Shown: one piece after another, positions 1 through 64,000 of the stretch
Position numbering within the stretch: the stretch's first letter is position 1
Layout: every line of letters begins with the position of its first letter
Origin: Oscillospiraceae bacterium
GTDB lineage: Bacteria > Bacillota > Clostridia > Oscillospirales > Oscillospiraceae
Length of the DNA: 64,000 bases
NCBI GenBank assembly: GCA_017406005.1
Contig: JAFQZI010000069.1
Coordinates: 86,176 to 150,175 of the forward strand
Reading direction: 5' to 3'
Translations under genes and position numbers: made by a program
Notes under the pieces: generated by a model
Databases searched by the model: none
The model's input: the letters and a program-made list of their open reading frames with translations, nothing else
What the model was told of the DNA's origin: nothing

Positions 1-2064
1 TTCCTCTGTCCGGTAAAGCCCGGCATGGACCAGCGGTTCCCCGGTAAGGCGGAACGGACGGAGCAGGTTCTCTTTTTTTCGCGCAAATTCCGCCTCGGTG
101 GTTTCTTCCACGGAGAGCTTCAGGATCTTTTCCGGCGCAATTCTCTGGACAAGGGAGCATTCCTCATTGAATTCAAAAACAGTATACAGAGCCGTCCGGT
201 TCGCCAGCGCCTTATTCACCGCATCGCACAGACGCTCCGCATCGGTATCCGCGGGAAAGCGGTACAGCCGCGGCAGGTTCCACATGATGGTATAAGGGGA
301 AAAGATGCAGTAATCAAAAATCGAGATCTGGTTGGGCGTCAGGGGATGTGCCTTCTCCCGCTCCCGCTTTTCTGTGACGGCCGGGTCTTCCTGCGTCACC
401 CCGGCTTCCCGGTTCTCATAGATGGCCGCAATGCGTTCCGGCGTGCAGCCTTCAAAGATATCCGCGGCGAGAAGGCCCGGCAGATTCGCCGCAGCCAGCA
501 CGCGCATCGTCCCGAGCGAGTCCCCTCCCAGATGATAGAAGTTATCCCGGATGCCGACAACATCCACCTGAAGGGCTTTTGCAAAGGCCAGGCACAGCAC
601 CTGCTCCGTTTCCGTGCGGGGAGGCACGTAATCCGCCGTTTCCGCTTTCGGCTCCGGCTTCGGAAGGGCTCTCCGGTTCATCTTGCCGTTGGGGAGCAAA
701 GGCACTTCGTCCACTTTTATGAAGAAGGACGGAATCATATAATACGGCAGGTACTGCTCCATCTTCCGGCGGACGTCCAGCTCGTCGAAGGTGATATCTT
801 CCGTATAGTACAGACAGACGAAGGCATGGAGCGGATCTTCAAACCCCCTGGCCGCGCACCATTTCACGCCCAGGATTTTCTTTCCGACTGCCTCGATTTC
901 CGCAGGTTCGATCCGGTTGCCGTTGATCTTGATCATGTCGGTGCTGCGGCCGAGCAGCACGAGGTTGCCGTCCGGCAGCTTTTTGCCGATATCTCCTGTA
1001 TGGTAGAGGCCTCCGCGCAGCGCCTCTGCGGTCCTGTCCGGCAGGTTGATGTATCCGCGGAAGAAAGGATCCTCCACGCAGATCTCGCCCTCCGTGCCGT
1101 CCGGGACTTCCCTTCCGTCTTCATCCAGGATCCGAAGGACGATCTGCTCGATATCCGGCTTCCCGACGGGGCAGGTCTCATAAGGCCTGTCAATGATGAA
1201 CTCTGCAACGGGGAACCCGCATTCGCTCATGGAATAGCCGTTCACCAGCTCCTTCCCTTCGACGTAGATGCCGTTCGCCGGTTCCCCGCCGATCTGGATC
1301 TGGCGGATCGTCGGCCCCGGATCCCCGATCAGGCGGATCAGGGAGGGCGAGCAGTAAGTAACGGTGATGCGGTTTTCCAGATAATACCGGCGGAGCAGCA
1401 CCGGATTCTTGATGATGCTGTACGGTACGACGAAGGCGTGGCAGCCGTCATACACGGCATAGATGAAGCGCCGGATGGCCGCGACGAAATTCAGCGGCGG
1501 GATCAGGGCTAGCCTGTCGGATTCCGTGAGCCGGGGCTTCCCGGTCCTAGGGTCGAGGGAAGCGGCCTGGATCAGCCTGATGCTGCCGTATTCATGCAGC
1601 GCGCCTTTCGGATTCCCCGTGGTGCCGGAGGTATAGACCGCAAAGGCCGCGTCCCGGATACCGGGCTTCTCATAACCGGATTCCGGTTCCGTCTTCAGGA
1701 TCTCCTCCCAGGCCTCCCCGTCTATCACAGCTTTGCAGCTGCAGTCCCTCCGGATATAGGCAATCCGCTCCGGCGGATAATTGTCCTCCACCATGGTGAA
1801 GGCAGCGCCGGCCTTCCACACGCCCAGCAGCGCGATCAGCGGGACAGCGCCGCGGGGCAGGCACAGAAAAACAAAGTCCTCCCGGCCGATCTTCTTTGCC
1901 TTCAGCCAGGCATAGACCCGCCCGGACAGTTCGTCCACCTGCCGTCTGCTCAGGCCGCGCGGGTGGCGTTCGTCCGTCAGCGCCAGGGCGGCTGGATTGT
2001 CTGATACGTGTTTTGCCCACGCATCCAGGATAGTTTCCGTTTCATTCAGAAAGCTCAGATCCAT
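1..2064 (-). CDS. Non-ribosomal peptide synthetase, A-T-C module (partial, runs off left edge)
   Basis: A continuous open frame on the minus strand runs 688 codons from an ATG at 2064 to the window edge, so the C-terminus is missing. An adenylation domain fills about residues 1-480, with YTSGTTGNPKG (A3, about residue 143), NGYSMSE, YHTGDIGKK (A7), GRSTDMIKINGNRIEP (A8) and NGKMNRRAL (A10). A carrier domain follows with FYHLGGDSLG, whose Ser (about 513) would carry phosphopantetheine. From about 560 a condensation-type domain begins (HPLTPNQISIFDY) and is cut. The order is that of an NRPS that activates an amino acid and passes it to a condensation domain. AGGAGGA lies 6 nt before the ATG. 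The substrate cannot be read safely. The unusually compact start, with no upstream condensation domain, suggests an initiation module. Confidence 0.9.
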   Translation of the reverse strand, partial: MDLSFLNETETILDAWAKHVSDNPAALALTDERHPRGLSRRQVDELSGRVYAWLKAKKIGREDFVFLCLPRGAVPLIALLGVWKAGAAFTMVEDNYPPERIAYIRRDCSCKAVIDGEAWEEILKTEPESGYEKPGIRDAAFAVYTSGTTGNPKGALHEYGSIRLIQAASLDPRTGKPRLTESDRLALIPPLNFVAAIRRFIYAVYDGCHAFVVPYSIIKNPVLLRRYYLENRITVTYCSPSLIRLIGDPGPTIRQIQIGGEPANGIYVEGKELVNGYSMSECGFPVAEFIIDRPYETCPVGKPDIEQIVLRILDEDGREVPDGTEGEICVEDPFFRGYINLPDRTAEALRGGLYHTGDIGKKLPDGNLVLLGRSTDMIKINGNRIEPAEIEAVGKKILGVKWCAARGFEDPLHAFVCLYYTEDITFDELDVRRKMEQYLPYYMIPSFFIKVDEVPLLPNGKMNRRALPKPEPKAETADYVPPRTETEQVLCLAFAKALQVDVVGIRDNFYHLGGDSLGTMRVLAAANLPGLLAADIFEGCTPERIAAIYENREAGVTQEDPAVTEKREREKAHPLTPNQISIFDYCIFSPYTIMWNLPRLYRFPADTDAERLCDAVNKALANRTALYTVFEFNEECSLVQRIAPEKILKLSVEETTEAEFARKKENLLRPFRLTGEPLVHAGLYRTEE

Positions 2065-2090
2065 GTTAGTTCCTCCTATGAGTCATAGTA

Positions 2091-2119
2091 ACTCTACCAT
2101 AAAAAGCGGGCCTCTGCAA
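2091..2119 (-). promoter_or_regulatory. Promoter of the NRPS gene
   Basis: Read on the minus strand, TTGCAG (2119-2114), a 17-nt spacer and TAGAGT (2096-2091) form a sigma-A-like promoter about 27 nt upstream of the NRPS start codon. Confidence 0.5.
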
Positions 2120-2228
2120 GAATATCGTAAGTTTTTGCATGTTGAAAGCAAACAGGCCAAGGCGCAGAAAAACCCCTACAGCGGAGGGCTGCAGGGGGTG
2201 AGGATTGCGTTATCTGAATCAAGAATCT

Positions 2229-2332
2229 AAGGGACCTGTCCCCGTAACCCACATTTTCATATAAGCGGGAACTTTGCACTGAACACAGCTCCCGCTCTGC
2301 TTTCTGTGTCAGGAAAACCGTTCCCTTGACAT
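2229..2332. repeat. Intergenic hairpin repeat, copy A
   Basis: About 100 bp that recur, with small differences, at 4299-4442 and 5824-5963. In order: an ACCTGTCCC segment, ATTTTCATA, a hairpin (GCGGGAACT / AGCTCCCGC) and a TGTCAGGAAAACCG segment ending in TTGACA. Copy A lacks the leading GCCGGGAGAT hairpin seen in B and C. The layout resembles REP/BIME elements; no transposase for it is visible here. Confidence 0.8.
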
Positions 2333-2340
2333 ACAATATG

Positions 2341-2376
2341 CAGGAACGTGCGCAGGAACATACGCAGGAACTTGCA
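2341..2376 (+). repeat. Three 12-bp tandem repeats
   Basis: CAGGAACGTGCG, CAGGAACATACG and CAGGAACTTGCA follow one another directly upstream of, and partly inside, the fic promoter. They could be a regulator site or simple slippage. Confidence 0.6.
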
Positions 2377-2400
2377 ACCGGCACCAATCTGTGCTATGAT
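2372..2400 (+). promoter_or_regulatory. Promoter of the fic gene
   Basis: TTGCAA (2372-2377), a 17-nt spacer and TATGAT (2395-2400) lie 27 nt before the fic ATG. Confidence 0.6.
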
Positions 2401-2427
2401 CGTAGCCGGAAGAAAGAAGGGAATGAA

Positions 2428-3414
2428 ATGACAAATTATCGCCCGCCTTATGAAATCACAGAAAAATGCCTCAACCTTATCTCTTCTGTCTCGGAAAAGC
2501 TCGGCCGCCTGGATGTTACAAACTGCAGCACAAAACCCCGGCTGAGAAAGATCACCAGGATTCAGTCGGTATACTCTTCCCTGAAAATTGAAGCAAATTC
2601 CCTGCCGATCGACACGATCACAGCCATACTGAACGGCAGGGAAGTAATCGGCCCTGCGGAAGAGATCCGGGAAGCCGAAAATGCATTTCGGGCATATGAC
2701 AGGATTGCAGGTTTTGATCCGTTCCGGCTGCAGGATCTTTTGCAGATGCATGCCGTGCTTATGGACGGCCTTTGCTCGGATGCCGGAACATTCCGGAAAG
2801 GCCGGGAGGGTGTTTTCTCGGGAGATACCTGCATTTATATGGCGCCGGAGCCGGACGCTGTGCCTGGTCTGATGAGAGATCTTCTTGAATGGATGAACAT
2901 GGCCAGAGGATCGGTACATCCGGCCGTGATTGCCTGTGCAGCGCATTATGAGCTCGTGTTTATCCACCCCTTTTCGGATGGAAACGGAAGGCTTGCACGG
3001 TTATGGCAGATGGCAATTCTTTCTTCATGGAAACCGCTTTTCCGGTATGTGCCGATCGAAAACAGCATTCAGCAGCACCAGCAGGACTATTACGATGTCA
3101 TTGACCGCTGCAACCATGCGGAAACGATCACGGAGTTTATAGAATTTATCCTTGAAATGACAGATGATGCGCTGGCCGGTCTTCTGGAATTGTCCGGAAA
3201 GCAGGATGCCGTCACTGCCTGCGTACAGTGCCTGCTGGACGTGATGGGATACGAGACAGAATACTCCTCGACAGAACTCATGAGGCTGCTTCATCTCAAA
3301 TCAAGAGATACACTGCGGAACCACTATCTCCATCCCGCAATCAATGCCGGCCTGATCCGGATGAAACACCCGGATACTCCCTCCAGCAGGAACCAGCGCT
3401 ATATCCGAATCTGA
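2428..3414 (+). CDS. Fic family protein (Fido AMP-transferase, self-inhibited type)
   Basis: This 328-residue protein carries the Fic core motif HPFSDGNGRLAR (about residues 180-191), whose His and GNGR loop are the catalytic base and phosphate-binding loop for transfer of AMP from ATP to a target hydroxyl. Near residue 50, SSLKIEAN matches the (S/T)xxxE(G/N)-like inhibitory helix that blocks the ATP site; its position before the Fic motif fits class II Fic proteins. The C-terminus (about 270-328) looks like a winged helix. The ATG at 2428 is chosen over upstream starts because AGAAGG precedes it. The gene stands alone between repeat copy A and the phd-doc pair. The target is unknown; a regulatory role rather than a toxin is plausible given the built-in inhibitor. 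Confidence 0.88.
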   Translation: MTNYRPPYEITEKCLNLISSVSEKLGRLDVTNCSTKPRLRKITRIQSVYSSLKIEANSLPIDTITAILNGREVIGPAEEIREAENAFRAYDRIAGFDPFRLQDLLQMHAVLMDGLCSDAGTFRKGREGVFSGDTCIYMAPEPDAVPGLMRDLLEWMNMARGSVHPAVIACAAHYELVFIHPFSDGNGRLARLWQMAILSSWKPLFRYVPIENSIQQHQQDYYDVIDRCNHAETITEFIEFILEMTDDALAGLLELSGKQDAVTACVQCLLDVMGYETEYSSTELMRLLHLKSRDTLRNHYLHPAINAGLIRMKHPDTPSSRNQRYIRI

Positions 3415-3452
3415 AAACCCCGCCTCGATAGAGACAAGGTGAGGAATGGTTT

Positions 3453-3515
3453 ATGTCAGGAGAACCACCCCTGTGGCATACTTCCCCGCTATCTGGAAAA
3501 CCGCCCCTTGACATT
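3453..3515. repeat. Partial copy of the intergenic repeat (3' segment, twice)
   Basis: TGTCAGGAGAACC (3453 on) and GGAAAACCGCCCCTTGACAT (3495-3514) both match the last segment of copies A-C, so this looks like a decayed or duplicated end of the same element. Confidence 0.5.
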
Positions 3516-3558
3516 TATGGTATATAATCTCTCTCTGATTAAATATCTTAAAAATAGG

Positions 3559-3590
3559 TTGAAAATCACCTATAATATGATATACTATAT
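3559..3590 (+). promoter_or_regulatory. Promoter and AT-rich operator of phd-doc
   Basis: TTGAAA (3559-3564), a 16-nt spacer and TATACT (3581-3586) precede the antitoxin gene. CTATA and TATAG arms around the -10 give an imperfect palindrome, as expected where a Phd-type antitoxin represses its own operon. Confidence 0.5.
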
Positions 3591-3610
3591 AGTGGAGGTG
3601 ATTGAAGTTG

Positions 3611-3850
3611 ATGATCGATAGCAACGCTATTGTTACAGCAACAGAGGCAAACCAGAATTTTTCCAAGGTAGCAAAGACAGCCGAGAGAAAAGGCCATGTT
3701 GTTGTATTCAAAAACAACCGGCCGAAATTACTCGTAATAGATCTTGATACAGAACCCCAGATTGAAATGACAGAGGATGAAAAAATCCGGTTCGTTGCAG
3801 AACGTATTCTCCGGGAGCATAGAGCAGCTTTTGAGGAACTTGCAAAATGA
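3611..3850 (+). CDS. phd: Antitoxin, Phd/YefM family
   Basis: This 79-residue protein has the Phd/YefM N-terminal fold: ATEANQNFSKVAKTAE, then GHVVVFKNNRPKLLVID, which forms the DNA-binding dimer, followed by a charged C-terminal helix that would bind and cap the toxin. The ATG at 3611 is preferred to the TTG at 3602 because GGAGGTG (3594-3600) sits 10 nt before it and only 1 nt before the TTG. The stop overlaps the doc start (ATGA at 3847-3850), so the two are translationally coupled. In P1 phd-doc, the antitoxin neutralises Doc and represses the operon. Confidence 0.9.
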   Translation: MIDSNAIVTATEANQNFSKVAKTAERKGHVVVFKNNRPKLLVIDLDTEPQIEMTEDEKIRFVAERILREHRAAFEELAK

Positions 3851-4227
3851 TTATATTCTCAAAGGAAAAAGTGCTCCTGCTGCATAAAATTATGGCTGAA
3901 GCAACTGGAGGAAGCGTCGGGCTAAGAGATGAAGATCTTTTAGATTCTGCTTTGGAAAGTGCTTTTGCCGGATACGGAGACAAAGAGTTTTATCCTACGA
4001 AGGAAGAAAAGGGTGCCCGGCTGGGCTATACACTGATTTCTAACCATGCTTTTGTCGACGGGAACAAACGAATTGGGATGTATGTGATGCTCTCATTTCT
4101 TGAAATGAACGGTATCCGCATCAAATGCACAGATGAGGAGCTGGTTTATGCCGGGCTCTCCGTTGCGGATGGAAGCATGGGCTATGATGAGCTGCTGCAA
4201 TGGATCAGGGAACACGAAGGATTATAA
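3847..4227 (+). CDS. doc: Toxin Doc, Fic-fold kinase
   Basis: This 126-residue protein has HAFVDGNKR at residues 67-75, the Doc form of the Fic motif in which Lys replaces the second Gly (GNKR, not GNGR). P1 Doc, with the same motif at almost the same position, phosphorylates elongation factor Tu and stops translation. The length also matches P1 Doc. It overlaps the antitoxin gene by 4 bp. All motif residues are intact, so the toxin should be active. It is the second Fido-fold protein within 1.5 kb. Confidence 0.92.
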   Translation: MIIFSKEKVLLLHKIMAEATGGSVGLRDEDLLDSALESAFAGYGDKEFYPTKEEKGARLGYTLISNHAFVDGNKRIGMYVMLSFLEMNGIRIKCTDEELVYAGLSVADGSMGYDELLQWIREHEGL

Positions 4228-4298
4228 TTCTTTCTCAGAAGAATACTACCACATTGCACTTGTTACATCTACATTACTATTATGCCGGTAACAACAGA

Positions 4299-4442
4299 AG
4301 CCGGGAGATTTTCCGATCTCACGGCTCTGATTTTGAGGCAAGGAACCTGTCCCTGTGACTCGCATTTTCATAAAAGCGGGAACTGTGTACTGAACACAGC
4401 TCCCGCCCTGTTTTTATGTCAGGAAAACCGTCCTGCGGCATA
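4299..4442. repeat. Intergenic hairpin repeat, copy B
   Basis: A full copy: leading hairpin GCCGGGAGAT...ATCTCACGGC, then AAGGAACCTGTCCCTGTGACTC, the GCGGGAACTGTG / CACAGCTCCCGC hairpin followed by a T run, and TGTCAGGAAAACCGTCC. It sits between the convergent ends of doc and the ATPase gene and may also serve as their terminator. Confidence 0.8.
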
Positions 4443-4449
4443 AAGGGAG

Positions 4450-5706
4450 TCACATACCGAGGATACTGACGGGATAGGTGTATGCTTCTTCATTTACGGG
4501 ACGAATTCTGTCGCAGGTATCAATGATAAGGCCTCTCTGAATCTCCATATTGTATTTTTTTAATACGGAAAAGTTTTTCGTAGGATTTTTCGTAGACTCA
4601 CTCGTCTTGATCTCAATTGGATAAAGCCTCTCTCTCATGATGAACAAAACGTCGATTTCTTTTTGATCAATGTCCCTGTAATAGAACAGGGTTTCTTTCG
4701 GATCCCTGTTGTGCACATAGAAGTTTTTTACCAGTTCACTGACAACATAGGTTTCAAAAAAAGCACCGCTCATTACACCGTTCCGGAGCATTTCCGAATC
4801 CGGCCACTTGCACAGATAGGCACAGAGGCCGGTGTCCATGAAATACAACTTTGGTGTCTTGATAATTCTGTTTGAAAGATTTGCCATATACGGATACAAC
4901 AGAAACAGGAGTCCGGAAGTCTCCAGGATAGAAATCCATCTTTTGCAGGTTCGCACATCAATCCCGACGATGTTTGCAATTGTATCATAGCGCAGCTCCT
5001 GAGAAGTTCTCAAAGCGACAATAGACAGAAAATTACGAAACTGTAGCTCGCTGCCTGCCGAGATCAGTTTTCGAACATCCTTTTCTATATAGGTGCTGAC
5101 ATAGGATCTGAAATAGATCTCCCTCTCGGAAACACCCGTCACAATGTCGGGCATTCCACCCTGAAAAATGTCGTGGAAAACCTCCTGCCTTGTTCGATAG
5201 GCTCCTTCCAGGTTACGTTCTCTTTCCAATAATACGGAAATATCGGGATCAAAGAGTTCACCCCGCGCTTTGTACTTTTCTGCCTGTGACAGGGACGCCA
5301 TTTCTATGACTCCACAGCGGCCCGCCAGCGACTCTGATATGCCCTGCTGAAGCTCAAAACGGTTGGATCCGGTCAGAATATACATCAACTCACGTTTTTC
5401 CCCGTTTTTCATCCAAAGAAGCCGCTGTTCATCGATTTTCTTTTTTATTTCATCCAGCAGATTTGGCACTTTCTGGATTTCATCAATAACGAGTGGCCAT
5501 CCATATGTTTCAAGGAAGAGCTTAGGATTTTCAAGTGCAAGATTTCGATCATCCAGGTCATCCAATGTCACCTTGCGGTATCGGTCACCGAACAGATAGT
5601 CTACCGTAGTGGATTTCCCGACCTGGCGAGGGCCATATATTACGATACACGGGAACGATTGTGCGACCTGAAGGATCATTTTTTCTGAAAGCCTGTTAAT
5701 ATACAT
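4450..5706 (-). CDS. ATP-binding protein, AAA_14 / DUF4143 family
   Basis: This 418-residue protein has Walker A GPRQVGKST (about residues 24-32), Walker B PLVIDEIQKVP (about 73-83) and a sensor stretch YILTGSNRFEL. The C-terminal half carries a helix-turn-helix-like region and the DUF4143 restriction-endonuclease-like part, with PIEIKTSES in place of the usual catalytic E-x-K. The family is common and poorly understood; members sit near mobile or defence genes. The start is set at the second ATG (5706), as GGAGG touches the first ATG (5712) but is 6 nt from this one. The gene stands alone between repeat copies B and C. Confidence 0.88.
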   Translation of the reverse strand: MYINRLSEKMILQVAQSFPCIVIYGPRQVGKSTTVDYLFGDRYRKVTLDDLDDRNLALENPKLFLETYGWPLVIDEIQKVPNLLDEIKKKIDEQRLLWMKNGEKRELMYILTGSNRFELQQGISESLAGRCGVIEMASLSQAEKYKARGELFDPDISVLLERERNLEGAYRTRQEVFHDIFQGGMPDIVTGVSEREIYFRSYVSTYIEKDVRKLISAGSELQFRNFLSIVALRTSQELRYDTIANIVGIDVRTCKRWISILETSGLLFLLYPYMANLSNRIIKTPKLYFMDTGLCAYLCKWPDSEMLRNGVMSGAFFETYVVSELVKNFYVHNRDPKETLFYYRDIDQKEIDVLFIMRERLYPIEIKTSESTKNPTKNFSVLKKYNMEIQRGLIIDTCDRIRPVNEEAYTYPVSILGM

Positions 5707-5768
5707 CTTCATCCTCCACTCTAAATTTACGATGAAAACAGCATTCGAATGTATTTTTAATCGGAACT

Positions 5769-5797
5769 AATATAGCACAGAAGGAAAATATAATCAA
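5769..5797 (-). promoter_or_regulatory. Promoter of the AAA/DUF4143 gene
   Basis: On the minus strand, TTGATT (5797-5792), 17 nt and TATATT (5774-5769). Confidence 0.55.
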
Positions 5798-5823
5798 TAC
5801 CGAGCTGTATCCGAATTTGAATT

Positions 5824-5963
5824 CAGAGCCGGGAGATTTTACCGATCTCCCGGCTCCGATCTTGAGTCAAGGTACCTGTCCCTGTGACTCATAAAAGCGG
5901 GAACTGTGCACTGAACACAGCTCCCGCTCTGCTTTTTTGTCAGGAGAACCGTCCGTTTGACAT
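5824..5963. repeat. Intergenic hairpin repeat, copy C (most complete)
   Basis: The leading hairpin GAGCCGGGAGAT / ATCTCCCGGCTC (5824-5855) is nearly perfect. GAGTCA...TGACTC arms enclose the ACCTGTCCC segment (5864-5890). The main hairpin, AGCGGGAACTGTG (5896-5908) with CACAGCTCCCGCT (5916-5928), is followed by CTGCTTTTTT. The last hairpin is TGTCAGGA...TCCGTTTGACA (5939-5962). The T run means this copy could terminate transcription rightward. Confidence 0.85.
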
Positions 5964-5964
5964 A

Positions 5965-8900
5965 TTATCCTAAAATGGTGCCATTAACAGTAAGTGTATG
6001 GTCTGTTCCAAGTGTAAAGCCGTTATTATATATGGCCACAGAGTTATCTCCAGGCGTCCCTGTCTGAATCTGCTCTGCTGCGGCATCCGCCTGGGCAACC
6101 GCCGCGTCGGCACCCGCCTGGGCACCTGTGGCTTTCGAACCGCCGTTCTCTGGGCTTAAGTCGATGGACACCGGATGGGTGCCAGAAAAACCAAACGTAT
6201 AGTCGGGTTTATTCCCGCCAACCTGCTGTATGGTGTCATCCGGCTGGTCAACTGAATCCGCCTGGGCACCCGCGGCGGCACCCGGCCTGGCAGTTTTAGC
6301 GGCTGTCCCGAGGGTGGCAGCTGCTGCAGCGGCTGCAGCAGCGGCTGCAGCCGCTTCTTTCGCGCCGGCAGCTATCTCCTTGTCATAAGTTTCGGCATAA
6401 GTTTCGGCATAAGCTTTGGCATGATCATCGTCCAGACCGGCAGCTATCTGTGTGGCATAAGCATTGGCATATACATCGCCCTTACCGGCGTCTATCTTCT
6501 CGGCATATGCATTGGCATATACATCGCCCTTACCGTCAGCTATCTTATCGGCATATGCTTGGGCATAATCAATGCCCTTATTGTCTACATTATGCTTCTC
6601 GGCATATGCTTTGGCCCAAGCTGCTGCATAATCTTTTTCCTTACCTCTAGATATAAGAATCCCATACCAATTTATATAATCAACGCAATATTCATGAGAC
6701 TTACCATCTGCTCTCATATCAGCATATTTTTTGGCATTTTCTTCGTTTCTTCCCTCTTCTGCTTTGGCAAAAGCATAATAATCGGCATAATTTTCATCCT
6801 TACCTTCTGCTATCTGCGTGGCAAAAGCATTGGCATAATTTTCGGCTCTATCCATGAGCCAAGCGGCAGATATCTTCTTGGCATAAACATTGGCATAAGC
6901 TTTGGCATAAACATCGCTTTTACCGTTGGCTATCTGCTTGGTATAGGCATCGGCATAAGCTTCGGCAAATTCTTCACCTTTGATTTTATTCTTGTCATAA
7001 GCAGCTTGCCGGATTGCCTCCCTCACTGCCTTGTTGCTCTCGAGGGTGCCGAGGAGGACTACAAAGCCCAGGCCGGCGGCGTCCTTCGGGACAGGGATTT
7101 TGAGCACGCCGTATTCGGCGCACAAAACCCGCAGCACCGTGCCGTCGCTGAAGACGACGGTGTAGTAATTGTTCGCCCAGTATAAGTCATGTTTCGACGG
7201 GACGAGGATCTTATCCTCCTTCGCGTTGGCAAACGCGCCTTTGAAGTTCACCACGCCGCTGTCCAGCGTCTGGGCGTTCTCGCTGTCAAACGCGGCAGCG
7301 AAGATGGCATTACCCTTCTTCATGGCGGTGAGTGCTTCACCTGTCGGCAGGGCATCGACCACATCGTTCACTTTCTCGGTGCGTTTCTCGCCGCCGACGG
7401 TGCCCTCGACCACCAGGTCGGATTCTTTATTCTTTGGAGGCTGAACGTTGCCGTTGCCGTTTCCGTTGCCATTGCTGCCTCCGCCAACGCCTCCGCTATA
7501 ACTGACCACTGACACCTTGATGAGGCTTTCGGCTTTTTCGGCATTCGCGGGAATCGGGTTGTTGTTCTGTTCCTGATTCTGGTTCTGCTGCTGGTTCTGG
7601 TTGTTCTGTTCCTGATTCTGATTCTGGTTGTTCTGTTCCTGATTCTGGTTCTGGTTGTTCTGTTCCTGGTTCTGGTTATTCTGTTCCTGATTCTGATTGT
7701 TCTGTTCCTGGTTCTGGTTGTTCTGTTCCTGGTTCTGGTTGTTCTGTTCCTGATTCTGATTCTGGTTGTTCTGTTCCTGATTCTGGTTGTTCTGTTCCTG
7801 ATTCTGAGTCTGGTTGTTCTGGCTATTATTCTCGTTCTCGTTATTATCCTGAGGTTTATCTTTCAGCGTCACGGAGAGGTAAACCCCGCCGCCCTTCGGA
7901 ACGACGACATAGTAAGACCCGCTACCTTCATCCTGAATGAGTTCCAGCTCAACGCCTTCATCTCCGTAGGCTTTATCAACTTCAAAGCTGTCATCAGTGA
8001 CGTCTATTTTCAGATATACTTTGTCGTTTTCATGGGCATACTGATAAGTCTCTCCGCCAGCAGTCCCTGTTGCAAGATCCTTTTCCAAGGTTGCATCCTG
8101 TTTTGCGGAAAGGGTACCTGCATTTGTTCCGTCACTGTTATGGACATTGGTGTCCACTCTGATGATGTACTGGATGGAGGCATCCGTAAACGTCTTCGAC
8201 TCGCCGGCAGACGGTTCGGCAGCAATGGAAGTATCCGCAGCAATGCTGGTGGAACTTTCGGAAGTACTGACAGCGCCTGTGTTATAAGCGTTTTCAACAG
8301 TACCGGATGAGCCGCTTTCAATGACACCGCCCGTATTATAAGTGTTTTCGACGGTCCCGGATGTTCCGGCTTCATTGCCGTTGTCTCCACCTGCGGGCTG
8401 CACAAGCTTATAGTTCTCTGTCGGCGCATTGCCGTCAACTTCGATCTTCCAGACGGTCAGGTTCAGGTTGTCTTCCGTGACGTACTGATCCACCACCACG
8501 GCCTGCTGCCCGGCGGAGAGGGTTCCCTCAATCAGGATGTCGGTTATTCCGCTGCCACTGACGGAAATACCAGTATCTTTTGCCGTAACATCGCCGTAGA
8601 CCGCGATCTCTGTTTTATCTTCTGAATTGGTATTATTATTGACGACAATAGCCGTATCGCTGGCGTTCACATCACCGTCGACGGTGACATTTGTCTGACT
8701 TACGTTTTCTGCCTGGCTGGATGCGGCGTCGCCCTGCCCGGATGCGGCATCAGTGCCTTCCGTGACCTCCCCGAAGACGGCCTCTTCTATAACAGGGTTC
8801 AGTTCAATGCCTTTCGCAGCTTCCACATCACCGTTAACGGTCACGGTTGCCGTGCCGCCGTTGTTTTCTATAGCAATGCCGGTGCCCTCGGCTTTGACGG

Positions 8901-10251
8901 CAGGGGTCTCCGCGCTGCCTTCCGTGCCGGAAGCATCGCCGCCGGTGGATTCGGCTGCAGACGCTACATTTTCTGTCTGGACGCCGGAGCCTGCGGCTGT
9001 TTCTCCCGCGACGGTAGCTTCCCCTTCTGCGGCCGCGTCTGCCCCGGATGCATTATCCTGGCCGACGGTCACGTTCGCCGTTCCACCCTCGCTCACAGAT
9101 ACGTGGATACCGGTCGATCCTTCCCCGGATGCGCTGACGCTGTCGGCATTGACGGTTGCTTCGCCGCCGCCTTGTGCCGATGCAGAGGCACCTGTTGATT
9201 CTTTACCGGATGCGCTGACGCTGTCGGCATTGACGGTTGCTTCGCCGCCGCCTTCAGCTTTTGCATCTGCACCGACTGACCAATTGCCTTCTACACTGAC
9301 AGCGTCAGCATTGACAGTTGCTTCACCGCTGCCTTCGGCAATTGCGGATACACCTCTTGATTCACCACCGGATTCGCTGACATTGCCGGCGCTGACATTG
9401 CCGGCATTGACTTCCGTCTGCCCGCCGCCGGTCGCAGAGGCCTCCACGCCAGTGCCGGTGGCGTAGATATCGCCGCCCTGGAAACTGTCGCCGGTTCCGG
9501 TGCCGACGTTGACGGTTGTGGTGCTTCCTTCGCCGGTCGCAGATGCTTCCACACCCGTGCCGCCCACGGGGTTGTCAGATGAACCAACGTTTTCGGCATT
9601 GATGATTGTTGTGCCGCCGCCTTCAGAGGAAGCCAACACACCAGCGCCGGTTGCATTGATATCGCCGTTTACGTTGACGGTTGCCATGCTCGGGGGTGTA
9701 TTATCTAAGCCTCCATTGGATGTACTGACTTGAACCCCGGGTTTACTGTTTTCAGTCCCAGCCGTTACGCTCTCTACTGTTACGGTTATTTGATCATGCC
9801 CTTCAGATGCGTCAATCTTAACACCTTTATCGCCCGCCGTAACATCACCGGCTGTTAATTCAATGGTGTTCCGCCCGGTTTCACCGGAATCAACGGTAAT
9901 GTTTATACCACCTATACCGGATAAATTGGTTGTAATATCATTTGCCTCGACAGTAATGGATTCCCCGTTACCGGATATGATCTCGAGGCCGTTCCCACCA
10001 TCGCTAACTATATCCGCGTTTATGCTTACACTTGCAGGTGTATCACCATCTGCCGGGGTAACGGTGATAGGCCCACCATCGCCCACCAATTCTTCTGGTA
10101 CGACCTCCGGAACACCTCCAGCTGTAATCTCAACCCCGGTCGTAATTGTAGCCGAGCCCTCTGCCCAAACGGGGAGAGCCGTGAGGGAGGCTGCCATGCA
10201 GACGGCGAGGACGAGGGCCAGAAATCTGGCCGGGAAGCGGGTATTTTTCAT
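5965..10251 (-). CDS. Giant secreted repeat-rich protein (1428 aa)
   Basis: A signal peptide (residues 1-31, cleavage near VWA-EG) leads a protein of four compositional blocks. Residues 32-640 are rich in Gly, Ala, Ser and Thr with recurring ATVNADSVSASG-like strands, which suggests a stacked beta-helix. About 803-900 is almost pure Gln/Asn/Glu (NQNQEQNNQ repeats). About 900-1090 is a mixed globular part. About 1095-1295 holds 16-residue repeats of the type KGDVYANAYAEKIDAG, then a poly-Ala run near 1305 and a short tail. No sorting motif or membrane anchor is visible at the C-terminus, so how it stays at the surface is unknown. AAGGAGG is 7 nt before the ATG. I recognise no family; an adhesin or matrix protein is an inference. 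Confidence 0.85.
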   Translation of the reverse strand: MKNTRFPARFLALVLAVCMAASLTALPVWAEGSATITTGVEITAGGVPEVVPEELVGDGGPITVTPADGDTPASVSINADIVSDGGNGLEIISGNGESITVEANDITTNLSGIGGINITVDSGETGRNTIELTAGDVTAGDKGVKIDASEGHDQITVTVESVTAGTENSKPGVQVSTSNGGLDNTPPSMATVNVNGDINATGAGVLASSEGGGTTIINAENVGSSDNPVGGTGVEASATGEGSTTTVNVGTGTGDSFQGGDIYATGTGVEASATGGGQTEVNAGNVSAGNVSESGGESRGVSAIAEGSGEATVNADAVSVEGNWSVGADAKAEGGGEATVNADSVSASGKESTGASASAQGGGEATVNADSVSASGEGSTGIHVSVSEGGTANVTVGQDNASGADAAAEGEATVAGETAAGSGVQTENVASAAESTGGDASGTEGSAETPAVKAEGTGIAIENNGGTATVTVNGDVEAAKGIELNPVIEEAVFGEVTEGTDAASGQGDAASSQAENVSQTNVTVDGDVNASDTAIVVNNNTNSEDKTEIAVYGDVTAKDTGISVSGSGITDILIEGTLSAGQQAVVVDQYVTEDNLNLTVWKIEVDGNAPTENYKLVQPAGGDNGNEAGTSGTVENTYNTGGVIESGSSGTVENAYNTGAVSTSESSTSIAADTSIAAEPSAGESKTFTDASIQYIIRVDTNVHNSDGTNAGTLSAKQDATLEKDLATGTAGGETYQYAHENDKVYLKIDVTDDSFEVDKAYGDEGVELELIQDEGSGSYYVVVPKGGGVYLSVTLKDKPQDNNENENNSQNNQTQNQEQNNQNQEQNNQNQNQEQNNQNQEQNNQNQEQNNQNQEQNNQNQEQNNQNQNQEQNNQNQNQEQNNQNQQQNQNQEQNNNPIPANAEKAESLIKVSVVSYSGGVGGGSNGNGNGNGNVQPPKNKESDLVVEGTVGGEKRTEKVNDVVDALPTGEALTAMKKGNAIFAAAFDSENAQTLDSGVVNFKGAFANAKEDKILVPSKHDLYWANNYYTVVFSDGTVLRVLCAEYGVLKIPVPKDAAGLGFVVLLGTLESNKAVREAIRQAAYDKNKIKGEEFAEAYADAYTKQIANGKSDVYAKAYANVYAKKISAAWLMDRAENYANAFATQIAEGKDENYADYYAFAKAEEGRNEENAKKYADMRADGKSHEYCVDYINWYGILISRGKEKDYAAAWAKAYAEKHNVDNKGIDYAQAYADKIADGKGDVYANAYAEKIDAGKGDVYANAYATQIAAGLDDDHAKAYAETYAETYDKEIAAGAKEAAAAAAAAAAAAATLGTAAKTARPGAAAGAQADSVDQPDDTIQQVGGNKPDYTFGFSGTHPVSIDLSPENGGSKATGAQAGADAAVAQADAAAEQIQTGTPGDNSVAIYNNGFTLGTDHTLTVNGTILG
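7557..7845 (-). repeat. In-frame tandem repeat coding for the Gln/Asn-rich block
   Basis: Units built from TTCTGTTCCTGATTCTGG and TTG-containing variants repeat about a dozen times and keep the frame. The block is prone to slippage, so copy number may vary between strains. Confidence 0.85.
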
Positions 10252-10369
10252 ATTGCAATCCTCCTTTTGAAATCAGGATGAATTCGCGGTTATTTCTTTC
10301 GGTAATTGATACAGTTATACATAGTAAAAATAGCATAAAATGCGCTTTTCTGCAAGGGAAAAAGATGAG

Positions 10370-10726
10370 TCACGATGACCGGCTTTCCGACATGAGGCGG
10401 GCGGAGGCGGCAGAGATGATGCGCACGAGGTCCTCCGCCGTATAGTCCCCCTTCTCGATCAGGGCAACCATTTCATCCGCCGTGCGGGAATTGCGGGCGT
10501 ACGACGGGACGCCGTTTTCATCATACGTCCAGCCCGTGAGCTCGGAGTACATGACGTTCAGCGCGTTGGCGAATTTGAGGATCTTGTCGGCCGGGAGATT
10601 CACCTTTCCGGCCTCGATTTTGGCTATAGATGTCCTGCTCGTATAGCCTGTCTTCTCGGCCAGCTCCTCCTGGGACATGCCCCGTTTGATGCGGTATTCT
10701 CGGATATTGCGGTAAAGGTCTTCCAT
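10370..10726 (-). CDS. XRE-family transcriptional regulator
   Basis: This 118-residue protein begins with an HTH_3 domain: IREYRIKRGMSQEELAEKTG, then SRTSIAKIEAGKVNLPADKILKFANALNV, a classic Cro/CI helix-turn-helix. The C-terminal half (about 70-118) is a short helical tail with no peptidase or sensor signature. The ATG at 10726 is preferred to longer frames because AAGGAGG lies about 9 nt before it. It is divergent from the PrimPol-helicase gene; the intergenic region carries three copies of a 15-bp palindrome, one over this gene's own -35. Self-repression and control of the replication gene is the natural reading. Confidence 0.9.
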   Translation of the reverse strand: MEDLYRNIREYRIKRGMSQEELAEKTGYTSRTSIAKIEAGKVNLPADKILKFANALNVMYSELTGWTYDENGVPSYARNSRTADEMVALIEKGDYTAEDLVRIISAASARLMSESRSS

Positions 10727-10756
10727 TCTCCGGCCCCTCCTTCTGTTGGTAAAAAC

Positions 10757-10785
10757 AGTATAACACAATAGTGAATTAAAATCAA
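10757..10785 (-). promoter_or_regulatory. Promoter of the XRE gene with overlapping operator
   Basis: Minus-strand TTGATT (10785-10780), 17 nt and TATACT (10762-10757). The operator GTGAATTAAAATCAA (10771-10785) covers the -35. Confidence 0.65.
10771..10785. promoter_or_regulatory. XRE operator copy 1
   Basis: GTGAATTAAAATCAA fits the palindromic pattern GTGAWTTnAAWTCAC with one mismatch at the last base. It lies on the -35 of the XRE promoter. Confidence 0.7.
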
Positions 10786-10811
10786 CAAAAAATAAAACTG
10801 ATGTCACTCTC

Positions 10812-10840
10812 TTGACAAATAATTTGAATTGTGGTAGGAT
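10812..10840 (+). promoter_or_regulatory. Promoter of the PrimPol-helicase gene
   Basis: TTGACA (10812-10817), 17 nt and TAGGAT (10835-10840). The predicted start point falls on operator copy 2. Confidence 0.7.
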
Positions 10841-10846
10841 ACGAGT

Positions 10847-10861
10847 GTGAATTAAAATCAC
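10847..10861. promoter_or_regulatory. XRE operator copy 2
   Basis: GTGAATTAAAATCAC sits at the predicted +1 of the PrimPol promoter, where a bound repressor would block transcription. Confidence 0.75.
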
Positions 10862-10896
10862 ATATTTGATTCGCAAAATTATTTATGCCCTATTAG

Positions 10897-10911
10897 GTGA
10901 TTTTTATTCAC
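10897..10911. promoter_or_regulatory. XRE operator copy 3 (inverted)
   Basis: GTGATTTTTATTCAC is the same palindrome in the opposite orientation, in the untranslated leader of the PrimPol gene. Confidence 0.7.
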
Positions 10912-10952
10912 GCATCGTTCACATCAGGAAAATATAATAAGGAGGTTTGCAT

Positions 10953-13292
10953 ATGATAAATGTGAATGAAAGGCATCTCGCCGAACTGAAGCAGCAGAAA
11001 ATCTGGCTGCTGTGGCGCAAGGAGACAAGAAAAAACAGCAAGGGCGAGGTGAGCCCGACCAAGGTTCCGATCAATGCCCACGGGGTACGGACAGGGACGG
11101 ATCCGGCCCATGCGGGGGACTGGATGACCTTCGACGAAGCTGTCTCGGCTTCCGGAGGGGTCACCTGCGCGGGGATCGGCTTCAAGATCCCGGACGGTGT
11201 CTTCTTTCTGGACATCGACCACCGTGACCTCGGGGATCCGCTCGTGAAGACGCTGCTGGAGCGCTTCGGCTCCTATGCGGAGAGATCGTGCAGCGGCAAC
11301 GGCTACCACATCTACGGCCGGTATGACCTGAAAGCGATCCCCGCGGAAGAGGGGAAGGACGGCAAAGTCAAACTGGCAAAAGAGTATTATCTCAAGAACC
11401 CGCACAACGGCATCGAGCTCTATTTCGGGGACCTGACCAACCGCTTCGCCGTCTTCACCGGTGACTGTGTGTACGATGCCCCGCTGAAGGACTGCACCGG
11501 AGCCCTGCTCACCACGCTGGAGAAGGAGATGCGCAGGGACGCCGCGAAGCCGGCTGCAGCAAAAAAGCAGCCCGCTTTCGGCAGTGAAACCGGAGAATTC
11601 CGCAAGCACCTTTCGGAAACCTGCGATGCCGACACCATCCGCTTCCTCAACAAGCTCTACAGCCAGAAAAACGGCGAGAAATTCCGAAGGCTGTTTGAAG
11701 AGGGGGACATCTCGGCCTACGGCTCCCAGTCGGAAGCGGACCTGGCGCTCTGCGGCATGATCGCCTTCCGCACCGGTGACGACCCGGGATCGATCGACCG
11801 GATCTTCCGCCTCTCCGCGCTGTACCGGGACAAATGGGAGCGTGAGGATTACCGGGAGAGCACCATCCGCCTTGCGATCGGCAGCTGCAACGGGCAGTTT
11901 CGCAAAACCAGCATTGTCCGGCCGTATTTCATCACCGAAAACGACCAGGGGGACGAAAAGGTCAGCCCTCCCCTGCTGGCCCAGTATGTGCGGGAGAACC
12001 TGCAATACATCATGGTGCGCTCCAGCGCGAGGGAGGAGCTGCTGATGTACGTCTATCGGGACGGCGTATACCGCCTCGCGGATGAAAAAATGTTCAGGGG
12101 CATCATCCGCTGCTTCATCGAGGACTATGATATGACGCTCGTCAGGGTGAGCACCCTGAAGGAAGTCTACGACCTTCTCCAGACCGACCTCAACACCGTC
12201 AGCATGGTCAGGCTCAACAGCCGCTGGGACCTGATCAATTTTGAAAACGGGCTCCTGCAGATCGGCAGCGGCAAGCCCGTTCTTCTCCCGCACAGCCCGG
12301 AGGTCTATTCCACCATCCGCATCCCCTGCCGGTGGCGGGAGGAGCCCGTCCCGACGCCGGTGTTTGACGGCTTTATGGAAACGCTCTGCAGCGGAGACGC
12401 GGAAGTCCGCCGGCTGCTGCTCGAATACATGGGCGCCGTGCTCTCCAACATCCCCGGCTACAAGATGAAAAAGGCCCTTTCCCTCGTCGGGGACGGGAAT
12501 ACGGGCAAATCCCGGCTGAAGCGCCTTGCCGAAAAGCTGCTCGGGGACGGCAACTACATGGGCATCGACCTTCGGGAACTGGAAAACCGCTTCGGCACCG
12601 GCAGGATCTACGACAAGCGCCTCGCGGGCTCTGCCGACCTCAGCTTCATGACGCTCGATGAGCTGTCCACCTTCAAAAAGCTGACCGGCGGGGACAGCAT
12701 CTTCGCCGAGGACAAGGGAAAGCAAGGCTTTGAATTCACCTTCTCCGGGCTTCTGTGGTTCTGCATGAACAAGCTTCCCCGGTTCGGCGGGGACAACGGG
12801 AAATGGGTATACGACAGGATCCTCACCGTGGAATGCACCAATGTCATCCCGCCGGAAAAGCAGGACAAGGATCTGGACGAAAAGCTCTATGCCGAGCGCG
12901 AGGGGATCGTGCAGCAGGCCGTTGCCGCACTGGGGAACGTCATCCGAAACGGGTATGCCTTTACGGAGCCCGCCTCCGTCATCCGCTGCCGCAGGACTTA
13001 CCGGGACGGAAACAACACGGTTTACAGCTTCTTCTATGACTGCATGTGCCGGAAAAGCGACCGCTACGATATCAACGAGGATTTTACCGTCACGGAGATC
13101 TACAAAACCTACAAGGAATACTGCAGGATCAACAACAACGGCTATGCCAAAACGCGCAAGGAATTTGATCTGGACCTCGCGGAGATCCTCTGCTGCACCC
13201 CCAAAGACCTGACGACGCGCCGGAACAACGGCATTGTCTATATCGATTACACCCTGACGCGGGAGGGCCGGGAAGCTTATTACCGGACCTGA
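10953..13292 (+). CDS. PrimPol-like primase/polymerase fused to SF3 helicase (phage/plasmid P4-type)
   Basis: This 779-residue protein has an N-terminal archaeo-eukaryotic-type primase: FFLDIDHRD (about residues 88-96) supplies the metal-binding Asp pair, and CSGNGYHIYGR (about 113-123) matches the (S)GxGxHxY nucleotide motif. A linker is followed by a D5-type region and an SF3 helicase with Walker A VGDGNTGKS (about 510-518), an acidic Walker B region near MTLDE, and motif C LLWFCMNKLP. A winged-helix-like tail (about 700-779) would contact DNA. Such proteins prime and unwind DNA at the origin of phages, satellites and plasmids. GGAGG is 7 nt before the ATG at 10953. Flanked by the XRE gene and a putative origin; no integrase, capsid or transfer gene is present nearby. 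Confidence 0.9.
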   Translation: MINVNERHLAELKQQKIWLLWRKETRKNSKGEVSPTKVPINAHGVRTGTDPAHAGDWMTFDEAVSASGGVTCAGIGFKIPDGVFFLDIDHRDLGDPLVKTLLERFGSYAERSCSGNGYHIYGRYDLKAIPAEEGKDGKVKLAKEYYLKNPHNGIELYFGDLTNRFAVFTGDCVYDAPLKDCTGALLTTLEKEMRRDAAKPAAAKKQPAFGSETGEFRKHLSETCDADTIRFLNKLYSQKNGEKFRRLFEEGDISAYGSQSEADLALCGMIAFRTGDDPGSIDRIFRLSALYRDKWEREDYRESTIRLAIGSCNGQFRKTSIVRPYFITENDQGDEKVSPPLLAQYVRENLQYIMVRSSAREELLMYVYRDGVYRLADEKMFRGIIRCFIEDYDMTLVRVSTLKEVYDLLQTDLNTVSMVRLNSRWDLINFENGLLQIGSGKPVLLPHSPEVYSTIRIPCRWREEPVPTPVFDGFMETLCSGDAEVRRLLLEYMGAVLSNIPGYKMKKALSLVGDGNTGKSRLKRLAEKLLGDGNYMGIDLRELENRFGTGRIYDKRLAGSADLSFMTLDELSTFKKLTGGDSIFAEDKGKQGFEFTFSGLLWFCMNKLPRFGGDNGKWVYDRILTVECTNVIPPEKQDKDLDEKLYAEREGIVQQAVAALGNVIRNGYAFTEPASVIRCRRTYRDGNNTVYSFFYDCMCRKSDRYDINEDFTVTEIYKTYKEYCRINNNGYAKTRKEFDLDLAEILCCTPKDLTTRRNNGIVYIDYTLTREGREAYYRT

Positions 13293-13307
13293 TTTTTTGC
13301 CCGATAT

Positions 13308-13322
13308 GTGAATTTAATTCAC
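13308..13322. promoter_or_regulatory. XRE operator copy 4 (perfect palindrome)
   Basis: GTGAATTTAATTCAC is a perfect palindrome 15 nt past the PrimPol stop codon, with no promoter to control. A downstream copy suggests a structural or origin role. Confidence 0.7.
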
Positions 13323-13513
13323 TTTTTGAGGCTGAAATTCACGCCGCACTACACGCGGCGCTGCGTCATCCTGACTCCCGGGATGGCCCCTTCGTGCAGA
13401 AAGTGGCGTGAATTTCAACTCCTTTGCGGAAAGAAAAGCAGGCATGGAAAAAACAGGAAACAGACCGGGCATGCTCTTACAGGGTATCACCAAAAACCTG
13501 CACTTTCTGCACG
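13308..13513. other. Candidate replication origin: nested inverted repeats
   Basis: Within 206 bp: the operator palindrome (13308-13322); a perfect 12-bp inverted repeat TGAAATTCACGC / GCGTGAATTTCA (13333-13344 and 13406-13417), whose arms contain the operator half site GTGAATT; a 6-bp hairpin CGCCGC / GCGGCG (13342-13360); and a perfect 13-bp inverted repeat CGTGCAGAAAGTG / CACTTTCTGCACG (13393-13405 and 13501-13513). No coding signal is convincing here. Confidence 0.5.
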
Positions 13514-13536
13514 CATGGCGGGAAAACTCTGAAAAT

Positions 13537-13571
13537 CACGGGGACAGGCAGATCGGAACCTGGCCCCGTGA
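13537..13571. repeat. GGGGACAGG-type palindrome
   Basis: TCACGGGGACAGG pairs with CCTGGCCCCGTGA around a 9-nt loop. It shares the ACCTG..CCC-GTGACTC theme with the intergenic repeats at 2.2-6 kb and may act as terminator for the alpha-galactosidase gene. Confidence 0.6.
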
Positions 13572-13574
13572 CTC

Positions 13575-15926
13575 TTATTTTTTCGTTTTCCTTACAAGTG
13601 CGGAAACTTTCTTTTTCTCTTCTTCTGCCGGGCGGATCAGGTAGAGATTGGAAAGAAAGTCTCCCTGGACGCGGAGGGATTCCCGATAACCGGCACCGCA
13701 GAACCGCTGGGCGAGCGGAACACCGGCAGCGAGCGCAGCCCCGGAACAGCGGAAGGCGTCCGATCCGTCATCCATCCGGCGGTGGTGGTCGGCTGCCCGG
13801 AGGACCAGCCCGTTCGGGTCGAGCTCAACGGGTGTAATGTGCTTGATCAGCCCGCCGAAGCGGCCGATGCGCAGCCCCTGCTGCCTGCTTTCGACCGTAT
13901 ACAGCCGATTCGGTGCAAGGGAAGCGGCGTACAGCCATTCATGCCCGGGAGATGCCGGAATCAGCTTATGGAACAGCGCCACCAGGCTTTCCTTTTCCCC
14001 CGTCACCTGCCAGGATACAGCCCCCTCCTCCGCGCGGTTACGGCGGAAAGTACCGAACTGCAGGGTCTTCCTGTGGGCAGTGAAATAAGCAATGGTCTTT
14101 TTCAGTTCCGCCTCCTCGACCGGCAGGAGATGCGCCAGATCAAATTCCAGGCCAAAGCATCCGAAAAAGGCCACATTGGCTCTTGTGGACATCGGCGTAA
14201 ACCGAAGTGTCTGCGCATGGGGGTCGGCAGAAATATGCGCTCCCACCGTGGACTGCGGATAGAGATAACTCAACCCGGTCTGGATGCCGATGCGTTCAAT
14301 GGGATCCGTATCATCGGAAGCCCAGATCTGCGGAGCAAAGCAGAGCATGCCGAGGTCAAAGCGGTTTCCGCCGGAGGCGCACCCCTCCAGCAGGATGGAC
14401 GGCCGCGGTTCAAAGATACGGCGAAGCACATCATACAGCCCGAGTACATAAGAATACGCCTTAGCCCCCAGTGCACTGGAATGGCGGTTCATATCCCACT
14501 TCACATAGTTGATTTCCGTGCTGTCGAGAATCCCAGTGACGGAAGATACGATATAATCCCGCACATCCGGGTTCGTGAGATCCAGCAGGTACTCGAATCT
14601 TCCCTGAAGGTTCCTCACGCCGGGCATGTGCAAAACCCACTCCGGATGTGCACGGTAGAGATCGGAATCTTCATTGATTGCCTCCGGCTCGAACCACAAA
14701 CCGAAATCAAGCCCCAGCGCATGGATCTTCTGGGAAAGCCCGTCAAGCCCGTTGGGGAGCTTTGTGCGGTTCACGGTATAATCCCCCAGCCCGGCGTGAT
14801 CGTCATTCCGCGCTCCGAACCAGCCGTCATCCAGCACAAAAAGCTCGCATCCCAGCTTCTTCGCCTTTTTTGCAAGGGAAAGCAGCTTGGCTTCATTGAA
14901 ATCGAACATGCAGCCTTCCCAGTCGTTATAAATAACGGGGCGCTCCCTGTAACGCCAGCATTCCGGTATAATATGGCTGTTGATAAACCGGTGCATTTTC
15001 TCGCTCAGACCATTAAAGCCTCGGTCAGAATAGCAGAGTACTGCCTCGGGGGTTTCCAGACAGGTTCCGTCTTCCACCTGCAGGAGCAGCTGGTTGTCGG
15101 AAATACCCTGCATGACCCTCGTCAGCCCCTGTTCACTGAGCTGAGCAGAGGAATAGTGGTTACCGGACCAGATCAGATTAAAGCCGTATGCTTCACCGGC
15201 ATCCTCATTGGTATCCGCCCGCGAAAGCAGAAAACCGGGGTTGGTGAAGTTAGAGGAAAAGCCCGTTGTGCTCTCATTCACCACACGTGAGCGCGTCACC
15301 TGTACACGGTGCGGATGCATTTCATCAATCCATGCTCCGCTGAAGGCTGTCATGTCAAAGCAGCCTTTGAGGTCGAGCATCGAACTCATCAGCTTTCTCA
15401 CCTGTACCGGTCTGCCGCTGTTGTTCCGAAAAACCGTTCGGCGGACGAGCGCTGTTTCATACAGGGAGAAATAGAGCGAAAGAGTCGTCTCCCCGCCAAG
15501 CAGGGAGGAAGCTGATGTAAAGGTCAGCTCCAGCGTCTCGCATGTTCCTTTTGCCGACGGGAGGGCACAGGCATAGGCAGGCGGCTCATCTAAAACCGCA
15601 AAGGAACGGTAGACGAAATCCGGCGCAATCGGTGTTCCTTCCGTCAGGAGCTCGATCGGAGATTCGCGGTAATCCCCCGTACCGGAAGCGCTCCAGGCCA
15701 GCGGCAGCGCATCGAGGGAAGAAGTTTGGTCATCGTTGTCATACAGAAGACTGCATCCCCACCCCGTTCCGAGTTTATAAGAAAGGGCCTCAGCATCTTC
15801 CGGTAAAAGCGGTGCGCCGAAGTGCAGCAGCTCTGCCTGAGAAAAGTGAATTCGGATGATACAGGAGAGAGTATCATTCCCGAGAAAGAATGCCGGATCA
15901 TTGCCGACAGAATACGCTCTGATCAT
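13575..15926 (-). CDS. Alpha-galactosidase, GH36
   Basis: This 783-residue enzyme matches GH36 alpha-galactosidases, which release alpha-1,6-linked galactose from melibiose, raffinose and related sugars. The nucleophile is the Asp in YVKWDMNRH (about residue 478) and the acid/base the Asp in SDDTDPIERI (about 540). VLDDGWFG and FGLWFEPEAI are the usual substrate-binding strands. An N-terminal beta-sandwich of about 330 residues precedes the barrel, as in the family; there is no signal peptide, so it acts in the cytoplasm. The tail is rich in Lys/Glu and slightly longer than typical (about 730). GGGAGG precedes the ATG. Divergent from the oligo-1,6-glucosidase gene, with a shared palindrome between. 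Confidence 0.93.
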   Translation of the reverse strand: MIRAYSVGNDPAFFLGNDTLSCIIRIHFSQAELLHFGAPLLPEDAEALSYKLGTGWGCSLLYDNDDQTSSLDALPLAWSASGTGDYRESPIELLTEGTPIAPDFVYRSFAVLDEPPAYACALPSAKGTCETLELTFTSASSLLGGETTLSLYFSLYETALVRRTVFRNNSGRPVQVRKLMSSMLDLKGCFDMTAFSGAWIDEMHPHRVQVTRSRVVNESTTGFSSNFTNPGFLLSRADTNEDAGEAYGFNLIWSGNHYSSAQLSEQGLTRVMQGISDNQLLLQVEDGTCLETPEAVLCYSDRGFNGLSEKMHRFINSHIIPECWRYRERPVIYNDWEGCMFDFNEAKLLSLAKKAKKLGCELFVLDDGWFGARNDDHAGLGDYTVNRTKLPNGLDGLSQKIHALGLDFGLWFEPEAINEDSDLYRAHPEWVLHMPGVRNLQGRFEYLLDLTNPDVRDYIVSSVTGILDSTEINYVKWDMNRHSSALGAKAYSYVLGLYDVLRRIFEPRPSILLEGCASGGNRFDLGMLCFAPQIWASDDTDPIERIGIQTGLSYLYPQSTVGAHISADPHAQTLRFTPMSTRANVAFFGCFGLEFDLAHLLPVEEAELKKTIAYFTAHRKTLQFGTFRRNRAEEGAVSWQVTGEKESLVALFHKLIPASPGHEWLYAASLAPNRLYTVESRQQGLRIGRFGGLIKHITPVELDPNGLVLRAADHHRRMDDGSDAFRCSGAALAAGVPLAQRFCGAGYRESLRVQGDFLSNLYLIRPAEEEKKKVSALVRKTKK

Positions 15927-15962
15927 GGAAAGCCTCCCGTGTTTTCAAATTTCAGGGTTTTT

Positions 15963-15986
15963 ATTGTACCACAGAAGTGGTATAAT
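15963..15986. promoter_or_regulatory. Shared palindromic operator and promoters of the divergent glycosidase genes
   Basis: ATTGTACCAC-AGAA-GTGGTATAAT is a near-perfect inverted repeat. Its right arm contains the rightward -10 TATAAT (15981-15986); its left arm, read leftward, contains TACAAT. One regulator bound here could control both genes. Confidence 0.55.
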
Positions 15987-16046
15987 GAAAAGAAGATTCA
16001 TGGAAAATCTTTCCATAACAGAAGAGCATTTTACGGAGGCATCATC

Positions 16047-17693
16047 ATGAAACGTACAAGATGGTATAAAGACGGCGTATTTTATCAGATCTGGCCCCGC
16101 AGCTTTAAAGACGGGAACGGAGACGGGATGGGAGACCTCTACGGCGTCTACGAAAAGCTTGATTATCTCAAAAGCCTCGGGGTGGACGGGATCTGGTTCT
16201 CCCCGCTTTATCCCTCCCCCGGAGCTGACTGCGGATACGACATCTCTGACTACTACGATATCGCTGAAGAGTTCGGTGGAATGGATGCTTTTAAAAAGGT
16301 GCTTCACGGTGCGCACGAGCGCGGCATGAAAGTTATCATGGATCTCGTCGTCAACCACACAAGTGATGAGCATGAGTGGTTCCAGAAGTCCCGCAGGAGA
16401 ATCGAGCCCTATACCGACTACTATATCTGGCGTCCGAAACGCCCGGACGGAAAGCTGCCGAACAACTGGGACAGCATGTTCGAGGGCAAAGCCTGGCAGT
16501 GGGATGAAGTTCGGCAGGAATATTATCTGCATCTGTTTGCCATCAAACAGCCGGACCTGAATATGGACAACCCGCTCGTACGGGAGGAGGTTGTCAGGAT
16601 TCTTCGCTACTGGCTCGACATGGGAATTGACGGCTTCCGGGAAGATGTGATCACCTTTATCTCCAAGCGGGAAGGGCTGCCGGACGCAAGCATCCCCGCT
16701 ATGCGGGGCATCCTCCACTATAATCTCGGGCCGCGGCTGCACGAGTTCCTCACCCAGTTCCGCAGGGAAGCCTTTTCCGACTATGACTGCGTCACCATAG
16801 CGGAATCTGCACTGATCACACCGGAAAAAGCCCTGGAATTTATCACCGAGAGCGATGACAATGAACTGGACATGGTCATCCAGTTCCAGTGCATGTGCGC
16901 TGACTGCCTGTTTACCGACTTTGTGCCGATGAAATTCAGCCTCTATCGGCTGAAAAACGCTTTCTCCTCCTGGCAGGAAAAGCTGGAAGGCAAAGCCTGG
17001 AACATGCTGTATCTTGAAAACCACGACCATCCCCGTATTATCTCCCGCTACGGCAGCGAACAGTTCCGCGTGCAGAGCGGTAAAATGCTGTGTGCCATGT
17101 ACCTTTTCCAGAAAGGCACTCCGTTTATCTACCAGGGGCAGGAAATCGGCATGATCAACTGGCGTGCGGAGAGCGTCAGCCAGTATGAGGATGTGCAGAC
17201 AGTCAACCACTGCCCGCACTGGCCGGAGGACAAGCGGCTACGGTTGTATCACCGCGCCTCCCGGGACAACGCAAGAACCCCCGTGCAATGGGATGCCTCG
17301 GAGAATGCCGGCTTCACCACCGGAAAGCCCTGGTTCACGGTGAACCCGAACTACCGGGAGATCAACGTCGCCGCAGCGGAAGCAGACCCCGATTCCCTGC
17401 TGCACTTCTACCGGAAAGCCATTCGTCTCCGGAAGGAGCTCTCTGCCGTCCGGTACGGTAAGTATAAGGAATACTTCCGTTTCTCCGGCAAATTCTATGT
17501 GTATGCCATGGAGAGCAACACTCAGCGCGTGCTGGTCATCTGCTCCTTCTCCCATGAAGCAGAATACTTCCGCTCTCCAAAGGATTATGACCTCACAAAG
17601 GGCAGGCTCGTTCTCTGCAACTACGGAACGGCCCTCCGGAAAAACGGTTTCACGGCGATGCCGTATGAAACCCGCGTTTACGTTTTTGACTGA
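16047..17693 (+). CDS. Oligo-1,6-glucosidase, GH13 subfamily 31
   Basis: This 548-residue enzyme has the GH13 barrel motifs: GFREDVI with the nucleophile Asp (about 199), TIAESA with the acid Glu (about 254) and ENHDHPR with the third acidic residue (about 327). KQPDLN in region V and Val right after the nucleophile are typical of enzymes that cut alpha-1,6 bonds in isomaltose-type oligosaccharides. The start opens with RWYKDGVFYQIWPRSFKDGNGDG. No signal peptide, so it is cytoplasmic. CGGAGG precedes the ATG at 16047. Divergent partner of the alpha-galactosidase; no transporter is adjacent, so uptake genes must lie elsewhere. Trehalose-6-phosphate hydrolase is a less likely alternative. Confidence 0.93.
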   Translation: MKRTRWYKDGVFYQIWPRSFKDGNGDGMGDLYGVYEKLDYLKSLGVDGIWFSPLYPSPGADCGYDISDYYDIAEEFGGMDAFKKVLHGAHERGMKVIMDLVVNHTSDEHEWFQKSRRRIEPYTDYYIWRPKRPDGKLPNNWDSMFEGKAWQWDEVRQEYYLHLFAIKQPDLNMDNPLVREEVVRILRYWLDMGIDGFREDVITFISKREGLPDASIPAMRGILHYNLGPRLHEFLTQFRREAFSDYDCVTIAESALITPEKALEFITESDDNELDMVIQFQCMCADCLFTDFVPMKFSLYRLKNAFSSWQEKLEGKAWNMLYLENHDHPRIISRYGSEQFRVQSGKMLCAMYLFQKGTPFIYQGQEIGMINWRAESVSQYEDVQTVNHCPHWPEDKRLRLYHRASRDNARTPVQWDASENAGFTTGKPWFTVNPNYREINVAAAEADPDSLLHFYRKAIRLRKELSAVRYGKYKEYFRFSGKFYVYAMESNTQRVLVICSFSHEAEYFRSPKDYDLTKGRLVLCNYGTALRKNGFTAMPYETRVYVFD

Positions 17694-17759
17694 TCACGGA
17701 CCGGAAATGCAAACTCCCCGTTTAAAAAAAATCTCTCCTGTTATCTTGCGAAATGCCTC

Positions 17760-17788
17760 TTGCAATTTGGCAATGTTTTAGGTACAAT
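17760..17788 (+). promoter_or_regulatory. Promoter of the 97-residue protein gene
   Basis: TTGCAA (17760-17765), 17 nt and TACAAT (17783-17788). Confidence 0.6.
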
Positions 17789-17842
17789 AGGCTTATCATC
17801 AGTCAGCACAAACACAGAGTATAGAATCAGGAGGTGACGCTG

Positions 17843-18136
17843 GTGGCTGATTTGGAAAAACTGAAAGAAAAAGTCGGCACAGTCGTAAACAAGGCTGGTA
17901 AGTCTCTCAGCGAGCTCGATATGGGTGTGGCATACACCAAGATGGAGGATGTGATTTCCTCTCTCGACATTGAAGGCAAAAAGCAGCAGGTCAGAGATTT
18001 TATCGACAGCCCTAAAATGGATGAGATAAAATCTGCCGGGAGAACCGTTAAAGATTTTCTCGGATACGTCCCGAACTATGCCCAGAGCATTCCCGGCATG
18101 GTGAAAGACGGGCTTGAAAAGCTTAGAAAAAAATAA
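17843..18136 (+). CDS. Small helical protein of unknown function (97 aa)
   Basis: Charged, mostly helical protein with no signal peptide or strong membrane segment; DLEKLKEKVGTVVNKAG at the start and MVKDGLEKLRKK at the end could form amphipathic helices. The GTG at 17843 is chosen because AGGAGGTGA (17829-17837) is 5 nt before it and overlaps the other in-frame GTG (17834). It has its own promoter and terminator, so it is a single-gene unit. No family recognised. Confidence 0.8.
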   Translation: MADLEKLKEKVGTVVNKAGKSLSELDMGVAYTKMEDVISSLDIEGKKQQVRDFIDSPKMDEIKSAGRTVKDFLGYVPNYAQSIPGMVKDGLEKLRKK

Positions 18137-18142
18137 GTTGAA

Positions 18143-18177
18143 AAAGCTTTCCGGAACGTTCGTCGGAAAGCTTTTTT
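18143..18177 (+). terminator. Terminator of the small helical protein gene
   Basis: AAAGCTTTCCG (18143-18153) pairs perfectly with CGGAAAGCTTT (18164-18174), followed by a T run. Confidence 0.85.
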
Positions 18178-18193
18178 CATGCATCGTGCCAGT

Positions 18194-18231
18194 AAAAAAC
18201 TTCCCGGCTCTGAACAGCCGGGAAGTTTTTT
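18194..18231. terminator. Bidirectional terminator overlapping a stop codon
   Basis: A perfect 16-bp stem, AAAAAACTTCCCGGCT / AGCCGGGAAGTTTTTT, with a 6-nt loop. It serves the zinc-ribbon gene on the minus strand, whose stop codon it touches. Confidence 0.85.
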
Positions 18232-18896
18232 CAGGATGCCTCACGCAGATAGATTTTGATGGTAACGGATGTGCCGTAGCAGGATGCTGTCAGATCCACG
18301 TTTTTCATCTCTGTGCTGACACAGGTAAGCGTAACGGTGTCGTCACTGTTCAGCTTGTACTGAAGCGAAGTCCCATCCGTATCGTTGCAGGACCACTCTA
18401 CTACAGGATTGACAATATCCATCGGGTAGACAACCGCATTGACATTGATGGATTCGCCCACGCGCATCGTCGGCCAGGCATTTTCAGGCGTCAGATCCTT
18501 GGTGTTCATATACAGGATCTTGATTTGTTCCACTTTCGGTTCCGGGGTCGGGGGCGGGGTCGGTGCTGCTTCGATCTCAGGCATTTGATTGGAAATCAGG
18601 GCGGGGGTCGCGGTCGGTTTGATGGCTGCCGTGTCTATCTTGTCAAGTGAAGTCGTAACCATTACGATTACCGAAAGAATAACTGACACAACAAGGATCA
18701 GCCCGAAAGCCAGCTGCCATCTGACGTTCGCCTCTGCACGGCTGTTCGCCGCCGTGCCGTGAACCGTTCCCGGGGTCGTCCCCGGTGTGCGGGAACTCTG
18801 AGCCACCACGCGTGTTCCGCAATTCGGGCACCGGCTTCTCAGAGAAGAAAAGCTCGCACCGCATCTGCGGCATTTCACCTGGGGAATAAGCGGCAT
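18231..18896 (-). CDS. Zinc-ribbon membrane protein with extracellular Ig-like domain
   Basis: This 221-residue protein has a cytoplasmic zinc ribbon (C9-x2-C12 and C23-x2-C26), a Ser/Thr-rich linker, one membrane segment (about residues 61-83, LAFGLILVVSVILSVIVMV), a Pro-rich spacer (PTPPPTPEP) and a C-terminal beta-rich part, about 130-221, that resembles Big/Ig-like folds (VNAVVYPMDI...VEWSCNDTDGT). The topology puts the ribbon inside and the beta domain outside. Families of this layout are frequent in Clostridia and uncharacterised. A promoter lies upstream at 18969-18997. Confidence 0.8.
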   Translation of the reverse strand: MPLIPQVKCRRCGASFSSLRSRCPNCGTRVVAQSSRTPGTTPGTVHGTAANSRAEANVRWQLAFGLILVVSVILSVIVMVTTSLDKIDTAAIKPTATPALISNQMPEIEAAPTPPPTPEPKVEQIKILYMNTKDLTPENAWPTMRVGESINVNAVVYPMDIVNPVVEWSCNDTDGTSLQYKLNSDDTVTLTCVSTEMKNVDLTASCYGTSVTIKIYLREAS

Positions 18897-18968
18897 ATGA
18901 ATTCCTCCATTAATCGTTCTTCTTTATCATGCAGGGATACTCTATTCATCCTATCGGGGTATGTATGG

Positions 18969-18997
18969 ATAATACTACTTATTTTGGTTTTCGTCAA
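18969..18997 (-). promoter_or_regulatory. Promoter of the zinc-ribbon gene
   Basis: Minus-strand TTGACG (18997-18992), 17 nt and TATTAT (18974-18969). The rest of the 320-bp gap to 19219 holds the next promoter and no other clear signal. Confidence 0.55.
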
Positions 18998-19147
18998 GTA
19001 TTCCGTATGCAAACCCGCCCGGAACTGGGTCGAACACGGTATCGATTCCCCACTTTCCGGGAAAAAACCGGCAATTTCAACGTTTTTCCCTGTTTTTCCG
19101 CTGAACTGTTCGTCTGGATGCGCCGGAAAAGAATCCTGACAAACCTC

Positions 19148-19177
19148 TTGACATGACCCGTGGATGAGCTATACAAT
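19148..19177 (+). promoter_or_regulatory. Promoter of the P-loop/CYTH gene
   Basis: TTGACA (19148-19153), 18 nt and TACAAT (19172-19177). Confidence 0.65.
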
Positions 19178-19218
19178 AAAGATACTTTATCGTCTTATTC
19201 ATTCGGAGGGTACCAATC

Positions 19219-20328
19219 ATGGCGAAAAAAATCATGCGTATTGTTCTCACCGGAGGACCTGCAGCAGGAAAAACAACCCTGATCTCCCGCATTCTGAAAG
19301 AATTCAAACAGGAAGACGGCTGGAAAGTCATCACGATCCCGGAAACCGCAACCGACCTGATTTCCGGTTTCGGGCTGGGCCCGTTTCCCGGATGCATGAG
19401 CATGGAAGACTTTCAGTATTTTGTGATTGCCGACCAGCTTCACAAAGAGCAGCTCGCCCTGAAAGGCGCTGAAACGGTGCCGGAAGAAAAAGTTCTCATC
19501 ATATACGACCGCGCGATCTTTGATGACCGTGCCTATGTCTCCCAGAAACAGTTTGAAAAAACGCTTGCCTATTACGGCAAAACGCCGGAAGAGGTCATGA
19601 ACGGTTATGATGCTGTCCTGCATCTGGTCACCTGCGCAAAAGGGGCGGAGTTTGCCTACAACTTCGACAATGCGGCAAGATATGAGGATATCGACGTCGC
19701 ACGGAAAATGGATGACCTGACGCTGGAAGCCTGGAGCAGCCACCCGAGAATCTGCGTAATCGACAATTCGGTGGATTTTGAAGACAAAATCAACCGCGCT
19801 GTTGCCAAGATCTATGAGCTCATCGGAGAAAACGTGCCTGAGGTAAGCAAGCGGAAATATCTGATTTCCATGCCGGACGCTTCTTTGCTGGCGGAAAAAT
19901 ACGGCGGCAACCATCTGGAAATGATGCAGACGTATCTGCTGAACACCAACCCCAACATTGAAAGACGTATTCGCCAGCAGGAAAACGGGCAGGATTATCT
20001 GTATTTCTATACGGAGAAACGGATCGGAGAGGATGGGACACGCTGGGTAACCGAGCAGCCGATTTCCGAAAAGGAATATATCCGCTACCTGATGGAATGT
20101 GATGCCGCGCTCCACCCCGTCCGGAAAAAGAAGTTCCGCTTCACAGCCAACGGCCATCGGATGGAAATCGATGTCTATCCGTTCTCCTCGGAGAAAGCCA
20201 TTCTGTTTATTTACGGTGAGCAAGAGGACAGCACATCCGTCATCCCGGACGGCATAAAGGTGCTCAAAGACGTCACAGGGGATCCGGAATATAAAAACCG
20301 CCGCCTCGCAGGGCGGCAGCAGCTCTGA
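19219..20328 (+). CDS. AAA_28 P-loop NTPase fused to a CYTH-like domain
   Basis: This 369-residue protein starts with GGPAAGKT (residues 12-19, Walker A). It continues with a NadR/kinase-like fold to about residue 210, including IPETATDLI and IIYDRAIFDDRAYVS. The second part (about 212-340) looks like a CYTH triphosphate-tunnel domain: it opens KRKYLI, has RRIRQQENGQDYLYFYTEKR and ends in paired beta strands with basic residues (KKKFRF). Combinations of AAA_28 and CYTH are known in eukaryotic Ttd14/TTM-like proteins, which bind GTP and phospholipid or hydrolyse polyphosphate chains; a bacterial role is not established. The ExExK signature is degenerate here. GGAGGG lies upstream; single-gene unit with its own terminator. 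Confidence 0.78.
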   Translation: MAKKIMRIVLTGGPAAGKTTLISRILKEFKQEDGWKVITIPETATDLISGFGLGPFPGCMSMEDFQYFVIADQLHKEQLALKGAETVPEEKVLIIYDRAIFDDRAYVSQKQFEKTLAYYGKTPEEVMNGYDAVLHLVTCAKGAEFAYNFDNAARYEDIDVARKMDDLTLEAWSSHPRICVIDNSVDFEDKINRAVAKIYELIGENVPEVSKRKYLISMPDASLLAEKYGGNHLEMMQTYLLNTNPNIERRIRQQENGQDYLYFYTEKRIGEDGTRWVTEQPISEKEYIRYLMECDAALHPVRKKKFRFTANGHRMEIDVYPFSSEKAILFIYGEQEDSTSVIPDGIKVLKDVTGDPEYKNRRLAGRQQL

Positions 20329-20343
20329 ATACAGTTTTTACGG

Positions 20344-20371
20344 CGAGAGGGCTAAGCCCTCTCGTTTTTTT
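20344..20371. terminator. Bidirectional terminator between convergent genes
   Basis: CGAGAGGGCT and AGCCCTCTCG form a tight hairpin followed by seven T. It overlaps the stop codon of the glycosyltransferase gene on the minus strand. Confidence 0.8.
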
Positions 20372-21326
20372 CATTCTCCGGCTGATAGGTTCTTTCCGAG
20401 ATAATATAGCGCGGGCGGTGTTTTGACTCCAGATAAATCTTGCCGATGTATTCGCCGATAATCCCGAGACTGATCAGCTGAACCCCGCTGACAAAACAGA
20501 TAATACACGTCATGCTCGCCCAGCCTGCCACGGCTTTTCCGCACAGCGCTGTCACAAGTGCCCAGATGCAGCCGATAAAGCTGACTGCCGCAACAAAAAT
20601 CCCGAAAGACATGATAAGCTGAAGCGGTTTGATTGAAAGGCTGGTAACGCCGTCAACCGCAAGGCCGACCATTTTTTTCAAAGGATAGTGGCTGCTTCCC
20701 GCCAAACGCTCATGGCGGACATATTCCACCGTGGTGCTTTTGAATCCGACAAGAGGCACCAGCCCCCGCAGGAACAGGTTCACTTCCCCGAAATTTGCAA
20801 ACTCCCGGAGCACTCTCGCACTGATCAGGCGATAGTCGGCATGGTTATAAACCACTTCGGCTCCGAGAAAAGCCAGGAACTTATAAAAGCTCTGTGCCGT
20901 GAAACGCTTGAAAAAGGTATCCGTCTCCCGGGAAGATCTGACGCCATAGACCACTTCACAGCCGTCAAGGTAGGCATCCACCATCGCATCCATGGCATTG
21001 ATATCATCCTGGCCGTCCGCGTCAATGGATATGGTGATATCACAGAGATCCTTCGCCTCCATCAGCCCGGCAAGCACGGCATTCTGATGCCCGCGGTTGC
21101 GGCTCTGGGAGATGCCGAGGAAGACTTCATTCTGCCGGGAGAGGTCTTTGATGATTTCCCAGGTAGAATCGCTGCTGCCGTCATTGACGAAAAGCACCCG
21201 GCTGCCCTCTGCTATTTTCCCTCTCTCTGCCAGCTCCCTGATCTTTCCGAGAAAAAGCGGAGCCGTTACAGGGAGGACCTCTTCTTCATTATAGCAGGGT
21301 ACAATAATATAGAGCTTCGGCAGCAT
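20352..21326 (-). CDS. Membrane-bound glycosyltransferase family 2 (DPM1/GtrB-like)
   Basis: This 324-residue enzyme has the GT2 fold: YIIVPCYNEEEVLP, FVNDGSSDST, RNRGHQNAVLAG and the DxD-type SIDADGQDD that binds the metal and sugar nucleotide. Two membrane segments (about residues 215-290) follow the catalytic domain, as in GtrB and ArnC-like enzymes that load a sugar onto polyprenyl phosphate for export. The ATG at 21326 starts one base after the arsR stop codon and has GGAGAT before it, so it is the third gene of the metal-sensor operon. That link to metal sensing is odd and unexplained. Confidence 0.88.
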   Translation of the reverse strand: MLPKLYIIVPCYNEEEVLPVTAPLFLGKIRELAERGKIAEGSRVLFVNDGSSDSTWEIIKDLSRQNEVFLGISQSRNRGHQNAVLAGLMEAKDLCDITISIDADGQDDINAMDAMVDAYLDGCEVVYGVRSSRETDTFFKRFTAQSFYKFLAFLGAEVVYNHADYRLISARVLREFANFGEVNLFLRGLVPLVGFKSTTVEYVRHERLAGSSHYPLKKMVGLAVDGVTSLSIKPLQLIMSFGIFVAAVSFIGCIWALVTALCGKAVAGWASMTCIICFVSGVQLISLGIIGEYIGKIYLESKHRPRYIISERTYQPENEKNERA

Positions 21327-21327
21327 G

Positions 21328-21618
21328 TTATGCATCTCCTTCACTGATGTGCTCGATGCCGCAGGACAGTATTTCGGATACGTGGTCGTCATCCAGGGAA
21401 TAATAAACCGACTTCCCTTCCCTCCGGGCTTTCACGAGCTTGCTTCGCCGCAGGAGATTCAGCTGATGGGAGATCGCCGACTGCGTCATCTCGAGCCCTT
21501 CGGCAATATCCCCCACACTCAGCTCCCCGTTGAGAAGCAGAGACAGGATCTTTATTCTTGTCACATCACCAAAAACTTTAAAGAGCTCTGCAAGGTCAGA
21601 ATATTTCTCTTCCGGCAT
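21328..21618 (-). CDS. ArsR/SmtB-family metal-sensing repressor
   Basis: This 96-residue winged-helix protein has the ArsR core (VFGDVTRIKILSLLLNGE, then MTQSAISHQLNLLRRSKLV). Its last helix carries D77, H79, H90 and E93, with exactly the 2-11-3 spacing of the alpha5 zinc site of SmtB and CzrA, so it likely senses zinc or cobalt. The alpha3 Cys pair of ArsR/CadC sensors is absent. It is the middle gene of an operon (HMA protein, this, glycosyltransferase) and probably represses it by binding the palindrome at 21880-21893. Confidence 0.9.
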   Translation of the reverse strand: MPEEKYSDLAELFKVFGDVTRIKILSLLLNGELSVGDIAEGLEMTQSAISHQLNLLRRSKLVKARREGKSVYYSLDDDHVSEILSCGIEHISEGDA

Positions 21619-21638
21619 AGCAATTCCTTTTCTTCTGT

Positions 21639-21857
21639 TTACAGATAGATTTCACAGTCGTCTTCCACAATTTTGCAGTTCTTCACCACATCTGCCATAA
21701 CAGCTTTGACGTCTGCTCCCTCTTCAAATTCAACCGTCATCTTCAGCGCCATGAAATTCACCACAGCATCCTTTACTCCGGGCGCCTTCTTTGCGGCATG
21801 CTCCATCAGGTTGGCGCAGTTCGCACAGTCCACATCAATTTTATAGGTTTTCTTCAT
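21639..21857 (-). CDS. Stand-alone heavy-metal-associated (HMA) domain protein
   Basis: This 72-residue protein has the ferredoxin-like HMA fold seen in metallochaperones and in the N-terminus of P-type ATPases. The metal site is DCANC (C11 and C14). It lacks the Met and Thr of the copper form (MTCxxC), which fits Zn/Cd more than Cu. First gene of the operon, with GAGAGG before the ATG. No P-type ATPase is present nearby, so its partner is unclear. Confidence 0.88.
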   Translation of the reverse strand: MKKTYKIDVDCANCANLMEHAAKKAPGVKDAVVNFMALKMTVEFEEGADVKAVMADVVKNCKIVEDDCEIYL

Positions 21858-21879
21858 ATCCGTAATCCTCTCTTTTAGT

Positions 21880-21893
21880 TGATCAATTGTTCA
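21880..21893. promoter_or_regulatory. Probable ArsR-type operator
   Basis: TGATCAATTGTTCA is an imperfect palindrome resembling SmtB/CzrA sites, just downstream of the predicted start point of the metal-sensor operon. Confidence 0.55.
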
Positions 21894-21906
21894 TATTTTC
21901 AAAGAA

Positions 21907-21935
21907 AGTATACAGGATACCCGGTGAAAAGTCAA
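21907..21935 (-). promoter_or_regulatory. Promoter of the metal-sensor operon
   Basis: Minus-strand TTGACT (21935-21930), 17 nt and TATACT (21912-21907). Confidence 0.7.
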
Positions 21936-21980
21936 GAAAAAAATTTATACTATTCAGTCCTATCTTTCCCACTATACAAA

Positions 21981-22028
21981 GCTCGCGACGGAGCACTCGA
22001 ATCGAGGTATTACATTGTCTTCGCGAGC
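21981..22028. repeat. Nested inverted repeat of unknown role
   Basis: GCTCGCGA (21981-21988) pairs with TCGCGAGC (22021-22028) and encloses CTCG-AAT-CGAG (21996-22006). It lies downstream of the small membrane protein gene but has no T run on either strand. Confidence 0.5.
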
Positions 22029-22071
22029 CATAGAATGCACTTGTTACGAAGCGACTAAACAGTTATAAAAC

Positions 22072-22422
22072 CTAATCTTCTTCCTCTTTTTCCGGCTCAG
22101 CAGGTTCTTCCGCCGTATCAGCCTTTTCCGGATCGGAAGGAACCGCATTCGGATCAAAATAATCGCGGTTCATGATCGCGTGTATCCCGTTGTAAAGAAA
22201 GTATGCCCCAAACCCGGCAAAAAGGATCATGGATACAATGATAATGGCAAGCCTCCAGCCGGTGTTCTCCAGCGCACCGCCGGTATAGAGCTGATAAATC
22301 AGATAAAAGAGATAACCCCCGACCAGAATGCGAAGCGTAAGCTGCCCCTGTGTGGGCAGATTATCGGGATTCCTTTTTCTCTGTTCCTCCTGTTTAGCCT
22401 TGAAGGAATCAAACAAACCCAT
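22072..22422 (-). CDS. Small membrane protein of unknown function
   Basis: This 116-residue protein has two membrane segments (about 31-46 and 57-79) and an acidic C-terminal tail of Glu, Pro and Asp from about residue 90. The N-terminus is basic (FKAKQEEQRKRN). AAGGAG precedes the ATG. It lies behind cstA but after a terminator. It is not the YbdD/YjiX protein that often accompanies cstA. No family recognised. Confidence 0.8.
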   Translation of the reverse strand: MGLFDSFKAKQEEQRKRNPDNLPTQGQLTLRILVGGYLFYLIYQLYTGGALENTGWRLAIIIVSMILFAGFGAYFLYNGIHAIMNRDYFDPNAVPSDPEKADTAEEPAEPEKEEED

Positions 22423-22438
22423 TTGAATCTCCTTTTTG

Positions 22439-22467
22439 TAAAAAACCGCCCGGGAAACCGGGCGGTA
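22439..22467 (-). terminator. Terminator of cstA
   Basis: ACCGCCCGG / CCGGGCGGT with a 4-nt loop; on the minus strand it is followed by six T. Confidence 0.85.
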
Positions 22468-22500
22468 AACTATTCAGTTTTTTATCCAGCTAAAGCTGAA

Positions 22501-24219
22501 TTATGCTTTCTTGCCTTTCGGCTGCTTTGCCTGTGCAGACAGGGTCTTGAAAGCAGTGACAGCAAGGACAACAGCGAGGACAACCAGGATGACGGACCAG
22601 ATGGTCTGGAACCAGGTGCCCCAAGGTGCACCTGCAGCAAGCTTCGGAATATTGCCGAAGATGGTGATGCAGAGTGCGCAGAGCGTAGCAACAAGCATGA
22701 AGCACATCGGGAAGAAGAACATCTTGTTGTTGCGGCCGATCTTGCCGAGCCAGGTGCAGACAGCGAGCATTGCAACGCCGGCAAGCAGCTGGTTGGCGGA
22801 ACCGAACACGCTCCAGATCTGGCTCAGGCCCATGAAGCCCATGCCGCAGCCGATGACGACCATGATCAGGGTGGAGACGATCGGGTTGGCAAAGAATGCC
22901 GCTGCGCCGGTGAGGTCTTCACGAGTCTTGCCGATCGGGGTGAGGAGCTCAGCGAAGAGGTAACGGCAGAGACGGGTTGCAGAGTCAAGGGAGGTCAGAG
23001 CGAAGACGGAAACAGCCAGCGTGAACAGGTTGTAGATCAGGCCGTAGCTCTTCTCGCCTGCAAAGGAGGAGAACATGGTTGCAATACCACCGGCAAAGAT
23101 CGTCGGAGGAGCAGAGAGCAGGAACTTCTCTCCGCCGCCGGCAGAGGACTGGCTCCACACAACGCCGATAGCGATGAGAGAGATAACGCCGAGAGCGGAC
23201 TCGATGATCATGGAGCCGTAGCCGATGATCTGAGCGTCTTTCTCGTTGTTGATCTGCTTGGAGGACGTACCGGAGGAGATCAGGGAGTGGAAGCCGGAGC
23301 ATGCGCCGCAGGCGACCGTGATGAACAGGAACGGGAAGAGCGGCTGGCCAGCCGGATTCTTCCATCCGTAGAATGCAGGAGCTTCAACCGTGGCAGCGCC
23401 AGTGAACGTGCCGCCGACGATGGCGATGACAGCAATGGCCATCATGCCGTAGAGCAGGAAGGAGCTCAGATAGTCACGCGGCTGGAGCAGAATCCATACA
23501 GGAAGCAGGGAAGCAACCGTGACATAAACTGCAATGAAGACAACCCAGAAGGTACGGCTGAAGTGAAGGCCGGCAGCCTGGCCGATAATGACGATGGCGA
23601 TAATGCCAACAATACCGGCGATCGTTGCGGGGCCAACAGGAGCATTCTTGCGGTACACAAAGAAACCGAAGATTGAAGCAATGACAATGAAGAGGATAGA
23701 GGTCATTGCGGTGGAGCCGTTGGCTGCATAAGTGGCTGCAGAAGGATCAACAGAAACAAACGTGCCTGCCACAACTGCCGTGAAGGAAGCGATAACGAGG
23801 ATCAGCACTGCCAGTGCGAAGATGATGAACAGCTTCTTGGACTTCTCGCCCATGGAGTCTTCCATGATCTCACCGACGGAACCGCCGTTGTGACGGATGG
23901 AAGCAAACAGAGCACCAAAGTCATGCATGGCACCGATGAAGATACCGCCGAATACGCACCAGAGGAATACAGGCACCCAGCCGAAGACTGCTGCCTGGAT
24001 CGGTCCGTTAATCGGGCCTGCGCCGGCGATGGATGAGAAATGGTGGCCCATCAGCACTGCGGGGTTGGCAGGAACAAAGTCCTTCCCGTCGTAGCTGGTG
24101 TGTGCCGGGGTTTCACGGCTGGGATCTACGCCCCACTGCTTTGCCAGCCAGCTGCCGTAAAATACGTAGCCGAGAGCAAGCAGAACAACCGCGATAATGA
24201 GGATTAATAATGCGCTCAC
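22501..24219 (-). CDS. cstA: Carbon starvation protein CstA, membrane transporter
   Basis: This 572-residue polytopic membrane protein matches CstA throughout: GHHFSSIAGAGPINGP and GGIFIGAMHDFGALFAS near the N-terminus, PFLFITVACGACSGFHSLISSGT in the middle, and about 15 hydrophobic segments. CstA proteins take up pyruvate and/or peptides when preferred carbon is scarce. It is shorter than the E. coli protein (701). The GTG at 24219 is chosen over the GTG at 24228, as AAGGAG is 8 nt before it but overlaps the other. Single-gene unit ending in a strong terminator. Confidence 0.93.
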   Translation of the reverse strand: MSALLILIIAVVLLALGYVFYGSWLAKQWGVDPSRETPAHTSYDGKDFVPANPAVLMGHHFSSIAGAGPINGPIQAAVFGWVPVFLWCVFGGIFIGAMHDFGALFASIRHNGGSVGEIMEDSMGEKSKKLFIIFALAVLILVIASFTAVVAGTFVSVDPSAATYAANGSTAMTSILFIVIASIFGFFVYRKNAPVGPATIAGIVGIIAIVIIGQAAGLHFSRTFWVVFIAVYVTVASLLPVWILLQPRDYLSSFLLYGMMAIAVIAIVGGTFTGAATVEAPAFYGWKNPAGQPLFPFLFITVACGACSGFHSLISSGTSSKQINNEKDAQIIGYGSMIIESALGVISLIAIGVVWSQSSAGGGEKFLLSAPPTIFAGGIATMFSSFAGEKSYGLIYNLFTLAVSVFALTSLDSATRLCRYLFAELLTPIGKTREDLTGAAAFFANPIVSTLIMVVIGCGMGFMGLSQIWSVFGSANQLLAGVAMLAVCTWLGKIGRNNKMFFFPMCFMLVATLCALCITIFGNIPKLAAGAPWGTWFQTIWSVILVVLAVVLAVTAFKTLSAQAKQPKGKKA

Positions 24220-24274
24220 ACTTTTCACTCCTTTTTAAAAATGTGTGGTATAAAAATATATATCTATTAACAGC

Positions 24275-24793
24275 TCATTTTTTCTGAGCTGCAAATAGCT
24301 TGGAAAAATACTTCTTCATCTCACGCCCTGCCGGGTTCGTCCAGACCTTTTCGTCATTCACATCGACGGCCGTGGTAAGCAGACACGTATAGCCCCAGAG
24401 GGACCAGTGATAGGATTTCTGAAATTTGCGGGAAACAATAGCTTTCAGAGCGTCCTGCTCAAATTCGTTTGCGATGAAGATTACCTTGATGTTGGTGTAC
24501 TGGTGTTCTTTATGCGGTTTCACCCTCGGGAGCCCTTCCTCCAGCGCATACTGGATACAGGCATCCGCACTCGCTTTGTCAAAGGTGTCCGCAGAGAAAA
24601 CATAGACGAATTCATTTGTCTCATTCCCGTAGTATTTGACGCTTTTGGTCAGCCAGTACCGCTCATCACGCTTATAAAAATCGGCACGGAACGAGATAGG
24701 GAATTCCTCCGGCAGATTCTCTCTGATGATATTATAATAGGCTGCGTAAGAATCCTCAAGGACACCGAGGAAAGCCAGACGGTCAAAAGCCAT
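24275..24793 (-). CDS. Conserved-looking protein of unknown function (172 aa)
   Basis: A soluble alpha/beta protein with no signal peptide: FRADFYKRDERYWLTKSVKYYGNETNEFVYVFSA, then VKVIFIANEFEQDALKAIVSRKFQKSYHWSLWGYT. The ATG at 24793 has GGAG 6 nt upstream. It lies just upstream of cstA in the same direction (gap about 55 bp), so the two may be cotranscribed. I recognise no family or catalytic motif. Confidence 0.8.
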   Translation of the reverse strand: MAFDRLAFLGVLEDSYAAYYNIIRENLPEEFPISFRADFYKRDERYWLTKSVKYYGNETNEFVYVFSADTFDKASADACIQYALEEGLPRVKPHKEHQYTNIKVIFIANEFEQDALKAIVSRKFQKSYHWSLWGYTCLLTTAVDVNDEKVWTNPAGREMKKYFSKLFAAQKK

Positions 24794-24939
24794 AAACAAC
24801 TCCAGGGGGAAATTATGAACAAATTATTTCGAAAGACATAATACCCCTAATCCAGATAAAATTCAATAGTAATTTCTACAAAAAACAACAATTTTTTTAT
24901 TTTTTTCTATTTTATGTTAACTATTTCTTTGATTTTCCA

Positions 24940-24968
24940 TTGCATGATAACTGAAAATGTAGTAGAAT
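24940..24968 (+). promoter_or_regulatory. Promoter of the THUMP methyltransferase gene
   Basis: TTGCAT (24940-24945), 17 nt and TAGAAT (24963-24968). Confidence 0.6.
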
Positions 24969-25000
24969 CCAGAATAAATAATCAACATATGGAGATTTTT

Positions 25001-26113
25001 ATGCAAAACAGAAACTGTGTACCCTGTCTTCTCGGCCTGGAGGGCCCGATCAGTGATGAACTGAAAAGGCTTGACCTGACCGGCATTGCCGCTGAAAACG
25101 GCAGGGTTTATTTTGACGGCGACGAGCGTGCGATCGCAGCTGCCAATATCTGCCTGCGCATCGGAGAACGTGTTCTGATCGAGGTTGGCAGGTTTTCCGC
25201 CGTTACATTTGACCAGCTTTTTGAGAGCGTAAAAGCCCTTCCCTGGGAAAACTATCTGCCGAAGGATGCCGCCTTTCCCGTAAAGGGCTATTGCCTCAAC
25301 TCCACCCTGATGTCTGTGCCGGACTGCCAGAAGATCATCAAAAAGGCAATTGTTGAGCGCTTGAAGCAGAAGTACCATGTCAGCTGGTTCGAAGAGAGCG
25401 GCCCCATCCACCAGATCCAGTTTTGCGTCATGAAGGACAATGTTTCCGTCTGTATCGACACCTCGGGAGACGGCCTTCACAAACGCGGTTACCGCCCTGC
25501 CCATAACGCTGCTCCGCTGAAAGAGACAATGGCTGCCGCCATGGTTACTTTCTCACGGTATCGCGGCCGGGAGGACTTCGGTGATCCTTTCTGCGGGAGC
25601 GGAACCATCCCCATTGAAGCTGCCCTGATTGCAAGAAATATCGCACCGGGCCTTCACCGTTCTTTCTCGGCAGAACAGTGGCGGGAAGCGGACAAAGGCG
25701 TCTGGCAGGAGGTGCGGGAGGAAGCGCGTTCCCGGGAATTCCACGGCAATTATCACATTTTCGGCAGTGATATTGACCCTGCTGCCATCCGAATCGCAAA
25801 GGAAAACGCCGAACGTGCCGGTGTTGCTGACATTGTGCAATTTGACGTAGCCGATGCCATGCAGTTTTCCCGCAAAACGGAAAACGGCATTCTTGTGACC
25901 AATCCCCCGTACGGAGAGCGGATCATGGAAAAGCAGGAAGCGGAATCCCTCTACCGGGGGTTCGGAAAGGCATGGGCAGCCACGGAAAACTGGAAGCTCT
26001 ACCTGCTCTCTTCCCACACGGAATTTGAACGCACTTTCGGTAGACAGGCCGATAAAAAACGCAAGCTATACAACGGCATGATCAAATGCGATCTGTTTAT
26101 GTATTTTAAGTGA
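25001..26113 (+). CDS. THUMP-domain class I RNA methyltransferase (RlmL/YpsC type)
   Basis: This 370-residue protein has an N-terminal THUMP RNA-binding region (about 1-160) and a Rossmann methyltransferase. The catalytic motif is VTNPPYGERI (about 295), typical of enzymes methylating the N2 of guanosine; DPFCGSGTIPIEAALIARN is the SAM-binding loop. Homologues such as B. subtilis YpsC and the N-terminal half of E. coli RlmL act on 23S rRNA. The ATG at 25001 is preferred, with GGAG 7 nt upstream; this gives the usual family length. It overlaps the run-in to the lipid kinase gene, likely an operon. Confidence 0.9.
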   Translation: MQNRNCVPCLLGLEGPISDELKRLDLTGIAAENGRVYFDGDERAIAAANICLRIGERVLIEVGRFSAVTFDQLFESVKALPWENYLPKDAAFPVKGYCLNSTLMSVPDCQKIIKKAIVERLKQKYHVSWFEESGPIHQIQFCVMKDNVSVCIDTSGDGLHKRGYRPAHNAAPLKETMAAAMVTFSRYRGREDFGDPFCGSGTIPIEAALIARNIAPGLHRSFSAEQWREADKGVWQEVREEARSREFHGNYHIFGSDIDPAAIRIAKENAERAGVADIVQFDVADAMQFSRKTENGILVTNPPYGERIMEKQEAESLYRGFGKAWAATENWKLYLLSSHTEFERTFGRQADKKRKLYNGMIKCDLFMYFK

Positions 26114-26145
26114 GGGAAGGCAATAAGGAAGGAGAATTTTTAATT

Positions 26146-27057
26146 ATGAAACATTTTTTCATCGTCAATCCTGTTGCCGGGGGGAAAGACAGCACGGAAG
26201 TCATCCGCGCCATGGCACTCTCTGCCTTCTCCCAGAGTGACGAGTCCTTTGAGCTGATCTGTACAACAGGCCCGCATGATGCGGAAGAAACCGTCAGGCG
26301 TATCGCCGAGAGCGGGGAGCAGGCCCGTATTTATGCCTGCGGGGGTGACGGCACTTTCAGTGAATGTGTGAACGGTGCTGCCGGCTATGACAATATAGCC
26401 CTCGCGCCGATTCCGATCGGGACGGGAAATGACTTCTGCCGGATGTTCGGTGAAGAGGGCAGGTTCTATCTGGATCTCCCGGCGCTGCTGCAGGGCTCAA
26501 CCCATAAAATCGATCTGATATCCGTTAACGGCAGGTATTCCGCCTGCATCTGCTCTGTCGGGATCGACGCGAGAGTCGGCACCAACGTGCACAAATATAC
26601 CTCACTTCCCTTCTGCCGCGGAGGCGGGGCATATGTGGTTTCAGCCGTTGTGGAGCTGCTCAAAGGCATTACCCGCCCGATGAAGCTCACCTGCGGAGAT
26701 TTCTCTTATGACGGGAAGGCAACCCTCTGCTGCGTATGCAACGGCCGCCACTACGGCGGCGGCTTCAATCCTTCTCCTGACGCGATGCCGGATGACGGGA
26801 TTCTGGATATCTATTTTGTGCGGGATATGAATCTCCTCCAGGTTGCCACCGCGATCGGGAAATATGCCAAAGGCCAGGCGGATCTTTTCCCGCAGTATAT
26901 CACTCATCTGAAAGGCGACAGCGTTACCATTGAATTTGCGGAAGAAGAAGTGATCAATGCCGACGGAGAAGCGATCTTCGCAAAGAAAGCCAATATAAAG
27001 CTAATACCCGGGGCACTGAACCTCATTGTTCCGGATGGAGTAACCTTTTTTGATTAA
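26146..27057 (+). CDS. Lipid kinase, diacylglycerol kinase family (YegS/BmrU-like)
   Basis: This 303-residue protein has the DAGK catalytic signature: FIVNPVAGGKDS at the N-terminus, ACGGDGTFSECVNG and PIGTGNDFCR (ATP and lipid binding), and GGGFNPSPDAMPDDGILD. Such enzymes transfer phosphate from ATP to diacylglycerol or a related lipid at the membrane. AGGAG is about 11 nt before the ATG at 26146, slightly far. It follows the methyltransferase gene by 32 nt, so they are probably cotranscribed. A second family member lies at 51.1 kb. Confidence 0.92.
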   Translation: MKHFFIVNPVAGGKDSTEVIRAMALSAFSQSDESFELICTTGPHDAEETVRRIAESGEQARIYACGGDGTFSECVNGAAGYDNIALAPIPIGTGNDFCRMFGEEGRFYLDLPALLQGSTHKIDLISVNGRYSACICSVGIDARVGTNVHKYTSLPFCRGGGAYVVSAVVELLKGITRPMKLTCGDFSYDGKATLCCVCNGRHYGGGFNPSPDAMPDDGILDIYFVRDMNLLQVATAIGKYAKGQADLFPQYITHLKGDSVTIEFAEEEVINADGEAIFAKKANIKLIPGALNLIVPDGVTFFD

Positions 27058-27091
27058 AAAACAGCACCCTTACGGGTGCTGTCGATTTTTA
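27058..27091. terminator. Bidirectional terminator between lipid kinase and groEL
   Basis: ACAGCACCC-TTAC-GGGTGCTGT (27061-27082) with A and T runs on either side. Confidence 0.9.
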
Positions 27092-27111
27092 TGGAGTTTT
27101 CCGTTTGGGGA

Positions 27112-28740
<1,629 letters not shown>

Positions 28741-28756
28741 TCAAACGCCTCCTAAA

Positions 28757-29041
28757 TTATTCAATCACAGCAAGGATATCGCTCTGGCGGACGATGGTGT
28801 ACTCCACATCCTCAAGCTTCACTTTGCTGCCGCTGTATTTGCCGACAAGAACATTCTGGCCGACTTTGACCGTCATGACGACTTCATTGCCATCCACAAC
28901 GCCGCCGGGGCCGACTTCAACAACTTCGTAAACTTCCGGCTTCTCCTGTGCGCTCTGGGTGAGCAGGATGCCGCCGGCAGTCTTCTCTTCTGCCTTGTTC
29001 TGCTTCAGAATAACTCTGTCAGCCAAAGGATTCAGCTTCAT
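28757..29041 (-). CDS. groES: Co-chaperonin GroES
   Basis: This 94-residue protein has the GroES beta-barrel (LADRVILKQNKAEEKTAGGI) with the mobile loop (TAGGILLTQSAQEKP) and the ending VEYTIVRQSDILAVIE. The ATG at 29041 is chosen because GGAGG lies about 10 nt upstream and the family starts here; a longer frame to 29071 is ignored. First gene of the operon. Confidence 0.97.
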   Translation of the reverse strand: MKLNPLADRVILKQNKAEEKTAGGILLTQSAQEKPEVYEVVEVGPGGVVDGNEVVMTVKVGQNVLVGKYSGSKVKLEDVEYTIVRQSDILAVIE

Positions 29042-29091
29042 TTTTTCTATACCTCCAAAAAATATTAACAATTAATGCCTGATTTTTCAGG

Positions 29092-29118
29092 TTAGCACTC
29101 ATATCTCTCGAGTGCTAA
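29092..29118. promoter_or_regulatory. CIRCE operator (HrcA site) of groESL
   Basis: TTAGCACTC-N9-GAGTGCTAA, a perfect match to the CIRCE consensus. It is bound by the HrcA repressor in Firmicutes; no hrcA gene is in the window. Confidence 0.97.
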
Positions 29119-29121
29119 TGT

Positions 29122-29149
29122 ATCATACCACAATTTCAAAAAAATGCAA
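29122..29149 (-). promoter_or_regulatory. Promoter of groESL
   Basis: Minus-strand TTGCAT (29149-29144), 16 nt and TATGAT (29127-29122), immediately upstream of CIRCE. Confidence 0.8.
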
Positions 29150-29207
29150 GCACTAAAATGTTGATTTTTTGTGAACGTTGCGGATATAATGTTTTCGGGT
29201 GATAAAA

Positions 29208-29687
29208 ATGAGAAATACTTCCCTTTGCTATCTGGAAAACAGCGGAAGGTATCTGATGCTGCACCGTGTCAAAAAAGAAGTGGATGAAAACAAAGACAAA
29301 TGGATCGGCATCGGAGGCAAGTTCGAAGAAGGCGAAAGCCCGGAAGACTGTGCCGTGCGGGAGATCGAGGAAGAGACAGGCATGGTCTTTTCCCCGGAAG
29401 AGATGCGTTACCGCGCCGTGGTGACGTTTGTTTCCGACGAGTGGGGCACGGAATATATGCACCTGTTCACTGCCTCTGCAGATCACAGAAGGCTCCTTCA
29501 GCTATGCGGCAGGGAAAATGAAGAGGGCACCCTGGAATGGGTGCCCGTCGAAAAAGTGGAATCACTCCCCATCTGGGAGGGAGACAGGATCTTCCTGCGC
29601 CTTCTTGCGAAGGATGCGCCGTTTTTCTCGCTGAAGCTGGAATATCGGGGAGATATGCTTATCAGGCATACGCTATACAATTCATAA
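29208..29687 (+). CDS. Nudix hydrolase, MutT-like
   Basis: This 159-residue protein has the complete Nudix box: GGKFEEGESPEDC then AVREIEEETGM, with all Glu that bind magnesium. The fold continues with YRAVVTFVSDEWGTEYMHLF. Members hydrolyse nucleoside diphosphates linked to another group, often 8-oxo-dGTP. The ATG at 29208 has GGGTGA upstream; GTG at 29199 is the alternative. A promoter (TTGATT 29161-29166, TATAAT 29185-29190) precedes it, divergent from groESL. Confidence 0.92.
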   Translation: MRNTSLCYLENSGRYLMLHRVKKEVDENKDKWIGIGGKFEEGESPEDCAVREIEEETGMVFSPEEMRYRAVVTFVSDEWGTEYMHLFTASADHRRLLQLCGRENEEGTLEWVPVEKVESLPIWEGDRIFLRLLAKDAPFFSLKLEYRGDMLIRHTLYNS

Positions 29688-29694
29688 TAAGAGC

Positions 29695-29786
29695 CGGTTC
29701 CCAACCTCATCCCCCGTTGCTTCGCAACGGTCCCCCTTCCCCGCTAGGGGAAGGTTATATAAGGTATTATTCTTGATAGGGAACCG
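29695..29786. repeat. MITE-like palindromic element
   Basis: Terminal inverted repeat CGGTTCCC (29695-29702) / GGGAACCG (29779-29786) encloses two perfect hairpins, CCGTTGC-TTC-GCAACGG (29714-29730) and CCTTCCCC-GCTA-GGGGAAGG (29735-29754). About 92 bp, no coding capacity. Similar hairpin pairs are scattered in many Clostridia. Confidence 0.7.
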
Positions 29787-29787
29787 C

Positions 29788-30753
29788 TTACTCCCCGTCT
29801 TTCAGGCCGTGGTTGTAGATGCGCTTCTCGAGAGAAAACACTTTTTCACTGAATTTGCCTGCAGGAAGGTTTTCAAAGGTCTCGGCATAGATTTCCATGC
29901 GGCTGTCGAGCAGGTCGATATAGGAGAGAAGTTCCGCCTCCGCGATACTCGGGATTACAGCTGCACCGAACTCCGGCGTGCCGTGGTGTGAGAGCAGCAT
30001 ATGGCGCAGAAGGAGCAGCTTCTCTTCCGGGATTTCCAGCTGCCGCCCGACCTCTCCGACTTCTTCCGCTCCCAGGACCAGATGCCCGATCAGCATGCCC
30101 TCCGTTGATTTATCGGTTACCAGACCGAAATCGGAAAAATCATATTCCCGCTCCTTGCCGAAGTCATGCAGGAGGGTGCCTGCAAGAAGCAGGCTTCTGT
30201 TGATAATGGCAGGATAGCACTCCGTTGCAAGAAAATCAGCAATACGGAGCATCGATGATGTGTGCATCAGCAGTCCCGAAAGGAAGCTGTGGTGCACATT
30301 TTTTGCTGCAGGGATTTTCCCGAAGGAGGCGATATGCCGGTCCAGCATCACACTGCAGAGGTTCCGGTAGTCTTCGTCCTCCATGGATGCGATCAGATCC
30401 TGCACATATTCCATCTCTTTTACGGAGTCGATCGGCGCCGTCGGGACGAGATCTTCCAGCGCATAGCTGTCTTTCTCCTCCGCAAGGCGGATCTTCCGGA
30501 TGTTGAGCTGCAGGCTACCCTTGAATTCCGTCACCTCTCCGCGGATCTTCACGATTTTTCCTTCTTCCGCCGGGGTGACTTTTCCGTTATAGTCCCACAT
30601 CTTGGCATCGATTTTCCCGGACGCATCTGAAAGAGAGGCACTCAGGTAGAGTTTTCCTGTTGTTGACGTGCGCAGAGTCGCCGCACTCAGAATGTAAAAC
30701 CCCTCTACTTCGTCCCCTTTTTCCATATAAGCAAGCTGTTTGTTGTATTCCAT
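29788..30753 (-). CDS. YhaM-like 3'-5' exoribonuclease (OB fold and HD domain)
   Basis: This 321-residue protein has an N-terminal OB-like nucleic-acid-binding part (about 10-95; LYLSASLSDASGKIDAKMWD) and an HD phosphohydrolase domain with NVHHSFLSGLLMHTSSM, LLHDFGK and LSHHG. B. subtilis YhaM and S. aureus Cbf1 share this order and trim RNA or DNA from the 3' end with Mn/Co. The ATG at 30753 is preferred to GTG at 30762, as the latter overlaps the AGGAG. It lies close behind the surface protein gene on the same strand but is not obviously linked. Confidence 0.9.
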   Translation of the reverse strand: MEYNKQLAYMEKGDEVEGFYILSAATLRTSTTGKLYLSASLSDASGKIDAKMWDYNGKVTPAEEGKIVKIRGEVTEFKGSLQLNIRKIRLAEEKDSYALEDLVPTAPIDSVKEMEYVQDLIASMEDEDYRNLCSVMLDRHIASFGKIPAAKNVHHSFLSGLLMHTSSMLRIADFLATECYPAIINRSLLLAGTLLHDFGKEREYDFSDFGLVTDKSTEGMLIGHLVLGAEEVGEVGRQLEIPEEKLLLLRHMLLSHHGTPEFGAAVIPSIAEAELLSYIDLLDSRMEIYAETFENLPAGKFSEKVFSLEKRIYNHGLKDGE

Positions 30754-30786
30754 ATCATTCACTCCTGATTTTCGCTTATTCGGTCA

Positions 30787-33489
30787 TTATTTAAACATCT
30801 TTCTTTTCCTCCGGAGCACAGCAAAGGCTGCAGCCCCCGATATGCCGGAGAGCAGAAATGCCGCCAGCAACGGTTCAAGCGGCTGATCCCCCGTGCGCGG
30901 TCTGTCCCGCATGGACTGCACATAGAAGGGTCTCGATATTCTTCCCACAGAGGCGTAGGAAACAGACAGCGTGTGCTTACCCTGATAGAGTGAGGCCATA
31001 AGCTGGCGCGTAAAAACAAAGGCCGTTCCCCCGTCTGATGCTCCGTACGACCAGTTTCGCTGCGCACCGGAAGCCTGCGGGATTACCACTCCGTCGATCT
31101 CTATGGTCGGGTATTCCGTGGAAGGTGCGGTCGTCTTCACGAGGAAGGTATCCGACCAGTCGTAATACCAGACACCGTTGTTATCCATATAGCTGATGGC
31201 ATAGGAAATCCTCTGTCCGGTGCTGCTCGTCCCGATGCCGTTTACCGTTATCTTGCAGTACGCCTTTGCACCGCTCTTCGCCGCCAGGGTAATCATTGCT
31301 GAGCCGTTCCCGATCGGGGTGATCTGGAAGCTCTGATCTTCCGGTGAGAGGTCGACGCGGATGATGTTTCGCACAGGGTCTGAAGATTCTATCGTCACTT
31401 CTTTATCCGTGGCATTGGTCGGATAAAACCAGTATTTCACTGTGCGCAGGCCGGGGATCGATGTCAGGGTCACATTTTCCTGGTCAAGCTGAATAGCCGT
31501 CACCGGGATTTTTTCTTCCGCCTTTACTGTCAGCCTGCAGCTTGCTTCCGATACCTGCGCTCCGTACGGATTATAGGCTTTTGCCGTAACCATTGCAGTT
31601 CCCGGTGTTTTGCCCGTCACCGTACCCATCAGCTCGTCTACCCAGGCTACCATGCTGTTGCTGCAGTACCAGCGGAGGGAATACCCTGCCGGGACGGATG
31701 CTGAAAGCGTGCGTGTTTCCCCTACATTTATTGTAATGTCGGAAGGCGATGCGGAAAGCACCCGCGACGTGATATAGACATATTTTCTCAGGTAATTCCC
31801 CGCATCGGCGCTGTCCGCCTCGAAGGCATCTGAAGTGAGATCCGAAACCCGGATCAGCGGTGTATACCCCGAAAAGGCAGGCATGGCGGAAAATGCTCCG
31901 CCCGCACCTTCCGCAAGCACTTCCCCGCCGGAGATCGTCGTCGGGGCAAAAATCCCCACGGATCCTTTTGCACCGTAAACCGCATGGGCATCCAGCGCAC
32001 CGCCCGTCATCATAAGAGCCTTTGAAGCGATTCCACAGCTGGCCCCTCCGGACGACGCGCCGCCTTTCGCGCTCAGCGTTCCTCCGTTGGAAACGGAGTT
32101 CTCTGCATAGAGGCCTGTGCTGTCATTGCCGCTGCTGCCCGCGGAACAGTCGGCCGTGCCGTTATTTGTGAATCCGCCTGCCCAGACGCCCCGACTCTTA
32201 TCCGAAGCGCTTTTCCCCTCGGCAGCGAGCTTTGCCTGGTATTCCACCGTGACAGTTCCGGTTGACAAAACACCCACGCTGCTTCCGCCGGAATAACAGT
32301 CCCCTCCGCGAGCGGTGACGGCACCGCCGGCGGCAGAATTGATTGTTTTTACTGTCAGAGAATTGCAGCGGATTCCGCAGGATTCAGCTGCGCTTCCTCC
32401 CGCTGCGGCGAGCAAGCCATCCACCTCAAGCAGCCCGGAGACATACACACCTGTACTCGACGCTGTTCCACCCTGGGAGTAAGCGGCAACATTCGTATCG
32501 CTTCCGATTCTCAGATTTCCGTTTACCGCTATTGCACAGGATTCGTTAACCGGTGGAACTGAAACCGTGAGAGTATCTCCGGAAGAATAGGAAGAAATCG
32601 TCAGGTCTGTTTCACTGGAAATACCGATATTTATCCCGGTACTCCCGTAAACTGTATTGTCTCCCGCAAAAAGAATCGTGAACGGCGACGTTGTTTTTAT
32701 TGTAATATTACCGTTAATTGTGGCGTTTTTCAGGAAAAGTGTATTACGGTCAGGAAGATAGGAGATAGCATACTGTTGTTCCAGGATGTTATCCATATTG
32801 GAACTCGACACCTGTATTCCCCCGACCCAGATCGGATACAGTGTTGGGATCGTAATCGTTATTTCCACATCAGATAAAGGCTCCGCAAAAATAGGGATAG
32901 AATAGTTACCTTCACTATCTTTCAGACTCTGGGGGCTTTCAGTCAGAAACCCTTCCGGATGAGCGCTGCTATACTCCATGTATTTATATTTGTAATCACA
33001 TCTGTCTGGTATAACTCCATCCGGCAAATTCAGTACCAAACGCACATAATCTCCGTTTTTTACAGTGCTTCCTTTTGCAGCCGCTTCTCCATTAATCCAG
33101 ACAGCCTGAATAAACTGCCCAGTCGAATCGCTCCATGTCAGATGGGCAACTTGCGTTTCTGTTGCATCAGTTCTCAGCATCGGCTGCTGTACAGCCAGAT
33201 TCGGCACACTCTGCGTGACGGCAAAGGATTGTGTTAAATCGTCATGCGGCACGGACTGCGGAACAGTCTGCAGGTCGTTTTGCTGTGTTGTTTGATTCGC
33301 TGCGAAAATATTGCTGCCCGAGAGCGTTGCACTGTCTGTACTCGTCTGCCCGGCGGAAACTGCTCCCCCTCCGATGGTGTATCCGTTCAGGTCATACCCA
33401 CTCTGCCCCCATGCAAAGGCAGGCAAAGATGCCGTAAACAGGGCGGCAATCAGAACAAGCGCTATTCCCTTCCTGATTTTCACAACCAT
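30787..33489 (-). CDS. Surface protein with Big_2-like domain and RDRPxTGD sorting signal (900 aa)
   Basis: Signal peptide at residues 1-28 (IRKGIALVLIAALFTASLPAFAWG). About 60-200: a beta-rich region with SDSTGQFIQAVWINGEAA. About 200-590: Gly/Ser-rich strands (GGAVTARGGDCYSGGSS), perhaps beta-helical and resembling the start of the protein at 57.8 kb. About 590-760: two Big_2-like Ig domains (SPSDITINVGETRTLSASVPAG; VTLTSIPGLRTVKYWFYPTNATD). The last 150 residues begin NGVWYYDWSDTF and end in SMRDRPRTGD, a hydrophobic helix and LRRKRK, the layout of a sortase substrate with a variant motif. GGAGAC precedes the ATG at 33489. No sortase in the window. Confidence 0.85.
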   Translation of the reverse strand: MVVKIRKGIALVLIAALFTASLPAFAWGQSGYDLNGYTIGGGAVSAGQTSTDSATLSGSNIFAANQTTQQNDLQTVPQSVPHDDLTQSFAVTQSVPNLAVQQPMLRTDATETQVAHLTWSDSTGQFIQAVWINGEAAAKGSTVKNGDYVRLVLNLPDGVIPDRCDYKYKYMEYSSAHPEGFLTESPQSLKDSEGNYSIPIFAEPLSDVEITITIPTLYPIWVGGIQVSSSNMDNILEQQYAISYLPDRNTLFLKNATINGNITIKTTSPFTILFAGDNTVYGSTGINIGISSETDLTISSYSSGDTLTVSVPPVNESCAIAVNGNLRIGSDTNVAAYSQGGTASSTGVYVSGLLEVDGLLAAAGGSAAESCGIRCNSLTVKTINSAAGGAVTARGGDCYSGGSSVGVLSTGTVTVEYQAKLAAEGKSASDKSRGVWAGGFTNNGTADCSAGSSGNDSTGLYAENSVSNGGTLSAKGGASSGGASCGIASKALMMTGGALDAHAVYGAKGSVGIFAPTTISGGEVLAEGAGGAFSAMPAFSGYTPLIRVSDLTSDAFEADSADAGNYLRKYVYITSRVLSASPSDITINVGETRTLSASVPAGYSLRWYCSNSMVAWVDELMGTVTGKTPGTAMVTAKAYNPYGAQVSEASCRLTVKAEEKIPVTAIQLDQENVTLTSIPGLRTVKYWFYPTNATDKEVTIESSDPVRNIIRVDLSPEDQSFQITPIGNGSAMITLAAKSGAKAYCKITVNGIGTSSTGQRISYAISYMDNNGVWYYDWSDTFLVKTTAPSTEYPTIEIDGVVIPQASGAQRNWSYGASDGGTAFVFTRQLMASLYQGKHTLSVSYASVGRISRPFYVQSMRDRPRTGDQPLEPLLAAFLLSGISGAAAFAVLRRKRKMFK

Positions 33490-33530
33490 CGAAGTCTCCT
33501 CCAGATTTCCGAAGACATAATTCCAATTGT

Positions 33531-33559
33531 ATTGTACCACTATTTTTAAATTATGTAAA
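33531..33559 (-). promoter_or_regulatory. Promoter of the 30.8-kb surface protein gene
   Basis: Minus-strand TTTACA (33559-33554), 17 nt and TACAAT (33536-33531). Confidence 0.55.
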
Positions 33560-33572
33560 CAGTTTTATTCAA

Positions 33573-33601
33573 TTGATTTTTTATATTATAAGGTATATAC
33601 T
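33573..33601 (+). promoter_or_regulatory. Promoter of the Mrp/Mbh-like operon
   Basis: TTGATT (33573-33578), 17 nt and TATACT (33596-33601), 43 nt before the first gene of a tightly packed ten-gene operon. Confidence 0.6.
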
Positions 33602-33643
33602 TCAGTTGTTAAATCAGTTTTTTACGCAAAGGATGGATGTGAA

Positions 33644-34123
33644 ATGTTCCTGCTCTGCCTCCTCCTGTGGATTCTTTTCAACGGCAGAATCACGCTTGAA
33701 ATCCTGCTGTTCGGCATTGCTGTTTCGGCGGCAGTCTATGCCGTGAGCTGCGCGCTGCTCGGTTACAGTGTCCAAAAGGATCTGGCGCTTGCCAAAAAGC
33801 TCCCGGACGTAATCCTTCTGTTCTTCGTGCTGCTGAGAGAAATCGTCAAATCCAACCTCGGTGTTATTAAAGCCGTATACAGCCGGCAGCAGCCGCAGCC
33901 GCATTATACCGAATTTGAAACAACACTCAAAAAAACCGGTACGCGCGTCGCCCTGGCCGATTGCATTACCCTCACACCGGGGACCATCACCGGCACCCTG
34001 GACGGAAGCCATTACATCATTCACTGCCTGAACCAGGAAATGCTGGATGGCCTGGAACCGGAGAAACGTATTTTTACCGGCCAGCTGATAAAGTTTGAGG
34101 ATGGCGGGGAGGTGCAGCCATGA
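33644..34123 (+). CDS. mrpE: Cation/proton antiporter subunit MrpE/MnhE
   Basis: This 159-residue protein has the MnhE layout: two hydrophobic N-terminal helices (FLLCLLLWILFNGRITLEI, then a second near 45) and a cytoplasmic beta-rich C-terminus with LADCITLTPGTITGTLDG, the family signature. AAAGGATGG lies upstream. First gene of the operon; its stop overlaps the next start (ATGA). MrpE is needed for assembly of Mrp complexes but does not itself carry the ion path. Confidence 0.93.
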   Translation: MFLLCLLLWILFNGRITLEILLFGIAVSAAVYAVSCALLGYSVQKDLALAKKLPDVILLFFVLLREIVKSNLGVIKAVYSRQQPQPHYTEFETTLKKTGTRVALADCITLTPGTITGTLDGSHYIIHCLNQEMLDGLEPEKRIFTGQLIKFEDGGEVQP

Positions 34124-34404
34124 CCTATACCTCCCTGACGCATTCCCTCTTTACGGTTGTGATCGGCATCCTTTCTATCGGAGCGCTGGCCTGTCTTATC
34201 CGTGCGATCCTCGGCCCGTCAACAGCCGACCGGCTCATCGCCGTAAATATGACCGGCACGCAGGTGATCTGCCTGATCTGTATTCTGGCCGCCCGCTCCG
34301 GTGAATACGGGTTTGCCGATGTTGCCGTGATTTATGCAATGCTCAGCTTCCTCGCCGTGGCGGTGCTGACGAGAATTTTATCCGGAAGGGGGCAGAAAAA
34401 GTGA
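34120..34404 (+). CDS. mrpF: Antiporter subunit MrpF/MnhF
   Basis: This 94-residue, three-helix protein has the family motifs IRAILGPSTADRLIAVN and GFADVAVIYAMLSFLAVAVL. It overlaps mrpE and the next gene by 4 nt each, so translation is coupled along the operon. Confidence 0.92.
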   Translation: MTYTSLTHSLFTVVIGILSIGALACLIRAILGPSTADRLIAVNMTGTQVICLICILAARSGEYGFADVAVIYAMLSFLAVAVLTRILSGRGQKK

Positions 34405-34730
34405 CAGCTGCGGAATGGATCCGTTTTCTCTTCGGCGCAGTATGCATGCTGTGCGGAAGCTTCCTTATGGTCACGGCCGTGATCGGCAATTACCGCTTCC
34501 GCAACGCTCCCTGCCGCATGCACGCCGCCGGCCTCGGTGATACGCTCGGCATTCTGCTGCTCTTTCTCGGGCTCCTTGTTCTATGCGGCTTCTCTGTTTT
34601 CACACTGAAGCTCGCCGTGATCCTTCTTCTGCTGTGGATCACAAGCCCGGTCGTCACCCATCTGATCATGCGCATGCAGATTGAAAATGGTTTCAGTGCC
34701 GACGGTCAAAAGGAGGGCAAAACAAAATGA
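34401..34730 (+). CDS. mrpG: Antiporter subunit MrpG/MnhG
   Basis: This 109-residue, three-helix protein has FLFGAVCMLCGSFLMVTAVIG and FRNAPCRMHAAGLGDTLGI, the MnhG signature. The start is GTG (34401), overlapping the stop of mrpF. Mrp E, F and G together line the lipid-facing side of the complex. Confidence 0.92.
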   Translation: MTAAEWIRFLFGAVCMLCGSFLMVTAVIGNYRFRNAPCRMHAAGLGDTLGILLLFLGLLVLCGFSVFTLKLAVILLLLWITSPVVTHLIMRMQIENGFSADGQKEGKTK

Positions 34731-34984
34731 ATCTTGCCGTTGCCTTTCTTCTTACCTTTCTGATTGTCTGCGCCGCCTCGGTTGCACTGACAAAAGATCC
34801 TTTGAAGGCCGTCCTGATCCAGATGGGCTTCAGCACGGTCATGGCGGTGATCTGGCTGATCCTCGAATCGCCTGACCTCGCCATTACGGAGGCCGCCGTC
34901 GGTGCAGGTGTAACGGGTATTCTCTTCTTCCTTACGCTGCGCCGTATCGGGCTGATCGGCGGAAAGGCAGGGAAGAAGAAATGA
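34727..34984 (+). CDS. MbhD-like subunit (DUF4040)
   Basis: This 85-residue, three-helix protein contains DPLKAVLIQMGFSTVMAVIWLILESPDLAITEAAVGAG, the DUF4040 motif found as a separate subunit (MbhD) in membrane-bound hydrogenases and as a middle domain of MrpA. Being separate here makes the operon look like the Mbh type. Overlaps on both sides by 4 nt. Confidence 0.9.
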   Translation: MNLAVAFLLTFLIVCAASVALTKDPLKAVLIQMGFSTVMAVIWLILESPDLAITEAAVGAGVTGILFFLTLRRIGLIGGKAGKKK

Positions 34985-35913
34985 AGCTGCCCCGTTTTCT
35001 CGCCGTCTTTCTCAACTGGGTGGAGGGGGAAGAGGTTGTTCCCGTTCCCGCTGAGAAGGCTGCTCCCACCCGTTCCGGTTCTGCGAAAAAATCCCCCGCG
35101 AAAAAAGCAGTGCGCAGCCCGGCAAAGCAGAGAGATCACAGCAAAGCGCTCTCCCTGCTGTATGATGCACTGGCGGTTATCGTCTGCCTCACCGTTATTG
35201 TCACCCTGCTGGTAACGGTTTCCTGGCTGCCACGTTTCGGCGGTGACCAAAACCCGCCCGAAAATGAAGTATATACCCGTTACGTCGAAAACGAGCTGGA
35301 GGAGACCGGAGCAGTCAACACGGTTGCAGGCATGATCCTCGATTACCGTGCTTTCGATACACTTGGGGAATCCAACGTGCTCTTTATCGCCGTCTGCAGC
35401 GTGATTATTCTTCTTCGCGCTGACCGGAAGCAAAAGGACAATTCTCTGAATATCCCGGAACTGGAAACCGAAACCGAAGCAACCCCTGACGATATCATTC
35501 TCCGCTGCGGGGCAAAGCTTCTTGTTCCGATCGGCCTGCTCTTCGGCATCTATGTAGTGCTCAACGGGCATCTCTCCGCGGGCGGAGGCTTTTCCGGCGG
35601 AGCGATTCTCGGTGCCACTTTGATTCTTTATGTGCGTGCCTACGGGGCTGAGAGGCTGGAAAAGGTTTTCACCTTCAACACCTACAAATGGGTAACCTTT
35701 GCCGGGCTGATCACCTACACGCTGCTGAAAACCTGGTCCTTCTACACAGGAGCCAATGGTCTGGAAAGTGGCATCCCGCTCGGCAAACCCGGTGCCATCC
35801 TCTCGGCGGGGCTGATCCTCCCGCTCAACATCTGCGTCGGCCTTGTTGTTTCCTGCACGATGTACGCTTTTTATTGTCTTTTCAGCAGAGGAGGTTTCGG
35901 CAATGGGAAGTAA
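34981..35913 (+). CDS. MbhE-MnhB fusion subunit
   Basis: This 310-residue protein joins two subunits. Residues 1-60 are a hydrophilic, Lys/Ala-rich extension (SAKKSPAKKAVRSPAKQRD). About 60-150 holds two membrane helices like MbhE (TVAGMILDYRAFDTLGESNVLF). About 170-310 is MnhB/MrpB (PIGLLFGIYVVLNGHLSAGGGFSGG, then TYKWVTFAGL). The basic extension is unusual. It overlaps the next gene by 11 nt. Confidence 0.88.
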   Translation: MKLPRFLAVFLNWVEGEEVVPVPAEKAAPTRSGSAKKSPAKKAVRSPAKQRDHSKALSLLYDALAVIVCLTVIVTLLVTVSWLPRFGGDQNPPENEVYTRYVENELEETGAVNTVAGMILDYRAFDTLGESNVLFIAVCSVIILLRADRKQKDNSLNIPELETETEATPDDIILRCGAKLLVPIGLLFGIYVVLNGHLSAGGGFSGGAILGATLILYVRAYGAERLEKVFTFNTYKWVTFAGLITYTLLKTWSFYTGANGLESGIPLGKPGAILSAGLILPLNICVGLVVSCTMYAFYCLFSRGGFGNGK

Positions 35914-36277
35914 CCTCATTTCCAACTACTTCGAGTTGACCGCCGCGATCTGCTTCGGGATCGGCTTTACTATGCTCTTTCTGAACAAAAACCTGATCAA
36001 AAAGGTCATCGGCTTCAACTTTATGGACAGCTCCATTTTCCTTTTTCTCGCCTCCAACGGTTACATCACGGGGCGCATCAGCCCGATCATCAGCAACGGA
36101 TCTGTCTCTGCGGAGAACTATATCAACCCGATACCGGCCGGGCTTGTGCTGACAGGCATTGTGGTATCCGTCAGCGTGACGGCGTTTCTCCTCGCCCTGA
36201 CAACGCGCCTCTATCTCCGTTACCACACGCTGGAGCTTGATGAGATGATGCGGCTTTCGCAGACGGAGGATGCATGA
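35903..36277 (+). CDS. mrpC: Antiporter subunit MrpC/MnhC (NuoK-like)
   Basis: This 124-residue protein has three membrane helices with the NuoK/MnhC features, including IGFTMLFLNKNLIKKVIGFNFMD and NPIPAGLVLTGIVVSVSVTAF. The ATG at 35903 overlaps the previous gene; the next starts inside its stop region (36274). Confidence 0.92.
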   Translation: MGSNLISNYFELTAAICFGIGFTMLFLNKNLIKKVIGFNFMDSSIFLFLASNGYITGRISPIISNGSVSAENYINPIPAGLVLTGIVVSVSVTAFLLALTTRLYLRYHTLELDEMMRLSQTEDA

Positions 36278-37776
36278 TGGCTGTTGTACAGAATTTTCCG
36301 TTTGCAGCGATTATGCTGTATCTGGCCGGCGGCGTCACCTGCTGTGTCCTCCGGCCGAAGGCCTCCAAATGGGTCTGCCTTGCACTCAACGCAATTGTCA
36401 CCGCGCTGATGTTCTCCGTGCTTGTTTTTACGGTTCGCGCCGGAGAGAGCTACGTCTACTGGATGGGGCATTTTCCCGCTCCCTGGGGCAATGAAATCCG
36501 CATCGGGCCTCTGGAGGCCCTGATGGGCACGGCCTTTCCCCTTGTTATGATGCTCACGTTGCTCGGCGGCATGGAGCACATTTTTGAAGACGTGGAGCCG
36601 GATAAAATCAACCTTTACTTCACGGTTGTAAACCTGCTGATGGTCTCCATGCTGGCACTGATCTTCACCAACGACCTTTTCACGGCCTACGTTTTTGTGG
36701 AGATCAACACCATCGCCTCGTGTGCGCTCGTTATGCTCAAATATAAAAGCGGCAGGGCACTTGTCGCCACTACCCGATATATGATCATGAGCCTGCTCGG
36801 GTCGGGGCTTTTCCTGCTCGGCATCGTTATCCTCTACAGCATCACAGGCCATCTTCTGATGCAGCCGATGGCCGCCAAAATTCAGGAACTGTTCACCTCC
36901 GGGGACTATGCCTTCCCGCTTACAGTGACGATCGGCCTCTTCTCGGTCGGCATGGCGCTGAAAAGCGCTCTCTGGCCGTTCAGCGCATGGCTGCCGGATG
37001 CCCACAGCAGCGCTACGGCGGCATCGAGCGGCATCCTCTCAGGCCTTGTGGTTAAAAGCTATATCGTCCTGTTGATCAAGATTTTCTACCGGATCCTCGG
37101 TTCGGAGGAGATCCTCTCCTCCGGTGTGCCCGATGTGCTCTTTGTCTTCGGCATCGGCGCCATGGTTTTCGGCTCGTTCTACGCGCTGAAAGAAAAAGAT
37201 ATCAAGCGTATGCTCGCCTATTCCTCCGTGGCGCAGGTCGGCTATATCTATGCCGGCATCGGCCTCGGCACAAAGCTTGGCATGGCTGCAGCCTGCATAC
37301 AGATTCTGGTGCATGCAATTACCAAACCGATACTTTTCTGCACATCCGGAGGTTTGATGTCCGTTTCCGGCGGGAGCCGAAAGTTTGACGATCTGCGCGG
37401 AGCCGGGCGGCGGGATCTGCTCTCCGGTAGTGCTTTCTGCGTCGGTGCCCTGTCCATGATCGGGATTCCGCTGTTTGCAGGGTTTGTCACAAAGCTCTGG
37501 CTGACGCGCGCGTTTCTCGGCCGCGCTTCCTGGAAGCTTTGGGCCGGAATCTTCGCACTTGTGCTGAGCACGATACTAAACGCGCTTTATTATATCCCCG
37601 CTGTGTCTCTCCTCTTTGGTAAACGACGTGACGAGCAGTTTGCCGGCGTAAAGGCTCACCCGGATGCCGCTTACCTCTTCGCTATCCTCGTTTTTATCGC
37701 GCTCAATCTGCTGCTTGGCACCTGCTCCGAGCCTGTAACCCGTATCATTGAAACCGGTTTATCCGTTTTAAGCTGA
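36274..37776 (+). CDS. Antiporter-type subunit 1 (MrpD/NuoM-N-like)
   Basis: This 500-residue protein has about 14 membrane helices. The conserved transmembrane Glu is in YVFVEINTIASCALV and the conserved Lys in ALKSALWPFSAWLPDAHSSA, the pair that carries protons in NuoL/M/N and MrpA/D. YALKEKDIKRMLAYSSVAQVGYI is the usual broken-helix region. First of four such subunits in this operon. MMAV at the start gives two possible ATGs, 3 nt apart. Confidence 0.92.
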   Translation: MMAVVQNFPFAAIMLYLAGGVTCCVLRPKASKWVCLALNAIVTALMFSVLVFTVRAGESYVYWMGHFPAPWGNEIRIGPLEALMGTAFPLVMMLTLLGGMEHIFEDVEPDKINLYFTVVNLLMVSMLALIFTNDLFTAYVFVEINTIASCALVMLKYKSGRALVATTRYMIMSLLGSGLFLLGIVILYSITGHLLMQPMAAKIQELFTSGDYAFPLTVTIGLFSVGMALKSALWPFSAWLPDAHSSATAASSGILSGLVVKSYIVLLIKIFYRILGSEEILSSGVPDVLFVFGIGAMVFGSFYALKEKDIKRMLAYSSVAQVGYIYAGIGLGTKLGMAAACIQILVHAITKPILFCTSGGLMSVSGGSRKFDDLRGAGRRDLLSGSAFCVGALSMIGIPLFAGFVTKLWLTRAFLGRASWKLWAGIFALVLSTILNALYYIPAVSLLFGKRRDEQFAGVKAHPDAAYLFAILVFIALNLLLGTCSEPVTRIIETGLSVLS

Positions 37777-37785
37777 GGTGGTTCC

Positions 37786-39261
37786 ATGAAAAATACCGTT
37801 TCTCTTCTTCTGCCGATTCTCTTCCCGATGCTTTGCGGGATCCTGGTCGGTCTGCTTCCCGCTCTGAAAGATGAATCGAAGCGAAGGACCTTTGTCCTCT
37901 CCTCCCTCATTCTGACCTTTCTGTTCACGCTCTGGCAGCTTCTGCTGAAGGATGCTTCGCTGTATCTCTTTACCCTCGCCCCGAAAGCGGATATTGCTTT
38001 TTCGGTCGACTCCGTTACACGTCTCTTTGCCAGCCTGATCGTCTTCATGTGGCTGATGAGCGGAATATTCTCCTTCGAGTATATGAAGCATGAAAAGAAC
38101 CACAACCGGTATTACTGCTTCTTCCTTCTCGGAGAAGGCGCCATGCTTGGCGTGGCTTTTGCTTCCAACTATGTGACGATGTACCTCTGCTTTGAATGGA
38201 TGACGCTGCTCACCCTGCCCATGGTGCTCCACAGCCAGACGGAGGAAGCTATCAAAGCCGGAATGAAGTATCTGCTCTACTCCTTCGCTGGTGCCTTTGC
38301 CGGGCTGATGGGCATCCCCTTCCTGGCCCGCTACGGCAACACTTTGAACTTCGTTCCCGGCGGAACGCTGGATATGGCGCTTGTCGAAGGGCATGAAGCC
38401 CTGCTGCTGGGCGTAGCTTTTGCCGTAATCCTCGGGTTCGGTGCGAAAGCGGGTCTTTTCCCGCTCCATGCCTGGCTTCCGACTGCCCATCCGGTTGCCC
38501 CGGCACCGGCCTCTGCCGTCCTCTCTGGAGTAATCACGAAGGCGGGCGTTATCGCCATTATCCGCGTGATCTATTACCAGTTCGGCACAGCCTTCCTCAG
38601 CGGCACCTGGGTGCAGACGGTCCTGCTCTCCATTGCCCTGCTCACGGTATTCATGGGTTCCTCGATGGCTTTCCGGGAAAAGCTTTTGAAAAAGCGGCTT
38701 GCGTATTCCACTGTCAGCCAGGTCAGCTATATTCTTTTCGGCCTCTTTCTGATGCATCCTACCGCCATGACGGGCGCTCTCCTGCATGTGCTGTGCCACA
38801 GCGTGGCAAAAGACGGGCTCTTCCTATGTGCAGGCGCTATCATTTATAAGACCCATAAAACCGACGTCACCGAGCTCACCGGCATCGGCAAGGAAATGCC
38901 GGTTACCATCTGGTGCTTCACGCTTTGCTCCCTTGCACTGGTCGGTATCCCCCCGATGTGCGGCTTCATGAGCAAGTGGTATCTTGCGCTGGGTTCGCTG
39001 GCAAGCGGCATCCCCGTCATCAGCTGGCTTGGACCGGCTATTCTGCTGATTTCCGCCCTGCTCACGGCAGCCTATCTGCTTCCGATCACCATCAAGGGCT
39101 TCTTCCCCGGTGAGGATTATGACTATTCCTCCCTGACGAAAAAGGAACCGAATGCATGGATGCTCGTTCCGCTGGTGATTCTCGCCGCACTCGCCGCATT
39201 CACCATCTTCCCGCAGCCATTCCTTTCTCTGGTTGAGGGCGTCACCGCCTCTCTGATGTAA
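37786..39261 (+). CDS. Antiporter-type subunit 2 (MrpD/NuoM-like)
   Basis: This 491-residue protein is of the same family: conserved Glu in LCFEWMTLLTLPMVLH, Lys in GFGAKAGLFPLHAWLPTAHP, and LLKKRLAYSTVSQVSYILFG. Nine nt separate it from the previous gene. Its core motif PTAHPVAPAPASA is close to that of subunit 4, pointing to a duplication. Confidence 0.92.
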   Translation: MKNTVSLLLPILFPMLCGILVGLLPALKDESKRRTFVLSSLILTFLFTLWQLLLKDASLYLFTLAPKADIAFSVDSVTRLFASLIVFMWLMSGIFSFEYMKHEKNHNRYYCFFLLGEGAMLGVAFASNYVTMYLCFEWMTLLTLPMVLHSQTEEAIKAGMKYLLYSFAGAFAGLMGIPFLARYGNTLNFVPGGTLDMALVEGHEALLLGVAFAVILGFGAKAGLFPLHAWLPTAHPVAPAPASAVLSGVITKAGVIAIIRVIYYQFGTAFLSGTWVQTVLLSIALLTVFMGSSMAFREKLLKKRLAYSTVSQVSYILFGLFLMHPTAMTGALLHVLCHSVAKDGLFLCAGAIIYKTHKTDVTELTGIGKEMPVTIWCFTLCSLALVGIPPMCGFMSKWYLALGSLASGIPVISWLGPAILLISALLTAAYLLPITIKGFFPGEDYDYSSLTKKEPNAWMLVPLVILAALAAFTIFPQPFLSLVEGVTASLM

Positions 39262-39270
39262 GAACGGCCT

Positions 39271-40737
39271 ATGAATGTCAAGCTGCTGATTCTGCCGGTG
39301 CTGATCCCCCTTCTGGGGGGCATCTGCACTGCGCTGCTCCCTTTCCGGTCCGGAAAAACGCGGGATCACTTTACCACCGGGGTTGTTTTGCTCAACTCCG
39401 CCGTCATTCTCGCTTTTCTGCTCTCCCGCCCTTCCGGCACGCTGACGCTGCTCCGCCTCACCGGGGCACTATCCCTCGCCCTCAGGCTCGATGGGCTGAG
39501 TGTCGTTTTTCTCGCGCTGATCGGCTTCCTCTGGCCGATTGCCATCTTCTATTCGTTTGAGTATATGGAACATGAGGAGAACCTGCCCCGCTTCTTCGGC
39601 TTTTACACCATGAGCTACGGGGTCACGGCCGGTGTTGCCCTGAGCGCAAACCTCATCACGATGTACTTTTTCTATGAATTGCTGACTCTTGTGACGATCC
39701 CGCTCGTCGCCCATGACGGTGACCGGCGCTCCATGTCGGCTGCACGCAAATACATCATCTATTCCATCGGCGGCGCGGCGCTCTCCTTTGCCGGCATTCT
39801 CATGCTCTACAGCCGGACAGGATGTACGGAATATATCTTCGGCGGGTCGGCATCCGCTTTTCAGGGGGACAGCTTCCTTTTGATTGCCTACCTGCTCACC
39901 TTTATCGGGTTTGGTGTGAAATCTGCCATCTTCCCGCTGCACGCCTGGTTGCCCGCAGCAAGCGTCGCTCCGACGCCCGTTACCGCACTCCTTCACGCGG
40001 TAGCAGTGGTCAAAAGCGGAGTCTTCGCCTCCATCCGCAGCACCTTTTATGCCTTTGGCCCTGCCCTTCTGGCGGGCACCTGGGCTCAGAAAACCGCAAT
40101 GGCCGTCGCCGCTTTTACCATCCTGTTCGGTTCTTGCATGGCCCTGCGTGAGCAGCACCTCAAACGCCGCCTTGCCTATTCCACTGTCAGCAATCTGAGC
40201 TATATCCTCTTCGGCATGTCCCTCATGACGGTCAATGGCCTGACAGCCGGGCTCAGCCACATGCTCTTCCACGGCATTATGAAGATCACGCTTTTCTTCT
40301 GTGCCGGCACAGTCCTCTGCAAAACCGGGCGGGAATATGTGCCGCAGACGGTCGGCCTCGGCAGAAAAATGCCCCTTACCTTCCTGACCTTCGGCATTGC
40401 AGGCCTCGCCCTGACAGGTACGCCGCTCCTCCCGGGCTTCGTCAGTAAAATAAATCTTCTGCATGCCGCCGCAGATCTGGAGAATCCTTTTGCCATGGCG
40501 GGTATTGCAGCTCTGCTGCTCTCCGCCGTTCTGACGGCTGCCTATCTCATCCCCATGACGGTGCGTTCCTTCCTCGTTAATACAGAGGCATCCCCCTCTT
40601 TTTCTGATCAGGATAAAGATCCCGGGCTGAGAATGCTTGTACCGTTTGCCGTTCTTGTCGCTGCCATGCTGATGCTCGGTATCCATGGTGAGCCGGTGAT
40701 GGACGCTCTGGAGCGCCTGATCACAGGCAGTCTTTGA
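39271..40737 (+). CDS. Antiporter-type subunit 3 (MrpD/NuoM-like)
   Basis: This 488-residue protein has Glu in MYFFYELLTLVTIPLVAH, Lys in GFGVKSAIFPLHAWLPAA, and HLKRRLAYSTVSNLSYILFG. Its SVAPTPVTALLHAVAVVKSG differs from subunits 2 and 4 and is like that of true MrpA/MrpD. The proton residues are all present. Confidence 0.92.
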   Translation: MNVKLLILPVLIPLLGGICTALLPFRSGKTRDHFTTGVVLLNSAVILAFLLSRPSGTLTLLRLTGALSLALRLDGLSVVFLALIGFLWPIAIFYSFEYMEHEENLPRFFGFYTMSYGVTAGVALSANLITMYFFYELLTLVTIPLVAHDGDRRSMSAARKYIIYSIGGAALSFAGILMLYSRTGCTEYIFGGSASAFQGDSFLLIAYLLTFIGFGVKSAIFPLHAWLPAASVAPTPVTALLHAVAVVKSGVFASIRSTFYAFGPALLAGTWAQKTAMAVAAFTILFGSCMALREQHLKRRLAYSTVSNLSYILFGMSLMTVNGLTAGLSHMLFHGIMKITLFFCAGTVLCKTGREYVPQTVGLGRKMPLTFLTFGIAGLALTGTPLLPGFVSKINLLHAAADLENPFAMAGIAALLLSAVLTAAYLIPMTVRSFLVNTEASPSFSDQDKDPGLRMLVPFAVLVAAMLMLGIHGEPVMDALERLITGSL

Positions 40738-40751
40738 AAGGAGGCAACGAT

Positions 40752-42890
40752 ATGACTCATCATTCCTTTCTCCTGCCTCTGATGGCCTTCTGGCCTATGT
40801 GCGCCGCGCTGATCGCTTATGGCATCGGGCGGAAAAGCAAACCGGCGCGCAACCGTTTTGCGCAGGCTGCCATGGCCGTTGAATTTCTCCTTTTGGTCTT
40901 TAACGCTTTTCTTGTGAGCCGCGGTCAGTCTCTTGTCTGCACGCTGCCGCACCTGCTCGGCGGCCTCTCCTTTGAGGCGGACGGCTTCCGTGCCCTCTAT
41001 GCACTCATCGCCGCCTTCATGTGGTTCTGCACCACTGCGTTTTCGGAGGAATATCTCGGCCACTACCGCAACCGCAACCGTTACTATCTATTTACCCTGC
41101 TTACCTGCGGAGCAACGGTTGGCGTTTTCCTCTCCGCCGAACTGCTCACTACTTTCATCTTTTTTGAAATCATGTCCTTCACGTCCTACGTGATGGTCAT
41201 CCATGACGAAAACCCCTCCGCCATGCGCGCAGGGCAGACGTATCTGGCCGTGGCGGTACTCGGAGGGATGGTCATGCTCATGGGGCTTTTCCTCCTGCGT
41301 ACGCTCACCGGCACACTGGCCATCTCTCAGCTGAAAGATGCCTGCGCCGCTCTGCCGAAAGAAAAACGCCCGACGCTCTATCTCGCCGGTGCGCTCATGC
41401 TCTTCGGCTTTGGGGCAAAAGCCGGCATGTATCCCCTGCACATCTGGCTGCCCAAGGCCCATCCGGTTGCTCCCGCTCCGGCCTCAGCGCTGCTCTCCGG
41501 CATCCTGACGAAAGCCGGCATCTTTGGCGTACTCGTGCTCTCGTGCCAGGTCTTTCTGCATGACAAAGCCTGGGGTATTGCTATTCTGACACTCGGCGTG
41601 CTCACTATGTTCACGGGTGCCGTCATCGCGGTCTTTTCCATCAATCTCAAGCGCACGCTCGCCTGTTCCTCCGTCTCACAGATTGGGTTTATCCTTGTCG
41701 GCGTCGGCATGCAATGCCTCCTCGGGGAAGAGAATACCCTTGCTGTCTGGGGCACGGAGCTGCACATGATCAACCACTCGCTGCTCAAGCTGGTGCTCTT
41801 CATGACGGCAGGCGCCGTCTACATGAACCTGCATATGCTTGACCTCAACGATATCCGCGGTTTCGGGCGCGGCAAACCGCTGCTCACCGCTATCTTCCTC
41901 TCCGGCTATCTCGGCATTGCCGGGGTACCGCTCTTCAACGGCTATATCAGCAAAACCCTGCTGCATGAGGGCATCGTAGAATATATCGAGCTTCTGGAAG
42001 AGGCCGGAAAAAGCATTGCCGTCATGAAGGCTGTGGAATGGATCTTCCTCTTCAGCGGCGGGCTGACGGTCGCTTATATGACGAAGCTGTTCATCTCCGT
42101 CTTTGTGGAAAAGAACGCCGACAGCGCCATGCAGGCAAAGTTTGATTCGCTTAACGGCAAATATATGAACCTTAAGAGCGCTCTTGCACTTGGCTTCCCC
42201 GCCCTCTTTCTCCCCGTTATAGGCAGTTTTCCCTCCGTCTTTATGCAGGGCATGGCGGAATTCGGTCAGGAATTCATGCATGGGGAATCCCCGGCACATG
42301 CGATTCACTGGTTTTCCCTGACAAACCTCAAAGGCGCCGCTATTTCCCTTGCTATCGGTGCGGCTGTCTACTTCGGTTTCATCCGAACCGTCCTCCTCCG
42401 GAAGCAACCTGGCGGTGCTCATTATTATGTCAACCTCTGGCCGTCTAAGCTTGATATTGAGGATGCCATCTATCGCCCGCTCTGCGCGCTACTGGCTAAG
42501 GTTTCCGTTGCTTTCAGCAGTGCCGTCGCCTGGTTGGGAGATGTCGCCATCCCGAAAGTTGCCACCTCTTTTGCATTGCTCTTCAGCACGGCCGCTGCCA
42601 TCACCGGGGACAAGATCATTCCGAAAACCGCCACCTTCCTTGCGCTGCTGATCAGTAATATCGCTGCCTCCCTGCCAGACTGGATCGTCACAGCACTGCG
42701 CAAAACCGTTCTCCGCAAAATCCCGATCCCCGAGCCGGATCCTGCAGACCGAGCCCCGGCTGACCTCGCCTTCGATATCCATCTCCCGGAAGAGACCACT
42801 AACACTCTCGGCAGCTTTTCCTACGGCCTCATCCTCTTCGGCATCGGCCTCGTGATCACCATCGCCTACCTCACTCTCCGCGCCAGGTGA
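40752..42890 (+). CDS. Antiporter-type subunit 4, long form (MrpA/NuoL-like)
   Basis: This 712-residue protein has Glu in TTFIFFEIMSFTSYVMVIH, Lys in GFGAKAGMYPLHIWLPKAHP and NLKRTLACSSVSQIGFILVG. After the 14-helix core, an extra region (about 560-712) holds an amphipathic stretch (KLDIEDAIYRPL) and a last membrane helix (YGLILFGIGLVITIAYL), as in NuoL. The ATG at 40752 has AAGGAGG upstream and is preferred to TTG at 40734. Last gene of the operon; the MbhD/E parts of a classical MrpA are encoded separately here. Confidence 0.9.
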   Translation: MTHHSFLLPLMAFWPMCAALIAYGIGRKSKPARNRFAQAAMAVEFLLLVFNAFLVSRGQSLVCTLPHLLGGLSFEADGFRALYALIAAFMWFCTTAFSEEYLGHYRNRNRYYLFTLLTCGATVGVFLSAELLTTFIFFEIMSFTSYVMVIHDENPSAMRAGQTYLAVAVLGGMVMLMGLFLLRTLTGTLAISQLKDACAALPKEKRPTLYLAGALMLFGFGAKAGMYPLHIWLPKAHPVAPAPASALLSGILTKAGIFGVLVLSCQVFLHDKAWGIAILTLGVLTMFTGAVIAVFSINLKRTLACSSVSQIGFILVGVGMQCLLGEENTLAVWGTELHMINHSLLKLVLFMTAGAVYMNLHMLDLNDIRGFGRGKPLLTAIFLSGYLGIAGVPLFNGYISKTLLHEGIVEYIELLEEAGKSIAVMKAVEWIFLFSGGLTVAYMTKLFISVFVEKNADSAMQAKFDSLNGKYMNLKSALALGFPALFLPVIGSFPSVFMQGMAEFGQEFMHGESPAHAIHWFSLTNLKGAAISLAIGAAVYFGFIRTVLLRKQPGGAHYYVNLWPSKLDIEDAIYRPLCALLAKVSVAFSSAVAWLGDVAIPKVATSFALLFSTAAAITGDKIIPKTATFLALLISNIAASLPDWIVTALRKTVLRKIPIPEPDPADRAPADLAFDIHLPEETTNTLGSFSYGLILFGIGLVITIAYLTLRAR

Positions 42891-42960
42891 TTTTTGTATT
42901 ATGTTTAATTTATTATTTTAATTATATTATGTTATCTTTTTCGATTTTTCGATAACAGTT

Positions 42961-43015
42961 CAGACCTCCCGGATTGCTGTATCTATCAGCTCAACATTCC
43001 TGGAGGTCTGTTTTT
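42961..43015 (+). terminator. Terminator of the Mrp/Mbh-like operon
   Basis: CAGACCTCC (42961-42969) pairs with GGAGGTCTG (43002-43010), followed by TTTTT. The loop is long (32 nt) and contains a small inner GCTG/CAGC stem. Confidence 0.75.
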
Positions 43016-43142
43016 CTTCTTTCTTCGTATTTTTTATACTGCTTACAGGTTAACAGATTTTCAAGCCAGTAACTACATCATTTCCATATATCCTGCCCTG
43101 TGAAGAGAGCAGGATTACCAATGTCAGTGTTTATATATCGTT

Positions 43143-44132
43143 TTACTCGATTGGCTGGAGGGACGTCATAATGATTGCCGCAACCGCCTGATAATCTTCA
43201 TCAGACATGGGATAGAACGTAAACTCGAGAATCTCTCCGCTTTCCACTTCAAAATCGATGCACATCGTGTCGTCTTCAGGATTGCTGTATACCAAAGCTC
43301 TGTATCCGTTGACGATGCCCATCTCCGCATCCGTTACGCCGTAATCGGCCAGTTCCTGTCCCCATTCCTCAAAAGACTCGCCTAAATCCACACTCATAAT
43401 GGCGATAACTGCCGATTCATCGTCTGTTGTAAGGTAGGCGAGATAACCGTTTTGAATGTCCTCTTCTGTTAATTCCGCTTCAGAGAAAACAGACGGCAGC
43501 CACATCATCAGGTTCATATCCCCAACCTGGACAAAGTTTGCATCAATCCCTGAGGCTTCCACATCCGCTTCAATGTCAGACCAGCTAAGCACCTCAGCAG
43601 CCGGCTGAATCGAAGCCATAATGATTGCCGCAACCGCCTGATACCCTTCATCAGACATCGGGTAGAACGTAAACTCAAGAACCTCTCCGCTCTCTGTTTC
43701 AAAGTCGAGGCACATGGTGTCGTCCTCGGGAACGCTGTACATCAAAGCCTGAAATCCGTTGACGATGCCCATCTCCGCATCCGTTACGCCGTAATCGGGC
43801 AGTTCCTGTTCCCATTCCTCCAGGGACATTCCAAGATCCTTCCTCATAATGGCAATCACTGCCGATTCATCGTCTGTAACAAGATAGGAAACATAACCGT
43901 TCTGAATATCTTCTTCCGTCAGTTCGGCTTCCGAGAAAACAGAGGGCAGCCACATCATCAGATTCAGGTCCCCAATCTGGACAAAGTCCGCATCAATCCC
44001 CGCTGCTTTTACATCCGCTTCAAAGTCCTCCCAGGTCAGAGCATTTTCCGCTGTTGTGGCTGGTGCGGCAGCTGCCGAGACCGAAAGAGCAAAAAGCATT
44101 GCCAGAACCATAAGAATTGCAAGTAGTTTCTT
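43143..44132 (-). CDS. Secreted protein with two tandem copies of one domain; start codon apparently lost
   Basis: About 328 residues: a signal peptide (KKLLAILMVLAMLFALSVSAAAA), then two copies of a domain of about 145 residues, each containing FVQ(I/V)GD(L/M)NLMMWLPSVFSE, AELTEEDIQNGY, TDAEMGIVNG and EFTFYPMSDE. The copies are about 80% alike, so the duplication is recent. Both are acidic. The ribosome binding site GGAGAT (44146-44141) is 32 nt before the first in-frame ATG (44111), too far. Reading upstream in frame gives AAG AAA CTA right after an A-rich run ending in AG; one inserted T would make ATG AAG AAA at the right distance. Either the gene is off, uses a rare start such as ATT, or the base was missed. 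No family recognised. Confidence 0.75.
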   Translation of the reverse strand, partial: KKLLAILMVLAMLFALSVSAAAAPATTAENALTWEDFEADVKAAGIDADFVQIGDLNLMMWLPSVFSEAELTEEDIQNGYVSYLVTDDESAVIAIMRKDLGMSLEEWEQELPDYGVTDAEMGIVNGFQALMYSVPEDDTMCLDFETESGEVLEFTFYPMSDEGYQAVAAIIMASIQPAAEVLSWSDIEADVEASGIDANFVQVGDMNLMMWLPSVFSEAELTEEDIQNGYLAYLTTDDESAVIAIMSVDLGESFEEWGQELADYGVTDAEMGIVNGYRALVYSNPEDDTMCIDFEVESGEILEFTFYPMSDEDYQAVAAIIMTSLQPIE

Positions 44133-44553
44133 CTTTTTTTATCTCCTTTTTTATTTCGGGAATCAAGAAAAACCTTAGAAACAGTTTTCCTGTCATTTGC
44201 GTTTTTATTTGTGTTTTTTATTATATCACATTATTTTATAATAACATCAAGCGTCTTGCATAATTATTCATTATTTACTCAGCTTTCTGTATGGTTCTGC
44301 AAATATCATCTCTTTCATTCTTCACTCTGCCTGAAAAGCAAGATAACGATTGTTATCGTGCAGAGAGCCAACAAGAACGTCCGTTACGAATAAGAGGATT
44401 CTTGTTTTTAACAAGAAAAATACCTTTTACCTTTTCATGGTACAAGGTATCTTTCCTGTCATCTTATCTTAATGCCATTGCGGCAAAGCCGGAGAGTTTT
44501 TATTATTCCATCACATGCTCCATACTTACTGTCCTCCACGTTTTCGGTGAGCC
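44112..44553. other. Intergenic stretch with three hairpins
   Basis: Between the duplicated-domain gene and the hybrid kinase (both minus strand): the kinase terminator (44415-44450), AACAAGAA / TTCTTGTT arms (44371-44409), and the short palindrome GATAAC-GATT-GTTATC (44342-44357). A TATAAT-like box lies near 44220-44225 on the minus strand. No open frame with a ribosome binding site is convincing. Confidence 0.5.
44415..44450 (-). terminator. Terminator of the signalling operon
   Basis: On the minus strand ATACCTT...AAGGTAT followed by five T (44450 down to 44415). Confidence 0.6.
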
Positions 44554-47500
44554 TCATAGTAGCAGTCTTTTCAGAGTTTCCATCATGCTCGGGATATCAT
44601 ACGGCTTTGCCAGATGTCCGTTCATTCCGGCTTCCTGCGCTATTTTCCGATCCTCCTCAAAAGCGTTCGCGGTTACGGCAATGATGGGGATGCTGGCTTT
44701 CTGCGGGTCGTCCAGCGCACGGATCTGCCTTGCCGCCGTGTATCCGTCCATCCGCGGCATCTGAACATCCATCAGAACCACATCGTAATAGCCGGCGGGC
44801 GCCTCCGCCATCTTTTCAACGGCCTCCACGCCGTCTTTTGCGACCTCAACGGCAAAGCCCACTTCCCCCAGGATCGCGAGGGCGATCATCTGGTTCATTT
44901 CGTTGTCCTCGGCCAGCAGGATCTTTCTTCCCGTGAAGTCGGGAGCGGCGTCTTTTTCCTTCTTCGTCTCGCCGGAAGCACGGAAAGGCTGAGCCAGCAC
45001 GTTTTTCAGCTCGGACAGGAACAGCGGTTTGGAGCAGAAGGCCGTGACCCCCGCGGCCCGGGCCTCCTCTTCAATGTCCGCCCAGTCATACGCCGTCAGA
45101 ATGATGATTGGCGCGCTGTCGCCGATCACCTTACGGATTCTGCGGACGGTTTCGATCCCGTTGAGATCCGGCATCAGCCAGTCGATGATGTATGCCCTGA
45201 ACTCGTCCGCACTGTCCAGTGCTTCCTTTGCCCGGACGACGGCCTCTTTTCCGTAATTCGTCCAGTCCGGGCGCATCCCGATCTCGCGGAGCATTCCGCA
45301 TACCGACAGGCAGGTGTCGGTGTCGTCATCGGCCACCAGCGCCCGCAGCCCCTGCAGTTCGGGGATCGGTTCTGATTTTGTGACGTTTCCGCTGATCCTG
45401 CAGGGGAGCGTTACAACAAATTCGCTGCCCTTGTTCTCTTCGGACCGTACCGCGATCGTTCCGCCCATCATATCCACGATGTTTTTCGTGATCGCCATGC
45501 CGAGTCCGGTCCCCTGGATGCCGCTGACGGTGCTGGTCTTTTCGCGGGTAAACGCTTCGAAAATCGTCTTCTGGAATTCCTCGCTCATGCCGATGCCGTT
45601 GTCCTTGATCCGGAACTCAAAAACGGCCTTATCCGCAGAGGAAGACGGCTTTTCGATCACGCGGAAGCTGATCGTCCCTCCGTTCGGGGTGAATTTGATC
45701 GCGTTGGACAGGATATTGAGCAGCACCTGGTTCAGCCGCAGCTTATCCGTGACGATGTCTTCATGCAGCACATCCTGCGTGTCGATGAACAGTTCCATCT
45801 GCTTGGCCTCGATGCTGGGCAGGATGATGGTTCTGAGGTCGTGGATGACTTCGGGGAGGTGGGTGTCGCTCTCTTCAATGTTGACCTTTCCGCTCTCGAT
45901 GCGGCTCATGTCCAGCACATCGTTGATCAGGGAAAGCAGATGCTGGCTGGACACGGAAATCTTTCCGAGGTAATCCTGCACCTGTTCCCTGTTGTCGATA
46001 TGCGAGGCAGCCAGCGCGGTGAAGCCGACGATGGCGTTCATCGGCGTCCGGATGTCGTGCGACATGTTGTTCAAAAAAGTCGTCTTGGCACGGTTGGCGT
46101 GTTCCGCTGCGGCCAGGGCGTCCGAGAGAGCGTCCTTGCTCTCTTCCAGTTCCCGGTTTTTCTCCTCCAGTGCGACCCGGGCCGATTCCTTTTCCCGGGC
46201 CTCCTTCCGCGTTCTTCTGGAATCATGAACCAGGAAGAAGATCACCAGCGCTGCGACGGCAAGCAGCAGCGACCCGAACAGTGGCATATTATCCCGGATC
46301 AGGTCGATAAAGCTATAGGAATACAGTCCGCCGGTATAGCGGTAAGAAAGATTCTGGGCATAATCGCTGCCGATCACGTTGATCCCGCGGTTCAGCAGCT
46401 TCAGAAGCCCTTCGTTGCCGATTTCCACGCCGAAGCAGCGGTCGTCGTTCTTGCCGCTCTGGTGGAGGGAGAGCCCCTTGTATCTGGTGTTCTTCAGAAT
46501 ATCGTTGGCACGCAGCCCGTTCAGGGTTGTGCAGCTTACCTCGCCCGAAAGGACGGCACTCAGGCAGTCGTCAATGGACGGATAGAAAGTGACCTCCGCC
46601 TCCGGGAAGTTCGTCCTTACATAATAATACTGCATCCGGTTGTTTTCGTTGACGGCGAAGTGCGAAACGGTATCCTCGCTGTAGGTGCCCTTGAACACGA
46701 TCTCGGTCGAAGCCGAGGCGACGGGGTTGGACTGGTAGATCCCGTTTTCTTCGGAATAATACAGTCCGCCGCCGACCGGGAAAGCCACGTCGATGGAGCC
46801 GGTCGCCATATCTGCGAGCATGCTGTCATAGCTCCTGTAGCCGCTGTAGATGACGGAAACGTCCAAAATCCCGAGCACATTCAGGATCTCCGGAACCACG
46901 TCCGTGACGAGGCCGGTCACCTGCCCCTGCTCATCGGTGCCGCTGTAGGGGAGATAGTTTTCCAGGTACGCGACGTGAAGCGAGTCATGATTTTCCATCC
47001 ACTCCCTCTCGGCGGCGGAAAATGCGAGCGCCCTCACACTCACGGAGTAATATTTTGCACTGAGCGAGCTGAGATAATTCGGCTCTTCTGCCGCCAGAAG
47101 CGTCTGTGCCTCGTTCAGCTCTGCAAGCAGGTCGGGCCGCTCGCGGTTGACGCAGAGATAATAATCCGAAGCGCCGAAGGCACAGAGCACCTCCGCATGC
47201 TCTCGCATGTAAGAGCCGTCGCTTTCCGCCACAAAAACGTCCAGCTCCCGGGAGTCGAACGCGGCAAAAAGCTGCTCGTGATCCGGAAAAGCAATGACCT
47301 CTGCCGCCACATCGTGATCTTCCAGATAGCGCTCCAGCACGCTCACCATCGCGCTGTCCAGAACACCGATCCTCTTTCCGTTCAGCGTGGAAGGATCGGC
47401 GGTGATCCCCGTCTCCGTATCCTGCTTGACCAGATAGTACGACTCCCTGCCCATAATGGCGTCGGGATAAAGGAACAGTTCCGTGCGCTCCTCCCGCCAG

Positions 47501-47817
47501 GCTAGGCCCGCCAGCAGATCGATCTCGCCGTTGACGAGCATCTCATACAGTTCTCCGAAGCTGTCGTACACATACTCATATTTCCAGCCGGTGTATTCGG
47601 AGAGCTTGCGGTAATATTCGTAAGCATAGCCTGTCTTGACGGCGCCGTCCTCCGCCCCCTCCTGAAACACCTCGTTCTCATAATAACCGACGCGGACGGC
47701 CCTGACATCCCCGGCATAAGCCGGGGCAGGCAGGAGCACGCCTGCCATACACAGAAGACACAGGACGGCGGCAATCTTTTTTGTGACTCTTATAAATCCA
47801 ATAATTTTTCTAAACAT
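44554..47817 (-). CDS. Hybrid sensor histidine kinase with two SBP_bac_3 sensor domains
   Basis: This 1087-residue protein has a signal/anchor helix (about 10-35), two consecutive periplasmic-binding-type (SBP_bac_3) domains outside the membrane (about 38-260 and 270-480) that would bind amino acids or similar small molecules, and a membrane helix near 500 ([20 protein letters not shown]). Inside follow a coiled coil, the kinase core (phosphorylated His in [18 protein letters not shown] about 586; [23 protein letters not shown]) and two receiver domains with Asp in [11 protein letters not shown] (about 879) and [11 protein letters not shown] (about 1014). The ATG at 47817 has GGAGG upstream and overlaps the end of the c-di-GMP gene by 8 nt, so the two form an operon. 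BvgS/EvgS-like architecture. Confidence 0.93.
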
Positions 47818-50800
47818 CCCGTCGGCCTCCTTGCTTTTGCAGCTCGCCGCCGTACACCGCGCAGCCTTTGCGTCCGGCATCCTTCACACGGTACAGTGCG
47901 CTGTCTGCATCCCGGAAGATATCCCCCTGCGGGTTCTCCCGGTCGGAAAAGGCTACCCCGACGCTTAAGGAGACCGGTGGAAGGTCATCCTTCGGATGCT
48001 GCAGGATTTCATTCATGCGGGCGATCTTGCTGAAGACCAATCCGCTCAGGGAACTGTCGACACGGGTCATCACGACTGCGAATTCATCGCCGCCGATGCG
48101 GCAGAGGATATCGACGGAACGGAAGCTGGTTTTCAGGAGTTCCGCCACTTTTTTCAGGACCCGGTCGCCGACGGCGTGCCCGTAGGTATCATTCACCGAT
48201 TTAAAATAGTCGACATCGATCAGGAGCAGTGCCATGTGCTTCGTGTCGGCGCTCTCCATCAGCAGGTCATAGGCGCCGCGGTTGAAAAGTCCGGTCAGTG
48301 CATCATGGGAGGCTTCGCGGCTGAGCCGTTCCCGAATCTCCCGGTTTTCCTTCAGGATCTGGTTGTAGATACGGGTGACAATGCGCAGCTCTTCGACGCC
48401 TGTCGGAGGAATGATCTCCTGCGCCTGCATCTTGTGAACCATGTTGGTGAGCGGCTTCCGGATCATCTGCGTGATAACCGCGACAACAGCCAGCACGATC
48501 AGGAGAAACAGGATCGTCATCAGGGTCTGCAGGTTCACAAGGAGGGCAAGCCTTGCGGAGGCCTGTTCCAGTTCCTGGCTGGCAGAGCGGATCAGTGCCT
48601 GCGTGCAAAGGCCGACGTTTTCCCGGATCCGGTCTTTGTAGTGCATGTAGTTGTTGTCGAAGACCAGCATCTGTGCCGTTTCCTTCAGCTGTTCCACCGT
48701 CATTGCCTGTTCCGCCGGGGTCAGTTCGATTCCGGCGATTTCGTCCGGAACTTCCGAAGTATCATAGTTTCCGGTTTCCAGGATCAGGCGCATCGCCCTG
48801 TTCTCCCGCCCGACCAGCTCGTTGGAAAGGGCAAGCGCCGTGTTCAGGTTGCCGATCGCGCTGCTTTCGTTCTCGCCCAGCAGTGCTTCGAGGTTTTCTA
48901 CGGCTTTGTCCCTTCTTCTTGTCACTTCCACTTCTTCCGTGAAGTCTTTCAGGTAATCCAGCTCCCCGGTCACGACAAAGCAGCGGACGCGGTCGGTCAG
49001 GTAGTCCGACCCGGATTCCATGTCGGAGGCGGCAAGCTGTGCGGTGATATACCGGTCACTGGCGGCTTCCATGCGTTTGTAGCCTCTGGTGACGGCGATG
49101 TTAGAAATCAGCAGCGCGGCAGCTGCGATAGCGGCCAGAACAACAAAGAAGATCGAAGCGGTTTTCAGCTGTACCCCGCTCTGTTCAGTGTCTGCCTCGG
49201 CGGGAAGTTCTTCCTCCGCGTTTTCTTCCGCCGAAGGTTCCGTCTGGCTTCTGAGCAGCTCCAGCTTTTCCTGCCGGACCAGCTCCTCGCCTTCCGTCAG
49301 CTCTTTTTTCGCTTTTTCCGAAGCCGCAACTGCATCCGCTTCCTTCTTTTGCAGGATGAACGGTTCAAAATCCGCAGCGGGTACCGGCTTGGAGAAGAAG
49401 TATCCCTGCACGATGTCGCAGCCGAGAGCCTTCAGCGCGCGGAGCTGGTCCGCAGTCTCCACGCCCTCTGCGATCACAGGCACGGAGAGATAGTCCGCGA
49501 TCCCGATGATCACTTCCAGCATGTGGGTATTTCCGCCCGCTTTGAAAGCGTTTCGAGTAAACTGCATATCCAGCTTCAGCGCATCGATCGGCAGGCTGGA
49601 GATCATGTTCAGCGAAGAGTATCCGGTGCCGAAATCATCCAGTTCGATCTGAAAGCCCAGTTCACGCAGCTTTTCTGCCGCCTCGATGATCTGCGTGGAA
49701 TCCTGTGTATAGGCGGACTCCGTCACTTCCAGCAGCAGATCTTTCCCTGTCAGGCCCTGATCCCGTATGATCGTCTGCAGCGTCCTCGCAATATCCGGAT
49801 CGTACATGTCGATCCGGGAGACGTTGACGGATACCGGTATGGAATATTGCAGCCGGTCCTTCCAGTCCCGGATCTGACGTGCGGTTTCCTGCCAGACATA
49901 CAGATCCAGCTTCTGGATCAGGCCGTTCTCCTCAAACAGCGGAATAAAAACTCCCGGGCTGATCATACCCAGTGTGGGATGATTCCAGCGCACCAGTGCT
50001 TCCGCGCTGGTCAGGAGCGGGGTGTCCGGACGTACGTCGAATTTCGGCTGGTAAAAAACCGTAAACTGCCGTTCCCGGATTGCTGTCGGAAAATCTTCAA
50101 TCAGCTGTTCCGCATACAGCTGGCGTTTGTGCAGGCTGTCATCATAAACGCCGATGGTTTTTGTAAAGGTGTCTCTTACGGTGTCCGCGGCCAGCTTGGC
50201 CCGGTCAAAGCGTCTTTCCAGATCGATCGATTTATCCACACGGGAGTAGACGCCCATCCGCAGGCGTATGCGGTTTCCGGAGGAGGCTTCATCGTTCAGA
50301 CGGGCAGACGCATCAGCCAGGACGGTCTCATAATCTTCCCTGTGGGGACAGTAAAGCATGAAGGTGTCCGCTTCCCGCCGGCACGCGATCCCGCCGGAAG
50401 ACCCGGCCATTTCCTGAAGCGCTTCTCCGATCCTGCGAAGCACCTCATCTCCGAAGGCTTTCCCGTAACGCTCGTTGATCAGATGAAAATGGCTGACATC
50501 CGCAATAACGGCATCCATTTCCGTTTCCGAGTGGTGCTGGTCGAACTGCTCCGCATAGCGGTAAAAATACTCTTTGTTATACAGCCCCGTAAGGGGATCA
50601 TGCTCCGTGGACTGTATGGTCTCCCGGTCTTCCGAAAGCTCAATAGTCCGAAAGATCCTGGCATGGATCACATCGACAGCCGGGTATGGCTTCGGGATAA
50701 AATCTATAGCCCCCAGCCGAAGGCTTTCGACCTCCGTGTTCTTCTCCGAGGTCGTCACAACCACGGGAATGCGGGAGAGAGATTCGTCCGCTTTCATGGC

Positions 50801-51037
50801 TTTCAGCACTTCCAGCCCGGACATAACCGGCATCAGGACATCCAGCAGCACCAGGGAAAGCGTGTCTTTGTGCTGGCGGATCTTTTCCAGCGTTTCCTCC
50901 CCGTCAGCGGCAAAAAGGAGGTCATATTCACTTTTCAGGATCTCGCCGAGTATCTCCCGGTTGATTCTCTCGTCGTCCGCGATAAGGATCAGTCTTTTGG
51001 TGTTGGCGGAACGAAACAGATCATTGCTGTTGTGCAT
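47810..51037 (-). CDS. REC-GGDEF*-EAL-TM-GGDEF cyclic-di-GMP protein (1075 aa)
   Basis: A receiver domain (about 15-130; Asp in [11 protein letters not shown] near 64) leads a degenerate GGDEF domain (about 150-300, RREAD where GGDEF is expected). An intact EAL phosphodiesterase follows (about 320-575; [41 protein letters not shown]). Then come a linker, two membrane helices (about 626 and 845) around an extracellular helical sensor, and a full GGDEF cyclase with [10 protein letters not shown] near 982. An RSVD five residues before GGDEF forms the inhibitory c-di-GMP site. It can thus both make and degrade c-di-GMP. Joined in an operon with the hybrid kinase, which might phosphorylate its receiver domain. 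GAGGAG precedes the ATG. Confidence 0.92.
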
Positions 51038-51096
51038 CTGTGGAGCTCCTCATCTTTCCAGTGTACTTTTCTTTCCAGTATACTTTTTCAAGCCAT

Positions 51097-51915
51097 TCAT
51101 TTAGCCAGAACTGCAGTGTATTCCGTCACATTCAGCACAGTCTCTCCGTCAATCTGGGCTGCACAGGGGCGTGAGAAGCGCACCCTGATCTCATTTCCCG
51201 TAAAGCTCTGGACAATATCGGTTTTCTTTATGTGTTCCCCCTTGAAGATGGAAGGAAATGCAATCAATGCTTTCAGTTTCGAACGGCAGTGGTAAACCAC
51301 CACGGTAAGCTTGTCGGAAAAACGATCCTGTTCCGGGGCCATATCCATACCGCCGCCGTAATACTTTCCTTTCATGGTCGGTGCGATCCAGACATGGTCA
51401 AATTCATGCTTCACCCCGTCGACCGTGATCTCTGCATGACAGGGTTTGAAATGGAACAGCAGCCCTTTGATGGCAATTCCGGAATAATCGATTTTCTCCT
51501 GCGGGTTCTTCTCCTTGATCTGATCCGCCACTTCACAGCAGTATCCGTCAATTCCAAACCCCAAATTGTTGATAAAGAGCTTTTCAAGCCCGTTTACATA
51601 CACTGTGGGAAGGTTGGCGAGATACGGATTGATCAGGACCTCTTCTCCCACCTGTCTGTCGATATCTTTCAGGAAATCGTTCCCGGTCCCGCAACCAAGA
51701 AGGTAAATATTATTTCTGATCTCTGTACCCTTTACCGCATTGATAAAGTAATTCAGGGTGCCGTCTCCCCCGACCAGAACAACTTCATCCTCCGGCGCCA
51801 GATTCTTCAGATATCCCGCATAATCCAGACCAACTGCATCCACCAGCTCCGTTCCCGGTTTTACGTTCGGCTTTATGCCGTTATTTGCCAGAGAATTGTA
51901 AAGATAGTATTTCAT
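51097..51915 (-). CDS. Lipid kinase, diacylglycerol kinase family, second copy
   Basis: This 272-residue protein has VVLVGGDGTLNYFINAVKG and LGCGTGNDFLKD, the DAGK nucleotide motifs, plus the C-terminal beta domain (GGGMDMAPEQDRFSDKLTV). The ATG at 51915 has GGAGGAG upstream. It follows the YhhN gene after 17 nt, so they form an operon; the sequence is clearly different from the kinase at 26.1 kb, so it is not a recent duplicate. Confidence 0.92.
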   Translation of the reverse strand: MKYYLYNSLANNGIKPNVKPGTELVDAVGLDYAGYLKNLAPEDEVVLVGGDGTLNYFINAVKGTEIRNNIYLLGCGTGNDFLKDIDRQVGEEVLINPYLANLPTVYVNGLEKLFINNLGFGIDGYCCEVADQIKEKNPQEKIDYSGIAIKGLLFHFKPCHAEITVDGVKHEFDHVWIAPTMKGKYYGGGMDMAPEQDRFSDKLTVVVYHCRSKLKALIAFPSIFKGEHIKKTDIVQSFTGNEIRVRFSRPCAAQIDGETVLNVTEYTAVLAK

Positions 51916-51931
51916 GTTTTCTCCTCCACTC

Positions 51932-52579
51932 TTATAATAATCCCAAAACAATCAGAAACTCGCCGACTGAGTATGTGAGCATTACTAAAAAATGCGTTTT
52001 CAAACGACCGTCTTTTTTGAAACGTACAAAAAACAGAGACGTATCCGAAATGAAAAACAATGCCGCACCGACCGCTGTCGTGATGGTTGCCGTTGTAGGG
52101 AGACTTACACAGCGGAAAATCGCAAAGCAGTTCATGGCCCCGTTGATCAGCAGATAGAGGAACATCGGGTAAAACAGGGCTTTCGGCAGATACGGCTTCA
52201 GCCTGGAAAAAATATGGAAAACAGCTGCTGCAAAGAACACTGCAAGCAGGACGATCATCCACTCGGGGATCTTTGAAAAAGCCACATCTTTCCAGTATCC
52301 GGCAATAAAGAAAGCATGGCTGATCATAAAGGATATCCCGCCGGCCGTAAACCACTTTACTCCGTTCGGGATCAGCAGGATGTCCCCGATCCAGCTGAAA
52401 ATCAGCGCCAGAACAATGGCTGCAGAAACGGATCGGGCCGCTGACAGATAAAAGCCAAGCAGGGACAACAGGATAAACGGTTTGGTAATATCTCTCGTCT
52501 TTTTGTCTTGCCGGAGTGAAGCAACCAGATGGACAGCAGTAGAAATCACAAAGACCGCCAGAAACACATTTTTCGTCAA
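51932..52579 (-). CDS. YhhN/TMEM86-family membrane protein (lysoplasmalogenase-like)
   Basis: This 215-residue protein has about 7-8 membrane helices and the family motifs FSWIGDILLI and GAALFFISDTSLFF, with the paired Asp residues thought to form the active site. TMEM86 members cut the vinyl-ether bond of lysoplasmalogens; plasmalogens occur in many anaerobic Clostridia, which fits. Start is TTG at 52579 with GGAGGGG 8 nt before it. Upstream of and coupled to the lipid kinase gene. Confidence 0.88.
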   Translation of the reverse strand: MTKNVFLAVFVISTAVHLVASLRQDKKTRDITKPFILLSLLGFYLSAARSVSAAIVLALIFSWIGDILLIPNGVKWFTAGGISFMISHAFFIAGYWKDVAFSKIPEWMIVLLAVFFAAAVFHIFSRLKPYLPKALFYPMFLYLLINGAMNCFAIFRCVSLPTTATITTAVGAALFFISDTSLFFVRFKKDGRLKTHFLVMLTYSVGEFLIVLGLL

Positions 52580-52880
52580 ATCATATACCCCTCCATTCCG
52601 GGAACAGTCATAACGCAGAGTTTTTCTATTGAAAATATATCATAAAAACGGACTCTGAACAATAGCCTATATAAAAAAAGTCTGTGCTGTTATCTGATAA
52701 AATCTGAGCGCCGCTTTATATTTATTGTCAATAATATTATGTATACTTCATAATAATCTCCCGCCTCCATTCCAGAAGCGGGAAATCCAGTTTTTTTCGT
52801 ATTACAGACGGTGGAGCATGCCCGTCCTTAAAATGATCTCAGTCTGTAACTGTTTCACCACAGGCTGAGATTGTAATTCA
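52580..52880. other. Intergenic stretch with a promoter and hairpins
   Basis: Contains the YhhN promoter on the minus strand (TTGTTC 52662-52657, 17 nt, TATATT 52639-52634). A CTCCCGC...GCGGGA hairpin lies near 52756-52783. ATCTCAG...CTGAGAT arms around 52833-52873 may end the gene at 52.9 kb. No coding frame with support. Confidence 0.5.
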
Positions 52881-53339
52881 TTACTTGATTGAAAATATCA
52901 ATGTGTCTTTATAGGTATCAGCTAATGCTTTTCTAAGGTATTGTTCACTTACATTAAGTGACAATTCTAATCCTGTATCTTTGCTCACATAAACATCAGT
53001 TTCAGGAAGAAGATTTTGACTAGGCGAGATGGAAATAGTATACGGGACCAAATTTCCTGTGTTTATTCCTCTAAGATTCCAGCATGTTGTAAAGTTACTA
53101 TTTGTTTCTAATGCTATATTCACACCATTCACATGACATTCCGTAAAATATATATTCATTGCTCCGATTCCGGCGCCAGTATTTTCATCTTTAACAATAG
53201 TTGCAGTTGGCGGAATATATATTTTATAACCATCCCCAACCTCAAATGTTACCTCTGTTGATTGTGTGGTTCCAAACGCATCAAGCGCCAAGGTCAAAAC
53301 CAGTATCGTTACAAGGGTCATTACAATTACTTTTTTCAT
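52881..53339 (-). CDS. Small secreted beta-rich protein
   Basis: This 152-residue protein has a signal peptide (about 1-24, cleavage near DAFG) and a beta-strand domain opening VTFEVGDGYKIYIPPTATIV, a pattern typical of small Firmicutes cell-surface or pilin-like subunits (hydrophobic strand, then IP-x-A/T). Only two Cys residues (in TECHVNG and TTCWNL), which might pair. AT-richer than its neighbours. Directly after the anchored protein at 53.4 kb, probably in one operon. No family recognised. Confidence 0.8.
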   Translation of the reverse strand: MKKVIVMTLVTILVLTLALDAFGTTQSTEVTFEVGDGYKIYIPPTATIVKDENTGAGIGAMNIYFTECHVNGVNIALETNSNFTTCWNLRGINTGNLVPYTISISPSQNLLPETDVYVSKDTGLELSLNVSEQYLRKALADTYKDTLIFSIK

Positions 53340-53385
53340 TTTACTTCTCCTCTAAAGATTATTGTATTGAGTATACAAGTATTAT

Positions 53386-53991
53386 TCATCCCGCATATAA
53401 TGTGAAATTTACCTGTGCAGTGCTCGCAGGGCTTCTGTCAGAGACATAATAAGGCTGAATTCGGAGAATACAGTTTTCATATGTCCCTGCCGCGATCGGA
53501 TGTAACAGGTTGATATTTCTGATATGCTGTCCTGCTTCAACAAGTCCGCTTGAATATAAAGTCTCATAAGATCCGTCAGATATTGGAAACAGCAGTTCGA
53601 ATGTCATCAGATACTCCCCTTCGTTTTCAGGTGGATTTTCAAAATCAACTGCTATCTCTGTCTTGTTTGCTGCGATCCTCATTGTTTTAAAACCTGCAAC
53701 ACAAACACCATTTTCCTCTTCCTCTATCTGCTGTGGAGCAGGGGTCTCGGAGGTTGCACCAGGATCCATTTCCAACTTACTTGCATCCGGTGGAGGGGTA
53801 ATAGCGGCAGGAAGAACACCGTCAGACACTGCTGGTGATTCTGAGGGTTTATCCATCTTAGGCAAAAAGCTTCCGTTGCGATCTTTGTATTCAAACATAG
53901 CCCAGGTTGTTGTTATGAGCGCAAAAACAAGCGCAATCCCGCAAATCCACTCGAGCACAACAATCAGCTTATTGTCTTTTCGCCTCTTCAC
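53386..53991 (-). CDS. Membrane-anchored extracellular protein of unknown function
   Basis: This 201-residue protein has a short basic N-terminus, one membrane helix (about 9-32, VVLEWICGIALVFALITTTWAMF), a Pro/Ser/Glu-rich spacer with PPPDASKLEMDPG, and a C-terminal beta domain (about 95-201; VCVAGFKTMRIAANKTEIAVDFENP). The beta part faces outside. 46 nt precede the next gene on the same strand, so both likely act together at the surface. Confidence 0.8.
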   Translation of the reverse strand: MKRRKDNKLIVVLEWICGIALVFALITTTWAMFEYKDRNGSFLPKMDKPSESPAVSDGVLPAAITPPPDASKLEMDPGATSETPAPQQIEEEENGVCVAGFKTMRIAANKTEIAVDFENPPENEGEYLMTFELLFPISDGSYETLYSSGLVEAGQHIRNINLLHPIAAGTYENCILRIQPYYVSDRSPASTAQVNFTLYAG

Positions 53992-54306
53992 TTCAAAAAC
54001 ACTCCTTACGGTTTTTCTTTAAGATCGACAATCGGCAATATATTAGTTTTTTTGTTTATTAACTGAAAATGTTTTTATTTCCATTGTATTAAAAATCAGT
54101 AAAAGTATACTGCTGAAATCGCTTTATGTCAACATTCTTATGTCGTTTTTATTTGGATTTTTATGGAGTGTATTCCATTCTTCAACGGTTTATTTGAGTA
54201 ATCCGGTTTTTTTTAAACGAATAACTGCAAAACAAAAGAGCACTCCCATCATTGAGAGCACTCTTTTGTTGAAATACTGTATTGATTATTCTGAATACCC
54301 ATGCTT
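53992..54306. other. Intergenic stretch, AT-rich
   Basis: AT-rich leader of the gene ending at 53386, with a TACAAT-like -10 on the minus strand near 54085-54090, and a hairpin CAAAAGAG / CTCTTTTG (54233-54268) that probably ends transcription of the phospholipase-like gene. Nothing else is clear. Confidence 0.45.
54231..54270. terminator. Terminator-like hairpin after the phospholipase-like gene
   Basis: CAAAAGAG (54233-54240) pairs with CTCTTTTG (54261-54268). It can act on the minus strand. Confidence 0.5.
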
Positions 54307-55356
54307 TTAAAAAACAAAGCCCGGATCAGCAGGAGAAAACGGCTGCCCTTCCGGCAGAAAGTTGTTGTTTGAATAGATCATTCGGGCGAGATAGGGCTCG
54401 CCGAAGTCGAGCACAATCCACCCCTTCAGATTCTCTCCCCGGTTTCGCAGGGCACTATTGAGTGTTGAGGCGTGGTTATGCGGATGGCTGAAGTAGAACG
54501 TACCTTTGGTGTTGAGGAAGTTCAGGCTGACGTTTCCGTTTGCCATTTCCCGTGCTCCCGCAGCCATACCGTTGGTAAATGCCACCCACTTCTCGTCGTT
54601 GCTGTAATCATAACGGTCCTGCACAATGAGGGTATAGGAACCGTTGGGAGCTGTGGCTGCGTGAAGTGCCGTGTTGGAACTGCTGCCCTGATCATCCCAG
54701 AGAAACGGAATACCGGAAGATGCCCCAAGCCCTGATGCATCCTGAAAACGTCGCAGGAGAACTACCCTGCCCCGGGCTTCACCAAGCGTAGGAATGGCAG
54801 ATGTTAAAAGCCATTTGTCTGCCTGCAGGAGAATTGCGTTGAAAAGGAGCCGTTCAAAATCGGAAACCGCTTCAGAACCGCGCTCCTGCTTCACTGAAAC
54901 AAGTACAGTCTCGGTTGGGTGTTCATCCAGAAAAGCATAACACTGGGAGAACACGTCTTCCACATATAATATTGGGGAATTCGGCATGGCGGCCGTCAGG
55001 CAGTCGCCGAAGCTGTTCATGCACTTCAGCCGCCCTCCGCCCTCCGCTGCATCCACTGCGAGGCGAAGATCCAGAAAGCGAAATCCGGAGGCGAGCTGGT
55101 CTTTGACACTGCAGCCCTGGCATTTGAAGAAAAACGGAAACTGTGTAAACTGCGAGGCACTCTGATGTGTTCCGGGCAGGGTAATCTCATTCAGCCTGAC
55201 AGAATCCGGAATGCGGCTCATCCAGCAGGAGTCTGCTTCCAAGCCGTTGGTGTCGACCCGCTCCGTCAAAGGGACAAGATACAATATGGCAAAGATACAG
55301 GCAATCAGCAGCACAAGGCTGATGATGCGCCGGATCAGGCGGCCAATAAAACGCAT
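54307..55356 (-). CDS. Phosphatidylinositol-specific phospholipase C-like protein, likely altered active site
   Basis: This 349-residue protein has a membrane anchor (about 5-30, RRIISLVLLIACIFAILYL) and the PI-PLC X domain. LPGTHQSAS carries the first catalytic His (H64), though the usual following Asp is Gln, and FLDLRL carries the conserved Arg (R98). Where B. cereus PI-PLC has the second catalytic His (HHG motif), this protein has KCMNSFGD. FLDEHPTETVLVSVKQE and the rest of the barrel are recognisable. Bacterial PI-PLC cuts PI or GPI anchors into a cyclic phosphate; loss of this residue suggests changed chemistry or binding only. ATG at 55356 with GAGGAG upstream. Confidence 0.85.
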   Translation of the reverse strand: MRFIGRLIRRIISLVLLIACIFAILYLVPLTERVDTNGLEADSCWMSRIPDSVRLNEITLPGTHQSASQFTQFPFFFKCQGCSVKDQLASGFRFLDLRLAVDAAEGGGRLKCMNSFGDCLTAAMPNSPILYVEDVFSQCYAFLDEHPTETVLVSVKQERGSEAVSDFERLLFNAILLQADKWLLTSAIPTLGEARGRVVLLRRFQDASGLGASSGIPFLWDDQGSSSNTALHAATAPNGSYTLIVQDRYDYSNDEKWVAFTNGMAAGAREMANGNVSLNFLNTKGTFYFSHPHNHASTLNSALRNRGENLKGWIVLDFGEPYLARMIYSNNNFLPEGQPFSPADPGFVF

Positions 55357-55455
55357 TTTTGAACTCCTCGTTTTTAGTGCATAGCATATTGCGCGAGAGC
55401 ACACTGTTGTATGTCAGTTTCAGTGCCTGCTCCCGCGCTAAGTCAACTATCTGAA

Positions 55456-57537
55456 TTATTCTTCCGTGGTTTTTGCTTTGGTTTTTCTGGGTTTTGCAGG
55501 GGCTTTATCAGTTGTTTTGGCTGTTTTTGTCGCTGCTGTTGTCTTAGCTGCGGCTTTAGGCTTGAGCGATGTTGTTTTCTTTTTCCCCTGCGTCTTCGGG
55601 ACGATCGGGAATTCAAAAATCAGCGATTCAAAGGGACGGAGGTCATAGGTGAGCATATAATCATATCCGTCACACTTTTGTTTGACAGAAGTGAGAGGCG
55701 GGATATCTCCGCCCATTTCCTTTTTACTTCCGCCGCCCGGGAGATTGTCAAATGTGCTGAAGGCACGGCTGTAATAGCCTTGCAGCGGGACGCCTACGGT
55801 ATAATTCTTGTAATAGCAGGGTGAGAAGTTGCAGATTACAAGCAAGGCATTGTTATAATCCCACGGATTCCGGCGGATGAAGCTGATGGTGTTGCGGTCG
55901 CAATCTCCGCGTTTGACCCATTCGAAAGTTGTCGGATTTCTGGAATCGGAGTACAGCACCGGATAGCGCTTGTACAGTTTCAGCAGGTTGCGCACGCAGA
56001 GCATCACGTCACGGTGGCCGAGATCTTCGGTCAGCCACCAGTCGAGCTCACGGGCTTCCGACCACTCTCTGTCCTGCGCAAATTCCTGCCCCATAAAGAG
56101 CAGCTTCTTGCCGGGGTGTGTGAACATAAAGGTATAAAGCGTTTTCAGTCCGCCGAAGCGGTCTTCCGCCTTGCCGGGAGCTTTTTCTACCAGAGAGTGC
56201 TTGAGATGCACTACTTCATCGTGGCTGAGGACCAGCACATAGTTTTCAAAAAAGGCATAGTCCGTGGTGTGCGTCAGTTCATCGTGATGCCATCTGCGGA
56301 AAACGGGATCATGTGCAATGTAGCGCATCATTTCGTTCATCCAGCCCATATTCCACTTGAACTTGAAGCCCAATCCGCCATCCTTCACCGGAGTCGTAAT
56401 TCCCGGCTGGATGGAAGAGTCCTCCGCGATGAGGTACCCGGTTGTTCCGGAGCAGACTGCATCATTGACCTGCTTCAGGAAAGCTTCGCTCTCCAGATTG
56501 ATATTCCCACCGAATTTGTTCGGCCGCCATTCCGCTCGGCTGAAGCTGGCATAAATCATGGCCGCCACAGCATCGACACGCAGTGCGTCGATATGGAATT
56601 CCTGGATCCAGTAGAATGCGCTGGAGATCAGGAAAGAACAGACCTCCGGCTTGCCGTGGTCAAAGGCTTTAGTTCCCCATTCCGGATATTCCGCACGCAG
56701 CGGATCGGCAGACTCATAAAGCGGGGTGCCGTCGAAGCACTCAAGGCCGAAGCTGTCCTTCGGGAAGTGGGCCGGGACCCAGTCCAGAATCACGCCGATC
56801 CCGGCCTGATGGAGCCTGTCCACAAAATAACGGAAGTCATCTGGAGAACCGTATCGCGCCGTCGGGCAGAAGAAACCCGTAACCTGGTAACCCCAGGATC
56901 CGTCAAACGGGTGCTCGCAGATGCCAATCAGTTCAACATGGGTGTATCCCATCCAAAGAACGTAATCGACCAGCTGGTCTGCAACGACTCTGTAATTGAG
57001 AAAACCGTCCTTATCCTGCGCATCCGCAAAATGCTTCTTCCAGGAGCCGAGATGCACTTCATAGATTGCCATCGGCCTCTCCACAACGGTGACGTTGCTG
57101 CGCTGCTGCTGATGCACCTCGTCGTGCCATACATACCTGTCAAGCGCACTGACAATAGAGGCATTGGCCGGACGCTTTTCCGAGCGGAAACCATAAGGGT
57201 CAGACTTATAGCGCAGGATTCCGTCAGCCCCATCGACCACATAGCGGTACATATCACCGTCATCCACACCGGGGAGAAAACACTCCCAGACGGAATGATC
57301 CTCTTTAGTACGCTGCAGAGGGCAGAAGTTATCCCACCCTGTAACCTCGGTAATCACCGAGACATTTTTTGCATTCGGTGCCCAGACACGGAAATATGTG
57401 CCCCGGACACCGCCCTCTTCCGCAGGGTGTGCACCGAAGTATTTATACGACTCGTAATCCGTGCCAAGATGGAAGGGCGGCAGTGAAAGGTCTACTGCTT
57501 CTTCCGCAACAGGCATATCAGGCGTTTCTTTGTTCAT
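55456..57537 (-). CDS. glgB: Glycogen branching enzyme, GH13_9
   Basis: This 693-residue enzyme has an N-terminal CBM48 domain (about 20-130; GTYFRVWAPNAKNVSVI) and the barrel with IDALRVDAVAAMIY (nucleophile Asp, about 321), LIAEDSS (acid Glu, about 371) and LSHDEVVH (third acidic residue, about 440). It moves segments of alpha-1,4-glucan to form alpha-1,6 branches. The last 45 residues are an added tail rich in Lys, Ala, Thr and Pro (PKAAAKTTAATKTAKTTDK), like a histone H1 tail. A perfect 15-bp inverted repeat covers its promoter. No other glg gene lies next to it. Confidence 0.94.
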   Translation of the reverse strand: MNKETPDMPVAEEAVDLSLPPFHLGTDYESYKYFGAHPAEEGGVRGTYFRVWAPNAKNVSVITEVTGWDNFCPLQRTKEDHSVWECFLPGVDDGDMYRYVVDGADGILRYKSDPYGFRSEKRPANASIVSALDRYVWHDEVHQQQRSNVTVVERPMAIYEVHLGSWKKHFADAQDKDGFLNYRVVADQLVDYVLWMGYTHVELIGICEHPFDGSWGYQVTGFFCPTARYGSPDDFRYFVDRLHQAGIGVILDWVPAHFPKDSFGLECFDGTPLYESADPLRAEYPEWGTKAFDHGKPEVCSFLISSAFYWIQEFHIDALRVDAVAAMIYASFSRAEWRPNKFGGNINLESEAFLKQVNDAVCSGTTGYLIAEDSSIQPGITTPVKDGGLGFKFKWNMGWMNEMMRYIAHDPVFRRWHHDELTHTTDYAFFENYVLVLSHDEVVHLKHSLVEKAPGKAEDRFGGLKTLYTFMFTHPGKKLLFMGQEFAQDREWSEARELDWWLTEDLGHRDVMLCVRNLLKLYKRYPVLYSDSRNPTTFEWVKRGDCDRNTISFIRRNPWDYNNALLVICNFSPCYYKNYTVGVPLQGYYSRAFSTFDNLPGGGSKKEMGGDIPPLTSVKQKCDGYDYMLTYDLRPFESLIFEFPIVPKTQGKKKTTSLKPKAAAKTTAATKTAKTTDKAPAKPRKTKAKTTEE

Positions 57538-57577
57538 TGGAAGATCCTCCTTTTTTACGCTTCTTGTGTAAACAAAA

Positions 57578-57614
57578 GATAATATCCATATCTTTTGCAG
57601 ATATGGATATTATC
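57578..57614. promoter_or_regulatory. Perfect 15-bp inverted repeat over the glgB promoter
   Basis: GATAATATCCATATC (57578-57592), 7-nt loop, GATATGGATATTATC (57600-57614). The arms are exact complements and the right arm contains the leftward -10 GATAAT. Confidence 0.8.
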
Positions 57615-57637
57615 TCAAAGTATTGTTCAACAGTCAA
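57609..57637 (-). promoter_or_regulatory. Promoter of glgB
   Basis: Minus-strand TTGACT (57637-57632), 17 nt and GATAAT (57614-57609). The remaining gap to 57840 holds CTTAGTAAG / CTTACTAAG arms (57660-57700) and no gene. Confidence 0.7.
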
Positions 57638-57840
57638 GCATTTGTTTTACAGCTGCGCGCTTAGTAAGGCCGGAACTTTCGAGGTCCGATCTTCTTACTA
57701 AGACGGAGCTGAACACAGCCGGAGAGAGGCAGCTTATGAGTGCATTTCTCTTTCATCCCGACGCGCCAAAGAATACCATACTCTTCAAAAAAGTGCAAGA
57801 ACTATATGCAAACAGTTTTTTACTTTTTTGTAAACTTAAT

Positions 57841-60800
57841 TCATTGTTCTTTCTTCCTGCGAACCGTCACGGTAAAGGCAGCTGCGCTCATAACCATCAG
57901 GCATGCCCAGAGGGCGAGTATGCTGTCATCGCCGGTGATCGGCCTGTCTCTCACGGAGAGAACATGCAGGTAGCAGGTTGCAACACCGCCGTCCGAATAA
58001 ACGAACTGGAGCTGCTGATAAGCCCTGTGTTCCAAAGCCTTCATCGCTGTTTCGGAGATGGTAACGATGGAAGAGCCGTCATTTGCGGCAGATACCGTAT
58101 AGTAATACGGATTGATGGTCCTGCCGTTGATTTTCACTGCTGCGCCGTTGCCTACCAGCCTGCTGGCAGGACCTGTCGCCTGGACGGTATACGCGCCGCC
58201 CACATCATAGTACCAGCTGCCGTTCTTGTGATACGTGAAGTAGTAGTTGGCCTGAACGGTAACCGTGCAATATGCGGTTATACCGTTAGCAGTACGCGCT
58301 GTAACGGTCGCCGTGCCGGCTCCCACCGCGATCACACTTGCCATTGCAACCCCGTTCGTGCCTACGGTTGTGCGGTAGCTCTCGTGGATCCGTACCACAT
58401 TTTCGTTGGAAGACGTCCATGTGACAGTCTGATTGGTGGTATTGAGCGGATTGAAGGCTACTGCCAGCTTTGCACTGGAATCGGTAGAGGTAAGGGTTAC
58501 GGTAGTCGGATTCATCAGGAGCGACTTCGCTTCGATGTAGGAAACCGAAATCGTAACCGGCCTGGATGCAAGAATCTGCCCATCCGCCTTGAAACGGATA
58601 TCGTAATCTCCGGCAGGGAGATTGCGGACGATCTTATTGACAATATCCATATAGCCGGATTCGCCGTCCGCGTGGCGCTTGATCTGTGCCTGTGTTCCGT
58701 ATGCTACGGTCAGGTTGCCGTTATTGATTGAAATATTTGTCGTGGACGGTGCAGAATACTGCCTGATTTCAATCGCCTGGATCTCGGAATCTGCCGTGTG
58801 CTCTGCCTCCTTGCCGAAGGCTTTCACAAGTATCTGCCCGGTGATGCCGGACGGGATTACTGTTGTCTCTCCGGTAATGGGCACCCATGGCCCGCCGATA
58901 CCTTTGAGAGAATACTGCATGGTACCGTTTACTCCGGTGAGAATTCCGCTGCTCTCTCCCGTGGCGGAGAAGACGGCTGTCGGAGTGGGCAGTTTGATCG
59001 GTGCGGAATAGGACCCGACCGTAACTTCCAGATACGGCCTGCCTGAGGCGAGAAGAGCAATGTTCCTGTCGCCGTCTTTATAGCTTCTGCCTTTGATACG
59101 CAGCTCGTAGGTGCCCGCACCGAGCCCTCCAAGCTGGTTGCCGGTAATATCAACAAAATTCTGAGTGCTGCCCGCGCCGCGGATCTGGTATACATAGTTG
59201 CCGGAAGACGTATTGATAGTAATCGTTCCGTCTGTCTTGCCTGTATCGGAAACCGGTGTGGAGCTGACGGTTGCTACTGTAGAAATCTGCGGCTGCTGAT
59301 CGATTTCAAACACAATGGATGCAGCATCTTCCGTGCCCACTTTCCTGACACGTATCAGATCTCCGTTGCTGAGATTTGTAATATTCACAGATGTACCGGA
59401 TGCCACCCGCGTCCATGTGAGCGGCCATAGCTCACTACCATTTCTTCGGTATCCGACCTGGTACTCCATATCAGTTGTCAGGTTACTGAGGTCGCCGCTG
59501 GTATCTCCCTCAGGGCTGAAGGTTACTGCCAAAACCTGTTCGTCCGGACCAGGTGCTGTCATCAGGCTCGGAGCCTGAAACAGATCGCCGGCCATTACTG
59601 TGACATACTCATTTTCGGTTGCCCCCTCAGTGGCCATTTCGTTCGCCTGTTCTTCAAAAGCAGTAATTTCCTCCAGCATTGCCGGTGCCATAAGCACAAC
59701 CTGCTGCTGCGCAAGGGCTTCTGTGTTGACTTCAAAGAGGCCTGTCAGTTCAGCTTCGGCTTCGGCTCGTTTTTTATCTTCCTCTTCTGCCTTCAGACGT
59801 TCGGCTTCTTCGGCAGCTTTACGCGCTTCTTCCGCTTGCCGTGCTTCTTCGGCTGCTTTGCGGGCTTCTTCCGCTTTTTGCGCTTCCTCGGCAGCTTTGC
59901 GCGCTTCTTCGGCTTTCTGTGCTTCCTCGGCAGCTTTGCGCGCTTCTTCAACTTTTTGTGCTTCTTCAGCTGCTTTGCGCGCTTCTTCCGCTTTTTGTGC
60001 TTCCTCGGCAGCTTTGCGCGCTTCTTCTGCTTTTTGTGCTTCCTCGGCTGCTTTGCGCGCTTCTTCCGCTTTCTGTGCTTCCTCGGCTGCCTTGCGGGCT
60101 TCTTCAGCTTTTTGTGCTTCTTCGGCTGCTTTGCGCGCTTCTTCCGCTTTTTGTGCTTCCTCGGCAACTTTGCGCGCTTCTTCTGCTTTTTGTGCTTCCT
60201 CGGCTGCCTTGCGGGCTTCTTCTGCTTTTTGTGCTTCCTCGGCTGCTTTGCGCGCTTCTTCGGCTTTCCGTGCTTCCTCGGCAGCTTTGCGCGCTTGCTC
60301 AGCTTCCAGCTCGGCCTGCTGCAGTGCGAACGGATCCACTACCTGTGGCTGGACTTCGCCGGCTCCGGGCTGAGCCCCGCTCATATAAGCCTGATAGGCT
60401 TCCTGCACCGTGCTGCCTTCTCCGATTTTGATGGAAACATAACGGTTCTGGTTATAGGTTTCCGGAAGGAAGCACCAGGCAGGAGATGCCTCGTTCAGAG
60501 ACCTGCCGGCGGAAACACTGATCCGTACTCCGTCATCAATCGTCGGCATGGCCTGCATGGCACTCGTTGCACCGAGTGCTTCCAGGGAAAGGCCGTTCCC
60601 TCTCAGGAGGATAGTCTGCTCCGTGAGAATGCCGTAGCCATAACCGTCATAGTTACTGTCCGTATTCGTAATGAAGGCTAACGAGCCGTCTCCGAGAACG
60701 AAAGCACCGTTGCCGTTGAGATTCAGGCCGATACTGTACTTCTGAACACCATCCGCCGTGATGTAGCCCTTGTTGGTAATGATGTTTTTACCGGTTACAT

Positions 60801-61125
60801 CAAAGACCACCGGAACCGGGACATATAAGCCGGCATAGGTTTGATCCGATGTTCCGTTGTTTTCCAGCTCGATGGAAAAGTCCTTCATCACCACATGTAC
60901 CGCTCCGTCCTGAATGCGGTATGTGATATAAGAGGGTGATCCTTCTGACGTCTTCTCGAGCGTCTTCCCGTCCGGGGAATAGTAACAGGCTCCATTCTCC
61001 AGAACAGTATCACCTATTTTGATTCCGAGATCCATGCCGGATTCCGCACCGGCAGCCGCTGCCGCGATGCAGAAGAGCTGTGCGATTGCAAGGAAAACTG
61101 CCAGTTTTCTGTAAATTTTATTCAT
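57841..61125 (-). CDS. Surface protein with Glu/Ala coiled-coil repeats, Big_2-like domain and RDRPxTGD sorting signal (1094 aa)
   Basis: Signal peptide (about 1-27, cleavage near AGA-ES). About 30-250: a beta-rich head. About 285-455: around twelve 13-residue repeats of the type EEARKAAEEAQKA, a long alpha-helical stalk. About 545-870: Fn3/Ig-like strands. About 885-970: a Big_2-like domain (LMNPTTVTLTSTDSSAKLAVAFNP). The C-terminus begins NGSWYYDVGGAYTV and ends in SVRDRPITGDDS, a hydrophobic helix and VRRKKEQ. Both ends resemble the protein at 30.8 kb, so the two are paralogues that differ mainly by the stalk. GGAGG precedes the ATG. Confidence 0.88.
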   Translation of the reverse strand: MNKIYRKLAVFLAIAQLFCIAAAAAGAESGMDLGIKIGDTVLENGACYYSPDGKTLEKTSEGSPSYITYRIQDGAVHVVMKDFSIELENNGTSDQTYAGLYVPVPVVFDVTGKNIITNKGYITADGVQKYSIGLNLNGNGAFVLGDGSLAFITNTDSNYDGYGYGILTEQTILLRGNGLSLEALGATSAMQAMPTIDDGVRISVSAGRSLNEASPAWCFLPETYNQNRYVSIKIGEGSTVQEAYQAYMSGAQPGAGEVQPQVVDPFALQQAELEAEQARKAAEEARKAEEARKAAEEAQKAEEARKAAEEAQKAEEARKVAEEAQKAEEARKAAEEAQKAEEARKAAEEAQKAEEARKAAEEAQKAEEARKAAEEAQKAEEARKAAEEAQKVEEARKAAEEAQKAEEARKAAEEAQKAEEARKAAEEARQAEEARKAAEEAERLKAEEEDKKRAEAEAELTGLFEVNTEALAQQQVVLMAPAMLEEITAFEEQANEMATEGATENEYVTVMAGDLFQAPSLMTAPGPDEQVLAVTFSPEGDTSGDLSNLTTDMEYQVGYRRNGSELWPLTWTRVASGTSVNITNLSNGDLIRVRKVGTEDAASIVFEIDQQPQISTVATVSSTPVSDTGKTDGTITINTSSGNYVYQIRGAGSTQNFVDITGNQLGGLGAGTYELRIKGRSYKDGDRNIALLASGRPYLEVTVGSYSAPIKLPTPTAVFSATGESSGILTGVNGTMQYSLKGIGGPWVPITGETTVIPSGITGQILVKAFGKEAEHTADSEIQAIEIRQYSAPSTTNISINNGNLTVAYGTQAQIKRHADGESGYMDIVNKIVRNLPAGDYDIRFKADGQILASRPVTISVSYIEAKSLLMNPTTVTLTSTDSSAKLAVAFNPLNTTNQTVTWTSSNENVVRIHESYRTTVGTNGVAMASVIAVGAGTATVTARTANGITAYCTVTVQANYYFTYHKNGSWYYDVGGAYTVQATGPASRLVGNGAAVKINGRTINPYYYTVSAANDGSSIVTISETAMKALEHRAYQQLQFVYSDGGVATCYLHVLSVRDRPITGDDSILALWACLMVMSAAAFTVTVRRKKEQ
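59770..60300 (-). repeat. 39-bp in-frame tandem repeats of the coiled-coil stalk
   Basis: About a dozen copies of a 39-bp unit coding for EEARKAAEEAQKA, each differing at a few third positions. Codons vary more than the protein, so the repeat is kept by selection on the helix. Confidence 0.9.
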
Positions 61126-61329
61126 CTTATCCTCCTAAGGTTTTGTGCAGAGTTCTCTCTGAAAATGGAAAAACTGCCGTACAAAAATAAGACAACTTTA
61201 TAATAACTGTTTTGTTTTTGAAAATCAATAAATATTCGATTCGTTCACTATTAATTAACAATCGCCCAGGTTTTATTGCTATTATTTCTCTATTTCGTAA
61301 TTTATTTGTAAATTTTGTCAGGGTAAAAT

Positions 61330-61363
61330 AAAACCACGCCGGCTAATGTACAAACCGACGTGG
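61330..61363 (-). terminator. Terminator of the small acidic protein gene
   Basis: On the minus strand CCACGTCGG...CCGGCGTGG followed by TTTTAT. Confidence 0.7.
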
Positions 61364-61386
61364 GGATAGGCAGATTTTGTAAAATA

Positions 61387-61695
61387 TCAAAGATCGTCCG
61401 GGCTGGGATCGCTCTCCGAGGCAAACTGTTCCTCCATCCAGGCTTTGTATTCATCCGTCATACGGCTTGGAATGGGTTCCTCTTCTCCCATCCGGTCAGG
61501 AACCGTAGGATCTGAAACTTCATCCGGAACGGTCATCGGAACGGCTTCCGTAGCGGATTCCGTAACTTCCACCGGAACGTCTTCCGGCACTTCCTCATCC
61601 ATCTCTTCAATTTCAACCTCAATCTCTGGCTTTTTCGGTTTGAAAAGATCTACAATCCTTCCCCAGGCATATATAGCTCTTTCTTTGATTTTCAT
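61387..61695 (-). CDS. Small acidic protein of unknown function (102 aa)
   Basis: A short basic N-terminus with an amphipathic helix (MKIKERAIYAWGRIVDLFKPKKP) leads a strongly acidic tail of Glu, Asp, Pro and Val (VEIEEMDEEVPEDVPVEVTE). No membrane helix. The ATG at 61695 is chosen because GGAGGGG is 5-6 nt before it. No family recognised. The 5' helix could bind membranes or DNA, but nothing shows which. Confidence 0.75.
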   Translation of the reverse strand: MKIKERAIYAWGRIVDLFKPKKPEIEVEIEEMDEEVPEDVPVEVTESATEAVPMTVPDEVSDPTVPDRMGEEEPIPSRMTDEYKAWMEEQFASESDPSPDDL

Positions 61696-61855
61696 GAATG
61701 CCCCTCCGTTTCGGATCATTCTGTGTTATTATGATGTATTATAGTAGATCATGCCTGTTTTTTCAACACCAAGTTCATGTTTTTATACGTCGGCGTTGCT
61801 TTTTGCGTAAGATTCGGATAAAATGCATACAGAACTGACCGGAGGCTGACCTGTC

Positions 61856-62950
61856 ATGAAAGAAGCCCAAAGAATCGAATATGCGCTCTCCGCTATCATT
61901 CCATGGTATGCGGCAAACCGCCGTATGCTTCCCTGGCGGGAAGACCCGACTCCTTACCACATCTGGATCTCGGAAATCATGCTGCAGCAGACGCGCATCG
62001 AAGCCGTAATTCCCTATTACAAGCGCTTTCTGCAGGAGCTGCCGGATCTCGCCGCTTTGGCAGCTGTACCGGAAGACAGGCTCCTGAAGCTCTGGGAAGG
62101 GCTCGGTTATTACAACCGGGCAAGAAATCTGAAACGCGCAGCTATAACTGTTATGGAACAGTATAGCGGTGCCCTGCCGGGCAAAGCGGCTGAGCTGAAA
62201 AAGCTGCCTGGCATTGGGGATTATACGTCAGCAGCTATTGCTTCCATCGCCTTTGGCGAACCAGAACCCGCGGTAGACGGAAACGTCCTGCGCGTGTTGA
62301 TGCGGCTCCTCGCCTGTAGCGATGATATTGCAGATCCTCAGACACGGAAAAACACGGCTTCGGTGCTGCGCCGGTTTTATCCCTCAGGGAAAGACGCCTC
62401 GCTCCTCACGGAAGGGCTGATGGAGCTGGGAGAAGTGCTCTGTCTGCCGAACGGTGTTCCCCTCTGCGAGCAGTGCCCGCTTTGCTCCCTCTGTCTTGCG
62501 CATGAAAGCGGAAAGGAATCTGAATTTCCGGTCAAAACTTCCCCGAAAGAACGGCGGGTTGAGGAGAGAACCGTTCTCCTCCTGCAGTGCGGGAATCGGT
62601 TTGCCGTCCGAAAACGGCCGGGAAAAGGTCTGCTTGCCGGGCTCTGGGAATTCCCGAACGTTGCGGGAAAGCTCGATGCTGCAGGCGCCCTGCGGGCAGC
62701 CGAAATTTTGGGCACCACGGTATCCGACATTTCGCTGTGCGGAGAGGCAAAGCACATCTTCACCCATGTGGAGTGGAGAATAACGGGTTATCTCCTCCAA
62801 TGTGAAAAAACATCCGAGAATCTGGTCTGGCTCACAACTGCTGAAATCGCTTCTGGCTGCTCCATCCCGACAGCCTTCCGCACCTGGCAGAAGCTGCTTG
62901 AATCTTTTACAGAAGATCCAGTTCCACCGGGCAGTGGTCGGAACCCGTAA
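61856..62950 (+). CDS. mutY: A/G-specific adenine glycosylase MutY
   Basis: This 364-residue enzyme has E40 in [10 protein letters not shown] and D141 in [11 protein letters not shown], matching catalytic E37 and D138 of E. coli MutY. The HhH motif ([12 protein letters not shown]) precedes D141. The four Cys of the Fe-S cluster are in [20 protein letters not shown], and a NUDIX_4 domain (about 230-350) recognises 8-oxoguanine. It removes adenine paired with 8-oxoguanine. GGAGG lies upstream. Its last 44 bp overlap the 3' end of exoA on the other strand. Confidence 0.95.
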
Positions 62951-63662
62951 TAGTCGTGTGGATCTTTGCATCTTTCAGCCGGTCTCTCAGGCAATCACTC
63001 ACGACAAAGTAATCAATACGCCACCCGGCATTTCTAGCTCTCGCCTGGAAGCGATAGCTCCACCAGGAATAGATGTTCTCCTGATCAGGATAGAAATACC
63101 GGAAGGTATCCGTAAGACCGCTTTTCAGCGCAGTATCGAATTTTGCCCTCTCCTCATCGGTAAACCCCGCATTGCGGCGGTTTGAAGAAGGATTCTTCAG
63201 ATCAATCTCCCGATGGGCTACATTAAGATCACCGCAAAAAATCACGGGCTTTTTTTCTTCCAAATTCTTCACATAGGCGAGAAAATCATCCTCCCATGTC
63301 ATACGGTAATCAAGCCTCTTCAGTTCATCCTGGGAGTTCGGAACATAGACCGTGATGAGATAATACTCCGTGAATTCAAGCGTAATCACTCTGCCCTCAT
63401 GGTCATGCTGCTCGATTCCCAGGCCATAATGCACGGAAAGCGGCTCCTCCTTTGTGAAAACGGCAGTGCCCGAATACCCCTTCTTTTCCGCATAGTTCCA
63501 GAACTGCCGATAGCCCGGCAGGTCAAGGGTAATCTGTCCCTGCTGCAGCTTTGTCTCCTGCAGGCAGAAGACGTCCGCATCAAGTTCCCGGAAAACATCC
63601 ATAAACCCTTTTTCCATACAGGCTCTCAGGCCGTTGACATTCCATGAAACAAATTTTTTCAT
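62907..63662 (-). CDS. exoA: Exodeoxyribonuclease III / AP endonuclease
   Basis: This 251-residue enzyme has the family residues: N8 in SWNVNG, E36 in LQETK, GDLNVAH (Asp and Asn near 145), and the final [10 protein letters not shown] with the catalytic His. It cuts DNA at abasic sites, the product of MutY and other glycosylases, and removes 3' blocks. Length matches B. subtilis ExoA. AAAGGG precedes the ATG. Convergent with and overlapping mutY, a pairing of two steps of base excision repair. Confidence 0.95.
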
Positions 63663-63704
63663 TTTAAGCCCTTTCTTTATTCAATCAACTGACTAATATT
63701 TTCC

Positions 63705-63733
63705 TTGACAACAGAAATCAGTTATGTTATTTT
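63705..63733 (+). promoter_or_regulatory. Promoter of tRNA-Ser
   Basis: TTGACA (63705-63710), 17 nt and TATTTT (63728-63733), 14 nt before the mature 5' end. Confidence 0.65.
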
Positions 63734-63746
63734 ATTCAAGCGGTCT

Positions 63747-63838
63747 GCAGTAGTACCCAAGAGGCCGAAGGGGCTCCCCTGCTAAGGGAGTAGGTGTGTA
63801 AAAAGCACGCGAGAGTTCAAATCTCTCCTACTGCGCCA
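63747..63838 (+). tRNA. tRNA-Ser (GCT anticodon)
   Basis: Acceptor arms GCAGTAG / CTACTGC, anticodon arm CTCCC-CTGCTAA-GGGAG with anticodon GCT, the long variable arm of class II tRNAs (TAGGTGTGTAAAAAGCACGC) and T arm GAGAG-TTCAAAT-CTCTC. The 3' CCA is encoded. It reads AGC/AGU codons. Confidence 0.96.
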
Positions 63839-63884
63839 AAAGTTCTCGAAATTGCCAAAAAATGACAAAATCGAGAACTTTTTT
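63839..63884 (+). terminator. Terminator after tRNA-Ser
   Basis: AAAGTTCTCGA (63839-63849) pairs with TCGAGAACTTT (63871-63881) and is followed by TTT. The remaining 116 bp to the window end hold no gene I can support. Confidence 0.8.
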
Positions 63885-64000
63885 ATAAGTTTTTTCACTT
63901 TACTGTATTTCAGCGTTTTCACCGGAAAATGGTAAAAGATGACGTATAAGAATTCGGGGTTTATTAAAACAAAGGCTGCTATCGAACGCATAGGGAAACA

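Follow-up and report, generated by a model that had tools for sequence, protein, structure and literature searches.

What kind of element is a 3.1-kb cassette that combines a repressor gene, a primase-helicase gene and four copies of one palindrome? This question is raised by a locus in the window, by which we mean the whole 64-kb stretch of DNA analyzed here. Its features are collected in Table 1.

Table 1. Features of the cassette, in window coordinates.
Feature	Position	Strand	Details
XRE/Cro-type repressor gene, 118 aa	10370..10726	-	PF01381 (HTH_3) E 1.4e-15; PHROG transcriptional regulators
Predicted XRE promoter	10757..10785	-	TTGATT-17-TATACT
Putative operator 1	10771..10785		1 mismatch to GTGAWTTnAAWTCAC; covers XRE -35
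Predicted primase promoter	10812..10840	+	TTGACA-17-TAGGAT
Putative operator 2	10847..10861		exact GTGAWTTnAAWTCAC; at about primase +1
Putative operator 3	10897..10911		1 mismatch to GTGAWTTnAAWTCAC; primase leader
PrimPol-SF3 helicase (Rep) gene, 779 aa, motif residues kept	10953..13292	+	PF22763, PF19263, TIGR01613; family profile matches PDB 7ola
Putative operator 4	13308..13322		exact GTGAWTTnAAWTCAC; inside putative origin region
13-bp perfect inverted repeat	13333..13417		TGAAATTCACGCC / GGCGTGAATTTCA, two GTGAATT half-sites
Putative origin core	13394..13423	+	iteron-like GTGCAG and GTGGCG, 22 and 13 nt before CAACTCC box
Two inverted iteron-like units	13497..13513	-	CTGCAC, CTGCAC (at 13498 and 13507)

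A divergent repressor and primase-helicase gene pair

The sequence-only reading had proposed an XRE gene paired with a PrimPol/SF3-helicase gene, and the domain matches (HTH_3 for the former, PF22763, PF19263 and TIGR01613 for the latter) bear this out. No match to a peptidase domain was found in the repressor. The two genes start at 10726 on the minus strand and at 10953 on the plus strand and diverge from each other, with palindromes between them, and the ATG of the primase gene has the sequence AGGAGG seven bases upstream. Both are open frames with intact motif residues. Their GC3 values are 0.81 (primase) and 0.77 (XRE), compared with a mean of 0.62 and a standard deviation of 0.07 for 27 ORFs, the primase included.

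The primase matches phrog_1829 with an E value of 3.5e-109. A profile of 14 primase sequences matched PDB 7ola, which we take to be the Rep protein of a staphylococcal island, over positions 2-718 of 758 (E 2.3e-57); the same profile also matched four other primase sequences, presumably NrS-1. Invariant in all 14 aligned primases are D87, D89, H119, G513-x4-G518-K519-S520, E570 and N606, residues that we assume to represent the primase and helicase motifs. Two traits by which PICIs are recognized fit the cassette: a divergent repressor beside the replication genes, with repression as a predicted function of XRE, and a primase fused or adjacent to Rep, as indicated by the three domain matches and by 7ola as the best solved match.

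Putative operators at both predicted promoters and behind the primase gene

Four promoter-like sites were detected, compared with 1.5 ± 1.6 in shuffled sequences. The motif GTGAWTTnAAWTCAC, allowing up to two mismatches, occurs four times in the 64-kb window and only at the cassette sites; shuffled sequences gave 0.77 matches on average and reached four in one of 100 cases. The four matched 15-bp palindromes described from the letters are therefore real features of the sequence, two of them exact and two with one mismatch, and judged by the predicted promoters they lie where they had been placed: over the XRE –35, at the primase +1, in the primase leader and after the stop codon. To score the last of these, a matrix was built from the three promoter sites alone. 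The site at 13308 reached 25.3, the promoter sites 25.3, 23.2 and 23.1, and the next site in the window, which lies outside the cassette, 12.2; 20 shuffled windows contained no site scoring as high as 13308. The half-site GTGAATT occurs 11 times in the window, six of them in non-coding DNA of the cassette (10771, 10847, 13308, 13316, 13336 and 13408).

Operator 4 is separated from the primase stop codon by 15 bases. Its position is thus as originally read, but it is not a simple operator after a stop codon, since most relatives have an iteron-type origin in the corresponding region. The palindrome itself seems particular to this cassette: 12 of 13 relatives' loci lack it, the remaining one (L029) has one unlike site, and six same-genus regions contain none with up to two mismatches.

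Such an arrangement has precedents at promoters. In the cited parts of the SaPI1 and SaPIbov1 reports, the Stl regions likewise carry palindromic operators over divergent promoters (PMC9638917, PMC4936726), and those of SaPI1 Stl cover both –35 regions (PMC9638917). For SaPIbov1, similar Stl sites are given in that part of the report at the stl, str and xis promoters only (PMC4936726), whereas the cassette has a full operator-type site in its putative origin region. A full-text search of the literature, judged by the openings of abstracts, returned no satellite repressor reported to bind its own origin.

Origin-like arrays behind the primase genes of relatives

Repeated 10-mers cover at least 50 bp behind the primase gene in 28 of 37 distinct relatives, with a median of 72 bp. 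These 37 are 42 loci of about 31-57% identity minus five near-duplicates; the six genus regions, fetched later, are outside this count. For comparison, 180 regions behind other ORFs of these loci served as controls, imperfect ones because many are coding; 8% of them reached 50 bp (Mann-Whitney p 1e-13 for 30 sequences, the window included). A strong array is missing in nine of the 37, coverage being zero in L032, L045 and L153, and three relatives with 231-286 bp of coverage may have simple repeats.

The repeats are short units in both orientations, and their iteron cores vary by locus: GTGACAG, GTAGCAG, GTGGCAG, GTGTAGG, GTGAAMG, GTGAATTTA and GTGAATG, the last two in the origins of L029 and L034. 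The spacing is more uniform. Upstream of a TTTTCAACTTCTTGGC-like box in 13 anchored loci, a GT begins nine bases away in all 13 and 18 bases away in 11, a regularity that the anchoring itself favored. Within 1 kb upstream of the primase gene, iteron cores were not found in any of ten relatives tested, except for the 6-mer AGTGAA in L029.

A weak candidate origin core in the window

The sequence-only reading had also suggested an origin. An origin-like array does lie behind the primase gene, weak as it is: repeated 10-mers cover 51 bp, a value reached in one of 300 shuffles. The sequence GTGCAGAAAGTGGCGTGAATTTCAACTCC at 13394 has the iteron-box spacing of the relatives, and the spaced pattern GTG-6-GTG-7-TTT.AACTYC is found nowhere else in the 64 kb. 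When a profile was built from 11 relatives, with the window left out, it had its best match at 13396-13435 with an E value of 0.021, which is above the HMMER inclusion cut-off; the next match had 1.4. The first iteron-like unit starts 86 bases after the start of operator 4, and the right arm of the inverted repeat overlaps the second. As single-stranded DNA, 13293-13575 is predicted to fold better than 200 of 200 shuffles (z -5), a region that includes a hairpin on the GH36 side (13536-13571). Word sharing between promoter and origin was rejected as a distinguishing feature of the window: the longest shared word is 11 bp (reached by 10 of 200 shuffles) and equally 11 bp in L156 (11 of 200), with 8-10 bp in nine other relatives.

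According to the cited part of a published account, PICI origins follow directly 3′ of rep and have an AT-rich region with one set of iterons on either side (PMC6092414). The core in the window is in register with those of the relatives. In contrast to PICIs (PMC6092414), outer right iterons were not found in the origin region, and the middle is not AT-rich: the 60 bp past the box are 53% AT, compared with 62-82% in 13 relatives. Taken together, the window appears to keep a weak but recognizable origin core at 13394-13513.

Genomic context of the relatives

Relatives of the primase comprise 18 loci in named genomes and two sets of viral-contig loci (53 and 62), which overlap in part and are for the most part distant. 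By rank, they were found in 11 of 394 genomes of the order (E 1e-40), 5 of 391 of the class (E 1e-100) and 12 of 102 of the genus (E 1e-20), the cassette's own genome counted. Among 25 loci at 40-57% primase identity, 20 have a recombinase match, 17 a capsid, 17 an AlpA-like and 14 an XRE match; this comparison is partly true by construction, because the 22 reference satellite proteins (the four capsid references being PF05065) were taken from 11 of those loci. A recombinase is missing in L097, L141, L142 and L155, which are pieces of 4.3-5.4 kb, and in L030 (18 kb). In three further loci (L224-L226), AlpA and a serine recombinase were matched, in two of them also a capsid; L227-L229 repeat the genomes of L027, L141 and L142. 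The XRE of the window resembles those of the relatives only as HTH proteins do in general, and XRE matches are present in 78 of the 102 genus genomes.

The genus search added primases at 48-56% identity in G084, G074, G063 and G090, two of them at loci cut by contig ends (L232, L233). L230 in G084 (56%), with AlpA, a terminase small subunit, a capsid, two serine recombinases and a 162-bp array, is a satellite-like island; in L231 in G074 (48%), XRE occurs with AlpA and a tyrosine integrase, and the array is absent. Relatives of the primase thus appear often to sit in satellite-like islands.

A different situation is found in G067 and G112, two species of the genus with a repressor/Rep pair at a shared locus (L234, L235; 46% identity over the helicase), followed in both by the same MatE gene. 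Here, a repressor with an S24 peptidase domain, beside an ImpB/MucB-type polymerase gene, diverges from a 674-aa Rep in which PF22763 has no match, and 18 kb contain no recombinase, AlpA or capsid match. The two Reps are 98.5% and the repressors 97.5% identical (dN/dS 0.17 and 0.10), and behind Rep the coverage by repeated 10-mers is limited to 36 and 12 bp.

Chromosomal setting of the cassette

The cassette is located within a 150-kb contig, and the genome bin to which this contig belongs is 93% complete and 6.6% contaminated. The cassette adjoins a GH36 gene; eight sister genomes have this gene too, with proteins 60-87% identical. What follows GH36 is an SNF2 helicase gene in G024 and G102 and another gene in G068. 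The genes beyond SNF2 lie about 14.6 kb away in the window's genome, and the interval comprises, besides the cassette, an NRPS-like gene, two Fic-domain ORFs, an AAA_14/DUF4143 ATPase and a 1428-aa protein. The presence/absence comparison proposed at the outset therefore places the pair at this locus in one genome, with G024, G102 and G068 lacking it, and a fixed ancestral pair was rejected.

In agreement with the initial impression that integrase, capsid and relaxase genes are absent, a tblastn search of window positions 1-30000 with the 22 reference proteins matched the XRE and primase genes only. The eight recombinase, three AlpA-like (excisionase) and four capsid references gave no match in this range, and Pfam revealed no integrase in the main ORFs and no relaxase among the main neighboring ORFs. 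The capsid genes that mark a cfPICI are thus without a match in 1-30000. Between the immediate flanks, no direct repeat of at least 9 bp was found as a candidate att site; two matches to the more distant flank, of 11 and 10 bp, are isolated, and exact borders did not emerge. A large decayed prophage was rejected for the lack of capsid, recombinase and AlpA matches in 1-30000. The primase matched 246 plasmid and 1287 phage records. A plasmid was rejected because, among the 40 matches listed, none covering at least 80% of the primase exceeds 28% identity, and because of the lack of a relaxase among the main neighboring ORFs; a 4.7-kb phage-labeled fragment matches at 52% over 79%. In PADLOC, the primase matched no family and XRE only control-protein, HTH and similar models with low scores, so that a known anti-phage defence system was rejected as well.

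A probable satellite replication core and its alternatives

The sequence-only reading, which had a satellite relying on a helper and a domesticated module among its options, is partly supported. Repressor, primase and putative origin hold as one module, and the comparison narrows the choice: we favor, as a reasonably likely explanation, a PICI/SaPI-type satellite that is reduced to its core for control and replication and sits in the chromosome without mobility genes. A free minimal replicon is not supported, because the cassette lies in a 150-kb contig beside the GH36 gene of sister genomes and has neither an integrase match nor a direct repeat of at least 9 bp between its immediate flanks. 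In its predicted working it resembles a PICI core, from which it probably derives: as in the described PICIs, a divergent repressor is combined with a fused primase-Rep, behind which lies a putative origin whose iteron-like units would flank a melting region, whereas int, xis and terS matches are lacking and a repressor-type palindrome lies in the putative origin region (comparison with the cited part of PMC6092414). Since integrase and excisionase were not found in positions 1-30000, we do not classify the cassette as a PICI. The Clostridia capsid-encoding satellites L026, L029, L031, L044, L224 and L230 share a primase of about 50-56% identity and the same post-primase origin layout; unlike the cassette, they have AlpA, recombinase and capsid matches. 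The cassette, read as an immobile core, is probably a remnant.

Based on the predicted sites, XRE would bind the three intergenic palindromes and thereby switch off both divergent promoters. Once XRE is relieved, Rep would be made, bind the iterons directly behind its own gene, melt the DNA and prime replication there. The unusual part of the cassette is the operator inside the putative origin, through which the repressor may also hinder origin firing directly; such control is plausible. That one repressor double-locks a satellite replicon, at both promoters and, by an identical operator among the Rep iterons, at the origin, is a tentative proposal. The GTGAATT palindromes could instead be iteron sites by which Rep regulates its own promoter, with XRE binding elsewhere. 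The iterons GTGAATTTA and GTGAATG of L029 and L034 resemble them, but the window's own register consists of GTGCAG and GTGGCG, and the lack of iteron cores in the 1 kb upstream of the primase genes of ten relatives, apart from the 6-mer in L029, makes this assignment quite unlikely.

Alternatively, the host may retain the two genes at a fixed site for its own purposes, for instance as immunity to related satellites. The intact frames and motifs of both genes agree with such domestication, as does the stand-alone pair of G067 and G112: its low dN/dS without an integrase indicates that such pairs can be kept and are not merely decaying, which weakens a pure-remnant reading. That pair, however, differs from the window's in its repressor and lacks a PF22763 match; the pair described here is found at the GH36 locus in one genome, and its primase has no PADLOC match, so we regard domestication as unlikely. 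Finally, the cassette might be a complete minimal element that integrates and moves by means of a recombinase supplied by the host or a helper. It does have a repressor, a Rep and an origin core, and pRN1 sets a precedent: in the cited part of its description, this minimal replicon is likewise about 3.1 kb and consists of a repressor, a PrimPol-SF3 helicase and an origin just downstream (PMC4234260). It differs in being an archaeal plasmid with a stem-loop origin instead of iterons and with repressor and Rep in one operon (PMC4234260). With a single copy in the genome and only isolated matches in the flanks, a minimal element of this kind is highly improbable.

The favored satellite core would make the cassette a small, testable case of a replication core silenced in a chromosome, with a repressor-type operator in its putative origin region. 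If the double lock is true, such a core could stay silent in the chromosome after the loss of its mobility genes, and the stand-alone pairs of the sister species prompt one to ask whether cores of this kind are kept by their hosts. For the primase family as a whole, an origin-like array usually lies right behind the gene; its iterons differ from locus to locus but keep a near-fixed register, so that the origins of many unnamed satellites can be placed from their sequence.

Stand-alone modules and distant helicase matches

A stand-alone module retained at a locus common to two species of the window's genus (genomes G067 and G112; regions L234 and L235) contains an S24-peptidase repressor, an ImpB/MucB-type polymerase gene and a divergent replication-protein (Rep) helicase. 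No match to PF22763, one domain family matched by the window's primase, was found in the N-terminal part of this Rep helicase, and GTGCAC words lie 3′ of its gene. In the window itself, a variable stretch adjoins the cassette.

Coordinates of the modules and of features in the variable stretch
Feature	Location	Match
Repressor/Rep module, G067	L234 4366-9960	
Repressor/Rep module, G112	L235 4722-10320	
NRPS-like gene	within window 1-10251	
Two Fic-domain ORFs	within window 1-10251	one, SoFic (PADLOC), E 1.7e-36
ATPase	within window 1-10251	PADLOC candidate PDC-S01, E 6e-94

On four contigs of G000 (C143, C39, C160 and C171), distant primase-helicase matches co-occur with SNF2-type helicase matches; these are possibly prophage replication genes.

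Related small elements

In the related element L225, from a genome consisting of one contig, no capsid match was found and the recombinase match is short, with two ORFs on the minus strand in between; it is a further eroding copy. Eight small elements, mostly from Clostridia (L026, L029, L031, L044, L097, L224, L226 and L230), combine the primase, an iteron array and an HK97-type capsid match, most with a recombinase, and possibly represent a separate satellite family.
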